A stretch of 64,000 nucleotides of DNA from Haliclystus octoradiatus (lineage: Eukaryota; Cnidaria; Staurozoa; Stauromedusae; Haliclystidae): positions 8,390,030 to 8,454,029 of the forward strand of contig OU744450.1 in NCBI GenBank assembly GCA_916610825.1, read 5' to 3'. The notes under the pieces are model-generated. The model was given only the letters and a program-made list of their open reading frames with translations, was not told the DNA's origin and did not search any database. The position numbers were made by a program, and so were the translations under genes. Within the stretch, counting starts at the first letter, position 1. Each line of letters starts with the position of its first letter. Below, in pieces: positions 1 through 64,000 of the stretch.

Positions 1-807
1 TATAACATCATTCGGTTCATCAACATTCCTCAAAAAACATTTAGTGCGTCAAGCTAGCTCCGCTTGTCAAGGCTTGACGTGCGGAGCTCTTCTCCATGAA
101 TTAAATTCATAGCCGCGTTATACGAGCGAGCTATCATCGAACCGAACTAAATACATTCGACTCACGGTGCCGTGACTGAGCTCCTATATCTACCTTATAT
201 GGCAATAAACTGGGGGATGTGCAAATCATAAAATATTTTAAAGGATGTTTTCATGGCAAATACGATAGATTGAACATCGCTTTTGGGATGTTGTTATGAT
301 GACTTGTTTATATGATTGAAAGTTGGCTGATAGGGAAGCTGATGTTTTCCAATATCATGATTTAAAACATTTTAAAAATGTTTTATTCCAGTCAATCACA
401 ATGCATCAGCACTAGAATTGGGGTCGCTTTTATCACAATGTGTTATTTTAATGGAAATTTGCATTTAATTTTCTCTGAGTACTATGCCTTGTTAGAACAA
501 AAACTGTCTCCCGTAAAAATGCTTGCAAACCTTTGAGATTACTACTTCATACAAGTTTCAAACTATAGATAGGCAAAATAAAACGGAAAAATCGCTGAAA
601 ATGAAAAATAATGCAACAAAACACTCTGGTTTCAAACCATGCGGTATATTCTGGCCAAGAAAACTACTTAATATCACATGACATTTTGGTCAGGTTTTAA
701 AGATCGTCGACATTCAGTTCGTCTGTATAACCCTAAATGCGAATTTAATGCGATTCGGTGTCGCACCTAATTCGAATTGAGTTCGGTGCGTCCATATAAC
801 CCTAGCC
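1..807. other. Gene-free left flank
   Basis: No supportable gene. It holds a strong short hairpin at 56-88 (AGCTCCGC pairing with GCGGAGCT, inner GTCAA/TTGAC) and a smaller TCACGG/CCGTGA stem near 162-175. Near 725-800 the words TATAACCCTA and TTCGGTG each occur twice, which looks like the edge of an old repeat. Homology with the right side of the window begins only at about 808. Confidence 0.5.
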
Positions 808-943
808 TTACATAATGACTAGCAATTAGTGTAGGTCCATAATTGACCTTGTGTGATAAAACTTTCAGATCACTTATAATTAACAAACTAACTAAGCTGA
901 CTATCACTGTATAATACGGAGAGTGAACTTTTGTGGAGAACAT

Positions 944-1041
944 TGATGTATCTGACTACGCATTCGTCAGGCTTATTAGATATTGAGTTCAACTACAACA
1001 GACGTTTATTAATATAATGTCTATATCTATCATATGCAACA
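944..1041 (+). repeat. 5' LTR
   Basis: Begins TGATGTATCTGAC and ends ATGCAACA, giving the TG...CA termini expected of an LTR. It differs from the 3' copy (4407-4504) at five positions by eye, including the second base of the copy (TG here, TA there). Confidence 0.95.
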
Positions 1042-1061
1042 TGGCGCAGTTGACAGGATCC
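1042..1061 (+). promoter_or_regulatory. Primer-binding site
   Basis: TGGCGCAGTTGACAGGATCC follows the 5' LTR with no gap. A TGG start is the complement of a tRNA CCA tail. I cannot name the primer tRNA from memory. Confidence 0.75.
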
Positions 1062-1111
1062 CGCTCGTAATATAAACATACTATATATACATACATAAAG
1101 CTATCCAAATT

Positions 1112-2230
1112 GTGATTACAACTTCACATCGCACGATGGCCGAGAAACCCATAACGCGCAGCAGCCACGCTGCACTACCTATGCCTTCTATCAATCCAGG
1201 AGAATCAATCGTGTTAATGGACAATTTCATCAATATGAGGCAGAGCATGGCCGAACAGCAAAATAACTCTATTCAACAAAAAGAAAAGAGAGACAGCGAG
1301 TTAACCGCTAGATTGTCTAAATTAGACAACCAACAAAAGGCTCAAAACACACGCCTCGAACAATATTTACAACAGAACAAGACACGGGTTGTATCCGTGA
1401 GTCAAACCGCTGTCTTATCACTATCGATAAATCATGATAATACTAAACAACAGGATGAAAGTATGCCTATCAGCAGTCGAACATCAGTGTATAATATGAC
1501 ATTAAAGGGTGCCAATGCACCAGCAAAACTGGAAACAACTGTATCCTTATCTGATTTCTCTGCCTGGTCACAACATTGGACAGTTCAAGCGGAATTACCT
1601 GGCATTACAGTTTTCCCACGTGAAAGACAAGTGACTGCTTTGCAAACATTCCTTTTGCACGATATGCTCATTACACTGGAGACTCGTCTTGGTATAAATA
1701 ACACCACAGAACTTTCCACGGATGAAATATTATTAAGAATCAAAGACTGGCTCAGAAGTCAAACAAATATAATATGTGATCGTGTAGAATTTCAAGAGGG
1801 TGAGTCATTTAGTTAGTCGCTTATTTGGTTTCGTGATACGCTTTAGCAAACAACTGTGAATTTTGTTTGTGTAGTGGGGACGATCGTTTCATAACGACCA
1901 TAATTAGAGGTGTTAATCATCGTGAATTGCGTAAACGACTACTTGATAAAAACTCACGTCATTAACTACTTGTATTGACTTATGCGAGACATTTCAAGCG
2001 TCAAAAAATGACTCCGAACAATTGACAATAGGGTCTCTGGTTGTTGTTAATGCAGCGAGCACAAAGCCTAGACGATCAGATGTCCCGCGTAGCAACAACA
2101 AAACATGCCCTGGATGCGGAGAAAGTGCACACATCGCCCCACGCAATGCTCGGCTTGGGGAAAACAATGTCGGAATTGTACAACATCAAATAATTTTTCA
2201 AAATTTGCCTACAGCCAAAAGAAGTTAATT
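1112..2230 (+). pseudogene. gag pseudogene of the LTR element
   Basis: An open stretch at 1112-1816 (234 aa) starts at an ATG about 50 bp after the primer-binding site. It has a glutamine-rich, coiled-coil-like N-terminal half (repeated QQ/KEKRD/QNTRLEQYLQQ) and a matrix/capsid-like tail ending in an RVEFQEGE segment. Past the stop at 1816 the homology continues in other frames (for example TTIIRGVNHRELRKRLLD near 1895-1950). It then reaches a zinc-knuckle region near 2105-2200 with CPGCGESAH in one frame and CRNC in the next, so at least two frameshifts have occurred. Gag would form the particle and package element RNA; this copy cannot. Confidence 0.85.
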
Positions 2231-2289
2231 CACTTGACGAACAAAGCGCTACTAACAGATCAGATGACGTGAATACAATAGTCATGGCA

Positions 2290-2756
2290 TTAAGCTCTGG
2301 CCGTAAAGCCCCACGGATTGAATGTAAAATTACTATTCCTAATCAGACGTTTACTAAGACAATGATCTGCCTTCCTGATTCTGGGGTTGAAGCTACATGT
2401 CTGGGATGATTGAATGCACAGCGTATGGGTATTACACATTCTGTCACACTACAATTTCCCACGGACGTAAAAACACAGCTGAAACCAATAATGTATTTTA
2501 TGAACTCGAGGGTATACTACTAAGCTGGTATGCTTCATTAGATCTAGGAATATTACCTCCAAATTATCCTCAACAAAGCATGACCACAACTGTTAATACC
2601 GTACAGCAAAACATATCAGTACCTCCTACTGCTACAGAAATAAACACTGTACGACAACAACGATTGAATGACTTTCACGATGTTTTTGACTCAACTGAGC
2701 ATGTGAAACCTATGAATACACAACCAATGAAAATACAATTAAAACCTGATGCTTAG
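2290..2756 (+). pseudogene. Retroviral-type aspartic protease remnant
   Basis: Just downstream of gag, one frame reads LPDSGVEATCLG at about 2371-2406, the D-S/T-G catalytic loop of a retrotransposon protease that would cut the polyprotein. A stop codon follows (TGA at 2407-2409), then NAQRMGI. The stretch to 2756 is the linker to RT in shifted frames. Non-functional. Confidence 0.8.
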
Positions 2757-3475
2757 CCTGTTCATGTCCGAGCAGCCAGATCATTACCATTCGCATGGCG
2801 TGAAAAAGCTCAAGAAACGTTGAATTCTATGGTACAAAAAGGGATTATTTGCCATGTATCTGAACCAACGGATTGGTGCTCCCCTATGCCATATCACAAC
2901 AAAATCAAATGATGACCTGCGCATAGATGGGGATATGAGGGCTCTCAATCAAAATATTAAACGTCCTGTGTACCGTTTAGTTACACCCAAAGAAGCCATA
3001 GCTACAATAGAACAAGAAGCTACTTAATTTTAAACACTTGATGCAACTAGTGGGTACTGGCAAGTCCCCTTGGAAGAGTCTAGTCAATCCCTAACAACAT
3101 TTATAACCCCTTGGGGTAGATATAAATATTTACGTGCCCTCATGGGTTTGATCAGCAGTGGGGAGGAATACAACCTTCGTGGTGATCAGGCACTGAAAGG
3201 AATACCACGAACATGCAATTCGGTTGACGACATACTGTTTTATGATACATCATTTGGGGATCATGTTGAGCACATGCAATCTTTATCACAGCAATGCCGT
3301 CATCATGGCATCACTTTGAATCCTACCAAATTTATATTTGCACTGTTGTCGGTCAAGTATGTCGGCAATAACATAAGTCATTCTTTCTTAACCGAATTCT
3401 GTACAAATTATCTCCATTCAGTTTCAAGACTGAGCGGACCAAAGGAAAATACCATCATATAGCAGACGCCCTTTC
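2757..3475 (+). pseudogene. Reverse transcriptase remnant with end of RNase H
   Basis: The reading frame holds typical gypsy RT blocks: a fingers region near 2820-2960 in two frames, LDATSGYWQVPLEES near 3037-3081 carrying the first catalytic Asp, TPWGRYKYLRALMGL at about 3106-3150, and VDDILFYD at about 3223-3246 as the YVDD-equivalent. The longest open piece is 3070-3462. Soon after SVKYVG (about 3352) the reading jumps to KGKYHHIADALSRSP at about 3445-3484, the motif that ends RNase H. The thumb and most of RNase H are therefore deleted. Stops and frameshifts disrupt the rest. Confidence 0.9.
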
Positions 3476-3985
3476 TAGGTCACCAATTTCTCAGCCTCAA
3501 GTTCAAAGTCAGCATGTTCTGGTGTATGTAGATCGTTATTCTGGGTGCCAAGAGTAGTAAAATTCGGCAAAGATACTACGACTTCACTATTGTGTCTGGC
3601 GTTAATGCAGCTATTTGCTAACCACTGGCATTCCTGTTGGCCTTCGATCAGATGGGGGGCCTCAATTCACAAGCTATGAATTCGCTAATTTCTGCAAGAA
3701 ATGGGGCATTCAACACTCATCATCTTTTCCGCATTACCCACAATAAAATGGTCATGCCGAGATAAATGTGAAGAAAACGAAATATCTTATTATGAAAACT
3801 TGCAAGAACGGTATTATTCATTACGCCGCAATGGACGGTTTTTACGAAAGATACAGATGACAGAACCTGAAGAACGATCTTCTACAACTGAGGTACTTCC
3901 TTCTATGTCCCCTCAAAGCAGACCACGACGCGTTCACAATCCTCCACGTCGATACGCAAACTCTAGCCCGTCAATGGAATGAAAC
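3476..3985 (+). pseudogene. Integrase remnant and end of pol
   Basis: In one frame from about 3645 come RSDGGPQFTSYEFANFC (second catalytic Asp context) and, after an in-frame stop, NGHAEINVKKTK (catalytic Glu) at about 3750-3785. An open stretch 3701-3982 in another frame supplies the pol tail (SRPRRVHNPPRRYA), a common gypsy C-terminus. The zinc-binding N-terminal domain and first Asp region are largely missing, so there was a large deletion between RNase H and the integrase core. Confidence 0.88.
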
Positions 3986-4395
3986 ATTATCATTATCATA
4001 CTATTAAACTATGCTACGCAAAAATATTACCCAAAATACTTACTCATTAATCTTACTACTATAAATACAACTAATCCAAGCAAAGTCTTTTTTAATAACC
4101 TTATAACAGATAGAAAATATAGTTTTATACCATCAATATATATCTACTATTATTAGATTTCGTATATTGTACTCTACAAAAGAAAAGAGTTTATCCATAT
4201 TTCATAATAGATATAATGACTCTACAATAGAAAAGAGTTCATAGATAATAGATATAATAGTATTACTTACTTACTATGATTAGTACTGGCATTAGCAGTC
4301 ATCTTCTAGTTTAACATCTTCTGTTACCATTATTCATTTTATTATAACAATATTTAGTAACATTGCATTTCATTTAACTTTACTATTAACGTCTT
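3986..4395 (+). other. 3' non-coding part of the LTR element
   Basis: AT-rich, no coding potential. Contains two imperfect copies of a word around ACAAAAGAAAAGAGTT (near 4177 and 4216). No env-like gene is visible. Confidence 0.6.
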
Positions 4396-4406
4396 AAAAA
4401 AGGAGA
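4396..4406 (+). promoter_or_regulatory. Polypurine tract
   Basis: AAAAAAGGAGA lies directly before the 3' LTR, where plus-strand priming is expected. Confidence 0.8.
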
Positions 4407-4504
4407 TAATGTATCTGACTACGCATGCGTCAGGCTTATTAGATATTGAGTTCAACTACAACAGACGTGTATTAATATAGTGTCTATATCTATCACATGC
4501 AACA
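4407..4504 (+). repeat. 3' LTR
   Basis: About 95% identical by eye to 944-1041. It begins TAATGTATCTGAC and ends ATGCAACA, followed by the AACAT target duplication at 4505-4509. Confidence 0.95.
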
Positions 4505-5505
4505 AACATGAGACACAATACGCATTGAAAAGATGTACAAATAATCAATACATCTGAATAATTTCCTTCATAGAAATTCTATTCATTTCACATCAATTGA
4601 GTCGATTGAAATGTATAGAGATCGGCATATTAAAGGCATAAAATAGACCAAAGCGCCTTGCAGGCTTAAAGGTGAAAAGTGTATGCAGTTTTCCAAGAAA
4701 CAAATAGTGGTGTGAATGAGTGCATATTAAAAGACCAAGCGCAAAAGTCCGACGGCCAATTTTATGCATTTAGCGTAACTATATTTACCTAGAAAAACTT
4801 CATTTCATGTACTGAAAGGAAGCTAGAACACCTTAATTATTACACATTACAAGTCAGTCAAATTTCAAAATCTCAATATATCCATAAAAAGCACTCCAAT
4901 TCCCATCCGATCCAAAGACACGATCGAATCGCGTTCGGTTCAGATTCACAAATCTTTATTGCAATATATATATAACATCTCATAATATTATCATATGATA
5001 GTATATGTGCCTATATATTTTTGATCTTAGCAATCTCAGCAAGCAGGCTTGTGATTTTCATGGCAGTCTATGAAAATGGTAAAAGTTCGTTAAAAATGGA
5101 ATTTTATAAGTAAATGTGAAAAATGAGCCTCACAGTGCTTCCTGTTATTAAATTTTCAAGAATGGGAGCATCAACATTCTATTAAAATGAAATAAAATTC
5201 TATAATAAATGGCTATAATAATTCGCAATTGATATTATGTTACATCTTGTTGTGAATATTTCCACGCGCTATGTACAATACCTTACATATGTAGAATGAA
5301 AGAAAAGACAATCATGAATGAACTAGTTGCTTCGATAGAAAAACGAAAACAACTCATTTTGCCAGATTCGTGATATGCATATTTATTCAGAATTTCTTGA
5401 AATGGACGTGCTAATTTGTAACATGGAAATGTTTAATGCAGCTACAAAGAAATATAAATACCATATCTGATGGTAATGATGATAATATCTAAGTGCTCAT
5501 GTTAT

Positions 5506-5526
5506 AGAGTAGAATAGAGTAGAATT
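5506..5526 (-). repeat. 3' tail repeat of LINE-A
   Basis: Two tandem copies of AGAGTAGAAT (plus strand) at the exact 3' edge of LINE-A. This is a short simple-repeat tail in place of poly(A). Confidence 0.7.
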
Positions 5527-5769
5527 TTATTTCAACCACATGATAAAAATATATTTACAGACTAAAGACATTGATTGATGAAATATGATATACAGTGGTT
5601 GACGTCATCTCGTAAGCAAAATTTGCTTGTATATTAAGAGACGCTATAGAGTTTATGAATGACATGGGTAAAAGGTTAAAAAATAAAATTGGTGAATTTA
5701 AACTACAGGAAAAGAAAATTCAAAAATTAACTGTAATTAGGAAGTTAACATATACTATACAAAAGAATA

Positions 5770-7432
5770 AATAAGTTTAACAACATACGTAACAGTCTTA
5801 GAATAACAGAACATAGTTGATGAAAGTATTAGACGATGGATATAAATTTTCAGGAAAGGTATAAGTAAAACAATTCCAAAATGCTGGAAATCTATAATTA
5901 GGAAATTATTGTAGCATTTTTAGTTACCAAGGAATTTCAAAAGCATTCAACTTTCTGAATCTGGATTCAAAATAATTAAACATTGATAGTAAAAAAGAGG
6001 GGACAGAATGATTGGCAATTAACAATCTATGCATAAAAGAAACCACTTTTAAATTGTATAAATCTTAGAATTTCAAGATATCTAAATATTTCATCAGTGG
6101 CTCGGCATGGGAAAGGTCCTTCCCTTTTTATAATCCTCACACAATTTTTCTGCCACAACTCTAACTGTGAAACATTTGCATGACCCCAAATCTCAATACA
6201 ATACTCAAAATGAGGTTTGCATAAAGAATTGTAAATTATTAATTTATGCTTCGAAGTTAAGGAATTTTTTTCGACGAATTAGGGTGAAGATTGTTTTACG
6301 TAATTTGGAAGCAACAAAATTGGCATGGGCTTTCCAAATGAGATCATCATCGATCAGTACACCTACAACTTTAATGAAATGATTCTTTTGTAGAGAACCG
6401 CAATGTTCCAAAGCATTACCATCAAGTGATAAAGATATAGATAAAAGTCTGACATAGTTGAAAAGCATATATTTACAATTGTGTGGGCGTAGAGTCAAAT
6501 GATTTTCGTAAAACCAACAAAGCCACATATTTCAATTCCTGGTTTATTACATATTCAAGGGCTTCCTTGTTATTTGAGGACCATTGTAAAGCTGTATCAT
6601 CAGCAAAAAGGGTTACTTGGAAGTTTGTTGAATTGGGTAAATTATTTATAAAAATCAAGAATAATAGGGGGCCGAGAATACTACCTTGCGATACTCCACA
6701 GCTTATTTCACAAAAACTAGATAAAGCTCCATCAAATAAAACTGCTTGCCTCCTATTAGACAGGAATTAGTTATCCATTCAAATTCAATCCGATGCAAAC
6801 CATATTGATTCAACTGCTGTAAAAGAATGTCATGAGAGACTGTATCAAAAGCTTTTTTGATGTCGAGAATTATTGCACATTGATATTTTGAACGTTTTGA
6901 AGAAAAAATATTGTTTAAAAAGTTGAATAAGCAATGACTTGTGGAATAATATTTACGAAAACCAAATTGGTCATTAGTAAGGAAAATGGTGTTGAAACAG
7001 GTATACAATTGAAAATAAACAACCTTTTCTAAAAATTTTGAAAAAGTGCAAAATAGTGAAATTGGTCTATAGTTAGAAAATTCTTTGCTGTTTCCTTTTC
7101 TGAAAAGAGTTATAACTTTTAGCAATTTTGAAAGAACCTGGAAAGTAGCCGTTGCGAAGGGAAATGTTCACAAGAAATAACAGTACTGGACTTTGATTTA
7201 AGATTGGACACACTTTTCTCCACAGCGAATTTAGAAACATGTTTGAATTGGAATGAATTACCATTGTCTTTTGGAAGAAATTGTGCAAATTTGGAAGATT
7301 CTGGAATACTATTCGTAAGGGATTTTCCAACGTTGATAAAAAAACTGTTGAAATGCTTAGCATTCTCATGTTTTTCATGAATTTCTTTACTGTTCAAATT
7401 AAAAAAGTTTGGATATCTATTTTTGTTTTTGT

Positions 7433-7434
<2 letters not shown>
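5770..7434 (-). pseudogene. LINE-A reverse transcriptase, broken
   Basis: The minus strand starts with NRYPNFFNLNSKEIHEKHEN (about 7420-7361), the continuation of the endonuclease-RT linker, then SNYRPISLFCTFSKFLEKVV (about 7075-7016) in the RT fingers. Next come LDIKKAFDTVSHDILL with the first catalytic Asp (about 6875) and FADDTALQWSS (about 6600) with the FADD catalytic pair. GVLIDDDLIWKAHA and KLRKTIFTLIRRKKFLNFEA (about 6345-6244) belong to the thumb. The C-terminal connection continues weakly to about 5770. It would copy element RNA at a nicked target, but at least four frame changes disable it. The closest relative in the window is LINE-C. Confidence 0.9.
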
Positions 7435-7477
<43 letters not shown>

Positions 7478-7488
7478 GTCATCATCAT
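7435..7488. repeat. (CAT)n microsatellite, 3' tail of LINE-B
   Basis: About 18 CAT units with one GTC interruption. Its position at the 3' edge of LINE-B explains it as a retrotransposon tail, not an independent microsatellite. Confidence 0.9.
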
Positions 7489-8169
7489 TTATTCAGTACT
7501 TGAATAAGCTAAAAGTTTTTTTTCACAAGACTGATTTATAAATATATAGATATACATATAATAACAATACAATTTTACAACAATATATTTTACAAGATAG
7601 ACATTTGAAGAAATATTTGATCAACTTAATTATGTTATTCCGTGTAAGTGCTTCCCAAGGAGACGTTTGAAAGTTGGCCTGTTTGATACTTCCTTCATTA
7701 TAGACGGTAGATCGTTCCACTTATGAGCACCAGCATATTGGAATGAGTGGCAATGGCTTGACCTGATGTAAATGTCATTGTGGTAGGGGGGTCTTGTTCT
7801 GGTGGTATGTGGTCGTTGAAATAATGAGGAAAGCAAAGGTGGAGATTGGTTAAATTTAATTGTGTGTGTGAACATTAGTTGATATGATGTTATTCGGTCT
7901 CTGACAGAAAGCCAGCCAAGCTGACTTTGCATATCAGAGACACGAGTTCGATAGTTACAACGGAGCACTGACCACATTCCTCTGTTCTGCAATCTCTGGA
8001 GGCGATCAAGATGTTCAGTTTTACAATTCCCTTATACAATAGCGCAGTAGTCAAAATGTGGCAAAACAATGGTGTTATGAATAATTAATGCAGATTGTTG
8101 TGTGATGAAGCGTCTTACATATTTCAGTACCCCTAAACTTCTATTAATTTTTTTATTCAGAGCAGTATT
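7436..8169 (-). mobile_element. LINE-B, 5'-truncated LINE nested in LINE-A
   Basis: This is the last 734 bp of a different LINE (L2/CR1-like). On the minus strand it encodes the RT C-terminus: KKINRSLGVLKYVRRF and VLPHFDYCAIV (8154-8032), a stop near 8031, then LQRLQNR and LGWLSVRDRITSYQLM and KWNDLPSIM (to 7630). It ends in an (ATG)n microsatellite tail (plus strand (CAT)n, 7435-7488), the tail type expected for L2/CR1. Its ends split LINE-A exactly: LINE-A reads ...LDRNTK up to 8170 and resumes KNRYPNFF at about 7425. Flanking GAAACACAAAA and GAAACAAAAAC (minus strand) look like a decayed target duplication. Confidence 0.9.
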
Positions 8170-9306
8170 ATTTTGTGTTTCTATCAAGAATTTCATTTGT
8201 GGCCTTCCAAATCGACTTGATGTAGTTTTTGTTTTCATCATTGAAAGTATTCCAATAAATAATCCTACTTTGTCTAATTAATTTGTAATAAAATTTGTTG
8301 TATGAATCATAGAGTGACTTAACATTCATATTTCTTGTTCTGGTCCATTTATTGTATAAAAATTGTCTTCTTTTGTGAGAGATGAGCAAACAAGGTGTTA
8401 ACCATGGGTTTAGCCTGTGCTTTCTCCTATTAGAAGGCTTATTCATCACAGGACAAGCAGTTTCAAGATATGTGTTGATGTTAGACTCAAATTTTTGAAA
8501 AGAATCAATTGGTGTGTCAGGTGAATACCAATCACACAGAGAAAGCAAATGCTTGAAATGTGGCATGTTATTTGGACCGATAGCACGAAAAGATATTTTC
8601 TGCAAAGGGGTACTGTGATTGCCAATTGATATAAAAAGGCAAAATTGATCAGAAATATCTGATGTGATAACGCCGCTAGAAATATAATGCCTTGAAGTAG
8701 TGAAGATATTGTCTATTAATGTGAAGGACTTTCGTGTTAAACGTCTATGTTTAGAAATCAATGGAAATAATTTATAATCAAATAATGAATCAATGACATA
8801 TTGGGATTTACATGAAGAAACAAAAAGATCAGTGTTGAAATCACCTAACATAATAACAGTTATTTTTCTACTTTTATTCCAAATGCTTTTCAAAGTATCA
8901 AGAGATTTTGAAAGTATTGCTTTAGGTGGGATATAATTCGACAAAATAAATAAAGAAGAAGTTTCAATTGTAAAGCAGTCAAGGTCGTCACTGATAGTTG
9001 TAAGGTTATCACTCACAGAAAAGTGAGTGACTCATGAACAGAAAAGCCTACCCCACAACCTCTCCTATTTGGTCGTTCTATACAAACAAAATTGTAATTG
9101 GGATCAAAAGTGGCTCAATCTTGCCAGAACTCTTGCAATGCAAAGATTTTTATGTTGGTCTGGGATAAAAATTCTGAAAGATTGTCATGGTTTTTCAATA
9201 TTCTACGAACATTTTGAGAACCAAGAGTAAGATGCTTATGATCAACATCATCCAAGGCAAGACAGCCTAACTTGGTGATTGAAGGTAAGCCTACTGTATC
9301 AACCAT
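8170..9306 (-). pseudogene. LINE-A endonuclease (ORF2 N-terminus), broken
   Basis: ORF2 starts at the ATG at 9306. LTLGSQNVRRILKNHDNLSE and IFALQEFWQD (9225-9118) give the N-terminal Asn and the Glu (LQE) of an APE-type endonuclease. After a frame change, FVCIERPNRRGCGVGFSVH (about 9085) and YIPPKAIL (about 8930) follow, then IMLGDFNTDLF (about 8855) with the catalytic Asp/Asn, TLIDNIF, and SDISDQFCLF (about 8655), where the final SDH has become SDQ. That is a lost catalytic His. Downstream WKATNEILDRNTK leads into RT but is cut by LINE-B. Confidence 0.9.
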
Positions 9307-9360
9307 AATTTGTCAAATATATAAACATAGAAAAAATTAAAATTAGTAAAGTAAAATTAA

Positions 9361-9850
9361 TTAAAAGTAAACAGCTCATCTTCATCACTAATCTCTAAGG
9401 TTTTTCCCTCCAAATTTTTCACGTAATCCTTTAGATCATAAGACCATGCAGCAAGGAATTTCCCATCTCTCCTCAATTGGCGACATTTATAAAACAGAAC
9501 AGATTGGACGTTTCTCTGGTTAAATTTTCAGAGACAAATATGCCTGTGGAGTTCAAATTTCTCCTTGATGAGTATATTGCTCTCCTTTTCCAGATGTTTG
9601 AAAAAGTCACATCAACTGTTTTGCATAATGTTGTTGTACCCAGACTGCTCTGATGATCTGTGATTCTTTCGTAATAATACTGATGTAGAAATTTATGATG
9701 GCTGGATTTCATCTCCAAGTTTATCTGAGGCAATTTCTTTAATTATATTTTTCGTTTCTATATTATTTCCGTCATGTTGCTGTGACGAATTTTTTTGGTG
9801 GAAGCAGCTTTCAGACGCTCAATATCTTTGTATTGCTTTAGAATTTGCAC
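9361..9850 (-). pseudogene. LINE-A ORF1 fragment (FP-like C-terminal domain)
   Basis: The minus strand reads NSTGIFVSENLTRETSNLF (open from 9733), then one frameshift near 9490 leads into YKCRQLRRDGKFLAAWSYDL and GKTLEISDEDELFTFN, stopping at about 9361, just 55 bp before ORF2. The pattern (I.V.E.LT...LF...R.LR..GK..A.W) matches the FP-like C-terminal domain I recall in many LINE ORF1 nucleic-acid-binding proteins. The N-terminal half is not recognisable. Confidence 0.7.
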
Positions 9851-11089
9851 GTTGCTGTAAGTTGTTATAAAAATCAGTAAATAGCATACAACAGTAAAGG
9901 TTACAAATTCATAGCAAGATATGTGAAGTTAAAATAGATTATTGACCAGTACTGATCATAAATTCTCAAAACCACTGAGGAAATTAAAACACGTCCGTGC
10001 CCTTCAAAGAGTTCGCAATTATTTGATGATGTATGATGAAAAGGAATTTACTTATATTATAGAAAATGAATCTACTTTACCATGCATTTGATCACGACAT
10101 GAAATCTATCTTCGTCTGAATTATTTCGAATAAAGACAATTTATATTTTATTCTTATCGGGTTTATATTCTTCTTCGACGAAGTATGGTTGCAATAAAGT
10201 TGTATGTATATTAATGTTTTTTGGATTGTATTCCGCTCGTATTTGTTATTTGGATCGTATTTGGAAAATGGTAAGTTATATTTTAATAAATAATGTTTGC
10301 TATGATCGATTATTATATGCAACCTTTTCACTTTTTATTTTTCTAACACAAGGTTTGTTATACTAATATCCAAACTGTGTCAACTATTGAAATGTTTTTT
10401 AATTATGATTTTGAGTTTTTAAGTTAAAAGATATTTTTGAACGCTAGAAATAATGTGATTGTTATTGATCACAGATCATTCGCTTTATTTTCAATTCAAT
10501 TTAAAACTTGTGAATTATTTATCGTTTTATTAAAGTTCATTAAATGCTGAAAAAGAATAATTAGAACAAGTCACGCTATTTCATATTTCTAAACTGCAGC
10601 AAAATACTTTGTCTTGTTCTTGTTGCTGAACAACGTAAGGAAATCTGAATTATAATAACGTTTAAAACTCGTTAATTATTGAAATAAAATCTGAAAAAAA
10701 AACATGCCCTCTCGTAAACCAAACTGTTCACATATTTAAATTAAATTATGAATTATTTAAACAGTCCTGTTCCATGTTTTGATTAACTCAGAATTAATAA
10801 CTTTGAATTCTCCATATACTCTTCGATAAACTCATCAAACATTGAATTTTTTTCGAATATTTTGAGCACCAACGTCATTTTAAAAGCTTTTACATTTTTG
10901 TGCCCTGCCATATATATTAAAGCCATTATTTGAATATAAGTGTAATGTTTATTTGTAGATAGGAAAAAATTATGAACTGCAATATGTTTCATTAATAATG
11001 TCCGTCTGCTAGTAGATAATGCAGACATGAACGACAAAATGATAACACATCAGCATCCATCCCTTTCCATTGTAATCTACTTTTTAACA

Positions 11090-11290
11090 TACACAGGAAA
11101 ATCCATTTGCTAGGGTAGGATTTTATTCTTGTTTTAAGCAACACATTTTCTTAAAACAAGAAAATAAGTAGTGTGAATATTTCATAAAGAATATATTTTC
11201 TTGAATCAAGAAAATTTTTCTACGCTAGACTAAAATTGCTTGAATTATTGAAAATTTGCTAGCCTAGTTTAAATTTGCTTGTTGTCATGT
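11090..11290. repeat. Left TACACAGG terminus with TTCAAGAAAA-type repeats
   Basis: Opens with TACACAGGAAAATCCAT (11090-11106), followed by degenerate direct and inverted words such as CTTGTTTTAAGC and TTAAAACAAGAAAATAAG. A reverse-complement partner stands at 21580-21596 beside the same word family. This is the edge of either one 10.5-kb element or one of two separate MITE-like copies. Confidence 0.7.
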
Positions 11291-11539
11291 ATTTGATTTA
11301 TAAAAATATAGAGTATCAATTCTGTTAAAATTAGCCCTATAAATTCATACTGTTTTGTGCTCTTGGCTCATAAATTCAATATTATACACTGTTTAACAGT
11401 TAGATAATGGATCTTGAAGTAGAAATTATAATATACAGCAAACTTTTATAATTGATTGAAATTTCTATTATCTTACGTCACGTCTTAGATAACAGATTTA
11501 GCCCAAATTAATCTAGCAATCCAGAATAGTTCACAAAAT

Positions 11540-13650
11540 ATCATCACGAAAATTCACAATGCTTTTTGCTCATAAAATCAAAACTTTTAAAAATTATTTA
11601 ACAAAACTACTCATTGTAGTTAGCATATGTGAAATAGATAATATAACTTATGTTAAAAAATTTAATGATCAGCTGAAGTTCTAATTATGCTGAGGGTAGG
11701 CTACTGATTTTGTTAATATCAACACAATAATTCATAATGTTATTTGCTAATAAATTCAAAAATTCTCAATATTGTTTGACAAAATTACAAAATATGATTT
11801 ATTTTGAAAAAATTCAATAATTAGGTGAAATTCCAATTATGCTAAGGGTACTGATTTTGTTAATATCAACACGATAATTCACAATGTTATTTGCTAATAA
11901 ATTCAAAGCTTCTCAAGATTGTTTGACAAAATTACTCATGGTAGTTAGTTTAGCTTAAGTGAAATAGAAAATATGATTTATTTTGAAAAAATTAAATAAT
12001 TAGCTGAAATTCCAATTATGGTAATGGTACTGATTTTGTGAATATCAACACGATAATTCACAATGCTATTTGCTAATAAATTCAAAAATTCTCAACATTA
12101 TTCAGCGAAATTGCTTATGGTAGTTAGTTTAGCCTAGGTGAAATAAATAATATGATTGATGTTGAAAAAATTTAATGATTAGCTGAAATTCCAATTATGT
12201 TAAGGGTATCGATTCAGTTAATATCAACACAACAATTCAAACTGCTATTTGCTAATAAATTGAAAGCTTCTCAATATTATTTGACAAAATTACTCATGGC
12301 AGTTATTTTAGCTTATGTGAAATAGAAAATTTGATTTATTTTGAAAATATTCAATAATTAGCTGAAATTCCAATTATGCTAAGGGTACTGAGTTTGTAAA
12401 TATCAACACGATATTTCACAATGCTATTTGCTAATAAATTCAAAAATTCTCAATATTGTTTGTCAAAATTACTCATGGTAGTTAGTTTAGCTTATGTGAA
12501 ATAGAAAATATGATTTATTTAAAAAAATTCAATAATTAGCTGAAATTCCAATTATGCTAAGGGTACTGATTTTGTTAATATCAACATGATAATTCACAAT
12601 GCTATTTGCTAATAAATTCAAAGCTTCTCAAGATTATTTGTCAAAACTACTCATGGTAGTTAGTTTAGCTTATGTAAAATAGATAATATGATTTATTTTG
12701 AAAAAATTCAATAATTAGCTGAAATTCCAATGATGGTAATGGTACTGATTTTGTTAATATCATCACAATAATTCACAATGATAATTGCTAATAAATTCAA
12801 GGCTTCTCAACATTATTCAGCAAAACTGCTTATGGTAGTTAGTTTAGCCTAAGTGAAATAGATAATATGATTGAAGTTGAAAAAATTTATTGATTAGCGG
12901 AAATTCCAATTATGTTTAGGGTATCAATTCAGTTAATATCAACACGATAATTCAAACTGCTATTTGCTAATAAATTCAAAGCTTCTCAATATTATTTGAC
13001 AAAATTACTCATGGTAGTTAGTTTAGCTTATGTGAAATAGAAAATATGATTTATTTTGAAAAATTTAAATAATTAGCTGAAATTCCAATTATGCTAAGGT
13101 ACTGATTTTGTTAATATCAACACGATAATTCACAATGCTATTTGCTAATAAATTCAAAAATTCTCAACATTATTCAGCGAAATTGCTTATAGTAGTTAGT
13201 TTAGCCTAGGTGAAATAGATAATATGATTGTTGTTGAAAAAATTTAATGATTACTTGAAATTCCAATTATGTTAAGGGTATCGATTTAGTTAATATCAAC
13301 ACGATAATTCACACTGCTAATAGCTAATAAATTCAAAGCTTCTCCATATTATTTGACAAAATTACTCATGGTAGTTAGTTTAGCTTATGTGAAATAGAAA
13401 ATATGATTTATTTTGAAAAAATTCAATAATTAGCTGAAATTCCAATTATGCTAAGGGTACTGATTTTGTTAATATCAACATGATAATTCACAATGGTATT
13501 TGCTCATAAATTCAAAACTACTCAACAATATTTAGCAAAATTACTCATGGTGGTTTGTTAGTTTAGACTATATGAAATAGATAATATGATTTATGTTGAT
13601 AAAATTTAATGATTAGCTGAAATTCCAATTATGTGCTATGTGTATAGATT
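11540..13650 (+). repeat. 179-bp satellite, about 12 tandem units
   Basis: The phrase CCAATTATGCTAAGGGTACT and its variants recur at 11833, 12012, 12191, 12370, 12548, 12727, 12906, 13085, 13263, 13442 and 13625, a period of 178-179 bp (the first full unit is shortened to about 152). Units fall into at least two types; the TTCAGCGAAATTGCTTATGG type appears at 12101, 12816 and 13173, spaced 4 and 2 units, so there is higher-order structure. Non-coding. It lies inside the region bracketed by the TACACAGG inverted termini. Confidence 0.95.
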
Positions 13651-15700
13651 TTATATTAAACAATGCCTGTTTCTTATAAACAAATCAATACGTCACAAAA
13701 TAATTTATTCGAACCCATTCGGGATAATTTCCACAATGTCTCTGACATGGAAAATATTGGGAAGCTTTCTATAGGCATTTTATAATATTCGTGAAGTCTA
13801 AAAATCGCTAAGACGGTATTGAGCCTACACGCAGACGTAAAGGGAACACTGAATTGTATTTTTGGTCTGCATGCAGGCTGCTCGATATTTGGCACCTCCT
13901 GAAGTTTCTTTACAGCCAATCCCGAGCGTTCTTGCATCCAGACCCCAATTTGAAAAAGTGTGAAAACGAAAAGCTCAGTCAGTTTACGAATTTTACTGTT
14001 TTACCAAGGTTTTACAAACTGAATTCAACTACAAGTATTTGTTTCCCCGATACATAAAGAACGTTTAGCCTACGATGAAAGTAATAAAATGATGTACTGC
14101 GATATCACAACAACTTATCACTGGAACGAATTCTTTAACTTTACCGTTCAAAACGAAATATGGTTTGTTTTTCTACTTGCTCTGAACATGCGAGATTCGG
14201 TGAAATGTTTTGGCGGTCATGGTCAATACGTATTTTACGACATCGTACTCTCTCTCATCCATTTTTATGAGAATTGGACATGTTATAGGTTAGTTTATTT
14301 GCTGTTTTCTTTCAATTGCTTCTTTATATCAACAATACTTATGTTGCTGCTATGGCACTGCTGCAATACTATACTAGGCTATTGAACTTGGAAGATATCA
14401 TTGCTAGCTAATCCACCATCTTAATTCGAAAGCATAGGATAACAGGCCTTCTAGATAAATAAACATATCGTTATTAAAGATATGCTGCGGTATTGGCAAG
14501 TAGGTTATGTCTATTTTGTAAGCTGCCCAAGCTTCGAATTTCTTTTCAAAAGATCATAAGATTCCTGATATTTTTGTCGACCAATCAGTTCAGATCAGCA
14601 GACTATCTCAGCCTGACTGTTCGAATTGGGCTAATCTAATATGCTTGTTATATTTCTATACTTTCCAAGCATTTAAAGTTTTCTTATGTTTATATCTGAC
14701 AGTAAAAAAGTATTAATTATGTGCTGCAAAGGTTATGTTTGGCTCAAGTTTGTTTCTAGCCTATTGCAATTCCATCGTGACCCACTTACAAGGCTGAGAG
14801 TGTTTTCTTTCAGGGCTTTTAAATTCTTTTAACATTTGGCTTCATTTTTGTTACCAGTTGTTTAAAATGATAAGGGGGACATTATTATTCAAAATAATTT
14901 AACAGATATGAAAAATCAAGTAGATTAGAATGAGTTTACAAGCCGTAACCCACTTACTGCAATCTGCCATGTTCCCCAATCAGACTGAAAAACATAAAAT
15001 ATCCTGGTCATCGTTTTATTTAGACATGATATCTTGAAAACACAATCGAATTTATTAAATACCTTTATTCAACTTGGAAAAAGCAAGGAAGTTACGATGT
15101 GACGCACGTACGCGCAGTTTGTGATCCACTTACAGCTACAAAGCAGATTATTATATGAGCTTAGACATTTTCTGTATTGAATTGAGGCTATACTGAATCT
15201 TTCTGTAATAGCTATTCCTAATTGGTGTTGCTGATATTTTTCAAAACATATCTGATTTATTGTAATCATTAGTTGTAATACATTCTATCTGAAGAGTTCT
15301 CAGCCTCTAAACCTATAGTCCTTGTCAAAACATCACATATTCTCCTACGATTTGCATCTTGATATTCTACTGTCTGCATAGGTTTATTATCTTAACTTGT
15401 TTGTTGTGTTTTTCTATACAAACTATAGGAACTTGCTGCATGGGAATTTGAAAAACATTCATGGCTATTGTTTTGTCAACATTTGCCTGACTATGCAACC
15501 CAATGAAAAATAGGTAGGCATGGTATATATTTAACTGTACTACGTTTGTAATTCGGGATTCCTAAACTTCCAAGTAGTTATTTCGGAAATTGAAAATTGC
15601 GTTTCTCATTTTTTTTGTAAAAAGAGATTTGATAACAAAACCCTCTTTCACTCCATTTCAGGATTCCAAAGCTTTTGAAATCGCAAAAGATTATGTACCC
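13651..15700. other. Gene-free spacer
   Basis: Open stretches at 13674-14057 and 14089-14385 (98 codons, hydrophobic-rich) show no recognisable motif, and overlapping opposite-strand frames are equally open. I treat them as chance. The 14089 frame would encode two hydrophobic segments near its end, which in AT-rich DNA is weak evidence. Confidence 0.5.
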
Positions 15701-17341
15701 ACTAGACTGGTCCAAAAAACATGAAAGTTTGAAATGTTATCGGGCCCATCGATTTTTTTGTTCAGAATGCTTTGAAAATAAGTTGTGCACACATTTTATT
15801 GTAATTTGACATTGGGAAATGGGGTCCCAAGGCCCCTCTAAATTAATACGTAAAGTTAATGGGGAAAACGCTGATCTTTTTCAAACGCTAATACGTCATC
15901 TTTGTGAAAACATATTCTAAAATTTGCTCACATGGCCGTGGAGGTAATGATCTGAATAATCTGAATTTATTAATTTAAATGTTTGAATCTTTATCATTGC
16001 CTTAAAACTATGGGGTTGAATACGATGCATAAAAAACGTGGCTTCTGCTGTAAAAAAGGATTAATCTATAAGTGTCTGCTGTCAATCTGTAAATCTAAAA
16101 AATATTTCCGTGAAAGGTGTCACCGCCGTTGATATCGCAGTTTGAAGAAAGTTTGTAACTCGAGAAGGTCATTCTGTTGAACGGTGACTGTTTTATAGAT
16201 TCAGATCATATTGATGTTGTTATTGAGATATTCATTATTGTTACGTTGCTATTATTTAGATAAACAGAATATCTAATAAAGTTTAAATAAAGTTTTGAAT
16301 AAAACGTTGGAAATCAAACAAAGATATCGCATATATTCGTATGTCGATTCCTATTTATATTCATATTCATATTCATTAATTTATATTCGAATTTATAAAA
16401 CATCTAATAAATTTTACGCCACAGAGAACGATGAAGCTCGAGCGATCAACTGTTCCAAACGTCGAACGATGATAAAGTTCAGTAATCCACGAAGAATTTT
16501 ACGAATACATTTTCGGAAGTTACATATGAGCAGTAAAATGTTCAAGCTTGAATTTATGAAGACATCGAAGTATTTCTTTGTCACGTAGCAAGGGATATAG
16601 CTCTTTAAAAGTTTTCAAACATTTTGAGATTCAAGTAATTACCTTCGTAGATCAAGTTGAACAATGTCAAAGGCTTTGTTTCCGAAGTTTTATTTCCCAA
16701 ATGGCAGCTAGTTCTGTTATAAATTTTAACTGAGTTAAACAAAATGAACAGCTTTCTGAGTAATATTTCTGCTATCTGAGTAAAGCGGCCTTAGCAAGAA
16801 TGAACATTTCAATAACAAGTTAACGACATATTGTGTCTATAAAATAGCCACCGTTCAACAGAATGACCTTCTCGAGTTACAAACATTCTTCAAACTACGA
16901 TATCAACGGCGGCGACACCTTTCACAGAAATATTTTTAGATTGAAAGATTGACAGCACACAGCAGACACTTATAGATTAATCCTTTTTCACAGCAGAAGC
17001 CACATTTTTTTATGCATCGTATTCAACCCCACAGTTTTAAGGCAATGATAAAGATTCAAACATTTAAATTAATAAATTCAGATTATTCAGATCATTACCT
17101 CCACAGCCACGTAAGCAAAATTTAGAACAAGTTTTCACAAAGATGACGTATTTGCGTTTGCAAAATATCAACGTTTTCCCCATTAGCTTTACGTATTAAT
17201 TTAGAGGGGCCTTCGGACCCCATTTCTCAATGTCAAATTACAATAAAATTTGTGCACAACTTATTTTCAAAGCATTCTGAACAAGAAAATCGATGGGCCC
17301 GATAACATTTCAAACTTTCATGTTTTTTGGACCAGTCTAGT
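15701..17341. mobile_element. 1.64-kb foldback element with about 500-bp inverted arms
   Basis: Arm 15701-16198 is the reverse complement of 16838-17341 with roughly 90% identity by eye. Outer ends are ACTAGACTGGTCC and its complement; inner ends are CGGTGACTGTTTTATAG and CTATAAAATAGCCACCG. The 640-bp spacer (16199-16837) has one open frame of 97 codons (16295-16588) without a recognisable motif, so this is probably a non-autonomous foldback or MITE-like element. I could not identify a clean target duplication. Confidence 0.88.
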
Positions 17342-18263
17342 ATCCATAGCCTATAGAATTCTAATCAGATTCTCTTTTTTTACAAATTTTCGCTTAAATC
17401 AGATATCCTGAATTCTACATTGAGATAGATGTTAAGCCTATTACTGTTTTATTGTTAAATGTCTCATAATAGGCGTACAGATAAAAATACAGGGAATGAT
17501 GTTCTACGTTGCCTGGATTTTACGAAATAGGAATAGCCTATAATTGATTTTCACACATTAGTAATGGTCTGTCTTTTCGATTCACAACAATTCTCTTTTT
17601 TATTATCAGAAAACTGTACATGTGTTTGGAAATAACAACCCAGAGTCAATGCAATACATATGTTTTGCAATGATTTAGTGAAATTATGCGTAGTGCCAAT
17701 AATCGAGCCATCGCTTATTTGCGGGCGCGTCAAAATCACACAAATCACGCAAAAATACTAACATTTTGAAGCAAAATAGACTATTTATAATAAATAAGCA
17801 TTATCAATCATCCCAACCCAGCCAATTCTGTTATCTTGACATGAAACGAAACATAGAAATGGTGTTAGATTTTAGTTACCTTCTAAGAAATTCCCCTCCA
17901 AGCTTGTCAAACATCGTCAATTTTTAAACTCATCAACAAGGGTTTGTATGGCCAAGTAAAATATCGCGTGTTGAATCGCGAGCAAAATATCAAGATAACG
18001 TTGAGTATAGTGAAAGGAAGTCATCAACCTAGTTAGTTCCTGGTAGGGAAATCTATGATTGGCCAGTTTTTATTTATTTTTAGATCTAAATGTGAGTAAA
18101 ATTCCCCTCCGAGGCATTTTCCTACAATGAACTGGCATTATCCTTCGTGCTCGCCATTGTTTTAGCCATGTCGTCACGGCATTTCACACATCTCCGCGAT
18201 GCAAGAAATGATATTCACACTCGGTGTTTGTTTGTTGTTGTTTTTGAGATTACCGTTTCCATG
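17342..18263. other. Gene-free spacer
   Basis: No gene seen. The word ATTCCCCTCC occurs twice (17890 and 18103), possibly a relic of a small repeat. Confidence 0.45.
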
Positions 18264-18469
18264 TTAAAGGGGCAAAATTGACCGGCGACCGCTGCGAGAT
18301 CAATTTGAATTTATGCTTAGCGTAATTCAACCGTCTCGCTTTGAAACTATTGTTATACGCAAGCCTAATTTGTAATAAATTCATGTCAACAAAAACATTG
18401 TGCTATAAACAATAAACATGCACGTGATCCTAAGTGCGTAGCGCCTGCCGGTCATTTTTGCTCCTTTAA
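18264..18469. mobile_element. 198-bp MITE flanked by TTAA
   Basis: Inverted ends AGGGGCAAAATTGACCGGC (18268 on) and the complement of AGGAGCAAAAATGACCGGC (ending 18465), about 34 bp in all and extending through GCG-rich CGACCGCTGCG/CGTAGCGCCTG. Both sides carry TTAA (18264-18267 and 18466-18469). TTAA duplications are typical of piggyBac and Kolobok families. No coding capacity. Confidence 0.85.
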
Positions 18470-21120
18470 AGATCATAATAAATTTACAGAATTTATACTT
18501 TTCAGTATAGAGACTCAATATGAAATATTTTAATAATAAGCCGTTTTGATATTTTACATAAATCTACCCGTCCATGCTTTTGTAAATAGTTTAACTTAAA
18601 TTCTGTATAACATGCTATGGACAATGTTTATGTCGAATAATAAAACATTTGAATATTTTATAACTGTATATCAAAGTTTTCAAGCTGACATATCAAACCG
18701 AGAACGGAAAATAAGCTGGGTAATTGAGCATTTCTTCGACAACGCCACAATGACCTACGCTTTTAAAGTAAACAGTCAATAATATGTAACCACTCGGAAT
18801 AAACCCAACACGAGTGTATAATTATGTTAAATGATTTATTTCTTTTGAATTGCGATACTTTCCTAACTCTTTCAAATAATCTAAGCATGCATATAAATTT
18901 AAAACAAATATTTCCTCCTCTTGTTCATAATAATAACAGATGACGCCATTTTGTATTACCAACATGTGAGAGACTTAGAGCAATCGCACGCGTTATTTTT
19001 CAAGACATGCGCACTGTAAAGTGGCCCCATTATAGGCACTACGGGCTTTCCTTCTTCATTTGTAACAATTGACCTAACACTTAAAGTTTTTATACAGAAA
19101 TAATATTACGTCTGGAAGTAATATTACCTCCATGTCAAAAAAATAATATGAAATCATACAAACTGTTAAAAAACATCCATTCCTACTGTGTCAACTGTGT
19201 ACATTTGAGGTTATCAAAATTAAGCTTGTTACGACTGCCTGTGTTTTTCTTCCTGGTCACTGTAACCATGAACTACTAAATACTAATTTGAAGCAACTTC
19301 ATTTTTTAATCCCACAGAGTACAGTGGAACCCGCTATGCTAGTCAAAATTGTCAACAAATTTCATTGCAGTTATCCAAATTTGCGCATACCTGAAATTGT
19401 TTAAAAAAGACATGACTGCAAAATAGTCAATAGATTTTAAAAGCCAGGTTGCATATGTGCGGGGATTTCAGTTATCGGAATTGCGCTTGCAATTCCATTG
19501 TGTTGTAGAATATTTACGGCTAAATAATAATCCGAAATTGAAAAGTTTTCTTATCAATCAAATTTTGTTCAAGAATATAATACACTGCTGTAATTTTATT
19601 TGAATGTTTTATAAACATATCCATATATCTTTTCTGCTTATTCTTGTATACCAGTGTGTATCTGCACAGTCTTGCATGGGAATTGAAAAATGTTTTTTGA
19701 AAAATTATGATATTGACAGGGATTTATTTGATTATGTTCCAATCCTTTAAAATCAAAAGTACAGCCTACTTAATTGTTGTTATTAGGTTTAAATTTTTAT
19801 CAAATGCGAAAATATTCAAATTTTCTCACATCACTGTTCCAGAACAGTCAGTAGGCCTAGTGTTGGGTATCATGAGTATTGCCGTTAATATTGTGCATTG
19901 TCTGTATTATTATTGTTGAAAAATAGTGTATCGCAAGATTAACATAATGCATAGAATGTTGCATTGTTAATCATAAATTTACATAGATATGTATACAAGC
20001 TTTCTTGAGATTGTTTTTGCTATGATTGTTTCTTTTGTTCCTAAGTAAGCAGTTATGATGTAAGAGTGTAATTTAGGTGCAGCTGCTGTCAGCAGCTCAT
20101 AGGACTTCATGGGCCAGAAGGTCTATGAACCGCTATCAATATTTTCTGATAAAACATACACAACAACATACATAGCAGAGAATAATGGTTTTGGAATTTG
20201 ACTGCATTTTTGCTACTGATTTAAGATATATTGCTCTATATAAGGCATTGTATCATAATATGATATGTGATTTTGACTGAGGGTTCGTGACAATTTTAAT
20301 TTGATAAATTAGGATCTATCCTACTTCTTTTGAAACTTAGAATAAAATCTGCATGTTTTTATTTTACTTCTGTTCACACATCATCAGAACCATAGTAATT
20401 ATTTTTCTATTTTTTTATGACCAAGCAACGTAATATTGTCTACATTGGCACATTGTCCACAACATACTTTTCTTAAACTTTCACCGGCGTTGCCCGCAAC
20501 TAATTTCACTGTGTTTTGCTAGTTGTCACTTTCATCTTAATGTAGATTTAATCTTTTATTACTTATCTAATCAGTGTTATATGCATTTGTTTTTCAGAGT
20601 GAAAATCCTGGATCTCAAAATTGACGAGCAATACTTTAATACACTGTAGCAATCAATACACTGATATGATAAAGAAATGTTACACTCTGCTCACAAACCA
20701 TCAAACATTACATGTGGTTGAATATTGATGATTTTACTTGCTGGATGTAATAACACAAAAAGCAGATGAAATTTACTTACAAGCTATACAACAACTTTTC
20801 TCTTAAACATTTGGATCTTCTGCTGTTATTTTACAATTATCTATACATGCAGTTGTATTCTGGAATTATTATTGACGTTTGGGTATTATTATGGTAGACT
20901 GATCTTTTTCAATGACCAGCTGATGAATCCAAACTATTACTCTGTTACGATTGAATTGTTGCACTGGCTCTCGTCAGGGTTTCAGTGTGACTTTATTATA
21001 GATCGTAATTGATTTAAATTAAATGTTTAATCTAATCTAAAATTAATATTGTGCTGTAATATGATGATTAACATTGTATAGACAATATTTTGATTAGACT
21101 GTATGTGCAACATTTTGATA
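18470..21120. other. Gene-free spacer
   Basis: AT-rich, no supportable gene. One short perfect hairpin, AGCTGCTG-T-CAGCAGCT, at 20081-20097. The open stretch 19707-19919 has no recognisable motif. Confidence 0.45.
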
Positions 21121-21129
21121 AGCAATTGT

Positions 21130-21596
21130 AAAAATATCTTAATTCAAGAAAATATGTTCTTGTTTCAAGAATCTGATGAGAATATTTGATTTGTAGTTCC
21201 AAATGCGCTAGCAAATATTATCTTAATTCAAGAAAATATATGCTTATTTTACGAAAATATATGCCTATTTCAAGAAAATATTTGCTTATTTCAAGCATAT
21301 ATATGCTTATTTCAAGAATCCAATAATTCTGACTGCACACTATCTTCAGAAATGAAAGCAAAAAGGGTCTTGTTTTAAGCAAAAATTTGCTCATTTCAAG
21401 AAATTTAAGCTGGAAAAGAGAATAATATGTCAAGTAAATTTGTGCTTAAAATAAGAAAATATAACAAGCAAATTTGTTCTAGGGTAGGAATATTTGCTTC
21501 CTATGTGGACAAGTACATTTATTCTTATTTCAAGCAAAATTTCACTTATTTCAAGAAATTTTTTTCTTGATTTAAGCACATGGATTTTCCTGTGTA
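21130..21596. repeat. TTCAAGAAAATAT short-repeat block ending in TACACAGG terminus
   Basis: Many imperfect copies of TGCTTATTTCAAGAAAATA and inverted forms, ending in ATGGATTTTCCTGTGTA (21580-21596), the perfect complement of 11090-11106. An apparent 71-codon frame at 21218-21433 (LEMSKYFLEI-type repeats) is produced by the short repeats and is not a gene. Confidence 0.85.
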
Positions 21597-23882
21597 GATA
21601 CAGTTGCTTCTGTCAGACGGTGTCCACTTTACCCAGCGTGTGCAATAACCATTAAACATTGAAAATTATATTTCTTCTCAGGTATCCAAATAACAGAAAC
21701 ATTATTTCGATACAATGAATTATGATCCTTAACATATGCTGATGGAGGTATGAATGATCATTGTATTTCAATAATTTCAGCCATAGATGGACATGTTTCC
21801 GGGTTATCCAGTAAACGTCCTGTAAGTGGCTCGCATGTAACAGCCTTCACGGCTGTCGTCCTTACTTTGCAAAATCCCCACCTAGTTAATAAATCAAACC
21901 ATACAATCAGCTCTCATTGTGTTCAATTGTATATTTGTAGCACATCAAACCCAGAGCCCATCTCTGTAAACGATCAGCTACATGGCTTTATGGTAGCATT
22001 GAGGGCAAATTGATCAAATATGTACATTAGACTACGATGATCAAAAAAAATATGTGAATCAATTTGGACTTCATAGCAAATAATCCAGCCTGGGACAGGC
22101 TACAACAATAGAAAACGCTTCGTTTTTTGGGAAAGACCATCTAGCACTTGGACCAGTAAATATTCTACTCATAAATATTATTGGTTCATGCTCTAGATCC
22201 ACAAGAGATTAAGCTAATTGCTCAGGTTTAACCTGATTTGCAACAATAGACCAATCTACTTATATTAATAATACTGTCTGTTTATATATCACAATATTTC
22301 TATATTTCGATATTTCTACATTTCTATATTTCTGTGTCTGTCCGCGACTTATGTACGTCTTACTGGCGATATAATACGGATAATCCGTTAAATTTCAAAA
22401 TATAAATTTTGCTTGGCAGTTTACTTTGCGCGGTATTGCAATTTATTTTGCACAGAAACTGCATATGCTGCATCGAGAGATGATTGTGCTTTGAAAATCA
22501 GTATTCGTGCATTTTTGCAAGCGTAATTCACAGAATAACAATACCAGACGATGCTACAATTCTAGTACAAAGCTTAGCTGCATGTGCTATTTTGAGTAGA
22601 TGTTGGTTTTTTACTGAGATAGGATGTCTATTTGTATGCAGAAATGGCGAATTGGATTTTCACTAGATTAGCTTCTAGCCTATTATATATGGTAAGTAAA
22701 ATATGCTGTCATATATTATACTCTTTGATTGTATGCTATCCAAGTCTTCATTGCCTTGCATTTTTGTTATCAAATTCATTTGATTGGCAGCTTTTGCTGT
22801 TGTAAAAAGTGTAATGTGAACAGTTATTTGATTTAAAATGCTCGCGTTTCTCGTTCTTCGAAATTAACGCTCGAAGTCAACCAACATCTGGTTTGATATT
22901 ATTGGATAAATGCTAAAAAGATTGTTATGGTAATATTATTAGTATAGTGATGGTGATATTTACATTTTATTTACAAGGTACTGTGAGATAATCTCAGATT
23001 GAGGTTGATTGATGTATTAATTTGACTAAATGAAATTTCGATGTAGTTTATGACAGTTAGAAAATTTGCTTTAATTAGGTTCAAAGCCTTATTAGACTAT
23101 CAATCACATCACATTTCCTAATTATACTATAAAATTCAAGTCAGACTTTTTACATTTTTCCAATTAATCAACACATCAGAATGATCAAATATTCTGATAA
23201 TAGTGAGTCAATTCCAGAATGATGAAACAGTGAAATAAAAATACAGAGAGGTAATTGCATTTTAATCAAAATATTGCAATATTTCTATATGCTTCTACCG
23301 CAGAATAATTATAATCTATAGCCTAAGTCTGATAATGAATTTAAATCTAACTAAAATTAATAATACATAATTTAAAATCAAAATCAACATAAGAAAATGA
23401 GAACAACCCTAGAACATCACTGAATGATCATAACTTTTAGTTATTAGGTATTCTATTCAATTATATTCTTATCAAACTTGGAAAACACTACTTGAAACCA
23501 TAGAAGACGCCAGAGTTCAAAGTAGAAGTTGTTGGCGTTCTGAATTATGAATTAGAAAAAAGCTAATAAGCTATCTTAGATTTTTAGAGTGCAACATGCT
23601 GCAAATACAGAAGCTTCAATTTTAACGATAATGACGTGAATAATACAATAATCAGAAGGAATATGTTGGATTGACACACAACTGTATTCTCGTTCTGAGA
23701 AGCTATAGGCCTGGGCCTAAGTATATATGTGTTAACTTTGTTTTGCAAACACTTTTTAATTGAGTTTGTCTTGTTCAAAATATTGAGTCTTGACTAAGGT
23801 CGAGGGTCATTTCTGTGCTGCTTCTTGTTTTGATAAATTTTATTGTAGGCTAAACCTTTCAAAAATCCAGTTTTTATTCATT
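21597..23882. other. Gene-free spacer
   Basis: Nothing supportable. A pyrimidine-rich stretch with TATTTCTA words lies at 22285-22335. Open stretches at 21750-22013 (87 codons) and 22484-22666 (60 codons) show no motif. Confidence 0.4.
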
Positions 23883-24239
23883 TCATACATTCTTGCATGT
23901 AAATGTACAACATTTTTCTGAGTGGATAAAATAGATTCCGCAAGTGTGCAGAAAATGACAGCTTAAAATATCAAGAGCGTGTATGTATGTGTAGCAGGCA
24001 TTTACATAAAAATAATTAAATATTAAGAGCGTGTACGTGAAACATTTCAAATGTAAGAGAATGTAACTAGAGCTGGGGCATTCCATAACACATTTTGAAT
24101 ATTAAGCATCTGTACCTACAGCAAGGGTGTGTAAGTAAAACATTTTAAATATTAAGCCTGTGTACCTATAACAAGGGTGTTTATGTAAAAAAATTTGAAT
24201 ATCAAGCCTGTGTACCTATAGAAAGGGTGTGTATGTGAT
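23883..24239. repeat. 50-bp minisatellite, left part
   Basis: Units of the type GTGTACCTATAGCAAGGG + TGTGTATGTAAAACATTTT with AATATTAAGCC. The array stops at GTGTATGT (about 24232), where LINE-C begins, and resumes at about 27993 on the other side. Confidence 0.9.
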
Positions 24240-24639
24240 GCGATGTGATATATGTGATGTGATATATATATTTGGTCATAAAAAGCATACATATTTATAA
24301 AAAGTAAGCTTAATAAATTATGACCAGGGTCAACCCTTAAGCAAAACTGCTGGTTTGTTTGGGTGATCCCATAATTAATAAGTTATTATAAAATCCTCAA
24401 AATAGTTGAAAAATTAGGTATATAGGCATATAAATAATATAATTAGATTAGTAAATAGAAATATTATAATACTTAATATGGTTTCACATTTTTCCTTTTG
24501 AATTTAAAAGTAATATATGGTAATAGTGTTTTCCAATAATTTAATACGATTTTCAAAAAAATTCAGTAGGTACAATTTTTTATCAGCGTTTAAGGAAACG
24601 AAGGATGAAAAAAGATAAAATTAGGATTTGGTCTATTTG

Positions 24640-27496
24640 TTAGTTTGCTTCGCATATATAGCAATCACGTTCAGTGCATGTTGTGTTATATTTGTCAATC
24701 AGGAACTTTTTTAGGTAGCTAGTGAAACTAGAAATCGGAAGCTGCAAGTCAAAATCGAAGGTAAAAGAATTCCACAATGTTGGGAAATAGTAAGAGGGGA
24801 AACATTGATGCAAGGAAGATCTGGCAAAAGATGGAATAAAAACGTTGTTTTGCCGCCGATGGTTTTTTCGAAATTGAAAATTGACTGAATGCAGGAGTGC
24901 AAATACTTTAACGTTGTACAAATCACCAATTTTTAGAAGACTCAGACTTTTGAAAAGAGGATCCGAGTGTGTTAGCCTTGGTTTTGACATAATATCCCGG
25001 ACACATATTTTTTGAAGAAACAGTATGGGCTTAATTTGCTTACTATTTCCCCAAATTTCAAAAGCATATTCTAAGTGAGGTTTAACGATTGCGTTGTAGA
25101 TTTGAAGTTTATGGTTAAAATTCAAAAATTTTTTGATTCGCACAATTGAATAAATGCTTCTTTGCAATTTTAATCGAACATGGTTGATATGGGTTCGCCA
25201 ATTTAACCTATTATCAATCAGAACACCAAGAAATTTCACAGCTTTTGTTTTAAAATCTGTGCCACATCGCTCCAATAATTGACCATTTATAGAAATATTT
25301 AAATCAGATAATTTATAATTGCCAAAAAGAATAAACTTACATTTATTTTCATTTAGAGTTAGCTTATTATCAGCAAACCATTGAGAAACACAACTTAACT
25401 CATGATTAACATTATTTTCAAGGGTTTTTATATCATTTCCAGACAGCTGCAACGTAGTATCATCAGCAAAAAGGTTTACATCCAATTTTGAACATAACGG
25501 AAGGTCATTAATAAAAATGAGAAAAAGAAGTGGGCCTAAGATACTACCCTGTGGCACACCACAAAAGATGTTACATTGTAGAGGTGTCATCAAAATATAG
25601 AAATTGAGTGCGATTTTTAAAGTAGTTCTTAAACCATATTAGGGCTTCGCTATCCAAACCGTAGTGTGATAATTTTGACAGCAAGATATCATGAGACACA
25701 GTGTCAAAAGCTTTCTTAAGATCCAAAAAAAGACCAACATGATACTTTTCGTTTGGATTTTTGAACTGATTTTGTAAAAAATTTGAAATACAATGGACAG
25801 GATTGTGGAATTTGCGAAAGCCAAACTGAAATTGTGATAAGAAATTATCAGCGAGATTTGAATAAAGTTGGTTATACACAGCACGTTCCACGACCTTTGA
25901 AAATGTTGGCAAAATTGAGATTGGTCTATAGTTTGAGAAAGTGTGTCTGTCACCTGCTTTGAATAATGATAAACATTTGGCACATTTATATAAGTGAGGG
26001 ATGTAGCCTGATTTTATAGACAAATTGATTAAATATGTCAATGGAAAAAGTAAAGGATCTTTGATTGATTTTAAACATTGATTTGAGATATTGTCAAGAC
26101 CACAGCTGTTTTTGTTCCTCATTTCTGTAATTATCTTATCAACAGAATTTACTGAGACGGACTAAAAACTGAAATTACAGGCTATCTCATCAGGGAGGTG
26201 TACCGAAAAATCGGTGTTTGCTTGATGTTGATTGATAAGATCTAGACCTATGTTTGCGAAAAAGGAATTAAAACTATTGGCAATGATTGACTTGTGAGAA
26301 ATTTTTCTACTGTCGAGTTTGAAAAAGGAAGGGTAACGATTGCACTTTTTTTTCCGATTTAATAATTTATTTGTAGCTTGCCACATCTTTCGTGAATCTG
26401 ATTTGTAACGGTTATAAAAAGACGTCCAATATAAAGCTTTAGATTTTCGAAGTAATTTATTGTAAAGTTTGCTCTAAGTAGATAATGCGTCTTTAGTGAT
26501 TCACTTTTGTGTAAAATGAATTGCTTATACATACTAAACCTTTTGAGTCTAGAAACAAGAAGACCATTTGTTATCCAAGGCTCTATATTGTGAAACTTTT
26601 TGTTAAATTTCTTTGACTGTAATGGGCAAGCAATGTCAAGACTTTCTTGGATCTGATTTTGGAAAACTGTGAAAGCTTTTTGTGGATTTTTAGACAAAAA
26701 CCAATCTTGTCCACAGAGAAGGGTTTTTAAAAGAGCAATATTTTCTGGAGACATACAGCGAAAAGTGATTTATTTTTGTTTTTGAATAGAAGGAAAACCT
26801 AAGATACATATGGTGCAAGATGGTCAGAAATTTCAATGATCGAAACACCCGCACTGATTTGTCCCCTAAAATTGGAAAAAATGTTATCGATCAAGGTACA
26901 CGATTTAGTCGTGATTCTTGTCGGGTCAACGATAAGAGGAACTAGCTTGAATGATAACAATTGATCAATTAAATTAGTAGAAGAATGTGTGTTTATCAAT
27001 AGATCGAAATTGAAATCACCAGCTAGGAACATAGCTTTGTTTTTTAGGCCAGCAATAGTAGTGGTAAGATAAGACAGAGTATTACTCAATATGGCTCGTG
27101 GTGGAACATAAATAGAAATATAAAACACCTAGATGTTTCAATTGCAATTAATTCTAAATCATCTTTCAAGATTGTCAAATCAGGACGTTTTGAAAACTCG
27201 ATTGTATTGTGAACTAATACACCAACACCACCGCCTCTCTTTGCACTTCTTTCGCAAGTAGCAAGATTATAATTATCAAACGTGCAAGCATTGGAGTTTT
27301 GCCAGATCTCCTGCAAAGCTAGAATATTGATGTTTGTTTGAGTAAGAAATGCAGCTACCGATTCACTTTGCTTTAATAGGCTCCTGACATTTTGAGATGC
27401 AAATGTCAAATCGGAATGTGGAACATCATTAGGGTCGACATAACCTAGTCTGTTTACCTTATCAATTACTGCATCGTCAGAGTCAACAGTCAACAT
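24640..27496 (-). pseudogene. LINE-C ORF2: endonuclease plus reverse transcriptase, frameshifted
   Basis: Minus strand, in order: LTFASQNVRSLLKQSESVAA and LALQEIWQNSNA (endonuclease Asn and Glu), RGGGVGVLVH, YVPPRAIL, FLAGDFNFDLL, TLIDNIFSNF and ISDHLAPY (catalytic SDH retained). These are followed by the linker MWQATNKLLNRKKKCNRYPS. RT then shows SNYRPISILPTFSKVVERAV, LDLKKAFDTVSHDILLSKL, GVPQGSILGPLLFLIFINDL, FADDTTLQLSG and FLGVLIDNRLNWRTHI, then IYNAIVKPHLEYAFEIWGNS near the end. The last frame is open for 317 codons (25593-24640). Breaks occur near 27100, 26780, 26370 and 25580, with an in-frame stop near 26162. Few enough that the element was probably active in the not too distant past. 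Confidence 0.93.
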
Positions 27497-27745
27497 GGTA
27501 TTATCTGTATATGCCTAGCCAGCTAATAAACAGAAATTATGTTTTTGAATTAAAAAATTAATGAAAAAAGGAGAAAAAGTTTGTAAATACATAATGAAAT
27601 GACTTATCGTAAATGAAATGAAATTAATAATCCTTATTTCATAATAATAATTAATAATTCATAATAATTCATAATCCTCCTTGAATATAAATCAGTTTCG
27701 TGTAATTGATTGAAGCGTGAAATTGATTACTTAAATGGTAAAACC

Positions 27746-27992
27746 AAACCGGCACCAACCAAAACTAACTGACACTTTGATATTTGATATAACCAATTTT
27801 AGTAAAAGATTTATTTAAAATTACTAACCGCCATCACCGACAAATATGATAAACGAATGTTTCAATAATAACGATAGAAATCAATCCCAAACCGGCACCA
27901 ACCAAAACCAACTGACACTTTGATATTTGATATAACCAATTTTAGTAAAAGATTTATTTAAAATTACTAACCGCCATCACCGACCAATATAA
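27746..27992 (-). repeat. Two 143-bp tandem repeats in the LINE-C 5' region
   Basis: AAACCGGCACCAACCAAAA starts at 27746 and again at 27889. The following 105 or so bases match except for a few changes. Placed at the 5' end of a LINE they resemble the tandem promoter monomers known from mouse L1; that role is inference. Confidence 0.8.
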
Positions 27993-29145
27993 TAATGTAA
28001 AACATTTTAAATGTTCAGCCTGTGTACCTATAGCAAGGGTGTGTATGTAAAACATTTTAAATGTTCAGCCTGTGTACCTATAGCAAGGGTGTGTATGTAA
28101 AACAATTTGAATATAAGAGAATGTACCTAGAGCTGGGGCATTACATAAAATATTTTGAATAGTAGGCCTGTGTACCAATAGCAAGGGTGTGTATGTAAAC
28201 ATTTTAAATATTAAGCCTGTGTACCTAGAGCAGGGATGTGTATGTAAAATATTTTGAATATTAAGCCTGTCTAGCAATAGCAAGGGTGTGTACGTAAAAT
28301 ATTTCAATATCAATCCTGGGTACCTATAGCAAGGGTGTGTACGTAAAATATTTCAAAATTTAGCCTGTGTACCTTAGCAAGGGTGTGTACGTAAAACGTT
28401 TTTAATATAAGATAATGTACCTAGAGCTGGTACATTACACAAAACATTTTTAATATTGAGCCTGTGTACCTATAGCAAGGGTGTGTACGTAAAACATTTT
28501 ATATATAAAAGAATGTTTCTAGAGCTGGGGCATTACATAAAACATTTTGAATATTAAGCCTGCGTACCAATAGCAAGGGTGTGTACGTGAAATATTTTAA
28601 ATATTAAGCTTGTGTACCTATAGCAAGGGTGTGTACGTAAACATTTTAAATATAAGAGAATGTACCTAGAGCTGGGGCATTACATAAAACATTTTGAATA
28701 TTAAGCATCTGTACTTACAGCAAGGGTGTGTACGTTCAAAACATTTTATATATTAAGCCTGCGTACCAATAGCAAGGGTGTGTACGTAAAATATTTTAAA
28801 TATTAAGCTTGTGTACCTATAGCAATTGTGTGTACGTAAAACATTTTAAATATAAGAGAATGTACCTAGAGCTGGGGCATTACATAAAACATTTTGAATA
28901 TTAAGCATCTGTACTTACAGCAAGGGTGTGTACGTTCAAAACATTTTATACATTAAGCCTGTGTACCTATAACAAGGGCGTGTACGTAAAACATTTTGAA
29001 TATCAAGCCAGTGTACCTATAGCAAGGGTGTGTACGTAAAACATTTTAAATATTAAGCCTGTGTACCTATAACAAGGGTGTTTACGTAAAACATTTAAAT
29101 ATTAAGCCTTTGTACCTATAGCAAGATTATGTCTCATTTAAACAT
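27993..29145. repeat. 50-bp minisatellite, right part, with higher-order unit
   Basis: About 22 units. Basic unit GTGTACCTATAGCAAGGG then TGTGTACGTAAAACATTTT. A variant unit with AGAGAATGTACCTAGAGC and TGGGGCATTACATAAAAC recurs at about 28110, 28410, 28510, 28655 and 28855; the last two head a near-identical 205-bp higher-order block. The open frame at 28065-28313 is a repeat artefact. Confidence 0.93.
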
Positions 29146-29560
29146 TGAAAGAGATTTTAAATAGTAAAATTGATGTATCTCTAATAGAGGCATGTACGTA
29201 TCAAGAAATTATTGAATGAGTATTAAAGCAGATAACTTGGATTGAGGTCTTAATTATTCTCAGTATTATGCAAATCTTAATTCAATAATTGTTTTATTTT
29301 ATTTCAAAATTTCTAAGGCAAATTACTTTTATATGATTACAATAACAATTACAATCAAAATAATCTACTTGCTAATTTATGATTCTACATAATAGAATTT
29401 GAAAACTATGATAACATGTGGACTTTCATCAATCAAAAAATATTTCAAGATGTAAATCATGATAAATCAGTGCGAAATTTTCTCATGTATCCTACTGGTA
29501 ACTGTAGCTCTACAAACAAAATGTTCAGCTTCCAAAATATAACTATTAAGCCGTTTCATG
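29146..29560. other. Gene-free spacer
   Basis: AT-rich, nothing recognised. Confidence 0.4.
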
Positions 29561-29672
29561 TCAATACCAAGTGGCAAAATAGTGGTACCTTTTAAAGTTG
29601 CACTGTGTGTCCTTGCATAAACATTTTCAGCAACCATTTCATGAATGTATACAAAATAAATTGCAAATACTC

Positions 29673-29856
29673 TACAGTCAAACCTGTTATTACTGCCATC
29701 TCTATACCTCAGCTACGTGTCTACAGTGGTACCTCACTATAACAATGTCTAAATAGGTTTTTTCTATTGAATCAGTCCTGTATATAAAGATCACATACAT
29801 ATAACGGTCAATTCTCCAGATCTCGTAGTTAACTTTTATATACAGGTTTCACTGTA
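29673..29856. mobile_element. Pogo/Tigger-like MITE, copy 1
   Basis: Starts TACAGTCAAACCTGT and ends ACAGGTTTCACTGTA: inverted CAGT...ACTG ends flanked by TA, the pattern of Tc1/mariner-pogo MITEs. About 180 bp, non-coding. Confidence 0.7.
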
Positions 29857-29989
29857 TATGGAATTGCGATTCATGAACATTATACCAAGTAGCAACATAG
29901 TGTACCTTTTAAAGTTGCACTGTGCGTCCCTGCCTAAGCATCTTCAGCAATCATTTCATGAATATATGCAAAATAAATTGCAAATACTT

Positions 29990-30170
29990 TACAGTCAAAC
30001 ATCTTACAACGGTCACCTATATACCTCAGTTACGTGTCTACAGTGGTCACTCTAGTAGTGTATAGTATAGTATTTTCTATTTGAATCAGCCCTGTTTTTA
30101 AACACCACCTACCTTTAACGGTTAATTCTCTAGATCTCGTATTTGGCTGTTATATACAGGTTTTACTGTA
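29990..30170. mobile_element. Pogo/Tigger-like MITE, copy 2
   Basis: Same family and position within the second 317-bp unit: TACAGTCAAACATCTTAC at the left, TACAGGTTTTACTGTA at the right. It arose with the tandem duplication, not by a separate insertion. Confidence 0.7.
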
Positions 30171-30190
30171 CAGTATAATGTATTTGCGAT

Positions 30191-33100
30191 TCATAAACAT
30201 TCAATCATAAGATTGATCCCAATAGAATTACACCAGGTAGTAGGCCTATATATAATTAGCATCATTATATTATATTTGTAATTATATCAATTTTTGATAT
30301 TATATTAGTATATCTGAACGGCTGATACAAATTTTAAATAAATCTTCTTATGGTAACTGCTGGATTATTCTGTAACTCATGCATAAATAATTCAATGTTC
30401 TTCAGAATTATTCAATGTTCTTTAGAACTCAGCAATTATATAGTACAGTAACACAGTATGTTTTGTTTCTGAAACCACACGGTGTGTGAACTTATATGTG
30501 ATTTTCCTCTCATTGAACATAACAGCTATATAAAATTAGTAAATTATTCACACCCTGATTCACACACAATCACAGAACATCAATTGTCTAAAATCACATT
30601 TCTTCGCCAAACACGTCATAGTTATCACCCGCCACAATGACGATCTTCTCAATGATAATACAACATATTTCATAAATTATATCCCATTTAATCCATGGGA
30701 ATTTGTTGGACTGAGAATCATATGTTAGTTCATAGACCCTGTGATTCCAGAAAAAACCTCCAAGCTGGTATGGCAGTGATTTGTTTGCTAAGTATTAGAG
30801 CATTTGTTTCCAGCTCTCAAGCAATCGTCGTAGAATTGATTGATGAGATTAAATAAGTGATTTCAAATGAATCAATCACTGTTTAACAGATCACCGATTT
30901 TCAAGTTGCAACTCCAAAACAGATGAAACTGCAGAAAGCATGTTTTCGATGTATTGCTTGGTTTTCACATATTGCAAATTGACATGCCTTAAAAGTGATT
31001 TTTCTCTGCACAGTTTTGAATGCATTCAAATTCGTTTGAATTATATTGCTTTGATCATTATGATCATTACAAATAACCAATTGAATGATAAGCTTTTCTA
31101 CACAGCAAAAACTGAAAAATGGCATAGCCATTAAGTCTTATTTCAGAGAAAAAATAGTCCAAACAAGATCTGTTTTACCAGGTATTTCACATTTCTTGTA
31201 CGCCGATCATAATTATCTTAAAGAAGAGAAATAAAATCTCGTATACCTGTCTGAGCTCATTATGTCTTGTATCAAGATAATCTAGCTTGCTGCTCCTACT
31301 GCAGTTAAATGCGATGAAGGAATTAAGGTAGATTCTATATATCTATATATTTATAAAAGTGGTTGTTTGAATTTTATTTTATTTTGCATCACTATATGAG
31401 CGATGCTGTTCGTTTACATTGTGTGAAAATTAACCAAGAAATTGAAAATAAATTGCAATCACTAGAAATGAGATATGAGAAGGAAAATGATGAATTATAT
31501 ACTGAGGCTAATGTCCATAAAACAAATATTTTTGACATTATAAATTCACCGTTGACCACAGGTAGACGGTCTATATAGGGTGATTCCATATATTTAATGT
31601 TTCATTGTAATTGCGTAAAGAGTAAACTGTGCAACAAAAATAATACAGTCCATATCCTTTTATATCTATATCAATGTATTAAAAATGAGAAATGAGGGAA
31701 AGAAATGGTCAAAAAAGTAACGCTCTTGGTATGGTTTTTGAAATTTACCTTTTTTAGTAATAACAAGGTTACAACATTATGATGTTTGTATGCGTGTATT
31801 TTATTTCTAACAAGGATTTGCAAATAAAGTATATACAAAATATACTATATTAAAATTTATACAGCTATTTCATACAACGGTCATACAAGAAATACAGTAA
31901 AATTAGATGATAGCTATAGCAGTTTAGAATATAGTATGTCAAAAGGCTATAGGAGTTTTGTTAGCATTGACATAGATTTAATAGTATTGTATGAAGTACA
32001 CAAATGTATAAGTAGGCCTAGTGCTAAGTAAATATAATTAAAAGTGATGATGTATATATTACTTGTTGTTCTAGACTTTGAGCATATTTTGTTATGGAAA
32101 CGTGAAATAAACGTAAAAAGACACATCTGTCAACGAGAACATTTTCATAGAAGCTGTGCTGAGTTTCGATAAAGATCTCCACATTACCTATGACTCCGTT
32201 AACGGGAAAGTTATAAAAATTAAACAAATGTAAATCAATAATTCTTATTTCGTTCTGTACATATTTAAAATGTTTTGTTAACTTCTTTCTTTTATACCAT
32301 TATATACATTCAACTATACGTATCACAATTTTTTTTTGGGGTAATTTATTTACAACATAGATATACATAATTCAATGCATATTACAGAATAACTTTGTTG
32401 AAATTTTTATAACATTTTTCGATCACTTTACAATTTGGTTGTTTCTTCTCTGTCAAACTCCAGTCAAACAAATCAAATCTCTGTCGAATATGAGAATTAC
32501 AGTAACAAATTTTCTCTATCATGCAAAGTATTAAACAGGTCCATATTTTCTTGCATATTCCCTGCTTTATTGTCAAAATCATACAATTACAAACAACCTT
32601 CTATCACATTTTATCAAACATCTTTACTATCATTTCCCTATACTTCCATCACTTTTGCAATTTGTAACAGCTAGTAATAATAATAAATTCATATTGTAAT
32701 AGCCGTGGTAATTATTTCCATTTAACACGCTGTAGTAAGTAACTGGATAGATCTTTAGTCGCCTTCAAAGTACGGGTTACAAAACCAGGGTCAGCCATTC
32801 AGCAAAAAAATTGAAAACATTCGAAAATATTTATCAAACAAAAAATTAACAGCATATGTGGTATGATTGCAGAGATGACAGCTTTTCGCAAATAATGCTC
32901 GAGTTGACGCAGTATCTGTCTATTATATCCAATGATCATTGTATGATATATATATATATCTATCTAATATTTGCAATCGAAATGAAATAAAGTTAAATAA
33001 TACATTCATGCGGCAAGTGTGAAACCTATTGCGTGAGTCAAAATTTCAATGATTACTGATCAAGCTGGGTTTCAACTCCGCTCAGCGGTACATCACAGAG

Positions 33101-34410
33101 ACCAGTGTGACCATGGTGTGAATCTAGCCAAAACCCCAGCTGGAAATCTTGCCAAAAGCTTCACATCTATTGACGGTTGGTAATTTGCTATGCAAACTTT
33201 GACATTGAAATTTTGAGCGCGACTTTGAAGGCTGAAGAAAGTGTTCAAGATTTACCGGGCTACAAACTACAATGCCTTTAACAAATTTGATACTGTATTA
33301 CTTGGCGATTATATTGGTGAATTAATATTACTCAAACACGATGATGCATACAACAATTTCGGTCGTCAGAAAATGATTTCTATCAAGCAATCAGAATGAA
33401 AAGGTATGTTAGGCCGAGAATCTTTTAATTTTGACTGCAGGCAGATTTGTCTTTCTTTTACAATTGTTATTCGTATATGCCCGTATGCTTATTATTAGTC
33501 CTGCTTTACACTGTAGACTGTTTTATAAATGTATCCACATATTCTATTAAATAGGAGATGGCGTATAAACTGATCAAGCGTTTGGAAATCTGTTGTTTTG
33601 AGTTCGAACGAATCTATTTATACTGTTCCTGGTTCACGCAATGAGCGGTGTTGTAACTGAGTAATAAGCAGGTGAGCCTATTATCAGTCTACCAACATTA
33701 AAAATTACATTATCCCGATTTCATAACATATTAAATGAACTCAACAAGTAATTGATTTAGATTTTTTATCTTATGTGCAGGAATCCAAGTCAAAAGTAGA
33801 CTGATCTACTACTAATAGCTACTGATATTGTAGACTGATCTACTCCTGACAATTAAATAAATGAAAACAAGTATTTAATAAATTAATTGGCTATCAAACG
33901 AAAAACAAAATAATGAAACGTTATTGTTTTTATAGAAAGTCTACTGAACAGGGACCCAAGGTCCAGAGGCCGAAACCGATAGCAAAAGGTTTCATATAAT
34001 TACCAATAGCCAATATCTTCCTATTTCATTTATTCTTCGTTTGTGATGGTATATGTATACAATTATAGTATGAAATGCATAGTTACGTTTACTTCTTTGT
34101 CAGAAGTCAAACAGGCTACTTATCTATCACATCAGTTGCTCAGCAGATATGTCAATAAAGGCCTACAGTATTTGTGACTAGATAGAATCAGATTCCTGCA
34201 CACATAAATGAAATGAAATCGGATTAGTTAAATGAACAAGTTATTGATTTTCGAATAGATTTTCGAATGTATTAACAGTTTCTGAGCTGACAAAAGTAGA
34301 ATCAGATTTAGCGTCAATATTAAATAATTCCGATCCTACAGCAGTGTTGTTTCGACTAATTCGCCTTTTGATCTTGCTGTCACTTATATGGAATTTTACT
34401 TCTTTTTCAG
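30191..34410. other. Gene-free spacer
   Basis: No confident gene. The frame at 31363-31578 encodes a charged helical stretch (INQEIENKLQSLEMRYEKEN), but the opposite strand is also open, so I leave it unassigned. A short (TA)n lies at 32948-32960. The word ACCAGGGTCAGCCATTCAGC at 32786 resembles the B-box region of the tRNA-like sequence at 60906-60950. Confidence 0.4.
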
Positions 34411-34596
34411 AGATGCGACTATCCTAGCAGATACAATGCAAAGTCAATATCAAGAAGTTGGATAAACTATTCTGAATCAATTTATGATGATGATGAATGG
34501 AATGGATTGGATGATCATGTCCACTTCAATTTTGTTGGAACATTCTGCAACGAACCAAGAATTAAGCCTACATTATCAATAAAGTATAGTATATAG
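34411..34596 (+). CDS. Possible orphan terminal exon
   Basis: A good acceptor (ACTTCTTTTTCAG ending at 34410) precedes a 61-codon open frame to TAG at 34594-34596. It reads RCDYPSRYNAKSISRSWINY, then SESIYDDDEWNGLDDHVHFN and FVGTFCNEP. The composition, with acidic and aromatic residues and little AT-bias filler, is more protein-like than the surrounding frames. I do not recognise it and found no convincing upstream exon; candidates after acceptors near 33778 and 33934 are short and stop early. It may be a fragment of a host gene or captured sequence. Confidence 0.3.
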   Translation, partial: RCDYPSRYNAKSISRSWINYSESIYDDDEWNGLDDHVHFNFVGTFCNEPRIKPTLSIKYSI

Positions 34597-34895
34597 GCTA
34601 TCTTTAATAATTTAATAATTTATTAATTAATGCTTCATCAATCTGGTGATGAGGTTTTAACACTATATTTACTGTATGCTTCTTATTCTTATTCTTATAC
34701 TTATAGTTGTACTTATTATACTTTCGTTATTTATACCTCTTAGATTTAATCATTCCTTATAAAGTTGATTGTATGAATTATAATAACTACGAAATTAGTT
34801 AAAAGGATTGTGTTCATATTGTGTTTGGATAGATACTGAAATAGATTTGCTCATGCAAAAGGGGTTTGGATATAAGGGGAATTGGGATATTAGTA

Positions 34896-35782
34896 GGGGA
34901 GACCGGGGAGACTCGGACCTAGGGAGACATGGGACAAGCACGTTATTACCCATGTAAATTATCTTCTAATATGTTGTATATCACTTCATTTCATGTTGTT
35001 TCCCTAAATTTCAATAAACAACAATAACTAATTGTCAAGAAATTTAATGTACTATAGCTTTTGATGACCGTCATACGTTTTGCGGTTCCTCTTTTGATTC
35101 AATTAATTTTAGAATAAGTGTTTAATTACCCTTTTGAATGGTGCAATTGCGATGGATTCACTTTGATGAATATTTTGATACCAAATTTTTGAATACATTC
35201 CTGTTGATGAGGAGTGCCACCTCATTTCTTGCTGGGAAGTCAAACGGGGAGACATGGAACATCACGTTTAGCATCAACGACAAGTGGGAAACTAATCGCA
35301 TTTGGTGGAGATATGAGTTTGCTTTCATTTATATGCGCTATATTTGACTTTTTTACTTTGTGGAGATAAAGTTGCTAAATCAATTACAATTAGACTGATG
35401 ACAGATGCGTCAAAAATAATATTCTTTATTAATGCTAAAATTACTTCTTGCTGGCTCAATTTTGATCAAATTAACTTCCTAAGTCAAAGCAACAGCTGTA
35501 GTATCTGGTACTGGAAAGTTAATTTGTCAGTTATTTAATGAAATTTCGAGAAAATATGCCTGATCCATGTCACCCCACCGTGTCCCAAGTCTCCCCTCTA
35601 AAATGGTCGGTCTTCCGCACTAAATCTTTGAAAAATTACTACATTTATGTAATTGGTATTCTTACCCTTTTGAATCGAGCATGTTGGCTAATAAATGACA
35701 TAAAATTTGTTACATTTGCACAACCACAATAATTTAAATAATTAAAAATGCGAAAATTGGTCCAAGTCTCCCCGGTCTCCCC
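34896..35782. mobile_element. 887-bp element with GGGGAGACC inverted ends and TA duplication
   Basis: Left end GGGGAGACCGGGGAGACTC at 34896; right end is the complement of GGGGAGACCGGGGAGACTT, finishing at 35782. About 24 bp match with one difference. Both sides carry TA (34894-34895, 35783-35784). Internal shorter copies of GGGGAGACATGG (35247) and AAGTCTCCCCTC (35587) add inverted symmetry. Frames of 64-69 codons inside have no transposase motif. Best read as a non-autonomous Tc1/mariner-type element; TA choice supports that, family not proven. Confidence 0.85.
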
Positions 35783-35784
35783 TA

Positions 35785-37084
35785 TCTATTTATAAAGAAT
35801 ATCTAGGGATTCTGGATGTGAAAGTGTGTAGTTTTTGTAGAACGAAATTATTCAGAAACAAGAAAATTATATCTGTTAATAACCAGATTCTACTCATAAG
35901 ATTGAAAAAGGTGTTGACTATTGAAGAAAATATTGATAAAAACGAAGCTTTTTGGTCTTATTCTAATTACTATTCAACTCCTTAAGGAGTTAATTAATTT
36001 AGGAAAAACTGCATTGATATAACACAAAATTCCTTATCACACGGAAAACTCCAAATGGTCTTGTTTTGTAGGAATAATTTCTTGAAAGACACCTTTATTG
36101 TCTCTAAATAGCCGCGAAGGATTTTGCTGTGTAGTGATCCATTCAACTGTGTGTAATGCATATGATCAAAAATATGCTTAGAATATCAGTGCCTTCTCCA
36201 CTAGCTTTATGTAAAAATTTAGTAGGGTCCATTCCTGATATTGGACAACTAAAAAGAAGTTGGCTAACTCCTTTTCATGGCAATTCAAACAAGAAAATGT
36301 ATTGTTCCTCAAAACTATTCCCTTTTTTTAAACAATCTCTTCAACAAGAATGCGAAGATTTCCAGTGATACCCTAAATTCATTCCATAATAGACAATTAA
36401 TGATTATTTACATATTATTTGCCTGATAAGCATTGACATTATTCAACTTCATTCTTTTTCTTAACAATTGGTCAACAACAGTGCTCTAATGATGATACCC
36501 ACTCTGTTTTTTGTTCTGTTGCCACTGGAACGATACTTACTTGGATTGTGCTCTGATTTCATATATTACCATGCTTGGATATGAAATTGAACAATATATT
36601 GATCAAAAAGGTTGCTGATATTAGTTTTTCATCCAGAAGTCTGCTATACAACGCCCAAAAATATATCTAATATTTTTATTCTGGATAAAGATTGAAGATG
36701 GATAATGATGACATTTGACATTGATACTCTGTGGCATAATATGGACTTACAGAGTATAGTACACAAACGTTTTGGTTATGATCAGATGCCTTGAATAAAT
36801 ATTTCAAGTTTGGCATATTTCAATACTTAAATGTTGCTACTGTTTGGGTATACCAATCATCATCATAGTTGTATGAATAATACATTTTCTGATTTATCAA
36901 AAAGACGGGCAAAAGGGAGAGTAAAGAACTTAGAGTGACTGAGATTTAGACTGTAGTTGATTCTGCTAATACATTTGTAATTGTGATACATTTGGAATTA
37001 GTAGCAATAACAATACGTTGGACGTTTACTGTGCTCTGTTTACATTGTTTGATTTACATTTATTATAACTTTATTATGCTTGTA
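35785..37084. other. Gene-free spacer
   Basis: The 70-codon frame at 36156-36368 (HMIKNMLRISVPSPLALCKN) has no motif I recognise. Nothing else supportable. Confidence 0.4.
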
Positions 37085-37860
37085 TAATTAGAATTGCATG
37101 ATTTGATTCAAAATTTCTAGAATATCTAGACAATAATGCTCAATTTGATCACTAATTGCTACTGTCATTAGCAATTGCTGTCTTGGTTTGAGAATATATT
37201 ACTTACATTTGTGAAATTTCAAGAAAATAATGCTCAATTTGATCAATAATTACTAGTACCGTTAGCAATTTTGTCTTGATTTGAGAATAAATTACTTATA
37301 TTTGTAAGGTTTTAAGAAAATAATGCTCAATTTGATCAAAAATTACTAATACCGTTAGCAATTTTGTCTGGATTTCAGAATATATTACTTGTATTTGTAA
37401 GGCTTCAAGAAAATAATGCTCAATTTGATCAATAATTACCAATACCGTTAGCAATTTTGTCTTGATTTGAGAATATATTACTTATAGTTGTGAAGTTTCA
37501 AGAAAATAATGCTCAATTTGATCAATTATTACTAATACCGTTAGCAATTTTGTCTTCATTTGAGAATATATTACTTATATTCGCGAAGTTTCAAGAAAAT
37601 AATTATCAATTTGATCAATAATTACTAATAATAATGCTTAATTTGAGTAAAAACTGCTTGATTTTAGAATATATCACTGATTATTTCGTTCTTGTTTTGA
37701 GTAAAAATGTACTTAGTAGAATAATCTCATCAAGAACGCTGGTCTTACCTAGTAAAAAACGCCGGAAGTTGGACATAGAATAAATTACTCATTTCAAGTA
37801 CTTCAGTACTTAAATTGAGCAAATGTTTACTCAAATTAAGAACTACGTTTATTCTGTGCG
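37085..37860 (+). repeat. 93-bp minisatellite and attached short-repeat block
   Basis: ATGCTCAATTTGATC recurs at 37136, 37230, 37323, 37416 and 37509, with a decayed copy at 37603, a period of 93-94 bp. Each unit holds ACCGTTAGCAATTTTGTCTT and TTTCAAGAAAATA. To the right (37620-37860) come shorter TTGAGTAAAAAT and TTACTCAAATTAAG words ending in TTATTCTGTGCGGG. The word style resembles the TACACAGG-bounded repeats at 11090 and 21596, so this may be a third member of that element class. Confidence 0.88.
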
Positions 37861-39316
37861 GGAAATTATGCAAACATTTGTGTCGAGATAACCGTGTACA
37901 GTAACAAATTTGTTGTATGAAAAGTATAGGTCTATGAAGTTGTTTTAGAATAGTATACTTCATCTGATATTTTATTTGATATAATTGTATTAAAAAATTC
38001 AAAGATTTTGAAAAACTTCATGGGTTGGTAATCTAGCAGGCAGCCAAATTGAATTAAAATTGAAATCTCCAGAACAAAAATATTTTGCTTTAAAATTTAA
38101 TTAATATAAAAGCTGTGTGTAAATTGTTTGAACACGTGAAACTTGAATTTGAATCAGATTTATGATAATTAAAACAATACGAAATACTGAATTACATTGA
38201 ATTACCAGTATAACTAGGCCAAACAAATTATGTTTAAAAATCAAAGAAACGTAGACCTATTTCATGTAATGTTGATATCAGCAATATATATAGCGCGGCA
38301 CAAACGCTATGAAAATTAAAGAGACTTTGGGTCTCTAATGTATCAATGAAACAAAATGCCGTTCATTACTTTTCTCAAAATCGAGATACAAACATTTCAC
38401 TTTCAAAAGGCTATTTTGATATATAATTTGTGAGAACACTGAGCAAACAATCTGTTTTGAAATGAATAATCTATCGCGGGGCCTAAAAAATAATAAATTA
38501 ACTTGGAAGAATTTTCAAAATTACGTTAGCGTTCGACTAATTCGAAAAAATATTCAAAGTTCGAAGAGATTATCTGTTTACAGTCTAAAATTGAAGAGTT
38601 TAGAATCAATCAAGGCATTGCACAAAAGTATTTCTATAAGTTATTATTTAATATAAAAATATAAATCATTTGGTTTTGAGCAGGCAGGCTTTTATTTTCA
38701 GATTTTGCTTCCATAATTCAGGAAGGAAATGTAAGCATCGATTAAAATTAAAACTTCATTTTGTGACTTGCTATAAGAATAAGACACAGTATGTTACTAC
38801 AGATTCGAGAATATAAATAGCGGTGTCTTGTTATTATCGTTGATCAACATTTAATAAAGTTAATTTCAGGTATATCAAAATCAACAGAGTTAAATTGAAT
38901 TGAGCGTAAGATTTGGGATAAATAATAATAATTATAATATTTTCAGACGTTCAAACATTTTGCTTTGAATTTCAAAGCATAAAAGCATAATTTAAAAACA
39001 TTTTTAAATAGTTAATACAGTTTGGATGAGTGTAACAAACCTTGTGTTACAAAAATTAAAAGCGAAAAGGTTGCATGAAATAATCGATCATAGCAAACAA
39101 TATTTATTATAATACAACTTACCATTTTCAAAATGAGATACAAATAAAACTATACCGAACAACATTTAAATACATAATAGCGAGTTCTCTGAGTTAATAC
39201 ACCAATCAATAATAAGTTAACAGCCATATTTTATCGAAGGAGAATGTACGCCCGATAAGAATAAAATATAGATTGTCTTTTATTCGAAATAATTCTGACA
39301 AAAATGATCATTTCAT

Positions 39317-39470
39317 CCCGCTAAACACATGACGTCTTTATGACAAAAAAAGACGTCTTTTTCCTGTCATAAATTGGTTCGACTGGTCAGCCGTATCTCG
39401 TCAGTCAGAAAGACGATTGGAAAACGTGATAAAGACGACTCTAATTTTTCTTTCAGGTGTTGATGATATT
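39317..39470. promoter_or_regulatory. Left terminal repeat and AAGACGT subterminal motifs
   Basis: After CCCGCTAAACACA there are GACGTCTTTA (39331), AGACGTCTTT (39351), AAAGACGATT and AAAGACGACT (39427-39460). Mirrored clusters at 59910-60135 make these likely transposase or accessory-protein binding sites, by analogy with the subterminal motifs of En/Spm. Confidence 0.75.
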
Positions 39471-39539
39471 CTTATAATTCATGGAAAGCAGATGAAACAA
39501 ACGGATGCACTTGCATTGTAAAACCATATAAAGATTATT

Positions 39540-40880
39540 TGACATTTCGTCTTTATATCGTCAGAAATTCGTTCCATTTGGTCGCTCGAAACTGGTCAGT
39601 CCCAATAACGTTATAAAGACGTGTTTTGTAGTAAATGTTTTCAATGATTGAAATATAGTATTCCATTGTTTTCTCATTTATTTCTCGTTCTAAAAATGGA
39701 TAGAAGTTAAAAACACTTTTCTAAATCCGTCGAAATTTTTACTTGTCAGTTAATGGTCCAATTTGGTCACTTGAAACTGGTCAGTCCCAGTAACGTTATA
39801 AAGACGTGTTTTGTAGTAAATGTTATCAATGATTGAAATATAATATTCCATTGTTTTATGATTTATTCCTCGTTTTAAAAATGGATAGAAGTTATAAACA
39901 TTTTTCTAAATCCATCGAAATTTTTACTTGTCAGTAAATGGTCCCATCTGGTCACTCGAAACTGGTTAGTCCCAATAACGTTATAAAGACGTGTTTTGTA
40001 GTAAATGTTTTCAACGATTGAAATATAATATTCCATTGTTTTATGATTTATTCCTCGTTTTGAAAATGGATAGAAGTTATAAACATTTTTCTAAATCCAT
40101 CGAAATTTTTACTTGTCAGTAAATGGTCCCATCTGGTCACTCGAAACTGGTTAGTCCCGATAACGTCATAAAGACGTGTTTTGTAGTAAATGTTATCAAT
40201 GATTGAAATATAATATTCCATTGTTTTATGATTTATTCCTCGTTTTAAAAATGGATAGAAGTTATAAACATTTTTCTAAATCCACCGAAATTTTTACTTG
40301 TCAGTAAATGGTCCCATCTGGTCACTCGAAACTGGTTAGTCCCAATAACGTTATAAATACGTGTTTGTAGTAAATGTTTTCAATGATTGAAATATAATAT
40401 TCCATTGTTCTATGATTTATTCCTCGTTTTAAAAATGGATAGAAGTTATAAACATTTTTCTAAATCCATCGAATTTTTTACTTGTCAGTAAATGGTTCCA
40501 TCTGGTCACTCGAAACTGGTCAGTCCCAATAACGTTATAAATACGTGTTTGTAGTAAATGTTTTCAATGATTGAAATATAATATTCCATTGTTCTATGAT
40601 TTATTCCTCGTTTTAAAAATGGATAGAAGTTATAAACATTTTTCTAAATACATCGAATTTCTTACTTGTCAGTAAGTGGTCCCATCCGGTCACTCGAAAC
40701 TGGTTAGTCCCAATAACGTTCTAAAGACGTGTTTTGTAGTAAATGTTTTCAATGATTGAAATATAATATTTTATTGTTTTATGATTTATTCCTCGTCCTA
40801 AAAAGGGATAGAAGCTATGTACACTTTTTTGAATCCATGGAAATATTTGTCAGTAAATTTTCCCATCTGCTCAGTCCATT
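39540..40880 (+). repeat. 185-bp subterminal tandem repeats
   Basis: AACGTTATAAAGACGTGTTT recurs with its C of ACG at about 39609, 39794, 39979, 40164, 40349, 40533 and 40717, a period of 184-185 bp. Each unit also holds GGTCACTCGAAACTGGTTAG and TTTTTACTTGTCAGTAAATG. The array multiplies the AAGACGT word near the left transposon end. The right end has the motif but no such array. Confidence 0.93.
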
Positions 40881-41088
40881 GCTAGATACATTCTATCAGT
40901 ACATGTACATGTTTTTATATTTGAAATATTTACGTGCAGGGAAACTTAGCAATTTTCTTGGCAAAGATCATCACGAATGAAGAGCGAGTTTCGCTTCTAG
41001 GCAAAATATGAATAATTGGATATATATGATATATTAAAATACACAATAAAAAATACAAATCTAAAATTTAAATGGAGGATATAAAAAT

Positions 41089-45828
<4,740 letters not shown>

Positions 45829-46384
45829 ATTAGTTGTCTATTTTTATGAAAAATGTGTTTAAAAGAAATGTGTTGCAAGGCAAGCAGGCTAACCATAACA
45901 TGCACAAATAGTATTAATTGCAGCCAAAAAATCTTTAGACATAAGACATGATACGCTGAGAGACAGAAAATATTTAATAAAACATCACGTTATAACACCT
46001 GCAATATGATTGGTCGGTTTCACTGTTTTGAAGCGTTGCGTAAAATCAAAATTCTTGCTTGGTTCTATGGACTAAACATTAAAGATTTTGTTACTGTTGG
46101 TATATCTGTGTGAAAAAGTTTTGGAGAAAATCTGTGTGATAACCTTTCAGTCACAGTTTGAAAAGTAGATATTGTACTGTCATTAACTATTTTAATTAGG
46201 CATAGAAATACAACAAAGTAAGATAAACATGTGTAACATAATTTACTCTAAATATCAAATACATTGCATTAATTTATCTTCAACTATAAGAATGTTACAA
46301 AAAGTTCCAATTTCTATGGGAATTTTTTTTTACAAGGTCTACAGTAAGGAAATGTAATTGTAATACATTTTTATAATGCTACAC
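45829..46384. other. Spacer between transposase and accessory gene A
   Basis: About 0.55 kb, AT-rich. The transposase stop overlaps a perfect donor-like GTAAGT (46377-46388 area, minus strand), and an acceptor TTTCAG lies at about 45802-45807. Joining them does not preserve frame, so the two proteins appear to be separate products or alternative transcripts. Confidence 0.45.
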
Positions 46385-48430
46385 TTACATGAAACTGTGG
46401 AGCAAGGGAAGGAAGTATTTCCATCCACATTTTTCATACATCATGCATTTTTGACGGAAAGATGTCACATCTACTTTATAAATGTTCCCGCTATCTGATT
46501 TTGCTCTACAAAACCCTAGCACCCGTGAGTCACAGGGTTTATCAAATAAGGCATGTATGTCATTAAAAACTCTGCATAGACAAAATTTTGAATTAGAGAG
46601 TGGATCACCACTATTAATAACTTGAAGAACCTCACAAAATTTACCATTAGAGAGACTATATATATTGTTCGATTTTCTGACACTGATAATAAACTTTTTT
46701 GGCAGGAAAACAGAGGAAATTTGGTCTTCTTCAATACATCTATGGACTTCCTGGACAACTACGTTCTTGCCTGGCTTTATTTTCCTTTTAAGTTTACCAA
46801 GGTAGCTTTCGAAAAGCCAAGCAGCGTAGCTATCCAAACAGCCATGAGTGGCAGCTTCAGGTGCAAGATGACCAAGAGTATGGATATTGTATACCAGAAA
46901 CCCTTTGCCGTATAGACACTTCCCTTTCTCCACAAATCTGCGTAACAGCCTGTGTGCATAACTTAAATGCTTAACAATTAACGTAGGACTTACTAAAATA
47001 CATATTGCTACACTTAGACACATAAAATGATTATAATATTTGGTTTTTATAACACCTTTCAAAATGTAACGTCCTGTATAAAGAAGGAAAAGTCTAAATT
47101 CGGTCGCCTTCCAATGAGAAACATGATTGAGGGATCTAGGCTTCCTAGAAAAGTCATTTGGAACGGCTGATTTCAGGAATAATATCCTCTGGTTTGCTAT
47201 GGCCATGTGAACAGATGACATTCGGTACTTTCGGTCACCTTTCAACCAAATTTTTAACAACCGTTTCATTGTTCCAAGACAAACCGAATGCATGTAATCT
47301 ATTGGGAATACTTTTATCATGTCAATCTCTTTTAATTTTGTGAACGGTGATTTACCAGTATGATGTTCTTTATTTACTTGTGAGCGAAATGATTTATCGC
47401 TGCGGTTTGAAGTGTATTTGTTATATATTACTTTATTTTTAAAATACTCTCCTTCCACATCACATTTGTCACAAGCGAAATGGCCACCAAATTGTTTCAT
47501 GCATTTCAGCATTGCACGGGCAGGAGCATCACAAACTATGGCTTTTAGTATTACATCCAACGTTTTCCCATCGTATTCAATACCATCTTTGAGCAGGGAA
47601 TTCATTTCGCATATAGTTTCCCTCAAAAATTTCAGATTAGTAGGCTTACTTTCCCCGCCTGTGATCACCACAGGAAATACCTTTTTTGGTTCAATATTTG
47701 ATATACAACATAGTATAGGCCAGAAACATAACTTCGAACTTCTGAAAAGCGGTAAACCATCAATGTTAAAGATCAGTTCCAGTGATCGAATTGATGAGAG
47801 AGCATCACTTTCAAATTTAGCAAGCATTAAATGTAACTGACGCTTAAGCCCAAAATTGAAATATTCCATATTTGAAACCATTCGTAATTTGATGTCTCTT
47901 GGTGTCTTCAAAAGTGTTCTTGCAGTTCGAGGCATGTCCGACAATTGATGAAGATTACCAGTTAAGATTTTGAGTAAGGCATCAACACCATTGTGGCTAA
48001 CATTGAATATTCCACACCACTCTGACAGCTCTACTTTAAGTTTTCCCACTGTATCTTGTGAAATTCCACCTGATTCAACACTGCCCTCATTTTCATCAAT
48101 GAATTCAAGTTGCCTGTTGACTACTGTTGCATCATTACAAGGTGTACATTTGTTCCCATCATAAAATGGTGCTAGACTATCCCAGTCACATGGTGGTGCA
48201 ATCTGATTCATGTCGCACATCATCACATCTGGAGGTGCAGTAAACGCATCATTAACATCAGTAGATTCCCAACCATTGTCAACCGGGTTTGAAATTAAGC
48301 TGTGTGGATACTCTTGTGAAGTACACTGTAGGCGTGATGAAGGATTTCTAGTAAGAGGATTGCTCCTGTTGAAGAAACATCTAACTCGCATCCAATGACG
48401 ACGGTATCCTTTGCGCGGCTGTTGAAGCAT
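46385..48430 (-). CDS. Tnp2/CACTA-like DDE transposase, 681 aa, intact
   Basis: A single uninterrupted frame. Landmarks: basic N-terminus (RKGYRRHWMRVRC, about residues 6-18); helical segment about 125-205; ELIFNIDGLPLFRSS with D224; FWPILC about 236-241; VCDAPAR with D301; zinc-type CDKC at C320/C323; FPIDYMHSVCLGTMKRLLKIW about 375-395; HWKATEFRLFLLYTG about 439-453; VYNIHTLGHL about 513-522; WLFESYLGKLKRKI with E541. D224, D301 and E541 are my candidate catalytic triad. The FNIDGLPLF...CDAPAR...FExYL pattern is one I know from animal Tnp2-like (Transposase_21-related, CACTA/EnSpm) proteins. It would cut and rejoin the ends of the 39317-60149 element in the nucleus. An N-terminal upstream exon is possible, since the start ATG near 48430 has no special context. 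Lack of any stop in 2 kb of AT-rich DNA argues for recent function. Confidence 0.9.
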   Translation of the reverse strand: MLQQPRKGYRRHWMRVRCFFNRSNPLTRNPSSRLQCTSQEYPHSLISNPVDNGWESTDVNDAFTAPPDVMMCDMNQIAPPCDWDSLAPFYDGNKCTPCNDATVVNRQLEFIDENEGSVESGGISQDTVGKLKVELSEWCGIFNVSHNGVDALLKILTGNLHQLSDMPRTARTLLKTPRDIKLRMVSNMEYFNFGLKRQLHLMLAKFESDALSSIRSLELIFNIDGLPLFRSSKLCFWPILCCISNIEPKKVFPVVITGGESKPTNLKFLRETICEMNSLLKDGIEYDGKTLDVILKAIVCDAPARAMLKCMKQFGGHFACDKCDVEGEYFKNKVIYNKYTSNRSDKSFRSQVNKEHHTGKSPFTKLKEIDMIKVFPIDYMHSVCLGTMKRLLKIWLKGDRKYRMSSVHMAIANQRILFLKSAVPNDFSRKPRSLNHVSHWKATEFRLFLLYTGRYILKGVIKTKYYNHFMCLSVAICILVSPTLIVKHLSYAHRLLRRFVEKGKCLYGKGFLVYNIHTLGHLAPEAATHGCLDSYAAWLFESYLGKLKRKIKPGKNVVVQEVHRCIEEDQISSVFLPKKFIISVRKSNNIYSLSNGKFCEVLQVINSGDPLSNSKFCLCRVFNDIHALFDKPCDSRVLGFCRAKSDSGNIYKVDVTSFRQKCMMYEKCGWKYFLPLLHSFM

Positions 48431-50267
48431 GCTTCAATGTATATAACTAATACGCCTATTAATTAGAAGGGAATCATAAGTTAAAATTGCAATAACTTGG
48501 CTTACAAATATATCCCAATGCTCCTGCTTCACCAGCATATAGAATAAGGTATGCTTTTTTACATATTTAGTTTTAAGAAAATTCAAATTTATGATTTATC
48601 GAAATCATTTGATCTTGAATGAAACAAAATCGCTTTATCATTCAAATCATTAAAATACCAAGCGGAAGTGCCAATAATGATGAAGTTATGACAATTTGAA
48701 ATTGACAAATTTACTAATTTTGACCCAATTATGCGAATTTTAGTTACATTTCTACAAATTTTAAACAAAATCAGAGAGGGTGGTGTCATTTTTGTCCACA
48801 AAGTGTGTTGATTTGGCAAGGAATGACCTACATTTTTGTTAAAGCTGCCAGTTCTAAAACGCTTTGCGCATATATTATCATTTCGGTATCAAAATTTATG
48901 AAATAGAGTGAAGTTTATAAGAGTAATAACGGATATGAAAAAAGGTATTATTCTGAAAAACAAGACAGAAAACGAAAGCAATGCAAACGCAGAATCAAAA
49001 CTTGATTGGTTGAGGGAATAAGAGAACTCGAAATGAATCAACAGCAATAAATTCAGAAAAGCAGAAATGTGAACCCTGTAGGTTTTTAGATTTTTAGCCT
49101 GTAAATAATTGTATTTTAATGTTTTATTTCTTTTGAACTAGCAACATTAATTTATTATTATACGGTAATCATACAGTTTCTCATTCAATTATGGATTAAT
49201 TTACATTTGTGAATTTTTCATAAAGATTAAATTGAACTCGCCTTATAGGATCTTTCTAAAAATAGGATTAAGATAGATGAGTAGGCCTACTTTTTGAGAT
49301 GCAAGCGTTTGTAAAAATGATCCCTACAAAACTTGCAAAACGAAGATTCAAATTCAAGGAGGAGCCTATGACGTCAATGTGTCAAAATCTCAGATCAAAC
49401 CTTCATCATTAAAACTGTTAGTAATTCCATTGTTCAATCAGAAAAATAACACATTGACGTCATTCTTCAAACAAAGTATAATAACAATACATGCACCCTT
49501 TTAAAATTTCTGTTAACAACGATAAAATGGAATGATAAAGAAACATAGGGGCCTACTTTTAATTTGATTATAATATTTTTCACTCGAAAATGTAGGTCCC
49601 CAAAAATCTATGGTAAATCTTTTATCAAAGAATGATAGAATACTTTGCATTTTGGTAATTTTACTTTAAATGTAAACTCTGAAAGTGAAACCTGCTATTT
49701 GAAACAAGTATATATTTATATATCTAGTGAAGAGTATACATCAGGCCTACCAAATATACTGTTGCTACTTGTTGAATTTGTTGTGTGTTTAAACAAAAAA
49801 GTTTTTAAAAAAGAAAAATCCCTGAAATAAAAATTATTGTTCAACACACAAGTTGAAATAGAGGATTTCAGCATTGGAATCACTCAAAATAGGTATAAGA
49901 CTTTAAGGGGGATCGCTACAATAGAGGCAAAATTTAAAAACTGTAATAATTTGCTGAAATTTGGTAGTAACATTCCGTAATTCTCAACATGTTGAATTAT
50001 GAAATAAAAATTAGGGGTTGCCATATTATTTGGGGCACATGGGGCAACAGATCCCCTAACAATTTATTGGGTTCAATACTTCTATTGCTTGATCCGAAAT
50101 AAAAAAATTACATATTTGGTAAATGGAGCAGAGATTTGGTAGAAATACACATGAATACATGCATAATCTTTATCAAGCTGAAATTTGACTATATAGACAA
50201 TGGCAAATTTTTATGGTGATGCCCCCTGGGAGTGGTAATTTTTAATGGACAGAAATGCTAAATAATC
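48431..50267. other. Upstream region of the transposase
   Basis: No gene seen. Contains a 94-bp hairpin with perfect 14-bp ends TGACGTCAATGTGT / ACACATTGACGTCA (49369-49382 and 49449-49462). Any 5' exon of the transposase transcript would have to cross this stretch from the palindrome centre. Confidence 0.45.
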
Positions 50268-53200
50268 TACTTAATGACTGCAGAAAGCACTCCCTAAATT
50301 CCAAGTTATGAAAGCTGAATGCCTAATCTGAATAGGCATGTACATATTTAAGTGGAATTCCAAATTGATAAAATTCAATAAGACAAAGATATTAGTAATG
50401 CATAGGCTACCATTCAGGAATTCTCTCAGTATCTTATCCTTTGATAAACTTACCATTATGAATCTCCAAAAAAGCCAAGACACACACCAATGATTGACGA
50501 TTGTTGTAAAAGTTTATGGTCTGAATCTGAAAGAACACCAGCATAAAAGCAAACTAATTAGATTACATTGTTAAAACCAATTTATTTCAATTTTCAGATA
50601 TCAAGGTTGGTTGATGTAGGCCTGCACATATAATATGAACTGTGTGAGCATCTTATAATATGTTAAACAGTAGGGTACTCTGTGTTAGTGATTTGCTTTC
50701 AACTTTAATATCAACAGTTACTGTTCTACCTGGGATAGGCTACAATCAAATTAAATTTGCACTTTCAATAATATTTGATGATGTCTGTTATTTCACAATT
50801 TTTTTCATTGTAAAAAAGAAAATTGAACACTGTAGGGTCTGTATAATTAGACTACTACTAGCATTGCGTAGTTGCAAAAACAATCAAAATAATTTGTCTG
50901 ATACAGGTTGTCAAACACTAATATAGGCATAGTAATGGGAATTGAAAAGCATAGGCAGTTCTATGGTTATTGAACAATTGGTTACCTGAGTAAAAATCTT
51001 TGCCATTTTTACATTTTAAAAAGTCAAGGTCAAAATAAAGATTTATCATACATTTCATATTGAGGAGCATCTCAGTATGGTACTGCAGTTTTTATAATTA
51101 ATAATAACCTCAGTTTTGCAATATCTAACAATATCAAGTTGTTTATAGATGGTCAATTACATACACCTTTATATATTTGTTCTTGCTAGAGAAAGACAGT
51201 TTTGAAAGTTAGAGCATGTGGTCAACATACTATCTACTTAAACACGAAGGAATAGGATAAGGGTAAAATAAAATGCTTACCAATTCAACCAAACAAAGCC
51301 AGTAATACTGATAATATGTCTCTTCACAAGGGCAATCAACGAATGTCGCTTAACAATCTACTGTAGGCTTACTTGAAATTTGAAGCGAAAATCAAACAAC
51401 TTCTAACTCAATACAAACGATAAATTGAACCAAAGCTTTAGAACATCGTATCACGAAGGATAGATGCATAATGATCACATTGCCAAGTCATGCAATATTG
51501 TATTACGGTTTTAGCTATAGGCTATTACTTTCATGCAGGGCAGGAATAGCTTAGCCCGGAGGGATTAAAATTTGATTACGGATGTTAGGTTGTGTGTAAA
51601 GTACTTCATTTTAAATTGATTTACTGTAAAAACAAACAATCACTAATCGCATGAAAATTGAACTTAGTTGAATTCAGGGTCATATAAATATATCATTAGG
51701 CCTAAATTAAGTCATGTAAAACTCTTATCTTATGCCAATGCCCGGGCTACGATTGCCAAGACGAGCTGCAATAAGAAATCATGATAACAAAATAGGGACA
51801 TTTTTAAAATGAACTAAACTGCTATGTAATCAGTGAGATTGTTAAGCGACAAAACAGTTGGTTAAGCCTGATCGCCTGGATGTTGACAGACTGTTGCTCT
51901 CTGCCATGTCCATGTCCTGTTCTAATACCTAAATGCAAAAACATCAAAGTGTTACATAAATTCTGACAACAGTCAATAAATGGAACGATCATACCTGTAT
52001 TGTGTTAGATCTATTATCAAGCAAAACCCAGTATCGTTACAACCTATTTATTTAAAAAAATTATTAAGCTAAACGTTTCGTTTTTGAAACAACTTTTTCG
52101 CCGCCATGACATTTCCAATCCATATAGACATTTACATGGGTAAGAGGCTTGCATTGTCTCAAATCACAAATGTCTCCTATTCATGCTTCTAACTCAAAAT
52201 TGTTTGAAAAATTGCGCCTAAAAGACCCCAAAAATCAAAATTTAGGTCAAATTCATCATGGCGGAGTTGTTACACAAATGAGACGTTTAACTATATAGTT
52301 TATAGAGTAGATAGATTGCATCGATACTGGGTTTTGCTTTATAATAGGTCTAACACAATGCAGGTATGATCGTTTCATCTATTGACTGTTGTCAGAATTT
52401 ATGTAACACTTTGATGTTTTTGCATTTAGGTATTAGTAACAGGACATGGTCATGGCAGAGCAACAGTCTGTCAACATTCAGGCTTAACCAACTGTTTTGT
52501 CGCTTAACAATCTCACTGATTACATAGAAAGCAGTTTAGTTCATTTTAAAAATGTCCCTATTTTGTTATCATGATTTCTTATTGCAGCTCGTCTTGGCAA
52601 TCGTAGCCCGGGCATTGGCATAAGATAAGAGTTTTACATGACTTAATTTAGGCCTAATGATATATTTATATGACCCTGAATTCAACTAAGTTCAATTTTC
52701 AAGCGATTAGTGATTGTTTGTTTTTACAGTAAATCAATTTAAAATGAAGTACTTTACACACAACCTAACATCCGTAAACAAATTTTAATCCCTCCGGGCT
52801 AAGCTATTCCTGCCCTGCATGAATGTAATAGCCTATAGCTAAAACCGTAATACAATATTGCATGACTTGGCAATGTGATCATTATGCATCTATCCTTCGT
52901 GATACGATGTTCTAAAGCTTTGGTTCAATTTATCGTTTGTATTGAGTTAGAAGTTGTTTGATTTTCGCTTCAAATTTCAAGTAAGCCTACAGTAGATTGT
53001 TAAGCGACATTCGTTGATTGCCCTTGTGAAGAGACATATTATCAGTATTACTGGCTTTGTTTGGTTGAATTGGTAAGCATTTTATTTGACCCTTATTCTA
53101 TTCCTTCGTGTTTAAGTAGATAGTATGTTGACCACATGCTCTAACTTTCAAAACTGTCTTTCTCTAGCAAGAACAAATATATAAAGGTGTATGTAATTGA

Positions 53201-54076
53201 CCATCTATAAACAACTTGATATTGTTAGATATTGCAAAACTGAGGTTATTATTAATTATAAAAACTGCAGTACCATACTGAGATGCTCCTCAATATGAAA
53301 TGTATGATAAATCTTTATTTTGACCTTGACTTTTTAAAATGTAAAAATGGCAAAGATTTTTACTCAGGTAACCAATTGTTCAATAACCATAGAACTGCCT
53401 ATGCTTTTCAATTCCCATTACTATGCCTATATTAGTGTTTGACAACCTGTATCAGACAAATTATTTTGATTGTTTTTGCAACTACGCAATGCTAGTAGTA
53501 GTCTAATTATACAGACCCTACAGTGTTCAATTTTCTTTTTTACAATGAAAAAAATTGTGAAATAACAGACATCATCAAATATTATTGAAAGTGCAAATTT
53601 AATTTGATTGTAGCCTATCCCAGGTAGAACAGTAACTGTTGATATTAAAGTTGAAAGCAAATCACTAACACAGAGTACCCTACTGTTTAACATATTATAA
53701 GATGCTCACACAGTTCATATTATATGTGCAGGCCTACATCAACCAACCTTGATATCTGAAAATTGAAATAAATTGGTTTTAACAATGTAATCTAATTAGT
53801 TTGCTTTTATGCTGGTGTTCTTTCAGATTCAGACCATAAACTTTTACAACAATCGTCAATCATTGGTGTGTGTCTTGGCTTTTTTGGAGATTCATAATGG
53901 TAAGTTTATCAAATGATAATATACTGAGAGAATTCCTGAATGGTAGCCTATGCATTACTAATGTCTCTGTCTTATTGAATTTTATCAATTTGGAATTCCA
54001 TTTAAATCTGTACATGCCTATTCAGATGGGGCATTCAGCTTCATGACTTGGAATAACAAGGGCTTTCTGCAATTGT
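50268..54076. repeat. 3.8-kb palindrome in the middle of the 20.8-kb element
   Basis: Left arm 50268 to about 52035 and right arm about 52322-54076 are reverse complements at about 95-97% by eye; coordinates of paired bases sum to about 104353 (for example 50660 and 53693). The central 280 bp is a more diverged continuation of the symmetry. An identical 88-codon frame appears in both arms only because of the palindrome and has no recognised motif. Arms hold mirrored splice-like signals (ACACAATGCAG followed by GTATGATCG at 52360), which suits 5' non-coding exons of two divergent transcripts. Confidence 0.95.
52036..52321. promoter_or_regulatory. Palindrome centre, candidate divergent promoter
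   Basis: ATGGCGGCGAAAAAG on minus from 52107 and ATGGCGGAGTTG on plus from 52258 face away from each other, 150 bp apart. Both frames stop within 8-13 codons, so they are uORFs or decayed starts. Transposase and gene A lie downstream on the minus side, gene B downstream on the plus side. Promoter function is inference from layout. Confidence 0.4.
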
Positions 54077-57056
54077 CGGGTATATTATAATAGAAGGCCT
54101 AGTTTTCCCAAATAAAAGTATTATATTATCTTCCATTGATAGACTTATATTAATACACGTTACAGTGCCACCTAAAACAATTGAGATCGCACCATTGTTA
54201 GACCTTCAAATAAATTATTCATAATTGCAATGCTTACAGTTATTCAGTATGGAGTTACCCTCTAAAACCTGACCTCATTATAGTTTGTATTGTTGAATAG
54301 AATATCATTCAAGGAGTTGCTAATTAAAATTTTAAGTGATTTCATCAATTATATTCAAAATTATAAATGATTATCAAGGTGGCTATTTTTTTCATTGGAA
54401 TGACGTCATAAGACTCATATAACTCATAACCCATTTCTGCCATTGAAGATTTTGTTTATTCCTAAAATTCTCAATGTGTTTTTCATGTTTGACTAGTAAA
54501 TTCATTATAGCCTATTATGGATTCTGCTGCAGGCTATTCTGAGAAATCTAAATGCTTTTCAAGCAGCATGTTGATATACAAATGATAAGCAAAAGCAATC
54601 ACAATAGTATTTAAGGTTCTCAAGAATACTTTATGATCCATCATAAATTAATTAGTCACACATTAAGAATTTTAGGAATGAACAATAATCTTCAACGTCA
54701 GAAAGAGATTATGAGTTTATGATGTCACTCCAATGAAAGAAAATAGCCACATTGATAGCCTAATCTTTTAAAAGTTTGAGTATAATTTATCAACTCGCTT
54801 CAATTGTGAATTGGTAACATCTTTAGTGATATGCTATTCAATAATACAAAAATATTATGGGTTGGAATAGTATGCCAGGTTGGAGGAGAAATCCCTCAAT
54901 TACTGGCCCACTTTTATATTTTGCATGCTTTTTTTACAATTGCTTTTTTATAAAAATATCAATTCTATTCGTCAACGAAATTTTCTGTCTTTGGATTTGT
55001 CATAAAATTTGATAACAAAATCATTTGGCAATAAGGGCTACTTGTTTTTACAATAAATACATTTGGTGTGATTATCACTTATCTTAGAGGGATTGTTTAG
55101 AGATGCGGATGTAATGCAGAAATCATTTTCGATGGTGCTGACAGCGGTTTGCTTTGGTGTGTTAATAGGCCTACATCTTTTGTGCAGTAAGTAATACCTT
55201 TATATCTAGCCTATCATTAAATATGTAGAATGACATGATACTTTAACTTGCGATATAATAAGATGGTGTCGTCTTATTGATGTATCGTCTTAAGATGGTG
55301 ATGTCTACACATGTTTTATTTAACATCCTTGATTCTACTACCTACCATCAGTTTCATCGCCCTTTGGAGTTCATTTAGTTTATAAATATAAACATAAACA
55401 AAGTAGCGGCGACAATAAGACAAACATACAACAACAAATAAATGGAACAGGTTTTGTTGCAGTAGGCCTACAGCTAATGTATTGATTTGTAAGAAATTGA
55501 ATTCACTCATGTTGAAATGTGTTATAAATTTTAATATATGCCAATGATGGGGGGGGGTGTTGTCCTGCTCATTATTACATTATTTTTTGACTCTTTTCTT
55601 TTGCCACATAACATGCATGCATCTTTCGCACAGTCATGTCTTAAAAATTCTTTAAAAGAAAACATATTGCTTTAATTTGGCTATGACCTTTGAACCTTTA
55701 AGTGGCTCAAAGTTTAATGGATGTGATTGTCCAATACCGTTCAATAAAAGCTTCAGGACCATGCTGCACTTGGTAGGCCTAGTATTGATTGTTAATATAT
55801 TGCGTTGGTTTCTGCCAATAACCAGAACATTTTTGAAGTAATTGAATTATCTATATGCGTATGCCAATCTTTCAATTCTACCATAGGCCTTATAAATTAA
55901 TTTGACCAAAACATAACAAATTTGGTATAATTTTCTTTGTTTTGTTTTCTTGCTCAATGCCTCAACTAAAATTGTGATACATCTGTTATGAAACATAATT
56001 CAATTTTATTTTCATATTCTCCACTATAAACAGTATTTAAACAGCTTTTGCTAGGTACAATTAACAATTATCGAACGGGTTTGAGCGTGACATTGGGAAT
56101 GATCAGACTGATGGCTCTATTATCTATCGAAGCTGTAGGCTGAGTTAGATCATAGAGCCTCAAAGTTTGATAAATTCTCAATGAAATGCGGAAGCAAGTT
56201 TTATAATGTTATTATTCAACATAAATTTTTGTAGCAAAAAGTTGGTTTTTCTAGGAACACTTCAGATTTAAGTAAACAGAGAAGTTTTCAATTCAAAAAA
56301 ACAAAATTAAATTAATCACTATCCTTACCTGGTAGTTTAAAATCATAATAAACATCTTTCTGATACCATTTAACATATCTTACTTTAATCTTTACGTCAT
56401 ATTGTAACCAAGGTGATACTAGTGTCTCATGCTTTTGTCGCATTGTTAGGCCTATTGTTTTATTATTGACATCATAATAATTGGAACACTTATAGAATTG
56501 TCTGGATTCTATTATATTAAGATCGTAACGAAATTTGAAATTGCGATTGGTAATAATATTTATTTATATTTCATTTACTTTAAATAATATCATGAAATTA
56601 TAACTGTTACCATAATGCACAGGACTAGACATCTGTGACATAATGTTCACATTGTTTGATAGAGATGAAAGCTTATTGATTGAACATGTGGTTGTTTGTT
56701 TTGTATCTATTGTATTATAGATTGTACTCTCTTCGTTAGATGTTATGTTTTCGTTTGTCTCTCAAGTATTGCGTATTTCTTTGAATGTAAAAAACCATTT
56801 TCTCCGTGTAAGCCTATAAGTTCTCTTTCTGTCTGTTTGTCATAGCGATAACATCACCTTAGAAGTCTAAAGCTTCATAGATGCTCTGTCATCACCTTTG
56901 TTAATCCTCTCTCTGTCGGTGACTAACTAACAACTATTATTATATTATCAAATACTTCTTTATGCATCAACATCTATGTACGAGTAGTTATCTTCAGTAT
57001 GTAAGTTTATTATTCCACACCTCTACAAAGACATGCTTTCAACTTGTTCCCTATAG
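54077..57056. other. Spacer upstream of accessory gene B
   Basis: No transposase counterpart is present on this side, although the element is otherwise mirrored. I also could not find matches for the first four exons of gene A. A foldback MITE lies at 54378-54752. Several TAGGCCTA words occur (for example 55158-55166 and 55462-55470). Confidence 0.5.
54378..54752. mobile_element. Foldback MITE, about 375 bp
   Basis: Inverted ends GTGGCTATTTTTTTCATTGG and the complement of GTGGCTATTTTCTTTCATTG. Further pairing includes TGACGTCATAA with TGACATCATAA and TTCCTAAAATTCTCAATGTG with its near complement. Arms are about 105 bp with a loop of about 165 bp. Non-coding; target duplication unclear. Confidence 0.75.
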
Positions 57057-59567
57057 TTTCAAAGCCGCTCAATGGACGTTGTTGTGTTTAACCCCTGCGC
57101 TGACATTGGAGAGTTTGGATTGCTCAACAATAGGCTACAAGAGAATAGGGAAAAAGAAAACATGGTGTGTAGACAGTAACAGTGTAGTGTATCCTTGTAT
57201 TAATTTTCTTACCCACAACAACGCCTTACACCAGATTTGGGAGTAAATAGAATTCTGTTGCTGATTCAAATATTTGAAGAGGTAGCGATAAGATAAGATG
57301 TTAAAGTTGAATGTGATATCATGTGAGCATAAAATAAGAATGTGACCAGTGAGCGACTGCTCAGCTCAAAGGCTATAAGAGAATGACTACAAATTACTAA
57401 ATACAATTGAACAGCTGTTTTTTAGCACGTGGCAATATGAATGGAAAATGTGACACACTGATAAGCTCACAGCGGTATTATAGAATATATATACACCTTT
57501 AAGTAAAATAACTCTGATATCTGCCTGTGTAAATTTTGCCATCATTTGCATTGTTTGGCTCAATTATAGGCTATACTGCATTGTAACCATTACCCTCAAA
57601 ATGCTGGATACTAACCATTGTTGTACTTTATCTTTCCTCTTTTTTAGATTGATTACATTGACACTTTTAGCAAGGCAGATTTTACGTGCAGCATTAGAGC
57701 AATGATGATTTGCGTTGGTATGTCATATATGTTTTTATCTCATTGTGAATAATATAGGCCTACATTAGCCATTATATGCAATAATCAATGTTGAGCTGTG
57801 ATATTTTTCAGTGGCTCTATGCTATTAATTAAATTTGGTGTTGCAAAGGTAGGCCTACTAATCCACTGAATAATATTCACCGATTTAATGGCTGACTGGC
57901 TGGAATGACTATTACACCCTCTTTCACTGTAACACAACTTCAATCTCAACATGTACAAACAGTGCCATTTATATGCCCATCAATTCCAACATTTTGTTAT
58001 CATTGAGTATAAGGGGCTGTATGTTATTCTATATTGTTTATATATGTTTTCATATCAAACTGTCTTACACTTTCAGGCTCATATGCGCTGTGGGCCAAAT
58101 GTAGCCTGAAGGGACAACGCGGAGGGAAGCTCAGAGTGCATGGTACTAACGCCCATAAAGTGATTATAGGTAAGTGATACCCTTATAATTTGGCCTACGC
58201 AGACATAACTTGCAGCACAGTTTACATGTTACAGATAATACAAGCTGAATACTTAGTTGTGCTGTAAAGACAAAGACCGTTCACATTATAATTGTTACTT
58301 GAAAATTACTGTTCCAATTCCTTATTTAAAAATAAGGCCTAACACAGATATAACTTGCAAATATAAGAATGTGATTTCTCAACATAATGAGGATTATAAT
58401 TGTTGCATATGACCATTGGAGAGTCGTAGAGTAAAGCATGACTTGATATCAATGTATAAATTAACTCATGTTCTGGTTGATTTAAAAATTACTTCATTGT
58501 GTAGTATAGAGAAAAATAAAGATGATATGAGAGGGAACTCTTTTAAGTTGAAGCCATCATCAACACCAAAGCGAGAATCAGTAAAATATGAATTCTTCAA
58601 CCGCGTCATACCAAGGTGGAATGCATTGACAGAAGAATGTGTTTCTTCGAAAACCGTTTCTGCTTTCAAGCAGTTTTTAAATAATGTAAATCTAAATCAG
58701 TATTGTACTATCAGCACTGACTAAGCTTTTGATCAATAGCATAATTAACTTTTATACTTTTTAACTTATTATTATCTAATTTCATATTGTATACCAATGG
58801 CTGTACATAAGTGGGAGCCGAAAGCTTTCCTGTATTTTGCCTGTCATAATTTATTTGGTGAATAAACATACATACATTTCGTTTATTTTTTGTTTTATTT
58901 AGTGGCTATGAAGCGAAAGCACTCAACTATATTGGAAAAAGACATTGATGTGGGGATAGCTTGTTTCCTAAAAAATGCACCAGATACGATGAGGGTGTGT
59001 GAAGAAAATAGCTTTATTTGGATGTGAGCCTGTCTAATGTCTAATATTTATATGTAGCCTATTCATCTTGGAGCCTTCTGGTTGTTAGGCAAATAATTAT
59101 TGTGTAATTATTCATTTTATGTCGAAGAGGGATGTTTGCATTATTTCATTGCCACAATTTGATCTGAAAAAGGTGACCTTTTAATTTGATCTGAAAAAGG
59201 TGACCTTTTAATTTTGTCCCAAGTGACTGACCCCTCTAAATTTCTTTCTCATTAAAAAAATAAGGGGCAGGTAAACTTCATCAATTTGACAAAGACGTCA
59301 TCAATTAAGAGAAATAACATTGGTTTTAATGATATATGGGACGACTTTGATTTATGGGTATATATAATCTAGGTCTAAGGATCGTTTTAACAAGGTCAGA
59401 CCTTTTCCATATCAAAATTACGGTTTAATTTGTACTATATTTTATCACAAAGTTATCAATCATATATACTACTTGAACATATATATCAGGTATACTGATT
59501 GATAATTATTTTTTATTTTTAGAATACTCAGTCCCAACCACCACTTTCTCCAGCGCATTCAAGATGA
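57057..59567 (+). CDS. Accessory gene B of the 20.8-kb element (DUF4806-like, spliced)
   Basis: Plus-strand exons with GT-AG borders: 57057-57164 (FNPCADIGEFGLLNNRLQEN), 57648-57717 (IDYIDTFSKADFTCSIRAMM), 58077-58169 (LWAKCSLKGQRGGKLRVHGT), 58903-58994 (DVGIACFLKNAPDTMR), 59523-59567 (NTQSQPPLSPAHSR, stop). All joins keep frame, and exons two to four have exactly the lengths of their gene A counterparts (70, 93, 92 nt). The product is clearly homologous to the C-terminal half of A but much diverged, with a shorter tail. Matches to A's N-terminal exons were not found, so B is either 5'-truncated or uses upstream exons from the palindrome. Intron sequence after exon 58169 aligns with A's at about 87% by eye. 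The intron before 58903 contains a LINE fragment. Confidence 0.68.
58416..58880 (+). mobile_element. 5'-truncated LINE fragment in an intron of gene B
   Basis: The frame 58416-58724 encodes the RT C-terminus of an L2/CR1/RTE-type LINE: RRVKHDLISMYKLTH, DDMRGNSFKLKPS and FFNRVIPRWNALTEECVSS, then SAFKQFLNN before its stop. A 3' UTR follows (GGGAGCCGAAAGCTTTCC near 58815) and ends near AATAAACATACATACATTT. It has the same orientation as gene B and ends about 25 bp before the acceptor of the exon at 58903. The corresponding intron of gene A lacks it. Confidence 0.8.
59156..59211 (+). repeat. 27-bp tandem duplication containing AAAAGGTGACCTTTT
   Basis: AATTTGATCTGAAAAAGG + TGACCTTTT occurs twice head to tail. 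Each copy holds a 15-bp near-palindrome. It lies in the last intron of gene B. Confidence 0.9.
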
Positions 59568-59899
59568 ATTAGCGATGCAAAGTCGTGCTGCTCCATTCTA
59601 AAAGATCAAATCAAATATCAAGTTTTTATTTTTAATTGTAAATGTTTTAAAAATTTTTTTAATGTTTTAGTTTAAATGTTAAATTTAATTATCAAGTTTT
59701 CATTTTTAATTGTAAATTTCTTAGTTACAAATGTTACATTTAATTATCAACATGATATTTTTAATTTATAGCAATATTGGCATTTGTTCATAATGATCAA
59801 TTATCCACTTTCTACATATCTACATGTTTACTTGCCTTATATTCCACATTCCACTATTTGACGGAATCGATACGCTTGAAACACATTATATGATGGTCT

Positions 59900-60149
59900 T
59901 AAAATACGTTCTAAATACGTCTTTTATATTGGTGTTTTCGCCGTCTCTCAAAGACGTCATTTAGTCGCCCCTAAAAGACGTTTCTTCGGAGACTAAAAAG
60001 TGACGTCTTTTCTACGTCGTGTAAAGACGTCTTTATAACCACTGAATGTGTTCACAAGCAGTCGTCTTAATGACGTCTTGATTTACGTCTTAAGGACGGG
60101 ACCAATGACCAATTACTCACGTCATTAAGACGTGTTTGTGTTTAGCGGG
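59900..60149. promoter_or_regulatory. Right terminal repeat and AAGACGT subterminal motifs
   Basis: At least nine ACGTCTT/AAGACGT-type words between 59915 and 60135 in both orientations (for example AAAGACGTCATTTAG at 59950, GTAAAGACGTCTTTATAA at 60021, GTCGTCTTAATGACGTCTTG at 60061). The end is ACGTGTTTGTGTTTAGCGGG at 60149. This mirrors the left end. Confidence 0.8.
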
Positions 60150-60744
60150 ATGTCGTGATGAAATGCATGATAAAGTAGATTCATTTTCTACATAGTAAAT
60201 TATCCTTTTCATCAGACATCATAACATGAGCATTTAAATATTACCATCGGTTGTGGTATTTTATATCTTTGAAGCTGCACCAAACATTTACACTCTATAA
60301 ACCATCGCGTCCGTTTCAATTAATTCTGAATAAATATGCATATCATGAATCTGGCAAAATGAGTTGTTTTCGTTTTTCTATCAAAGTAACTAATTTATTC
60401 ATAATCGTCTTTTCTTTCATTCGACATCTGTAATGTATTATAAATAGCGCGTAGAAATAGTGACAACAAGATGTAACATAATATTAATATCGAATTAGTA
60501 TAGCGATTTATTATAGAATTTTATTTCCTTTTAAAAGAATGTTGATGCTATTATTTTGGAAAATTTGATAACAAGAACCACTATCAGGCCAATTTTTCAG
60601 ATCTTTTTTTCACTTATAAAATTTTATTTCAACGAACTCTTAGTATTTTGATAGACTGCCATGAAAATCACAGGCATTCTTGCTGAGATTGCAAAGATCA
60701 AAAATATATAGGCTCATATACTATATCATAATATTTTCAGATTA

Positions 60745-61175
60745 TATAGATAATTTGAAATTCAATACACGCGCTGTCGCGCGTCGGTCAGCCTTGTTCA
60801 ATAATACGTTGTCGAAGCAGTAGGTTTGTTGATTAGTACAGTCAAAGCGCCTATAACATAAAGTAAGGCAGTGGCTCATTGGTTAGTGCTCTGGTATAAC
60901 AATATCAGGGTCGTCAGTTCAAATCAGGGTCGTCAGTTCAAATCCGCCATTCGGCAACCTTTTACCAACGATTTTCTTATTTTTTTTAAATATGAAGCAG
61001 TAAATCATTGTTAATTAACAAAAGATGTCTATCGATCATGTTAACAACAGAAATCAGTGAACCATGTGTCTTATTGAAGCTAATTTAATTTAATTTAGAA
61101 TATATTGCATGCAATGCCACGAGTTTGACCGGCCACACTTTGACGGCATTATTTTGTGAACACCACATTAGTGTT
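60745..61175 (+). mobile_element. Right-arm insertion containing a tRNA-derived (SINE-like) sequence
   Basis: Absent from the left arm, which passes directly between the flanking homologies near 4975. It holds GGCAGTGGCTCATTGGTTAGTGC (A-box type, 60867-60889) and AGTTCAAATCC (B-box type, 60935-60945), followed by a T-run (about 60978-60987) that could stop Pol III. Not a clean cloverleaf, so a SINE head or tRNA pseudogene is more likely than a tRNA gene. Confidence 0.55.
60906..60943 (+). repeat. 19-bp duplication spanning the B box
   Basis: CAGGGTCGTCAGTTCAAAT occurs twice in tandem (60906-60924 and 60925-60943), giving two B-box-like cores. Confidence 0.95.
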
Positions 61176-61649
61176 GTAGATATTGCAATAAATATTTATG
61201 AATCCGAACCGAACGCGATCCGATCGTATCGGGTCAGATTCGGGTTAATATTTTAGGTCTTTGGATCGGATCGGATTTGAAGTGATTTTTTATCGATAGT
61301 TTCAGATATCGAAATTTGACTGAGTATTTGTAATTTATAATAATTAATGTGTTCTGGCTTCCTTTCAGCACATAAAATAAAGTTTTTTTATGTAGATATA
61401 GCTACGTTAAATTATACATTTCAATCGACTCAATTGATGTGAAATAAATTAAATTTTTATTAAAGGAAATGATTAAGATGTATTGATTAATGCTACATCG
61501 TTTCAATGCGTATTTCTGTCTCATGTTCTCCTCCAGAGTTCATACTGCGTATTATACAGCGATAGTCAGCTTAGTCAATTGTTTAATTACAAGTGATCTG
61601 AAAGTTTTATCATTCAAGGTCCAGTATGGACCACACTCATTGCTAGTAA

Positions 61650-61909
61650 TACCTACTAGCATCATTAAATACACATAACTCTTCGTTGATATCTAAATGA
61701 ACAAGCATCACTACTTGCTCCAATAAATTTTCACAGTTGGTAAATTCCAATTCAGTAGTATTATCCCATCCAGAATCTATGAATAAAACATATGCGGTAA
61801 TTCGCTCAGTACTCGATCCAGATAACGTGAACGTGTTAATGCTCTCGCAATGGAACAATAAATTTTGAATGGCAAGTATACTTTCACAATTTTTATCAAA
61901 CAATTTCTA
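61650..61909 (-). CDS. Possible internal exon truncated at the outer arm edge
   Basis: The minus-strand frame after a CGTTGCTAG acceptor (about 61910) is open for about 86 codons: FDKNCESILAIQNLLFHCES, INTFTLSGSSTERITAY and WDNTTELEFTNCENLLEQVV, then HLDINEELCVF. A GT follows TGCTAGTAG near 61652, where homology with the left outer arm begins. The leucine pattern faintly recalls leucine-rich-repeat proteins, but I do not recognise it. It could be a host exon beside the duplication breakpoint or a chance frame. Confidence 0.35.
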
Positions 61910-62370
61910 GCAACGTACGATAATACATGACAAAACAAAACCTTTAATGTTTCTTGACAAATCCCTGTATGTTTCAGCAGTTTATAAAGTCCATTGCATG
62001 TTACAGCAATTTCCTTGCATGTTTCGGCATTTTCAATTGTGTCGTTGTTTCTTTTCGCAGAGGTGGTTTAACTTGCTTGCCTAGTTGATTTTTGTGTTTC
62101 TTTAGGTAGATTTAATCTCCTTAATACTTCATCTTGTTGTGTTTCTTGTCTTGTTGGCCGGTTTGCTCTGCAGAGGAGATTTTAACGAGCACTTCCCTTA
62201 GATATCTTCTCGTGCATCGTTTCTTTTGAGCAGAGGTGACATTTAACTTGCTTTATGCAGTATACTTCAGCTGTTTAGTTGAAGCCTACTAAGATACGCC
62301 AAATTGTCGTATAGCTGGCTTGGCTATAACGACATTGAGTCCCAGTGAACACAGCAGTGGTCAAACTAAA
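61910..62370. other. Gene-free spacer
   Basis: Repeated words CATGTTTC(A/G)GCA and TTTC...GCAGAGG(T/A)G recur at 61970-62250, a loose old tandem pattern. No gene seen. Confidence 0.4.
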
Positions 62371-62379
62371 CTGATTTAT

Positions 62380-62630
62380 TATTCAAATTACACATAGATA
62401 GATTACAGAAATTACATAGGGTTATGACGTCAATTACACATAGAATTGCAACTTCGAATATACAAGACAGAATAGCTTGATTATTACAAATTACATTACA
62501 CAACAAATTTTTCAAAACTTTTACCCAGTTACACGCGATGTGAATAAACTTTTAGTGTGAAATGAATCATGGGAGCCAACAGTTTTCCTCTTTGGGGGGC
62601 TCCCAAGAAAAATACAAAGTCTGCCTTAAT
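62380..62630 (-). mobile_element. Probable LINE 3' UTR remnant
   Basis: On the minus strand, GCAGACTTTGTATTTTTCTTG is followed by a hairpin, GGGAGCC pairing with GGCTCCC (62571-62604). The 3' UTR of the LINE fragment near 58815 has the same GGGAGCC word, and such hairpins are common in CR1/L2-like 3' UTRs. No coding sequence remains. Tentative. Confidence 0.4.
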
Positions 62631-62767
62631 TAAGTCTCTATCCTGCATTCGGGTGTCTAGGTTGAATTTAAGCTTTGAAGTAGAAATCACAAAGCCATGA
62701 TTTTATGAGGATGGAAAGCCTGGACATACCTGCTATTGATTATGATTATGATATATGTTAAGAAGAG

Positions 62768-62944
62768 ATTACATCACTCTTATGAGTGGGTTATCGGAAT
62801 TTAGACCCAGGAGTTCAATAACAACAAACGAGAAATCCATATTGTAAACGTGGCCGCCGCGTTTACGATATGGAATTCAAGCTTGTTGTTAGAGAGCGAA
62901 TGGATCTAACTTTTGATGGCCCACGAACAAAGAGTGATGTAATC
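62768..62944. mobile_element. 177-bp hairpin MITE
   Basis: Almost the whole sequence pairs with itself: GATTACATCACTCTT at the left and its exact complement at 62930-62944, plus AACAACAA, and CCATATTGTAAACG with CGTTTACGATATGG around a 9-nt loop TGGCCGCCG at about 62854. Pairing is about 70% along 85-bp arms and nearly perfect at both ends. Non-coding. Confidence 0.85.
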
Positions 62945-64000
62945 ATTTTAATAAACATGTAACATAACCTTTGTCTGGAACATCAATTGTCTCTCATCAA
63001 TATAAATACAACAATGAATTGTTTTCTAATTTAAGGGTTGATTGATATTCATTAAATTCAATTTGAATGAAATTCTTAAGAATATCTTTTCAAAATATAT
63101 AGCGAAGAATTCAATATAATTGTTTTTCAAACATGTTTGCAATACTAAAAATATAGTAAAAGTGACATCTGAAGATAGCAAAATCCCAAGCTGTTACTTT
63201 TTTTAATTTCTCAATTAAATTTTCAATTACATTTGATTTGATTTTATGAAAACATATTCAATCTGTCACGGCTAGTCACCATTTTCAAAACATGTGTTCT
63301 AGCTGTTTGGTTAAAGCCGTGCAGGTATAGCTCTATAACTGCACATTTGCGGGTATAGTCCTATACCCGCACGCTTTTAGTGGTTGCCATGGAATATCGT
63401 GGGTTGTCTTGACATAACTGCTAAGCCCGTGGTACAAATCAACCAATCATGACTCCAGTTTTTTTCAAGTGATTATTAATTTCCAGTACATGTATCGTTA
63501 TCGCTTTTTTGAAAGCTACAAATCCCATTCAAACTTGTACATGAAGAGTCATATAAATCGTACAGATGCTACAATACTGTACTATGAATTCCATCCAATG
63601 TTTCTGTTAATTATATTAGTTTCTCAAGATTTTTTCAATTCGCTGATATCGTACTCATGGTAGAGAATAGTCAAAGATAGAGGCAAGATACACGAGTGTT
63701 AATAGAGAGGTATAAACGTTCAGAGATTATATGGCATTGGTATGCAAAACATGACTAGAAATAGAACTGGGTGTCCTAATTTATTATTTTAATCCAGATT
63801 AGAGGATATAAGACGAAGTATTGATAGTGTGTAAAGATGTAATGTAAGGGAACGATATTAAATATGACACTTGAGAATGACAAAAATTGAACAGACATTA
63901 AACACTGAATAGATGATGATAGAACCACTTCTTTCGGAACTTCGAAAATATTATGTAACCTAAATTTAGATTCATTGTTTTTATTATTATTCTAGATTTA
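62945..64000. other. Gene-free right flank
   Basis: No gene supportable. The frame 63469-63663 (64 codons) has no motif. Twin short hairpins occur at 63319-63344 and 63348-63371. Confidence 0.45.
63319..63371. repeat. Twin short hairpins with GGTATAG stems
   Basis: GTGCAGGTATAG-CT-CTATAACTGCAC (one mismatch) followed 3 bp later by TGCGGGTATAG-TC-CTATACCCGCA (perfect 11-bp stem). The two are variants of the same sequence. Confidence 0.9.

Follow-up and report, generated by a model that had tools for sequence, protein, structure and literature searches.

Subterminal repeats and internal-deletion derivatives are known from maize En/Spm, and both are also found in the element described here. The target duplication of the Transib/RAG1 group is 5 bp. 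Among animals, SmTRC1 and the other TRC elements combine a Transposase_21-type transposase with terminal repeats starting with CCC and 2-bp target duplications, as set out in PMC1636069, and a C2C/H(3-4)H motif has been described for the CMC/Transib group (PMC12730594). DUF4806, whose function is not known, reaches high numbers in some animals; the domain counts for annotated genes of two Hydra species are 69 and 54 (PMC7642931), which leaves aside whether these genes belong to transposons.

We analysed a 64-kb window, the whole stretch of DNA presented here, and searched the 262-Mb genome (33 contigs) for relatives of the element it carries. The named homologues of its transposase suggest that the genome is that of an animal, probably an invertebrate. 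This element is quite probably an animal CACTA/EnSpm (TRC) cut-and-paste transposon with a RAG1/Transib-like transposase, a standing partner gene (gene A) and a decaying inverted gene (gene B). The features are summarised in Table 1.

Table 1. Features of the window element, and genomic copies of the element with both ends
Feature	Position	Strand	Remarks
Whole transposon	39317..60149	.	20,833 bp; flanking duplication AT; both ends recur paired in six genomic copies with 2-bp duplications
Left target-site duplication	39315..39316	.	AT
Right target-site duplication	60150..60151	.	AT
Left terminal inverted repeat	39317..39329	+	CCCGCTAAACACA
Right terminal inverted repeat	60137..60149	-	
Empty target site	10026..10200	-	in left outer arm, outside the element; join near 10100
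Left subterminal tandem array	39560..40967	.	7 copies, ~185-bp spacing
Gene A (DUF4806-like partner)	41089..45828	-	8 exons, 325 aa, GT-AG introns; exons 45721-45828, 45100-45211, 44523-44693, 43772-43992, 42698-42767, 42232-42324, 41825-41916, 41089-41199
Transposase	46385..48430	-	one uninterrupted frame of 681 aa; D224, D301, C320xxC323, H517xxxH521, E541
Nested palindrome	50279..54071	.	arms ~1.8 kb, 98% alike; spacer of 146 bp
Gene B (inverted homologue of the 3' half of gene A)	57072..59567	+	splice-site model; exons 57072-57164, 57648-57717, 58077-58169, 58903-58994, 59523-59567
Right subterminal region	59890..60149	.	14 ACGTC/GACGT sites in its 260 bp
Copy c2b	C2:35217516-35238244		flanking duplication AT
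Copy c5	C5:11066375-11085058		flanking duplication AT
Copy c2a	C2:5146857-5170779		flanking duplication AA
Copy c8	C8:21227736-21235674		7.9 kb; flanking duplication TA
Copy c7	C7:8305358-8308412		3.06 kb; flanking duplication TA

Ends, insertion site and genomic copies

The first-pass annotation had described matching termini, an AT duplication and an empty site in the other outer arm, all of which were seen. In the 64-kb window, CCCGCTAAACAC is found a single time on each strand (at 39317 and 60138-60149), and the flanking sequences read ...TTTCAT on the left and ATGTCG... on the right (AT/AT). Positions 9951-10250 belong to the left outer arm of an inverted repeat that surrounds the element; their reverse complement aligns over the junction and has one AT there instead of two. 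The terminal inverted repeat is short, as the two ends align only weakly past their first 13 bases. Inside the left end, AAGACG motifs recur at the 185-bp spacing in the first units of the subterminal array. Both ends are rich in ACGTC/GACGT sites: the first 1500 bp of the element contain 10 and the last 1000 bp contain 16, of which 14 fall within the final 260; elsewhere we counted 13 in the 18.3-kb interior and 38 in the 43.2 kb outside the element. The window holds many nested repeats, and neither tRNAs nor RNA families above the gathering score were found in its 64 kb.

With queries of 260 bp (right end) and 244 bp (left end), the genome search yielded eight right and nine left matches. 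Six copies, spread over five contigs, possess both ends in a constant relative orientation. In every one of them the 2-bp flanks are identical, consisting of A/T dinucleotides throughout, CCCGCTAAACAC is present at both ends, and the terminal inverted repeats start with CCC. The remaining matches are unpaired, namely three of the nine left ends (C11, C6:3.66 Mb and C8:11.81 Mb) and two of the eight right ends (C6:25.1 Mb, partial, and C1:17.0 Mb, 69%). The first-pass annotation had proposed this search for copies with identical ends and 2-bp duplications, and had named as its counter-evidence the lack of any copy sharing both ends, or left and right parts that belong to separate elements. Neither was encountered, and separate left and right elements are ruled out by the six paired copies.

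Three of the copies (c2b, c2a and c5) carry gene A, the transposase and gene B in the order and orientation of the window element. The inner palindrome was kept in c2b and c2a and is missing from c5; c2b and c2a also carry an additional 943-bp insert with an AATT duplication, for which the window element represents the empty site. Two shorter copies are derivatives: in c8 the left end, gene B and four 3' exons of gene A remain, and c7 consists of the two ends, with 1.3 kb from the left and 1.8 kb from the right. The transposase frame is open in two family copies, which are 99% alike, and it is open in c2b. The gene content of the copies indicates that the element moves whole, and that end-only derivatives were formed and inserted. 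The reading of the locus as a single mobile unit, with both ends, duplications of 2 bp and a Tnp2-like transposase in open frame, was thus borne out by the copies. A window rich in nested repeats could, in principle, let two adjacent independent insertions or an assembly artefact mimic one element, albeit this is exceedingly improbable against six loci on five contigs, each with paired ends and a 2-bp duplication.

The transposase and its downstream partner gene

The 681-codon frame was reported by the first-pass annotation to lack stops, and it is open over its whole length. Its designation as Tnp2-like, with a proposed HMM search against Transposase_21, held through homologues but not for the protein itself, of which the sole Pfam match was Plavaka (E 0.054, below the cut-off). 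Among the 120 homologues listed of 2014, 19 bear Transposase_21 (PF02992) as a precomputed label. When eight homologues were scanned, five matched Transposase_21 with E values from 2.4e-6 to 1.7e-3, none above the cut-off, and three gave no match. D301, C320-C323, H517-H521 and E541 are invariant in 28 sequences, and a C(2)C and H(3-4)H motif is present between the second D and the E. The catalytic core is predicted to adopt the RAG1/Transib fold; fold and residues together suggest that the enzyme may share RAG1/Transib-like DDE cutting chemistry. Relatives of the transposase were also sought in viral and prokaryote contigs, where none of the 30 and 41 pattern matches, respectively, was confirmed by tblastn.

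The models of genes A and B are sequence-based predictions, with GT-AG at all internal splice sites. For gene A, exons, splice sites and frame are all intact in c2b, c2a, c5 and c11. Its putative product comprises an N-terminal module with motifs that we label VVEF, VPSSW and YWP, a middle part and a C-terminal domain. The DUF4806 label that the first-pass annotation had given to both genes held only through relatives. Neither A nor B matches Pfam DUF4806 (PF16064, cut-off 25 bits), but two counterparts of A do so below the cut-off, one behind the transposase at C4:33177012 (56% identical; E 4e-4, 21.1 bits) and the other at C1:8022524 (E 1.1e-3, 19.6 bits); the counterpart at C7:20427244 is unmatched. 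A genome-wide search for the DUF4806 family gave no matches, with none of 14 controls detected either. Queried with A or the accessory alignment, the protein database yielded no protein at E<=1e-3.

We examined the downstream regions of nine transposase loci, counting the family of the window element once. An A-like gene lies downstream on the transposase strand at eight of the nine, with transposase identity down to 42%: the element's own family, C10:10672014, C4:19297188, C4:33177012, C7:20427244, C1:8022524, C11:7380650 and C5:14005603. Several of the relatives' loci are degenerate, with only part of the exons visible, and the weakest A-like match, at C5:14005603, has an E value of 0.002 and an internal stop. 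C11:7380650 and C5:14005603 look like one family. At the ninth and most distant locus (C2:26577205, transposase 33% identical), no A-like gene was found within 5 kb. In the 22 kb inspected for the relative at C4:33177012, no candidate pair of inverted ends flanked by a 2-bp duplication was convincing.

The pairing of a transposase with a downstream A-like gene is a stronger regularity than the mirrored arrangement of A and B. As this neighbour stays constant over wide divergence, gene A is more like machinery than cargo. The abundance of DUF4806 in Hydra genes (69 and 54; PMC7642931) would agree with gene A being captured host cargo outside the transposition machinery. Nevertheless, we regard such an origin as very unlikely, because A-like genes occupy the same place and strand at eight of nine loci, down to 42% transposase identity.

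In the mechanism that we favour, the transposase would cut at the CCCGCTAAACACA ends and insert the element with a 2-bp duplication; insertion of this kind is observed in the copies. The A protein, with its N-terminal VVEF/YWP module and C-terminal DUF4806-like domain, would be the standing partner of this transposase lineage. By analogy with TnpA in maize En/Spm, it probably binds the GACGTC-rich subterminal repeats. Short derivatives with both ends were probably mobilised in trans by intact copies.

Structure, decay and origin of gene B

The first-pass annotation had recognised two spliced accessory genes at opposite ends and on opposite strands. Spliced models on opposite strands were recovered, but B covers only the 3' half of A, and no counterpart of the N-terminal half of A was found for B within the element. 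The three internal exons common to A and B are equal in length (70, 93 and 92 nt) and in phase. Over 116 ungapped codons, 55 residues are identical (pS 0.748, pN 0.302), and we conclude from these values that the A/B pair is old and that its protein sequence was long conserved.

Our genome search found gene B only in copies of the element's own family. The regions upstream of the transposase that were searched at C10 (10 kb) and C4:33177012 (9.8 kb) contained no B-like gene. Of the five copies holding B exons, the window element and c2a have them open, whereas those of c2b, c5 and c8 are frameshifted, by a common 5-bp insertion in c2b and c5, in which the modelled ATG is also changed to CTG, and by two deletions in c8. 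Purifying selection among the copies was not evident from unique synonymous/nonsynonymous changes (6/13 for A, 4/15 for B and 9/22 for the transposase; P = 0.40, 1 and 0.27, respectively), substitutions among the copies being few. Pooled substitution counts had seemed to set B apart; this argument was dropped because common changes were counted more than once, and unique variants are indistinguishable (Fisher's test, P = 0.56).

If B were a second working accessory protein, A and B could be two specialised partners, one for each end: A for the left, which has the 185-bp array, and B for the right, which is dense in GACGTC. Both would then be required by the element. The different subterminal layouts of the ends, the likeness retained by the two proteins while synonymous sites saturated, the open exons in the window element and c2a, and the lengths and phases that B's internal exons share with those of A are consistent with this idea. 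We nevertheless consider it unlikely: B lacks the N-terminal half of A, three of five copies are frameshifted by the insertion or deletions above, the modelled start is lost in two, although the transposase of one of these (c2b) is open, and neither relative searched has an upstream B-like gene. Gene B would rather be in decay in the majority of its copies.

Gene B would have been present before the present copies spread, derived either from an inverted partial duplication or from a fusion of related elements. A stretch of ~700 bp aligns between A and B at the DNA level, introns included. All 13 places hit by this stretch in the genome are A and B introns of the element's own family, which rules it out as a dispersed repeat, and no RNA structure was detected in the conserved intron segment (z -0.95 and +0.80). 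The inclusion of introns in the match speaks for an internal inverted duplication as a candidate origin of B. A composite origin, compatible with our best explanation, in which the right end and B came from a second, related CACTA element fused head to head with the first, appears possible, albeit rather doubtful. Genes A and B each face outward, toward the nearest end, and their synonymous divergence is saturated despite their sharing one element, both in keeping with a fusion. Against a fusion, no B-bearing element was found outside the family; the 700-bp match favours internal duplication or conversion; and the right end has just one diverged relative (C1:17045336), which shows no transposase and no accessory gene over 9.5 kb of sequence and was rejected as the donor of this end.

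Significance and comparison with known systems

In this genome, DUF4806-like genes repeatedly follow CACTA transposases, which suggests for the domain a role as partner protein of transposons that can be tested. Our literature search, of partial coverage, found no paper linking DUF4806 with CACTA transposons. Since two copies have the transposase frame open and short end-only derivatives exist, testing a large animal CACTA system at the bench becomes practical. It is attractive to speculate, although this has little likelihood, that DUF4806-type proteins are general TnpA-like partners of animal CACTA transposases, doubled in this family into left-end and right-end forms; the two ends would then be paired asymmetrically, much as the related RAG recombinase follows a two-signal rule.

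The predicted fold and the C2C/H(3-4)H motif between the second D and E liken the transposase to Transib/RAG1, whereas the duplication is 2 bp rather than 5 bp. The element resembles SmTRC1 and the animal TRC elements in its Transposase_21-related transposase, CCC ends and 2-bp duplications. In the accessible text of PMC1636069, SmTRC1 is ~4.5-4.7 kb long with a 54-bp terminal repeat, in contrast to 20.8 kb and 13 bp here, and neither a DUF4806 gene nor a mirrored relic of one is mentioned there, whereas the present element has a separate spliced partner and an inverted second copy. Its length is not unusual for CACTA, as a soybean element of 20.5 kb is on record. Like maize En/Spm with TnpA and TnpD, the element encodes two proteins. 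TnpA and TnpD are products of one alternatively spliced unit, whereas the partner here is a separate downstream gene, of another domain type and repeated in mirror image.

Outer inverted repeat and other repeats of the window

The transposon is located in the right arm of an outer inverted repeat, the two arms of which are separated by 27.6 kb of other sequence. The ~3.4-kb insert in the left outer arm, the arm that holds the empty site of the transposon, carries a 226-aa frame, for which only weak and unrelated Pfam matches were found. The reverse transcriptase frames appear to be the remains of a broken non-LTR element.

Repeats and inserted sequences in the window
Feature	Position	Strand	Description
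Outer inverted repeat	815-10885 and 38513-61650		~1.9 kb per arm, in pieces; 71-88% identity
Direct repeats	946-4504		96 bp, 96% alike; bounding ~3.4 kb inserted into the left outer arm
Tandem array	11537-13650		unit ~179 bp, at least 10 units
Reverse transcriptase	24640-26122	-	two overlapping frames, Pfam RVT_1 E 2.8e-14 and 2.3e-17
Nested palindrome	50279-54071		arms 1.8 kb, 98% alike; ends TGCAGAAAG/CTTTCTGCA

Insertions within the transposon

The nested palindrome may represent a foldback element, with TGCA as the duplicated sequence. Positions 50237-50240 of the window correspond to the empty site for a 943-bp insert, which is flanked by an AATT duplication and was found in two other copies of the transposon (C2:35217516-35238244 and C2:5146857-5170779).

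Variation in gene A and its likeness to gene B

An intron of gene A, the DUF4806-like partner gene, contains a long AAT microsatellite (42718-43500), the length of which varies among the transposon copies. In a copy with the left end only (L045, C8:11811500-11819000; ~5% divergence from the window), the 3' exons of gene A are present as a tandem duplicate.

Between gene A and gene B, the inverted homologue of its 3' half, the intron stretches adjoining the shared 93-nt exon (42068-42231 and 58170-58336) are identical at 150 of 171 positions (88%). This value exceeds that for the exon itself (67/93, 72%), in which 16 of the 31 third codon positions are alike. The intron segment was detected at 13 places in the genome, all of which are introns of gene A or B of this transposon family. 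The likeness of the two introns may reflect conversion or, alternatively, a conserved noncoding element.
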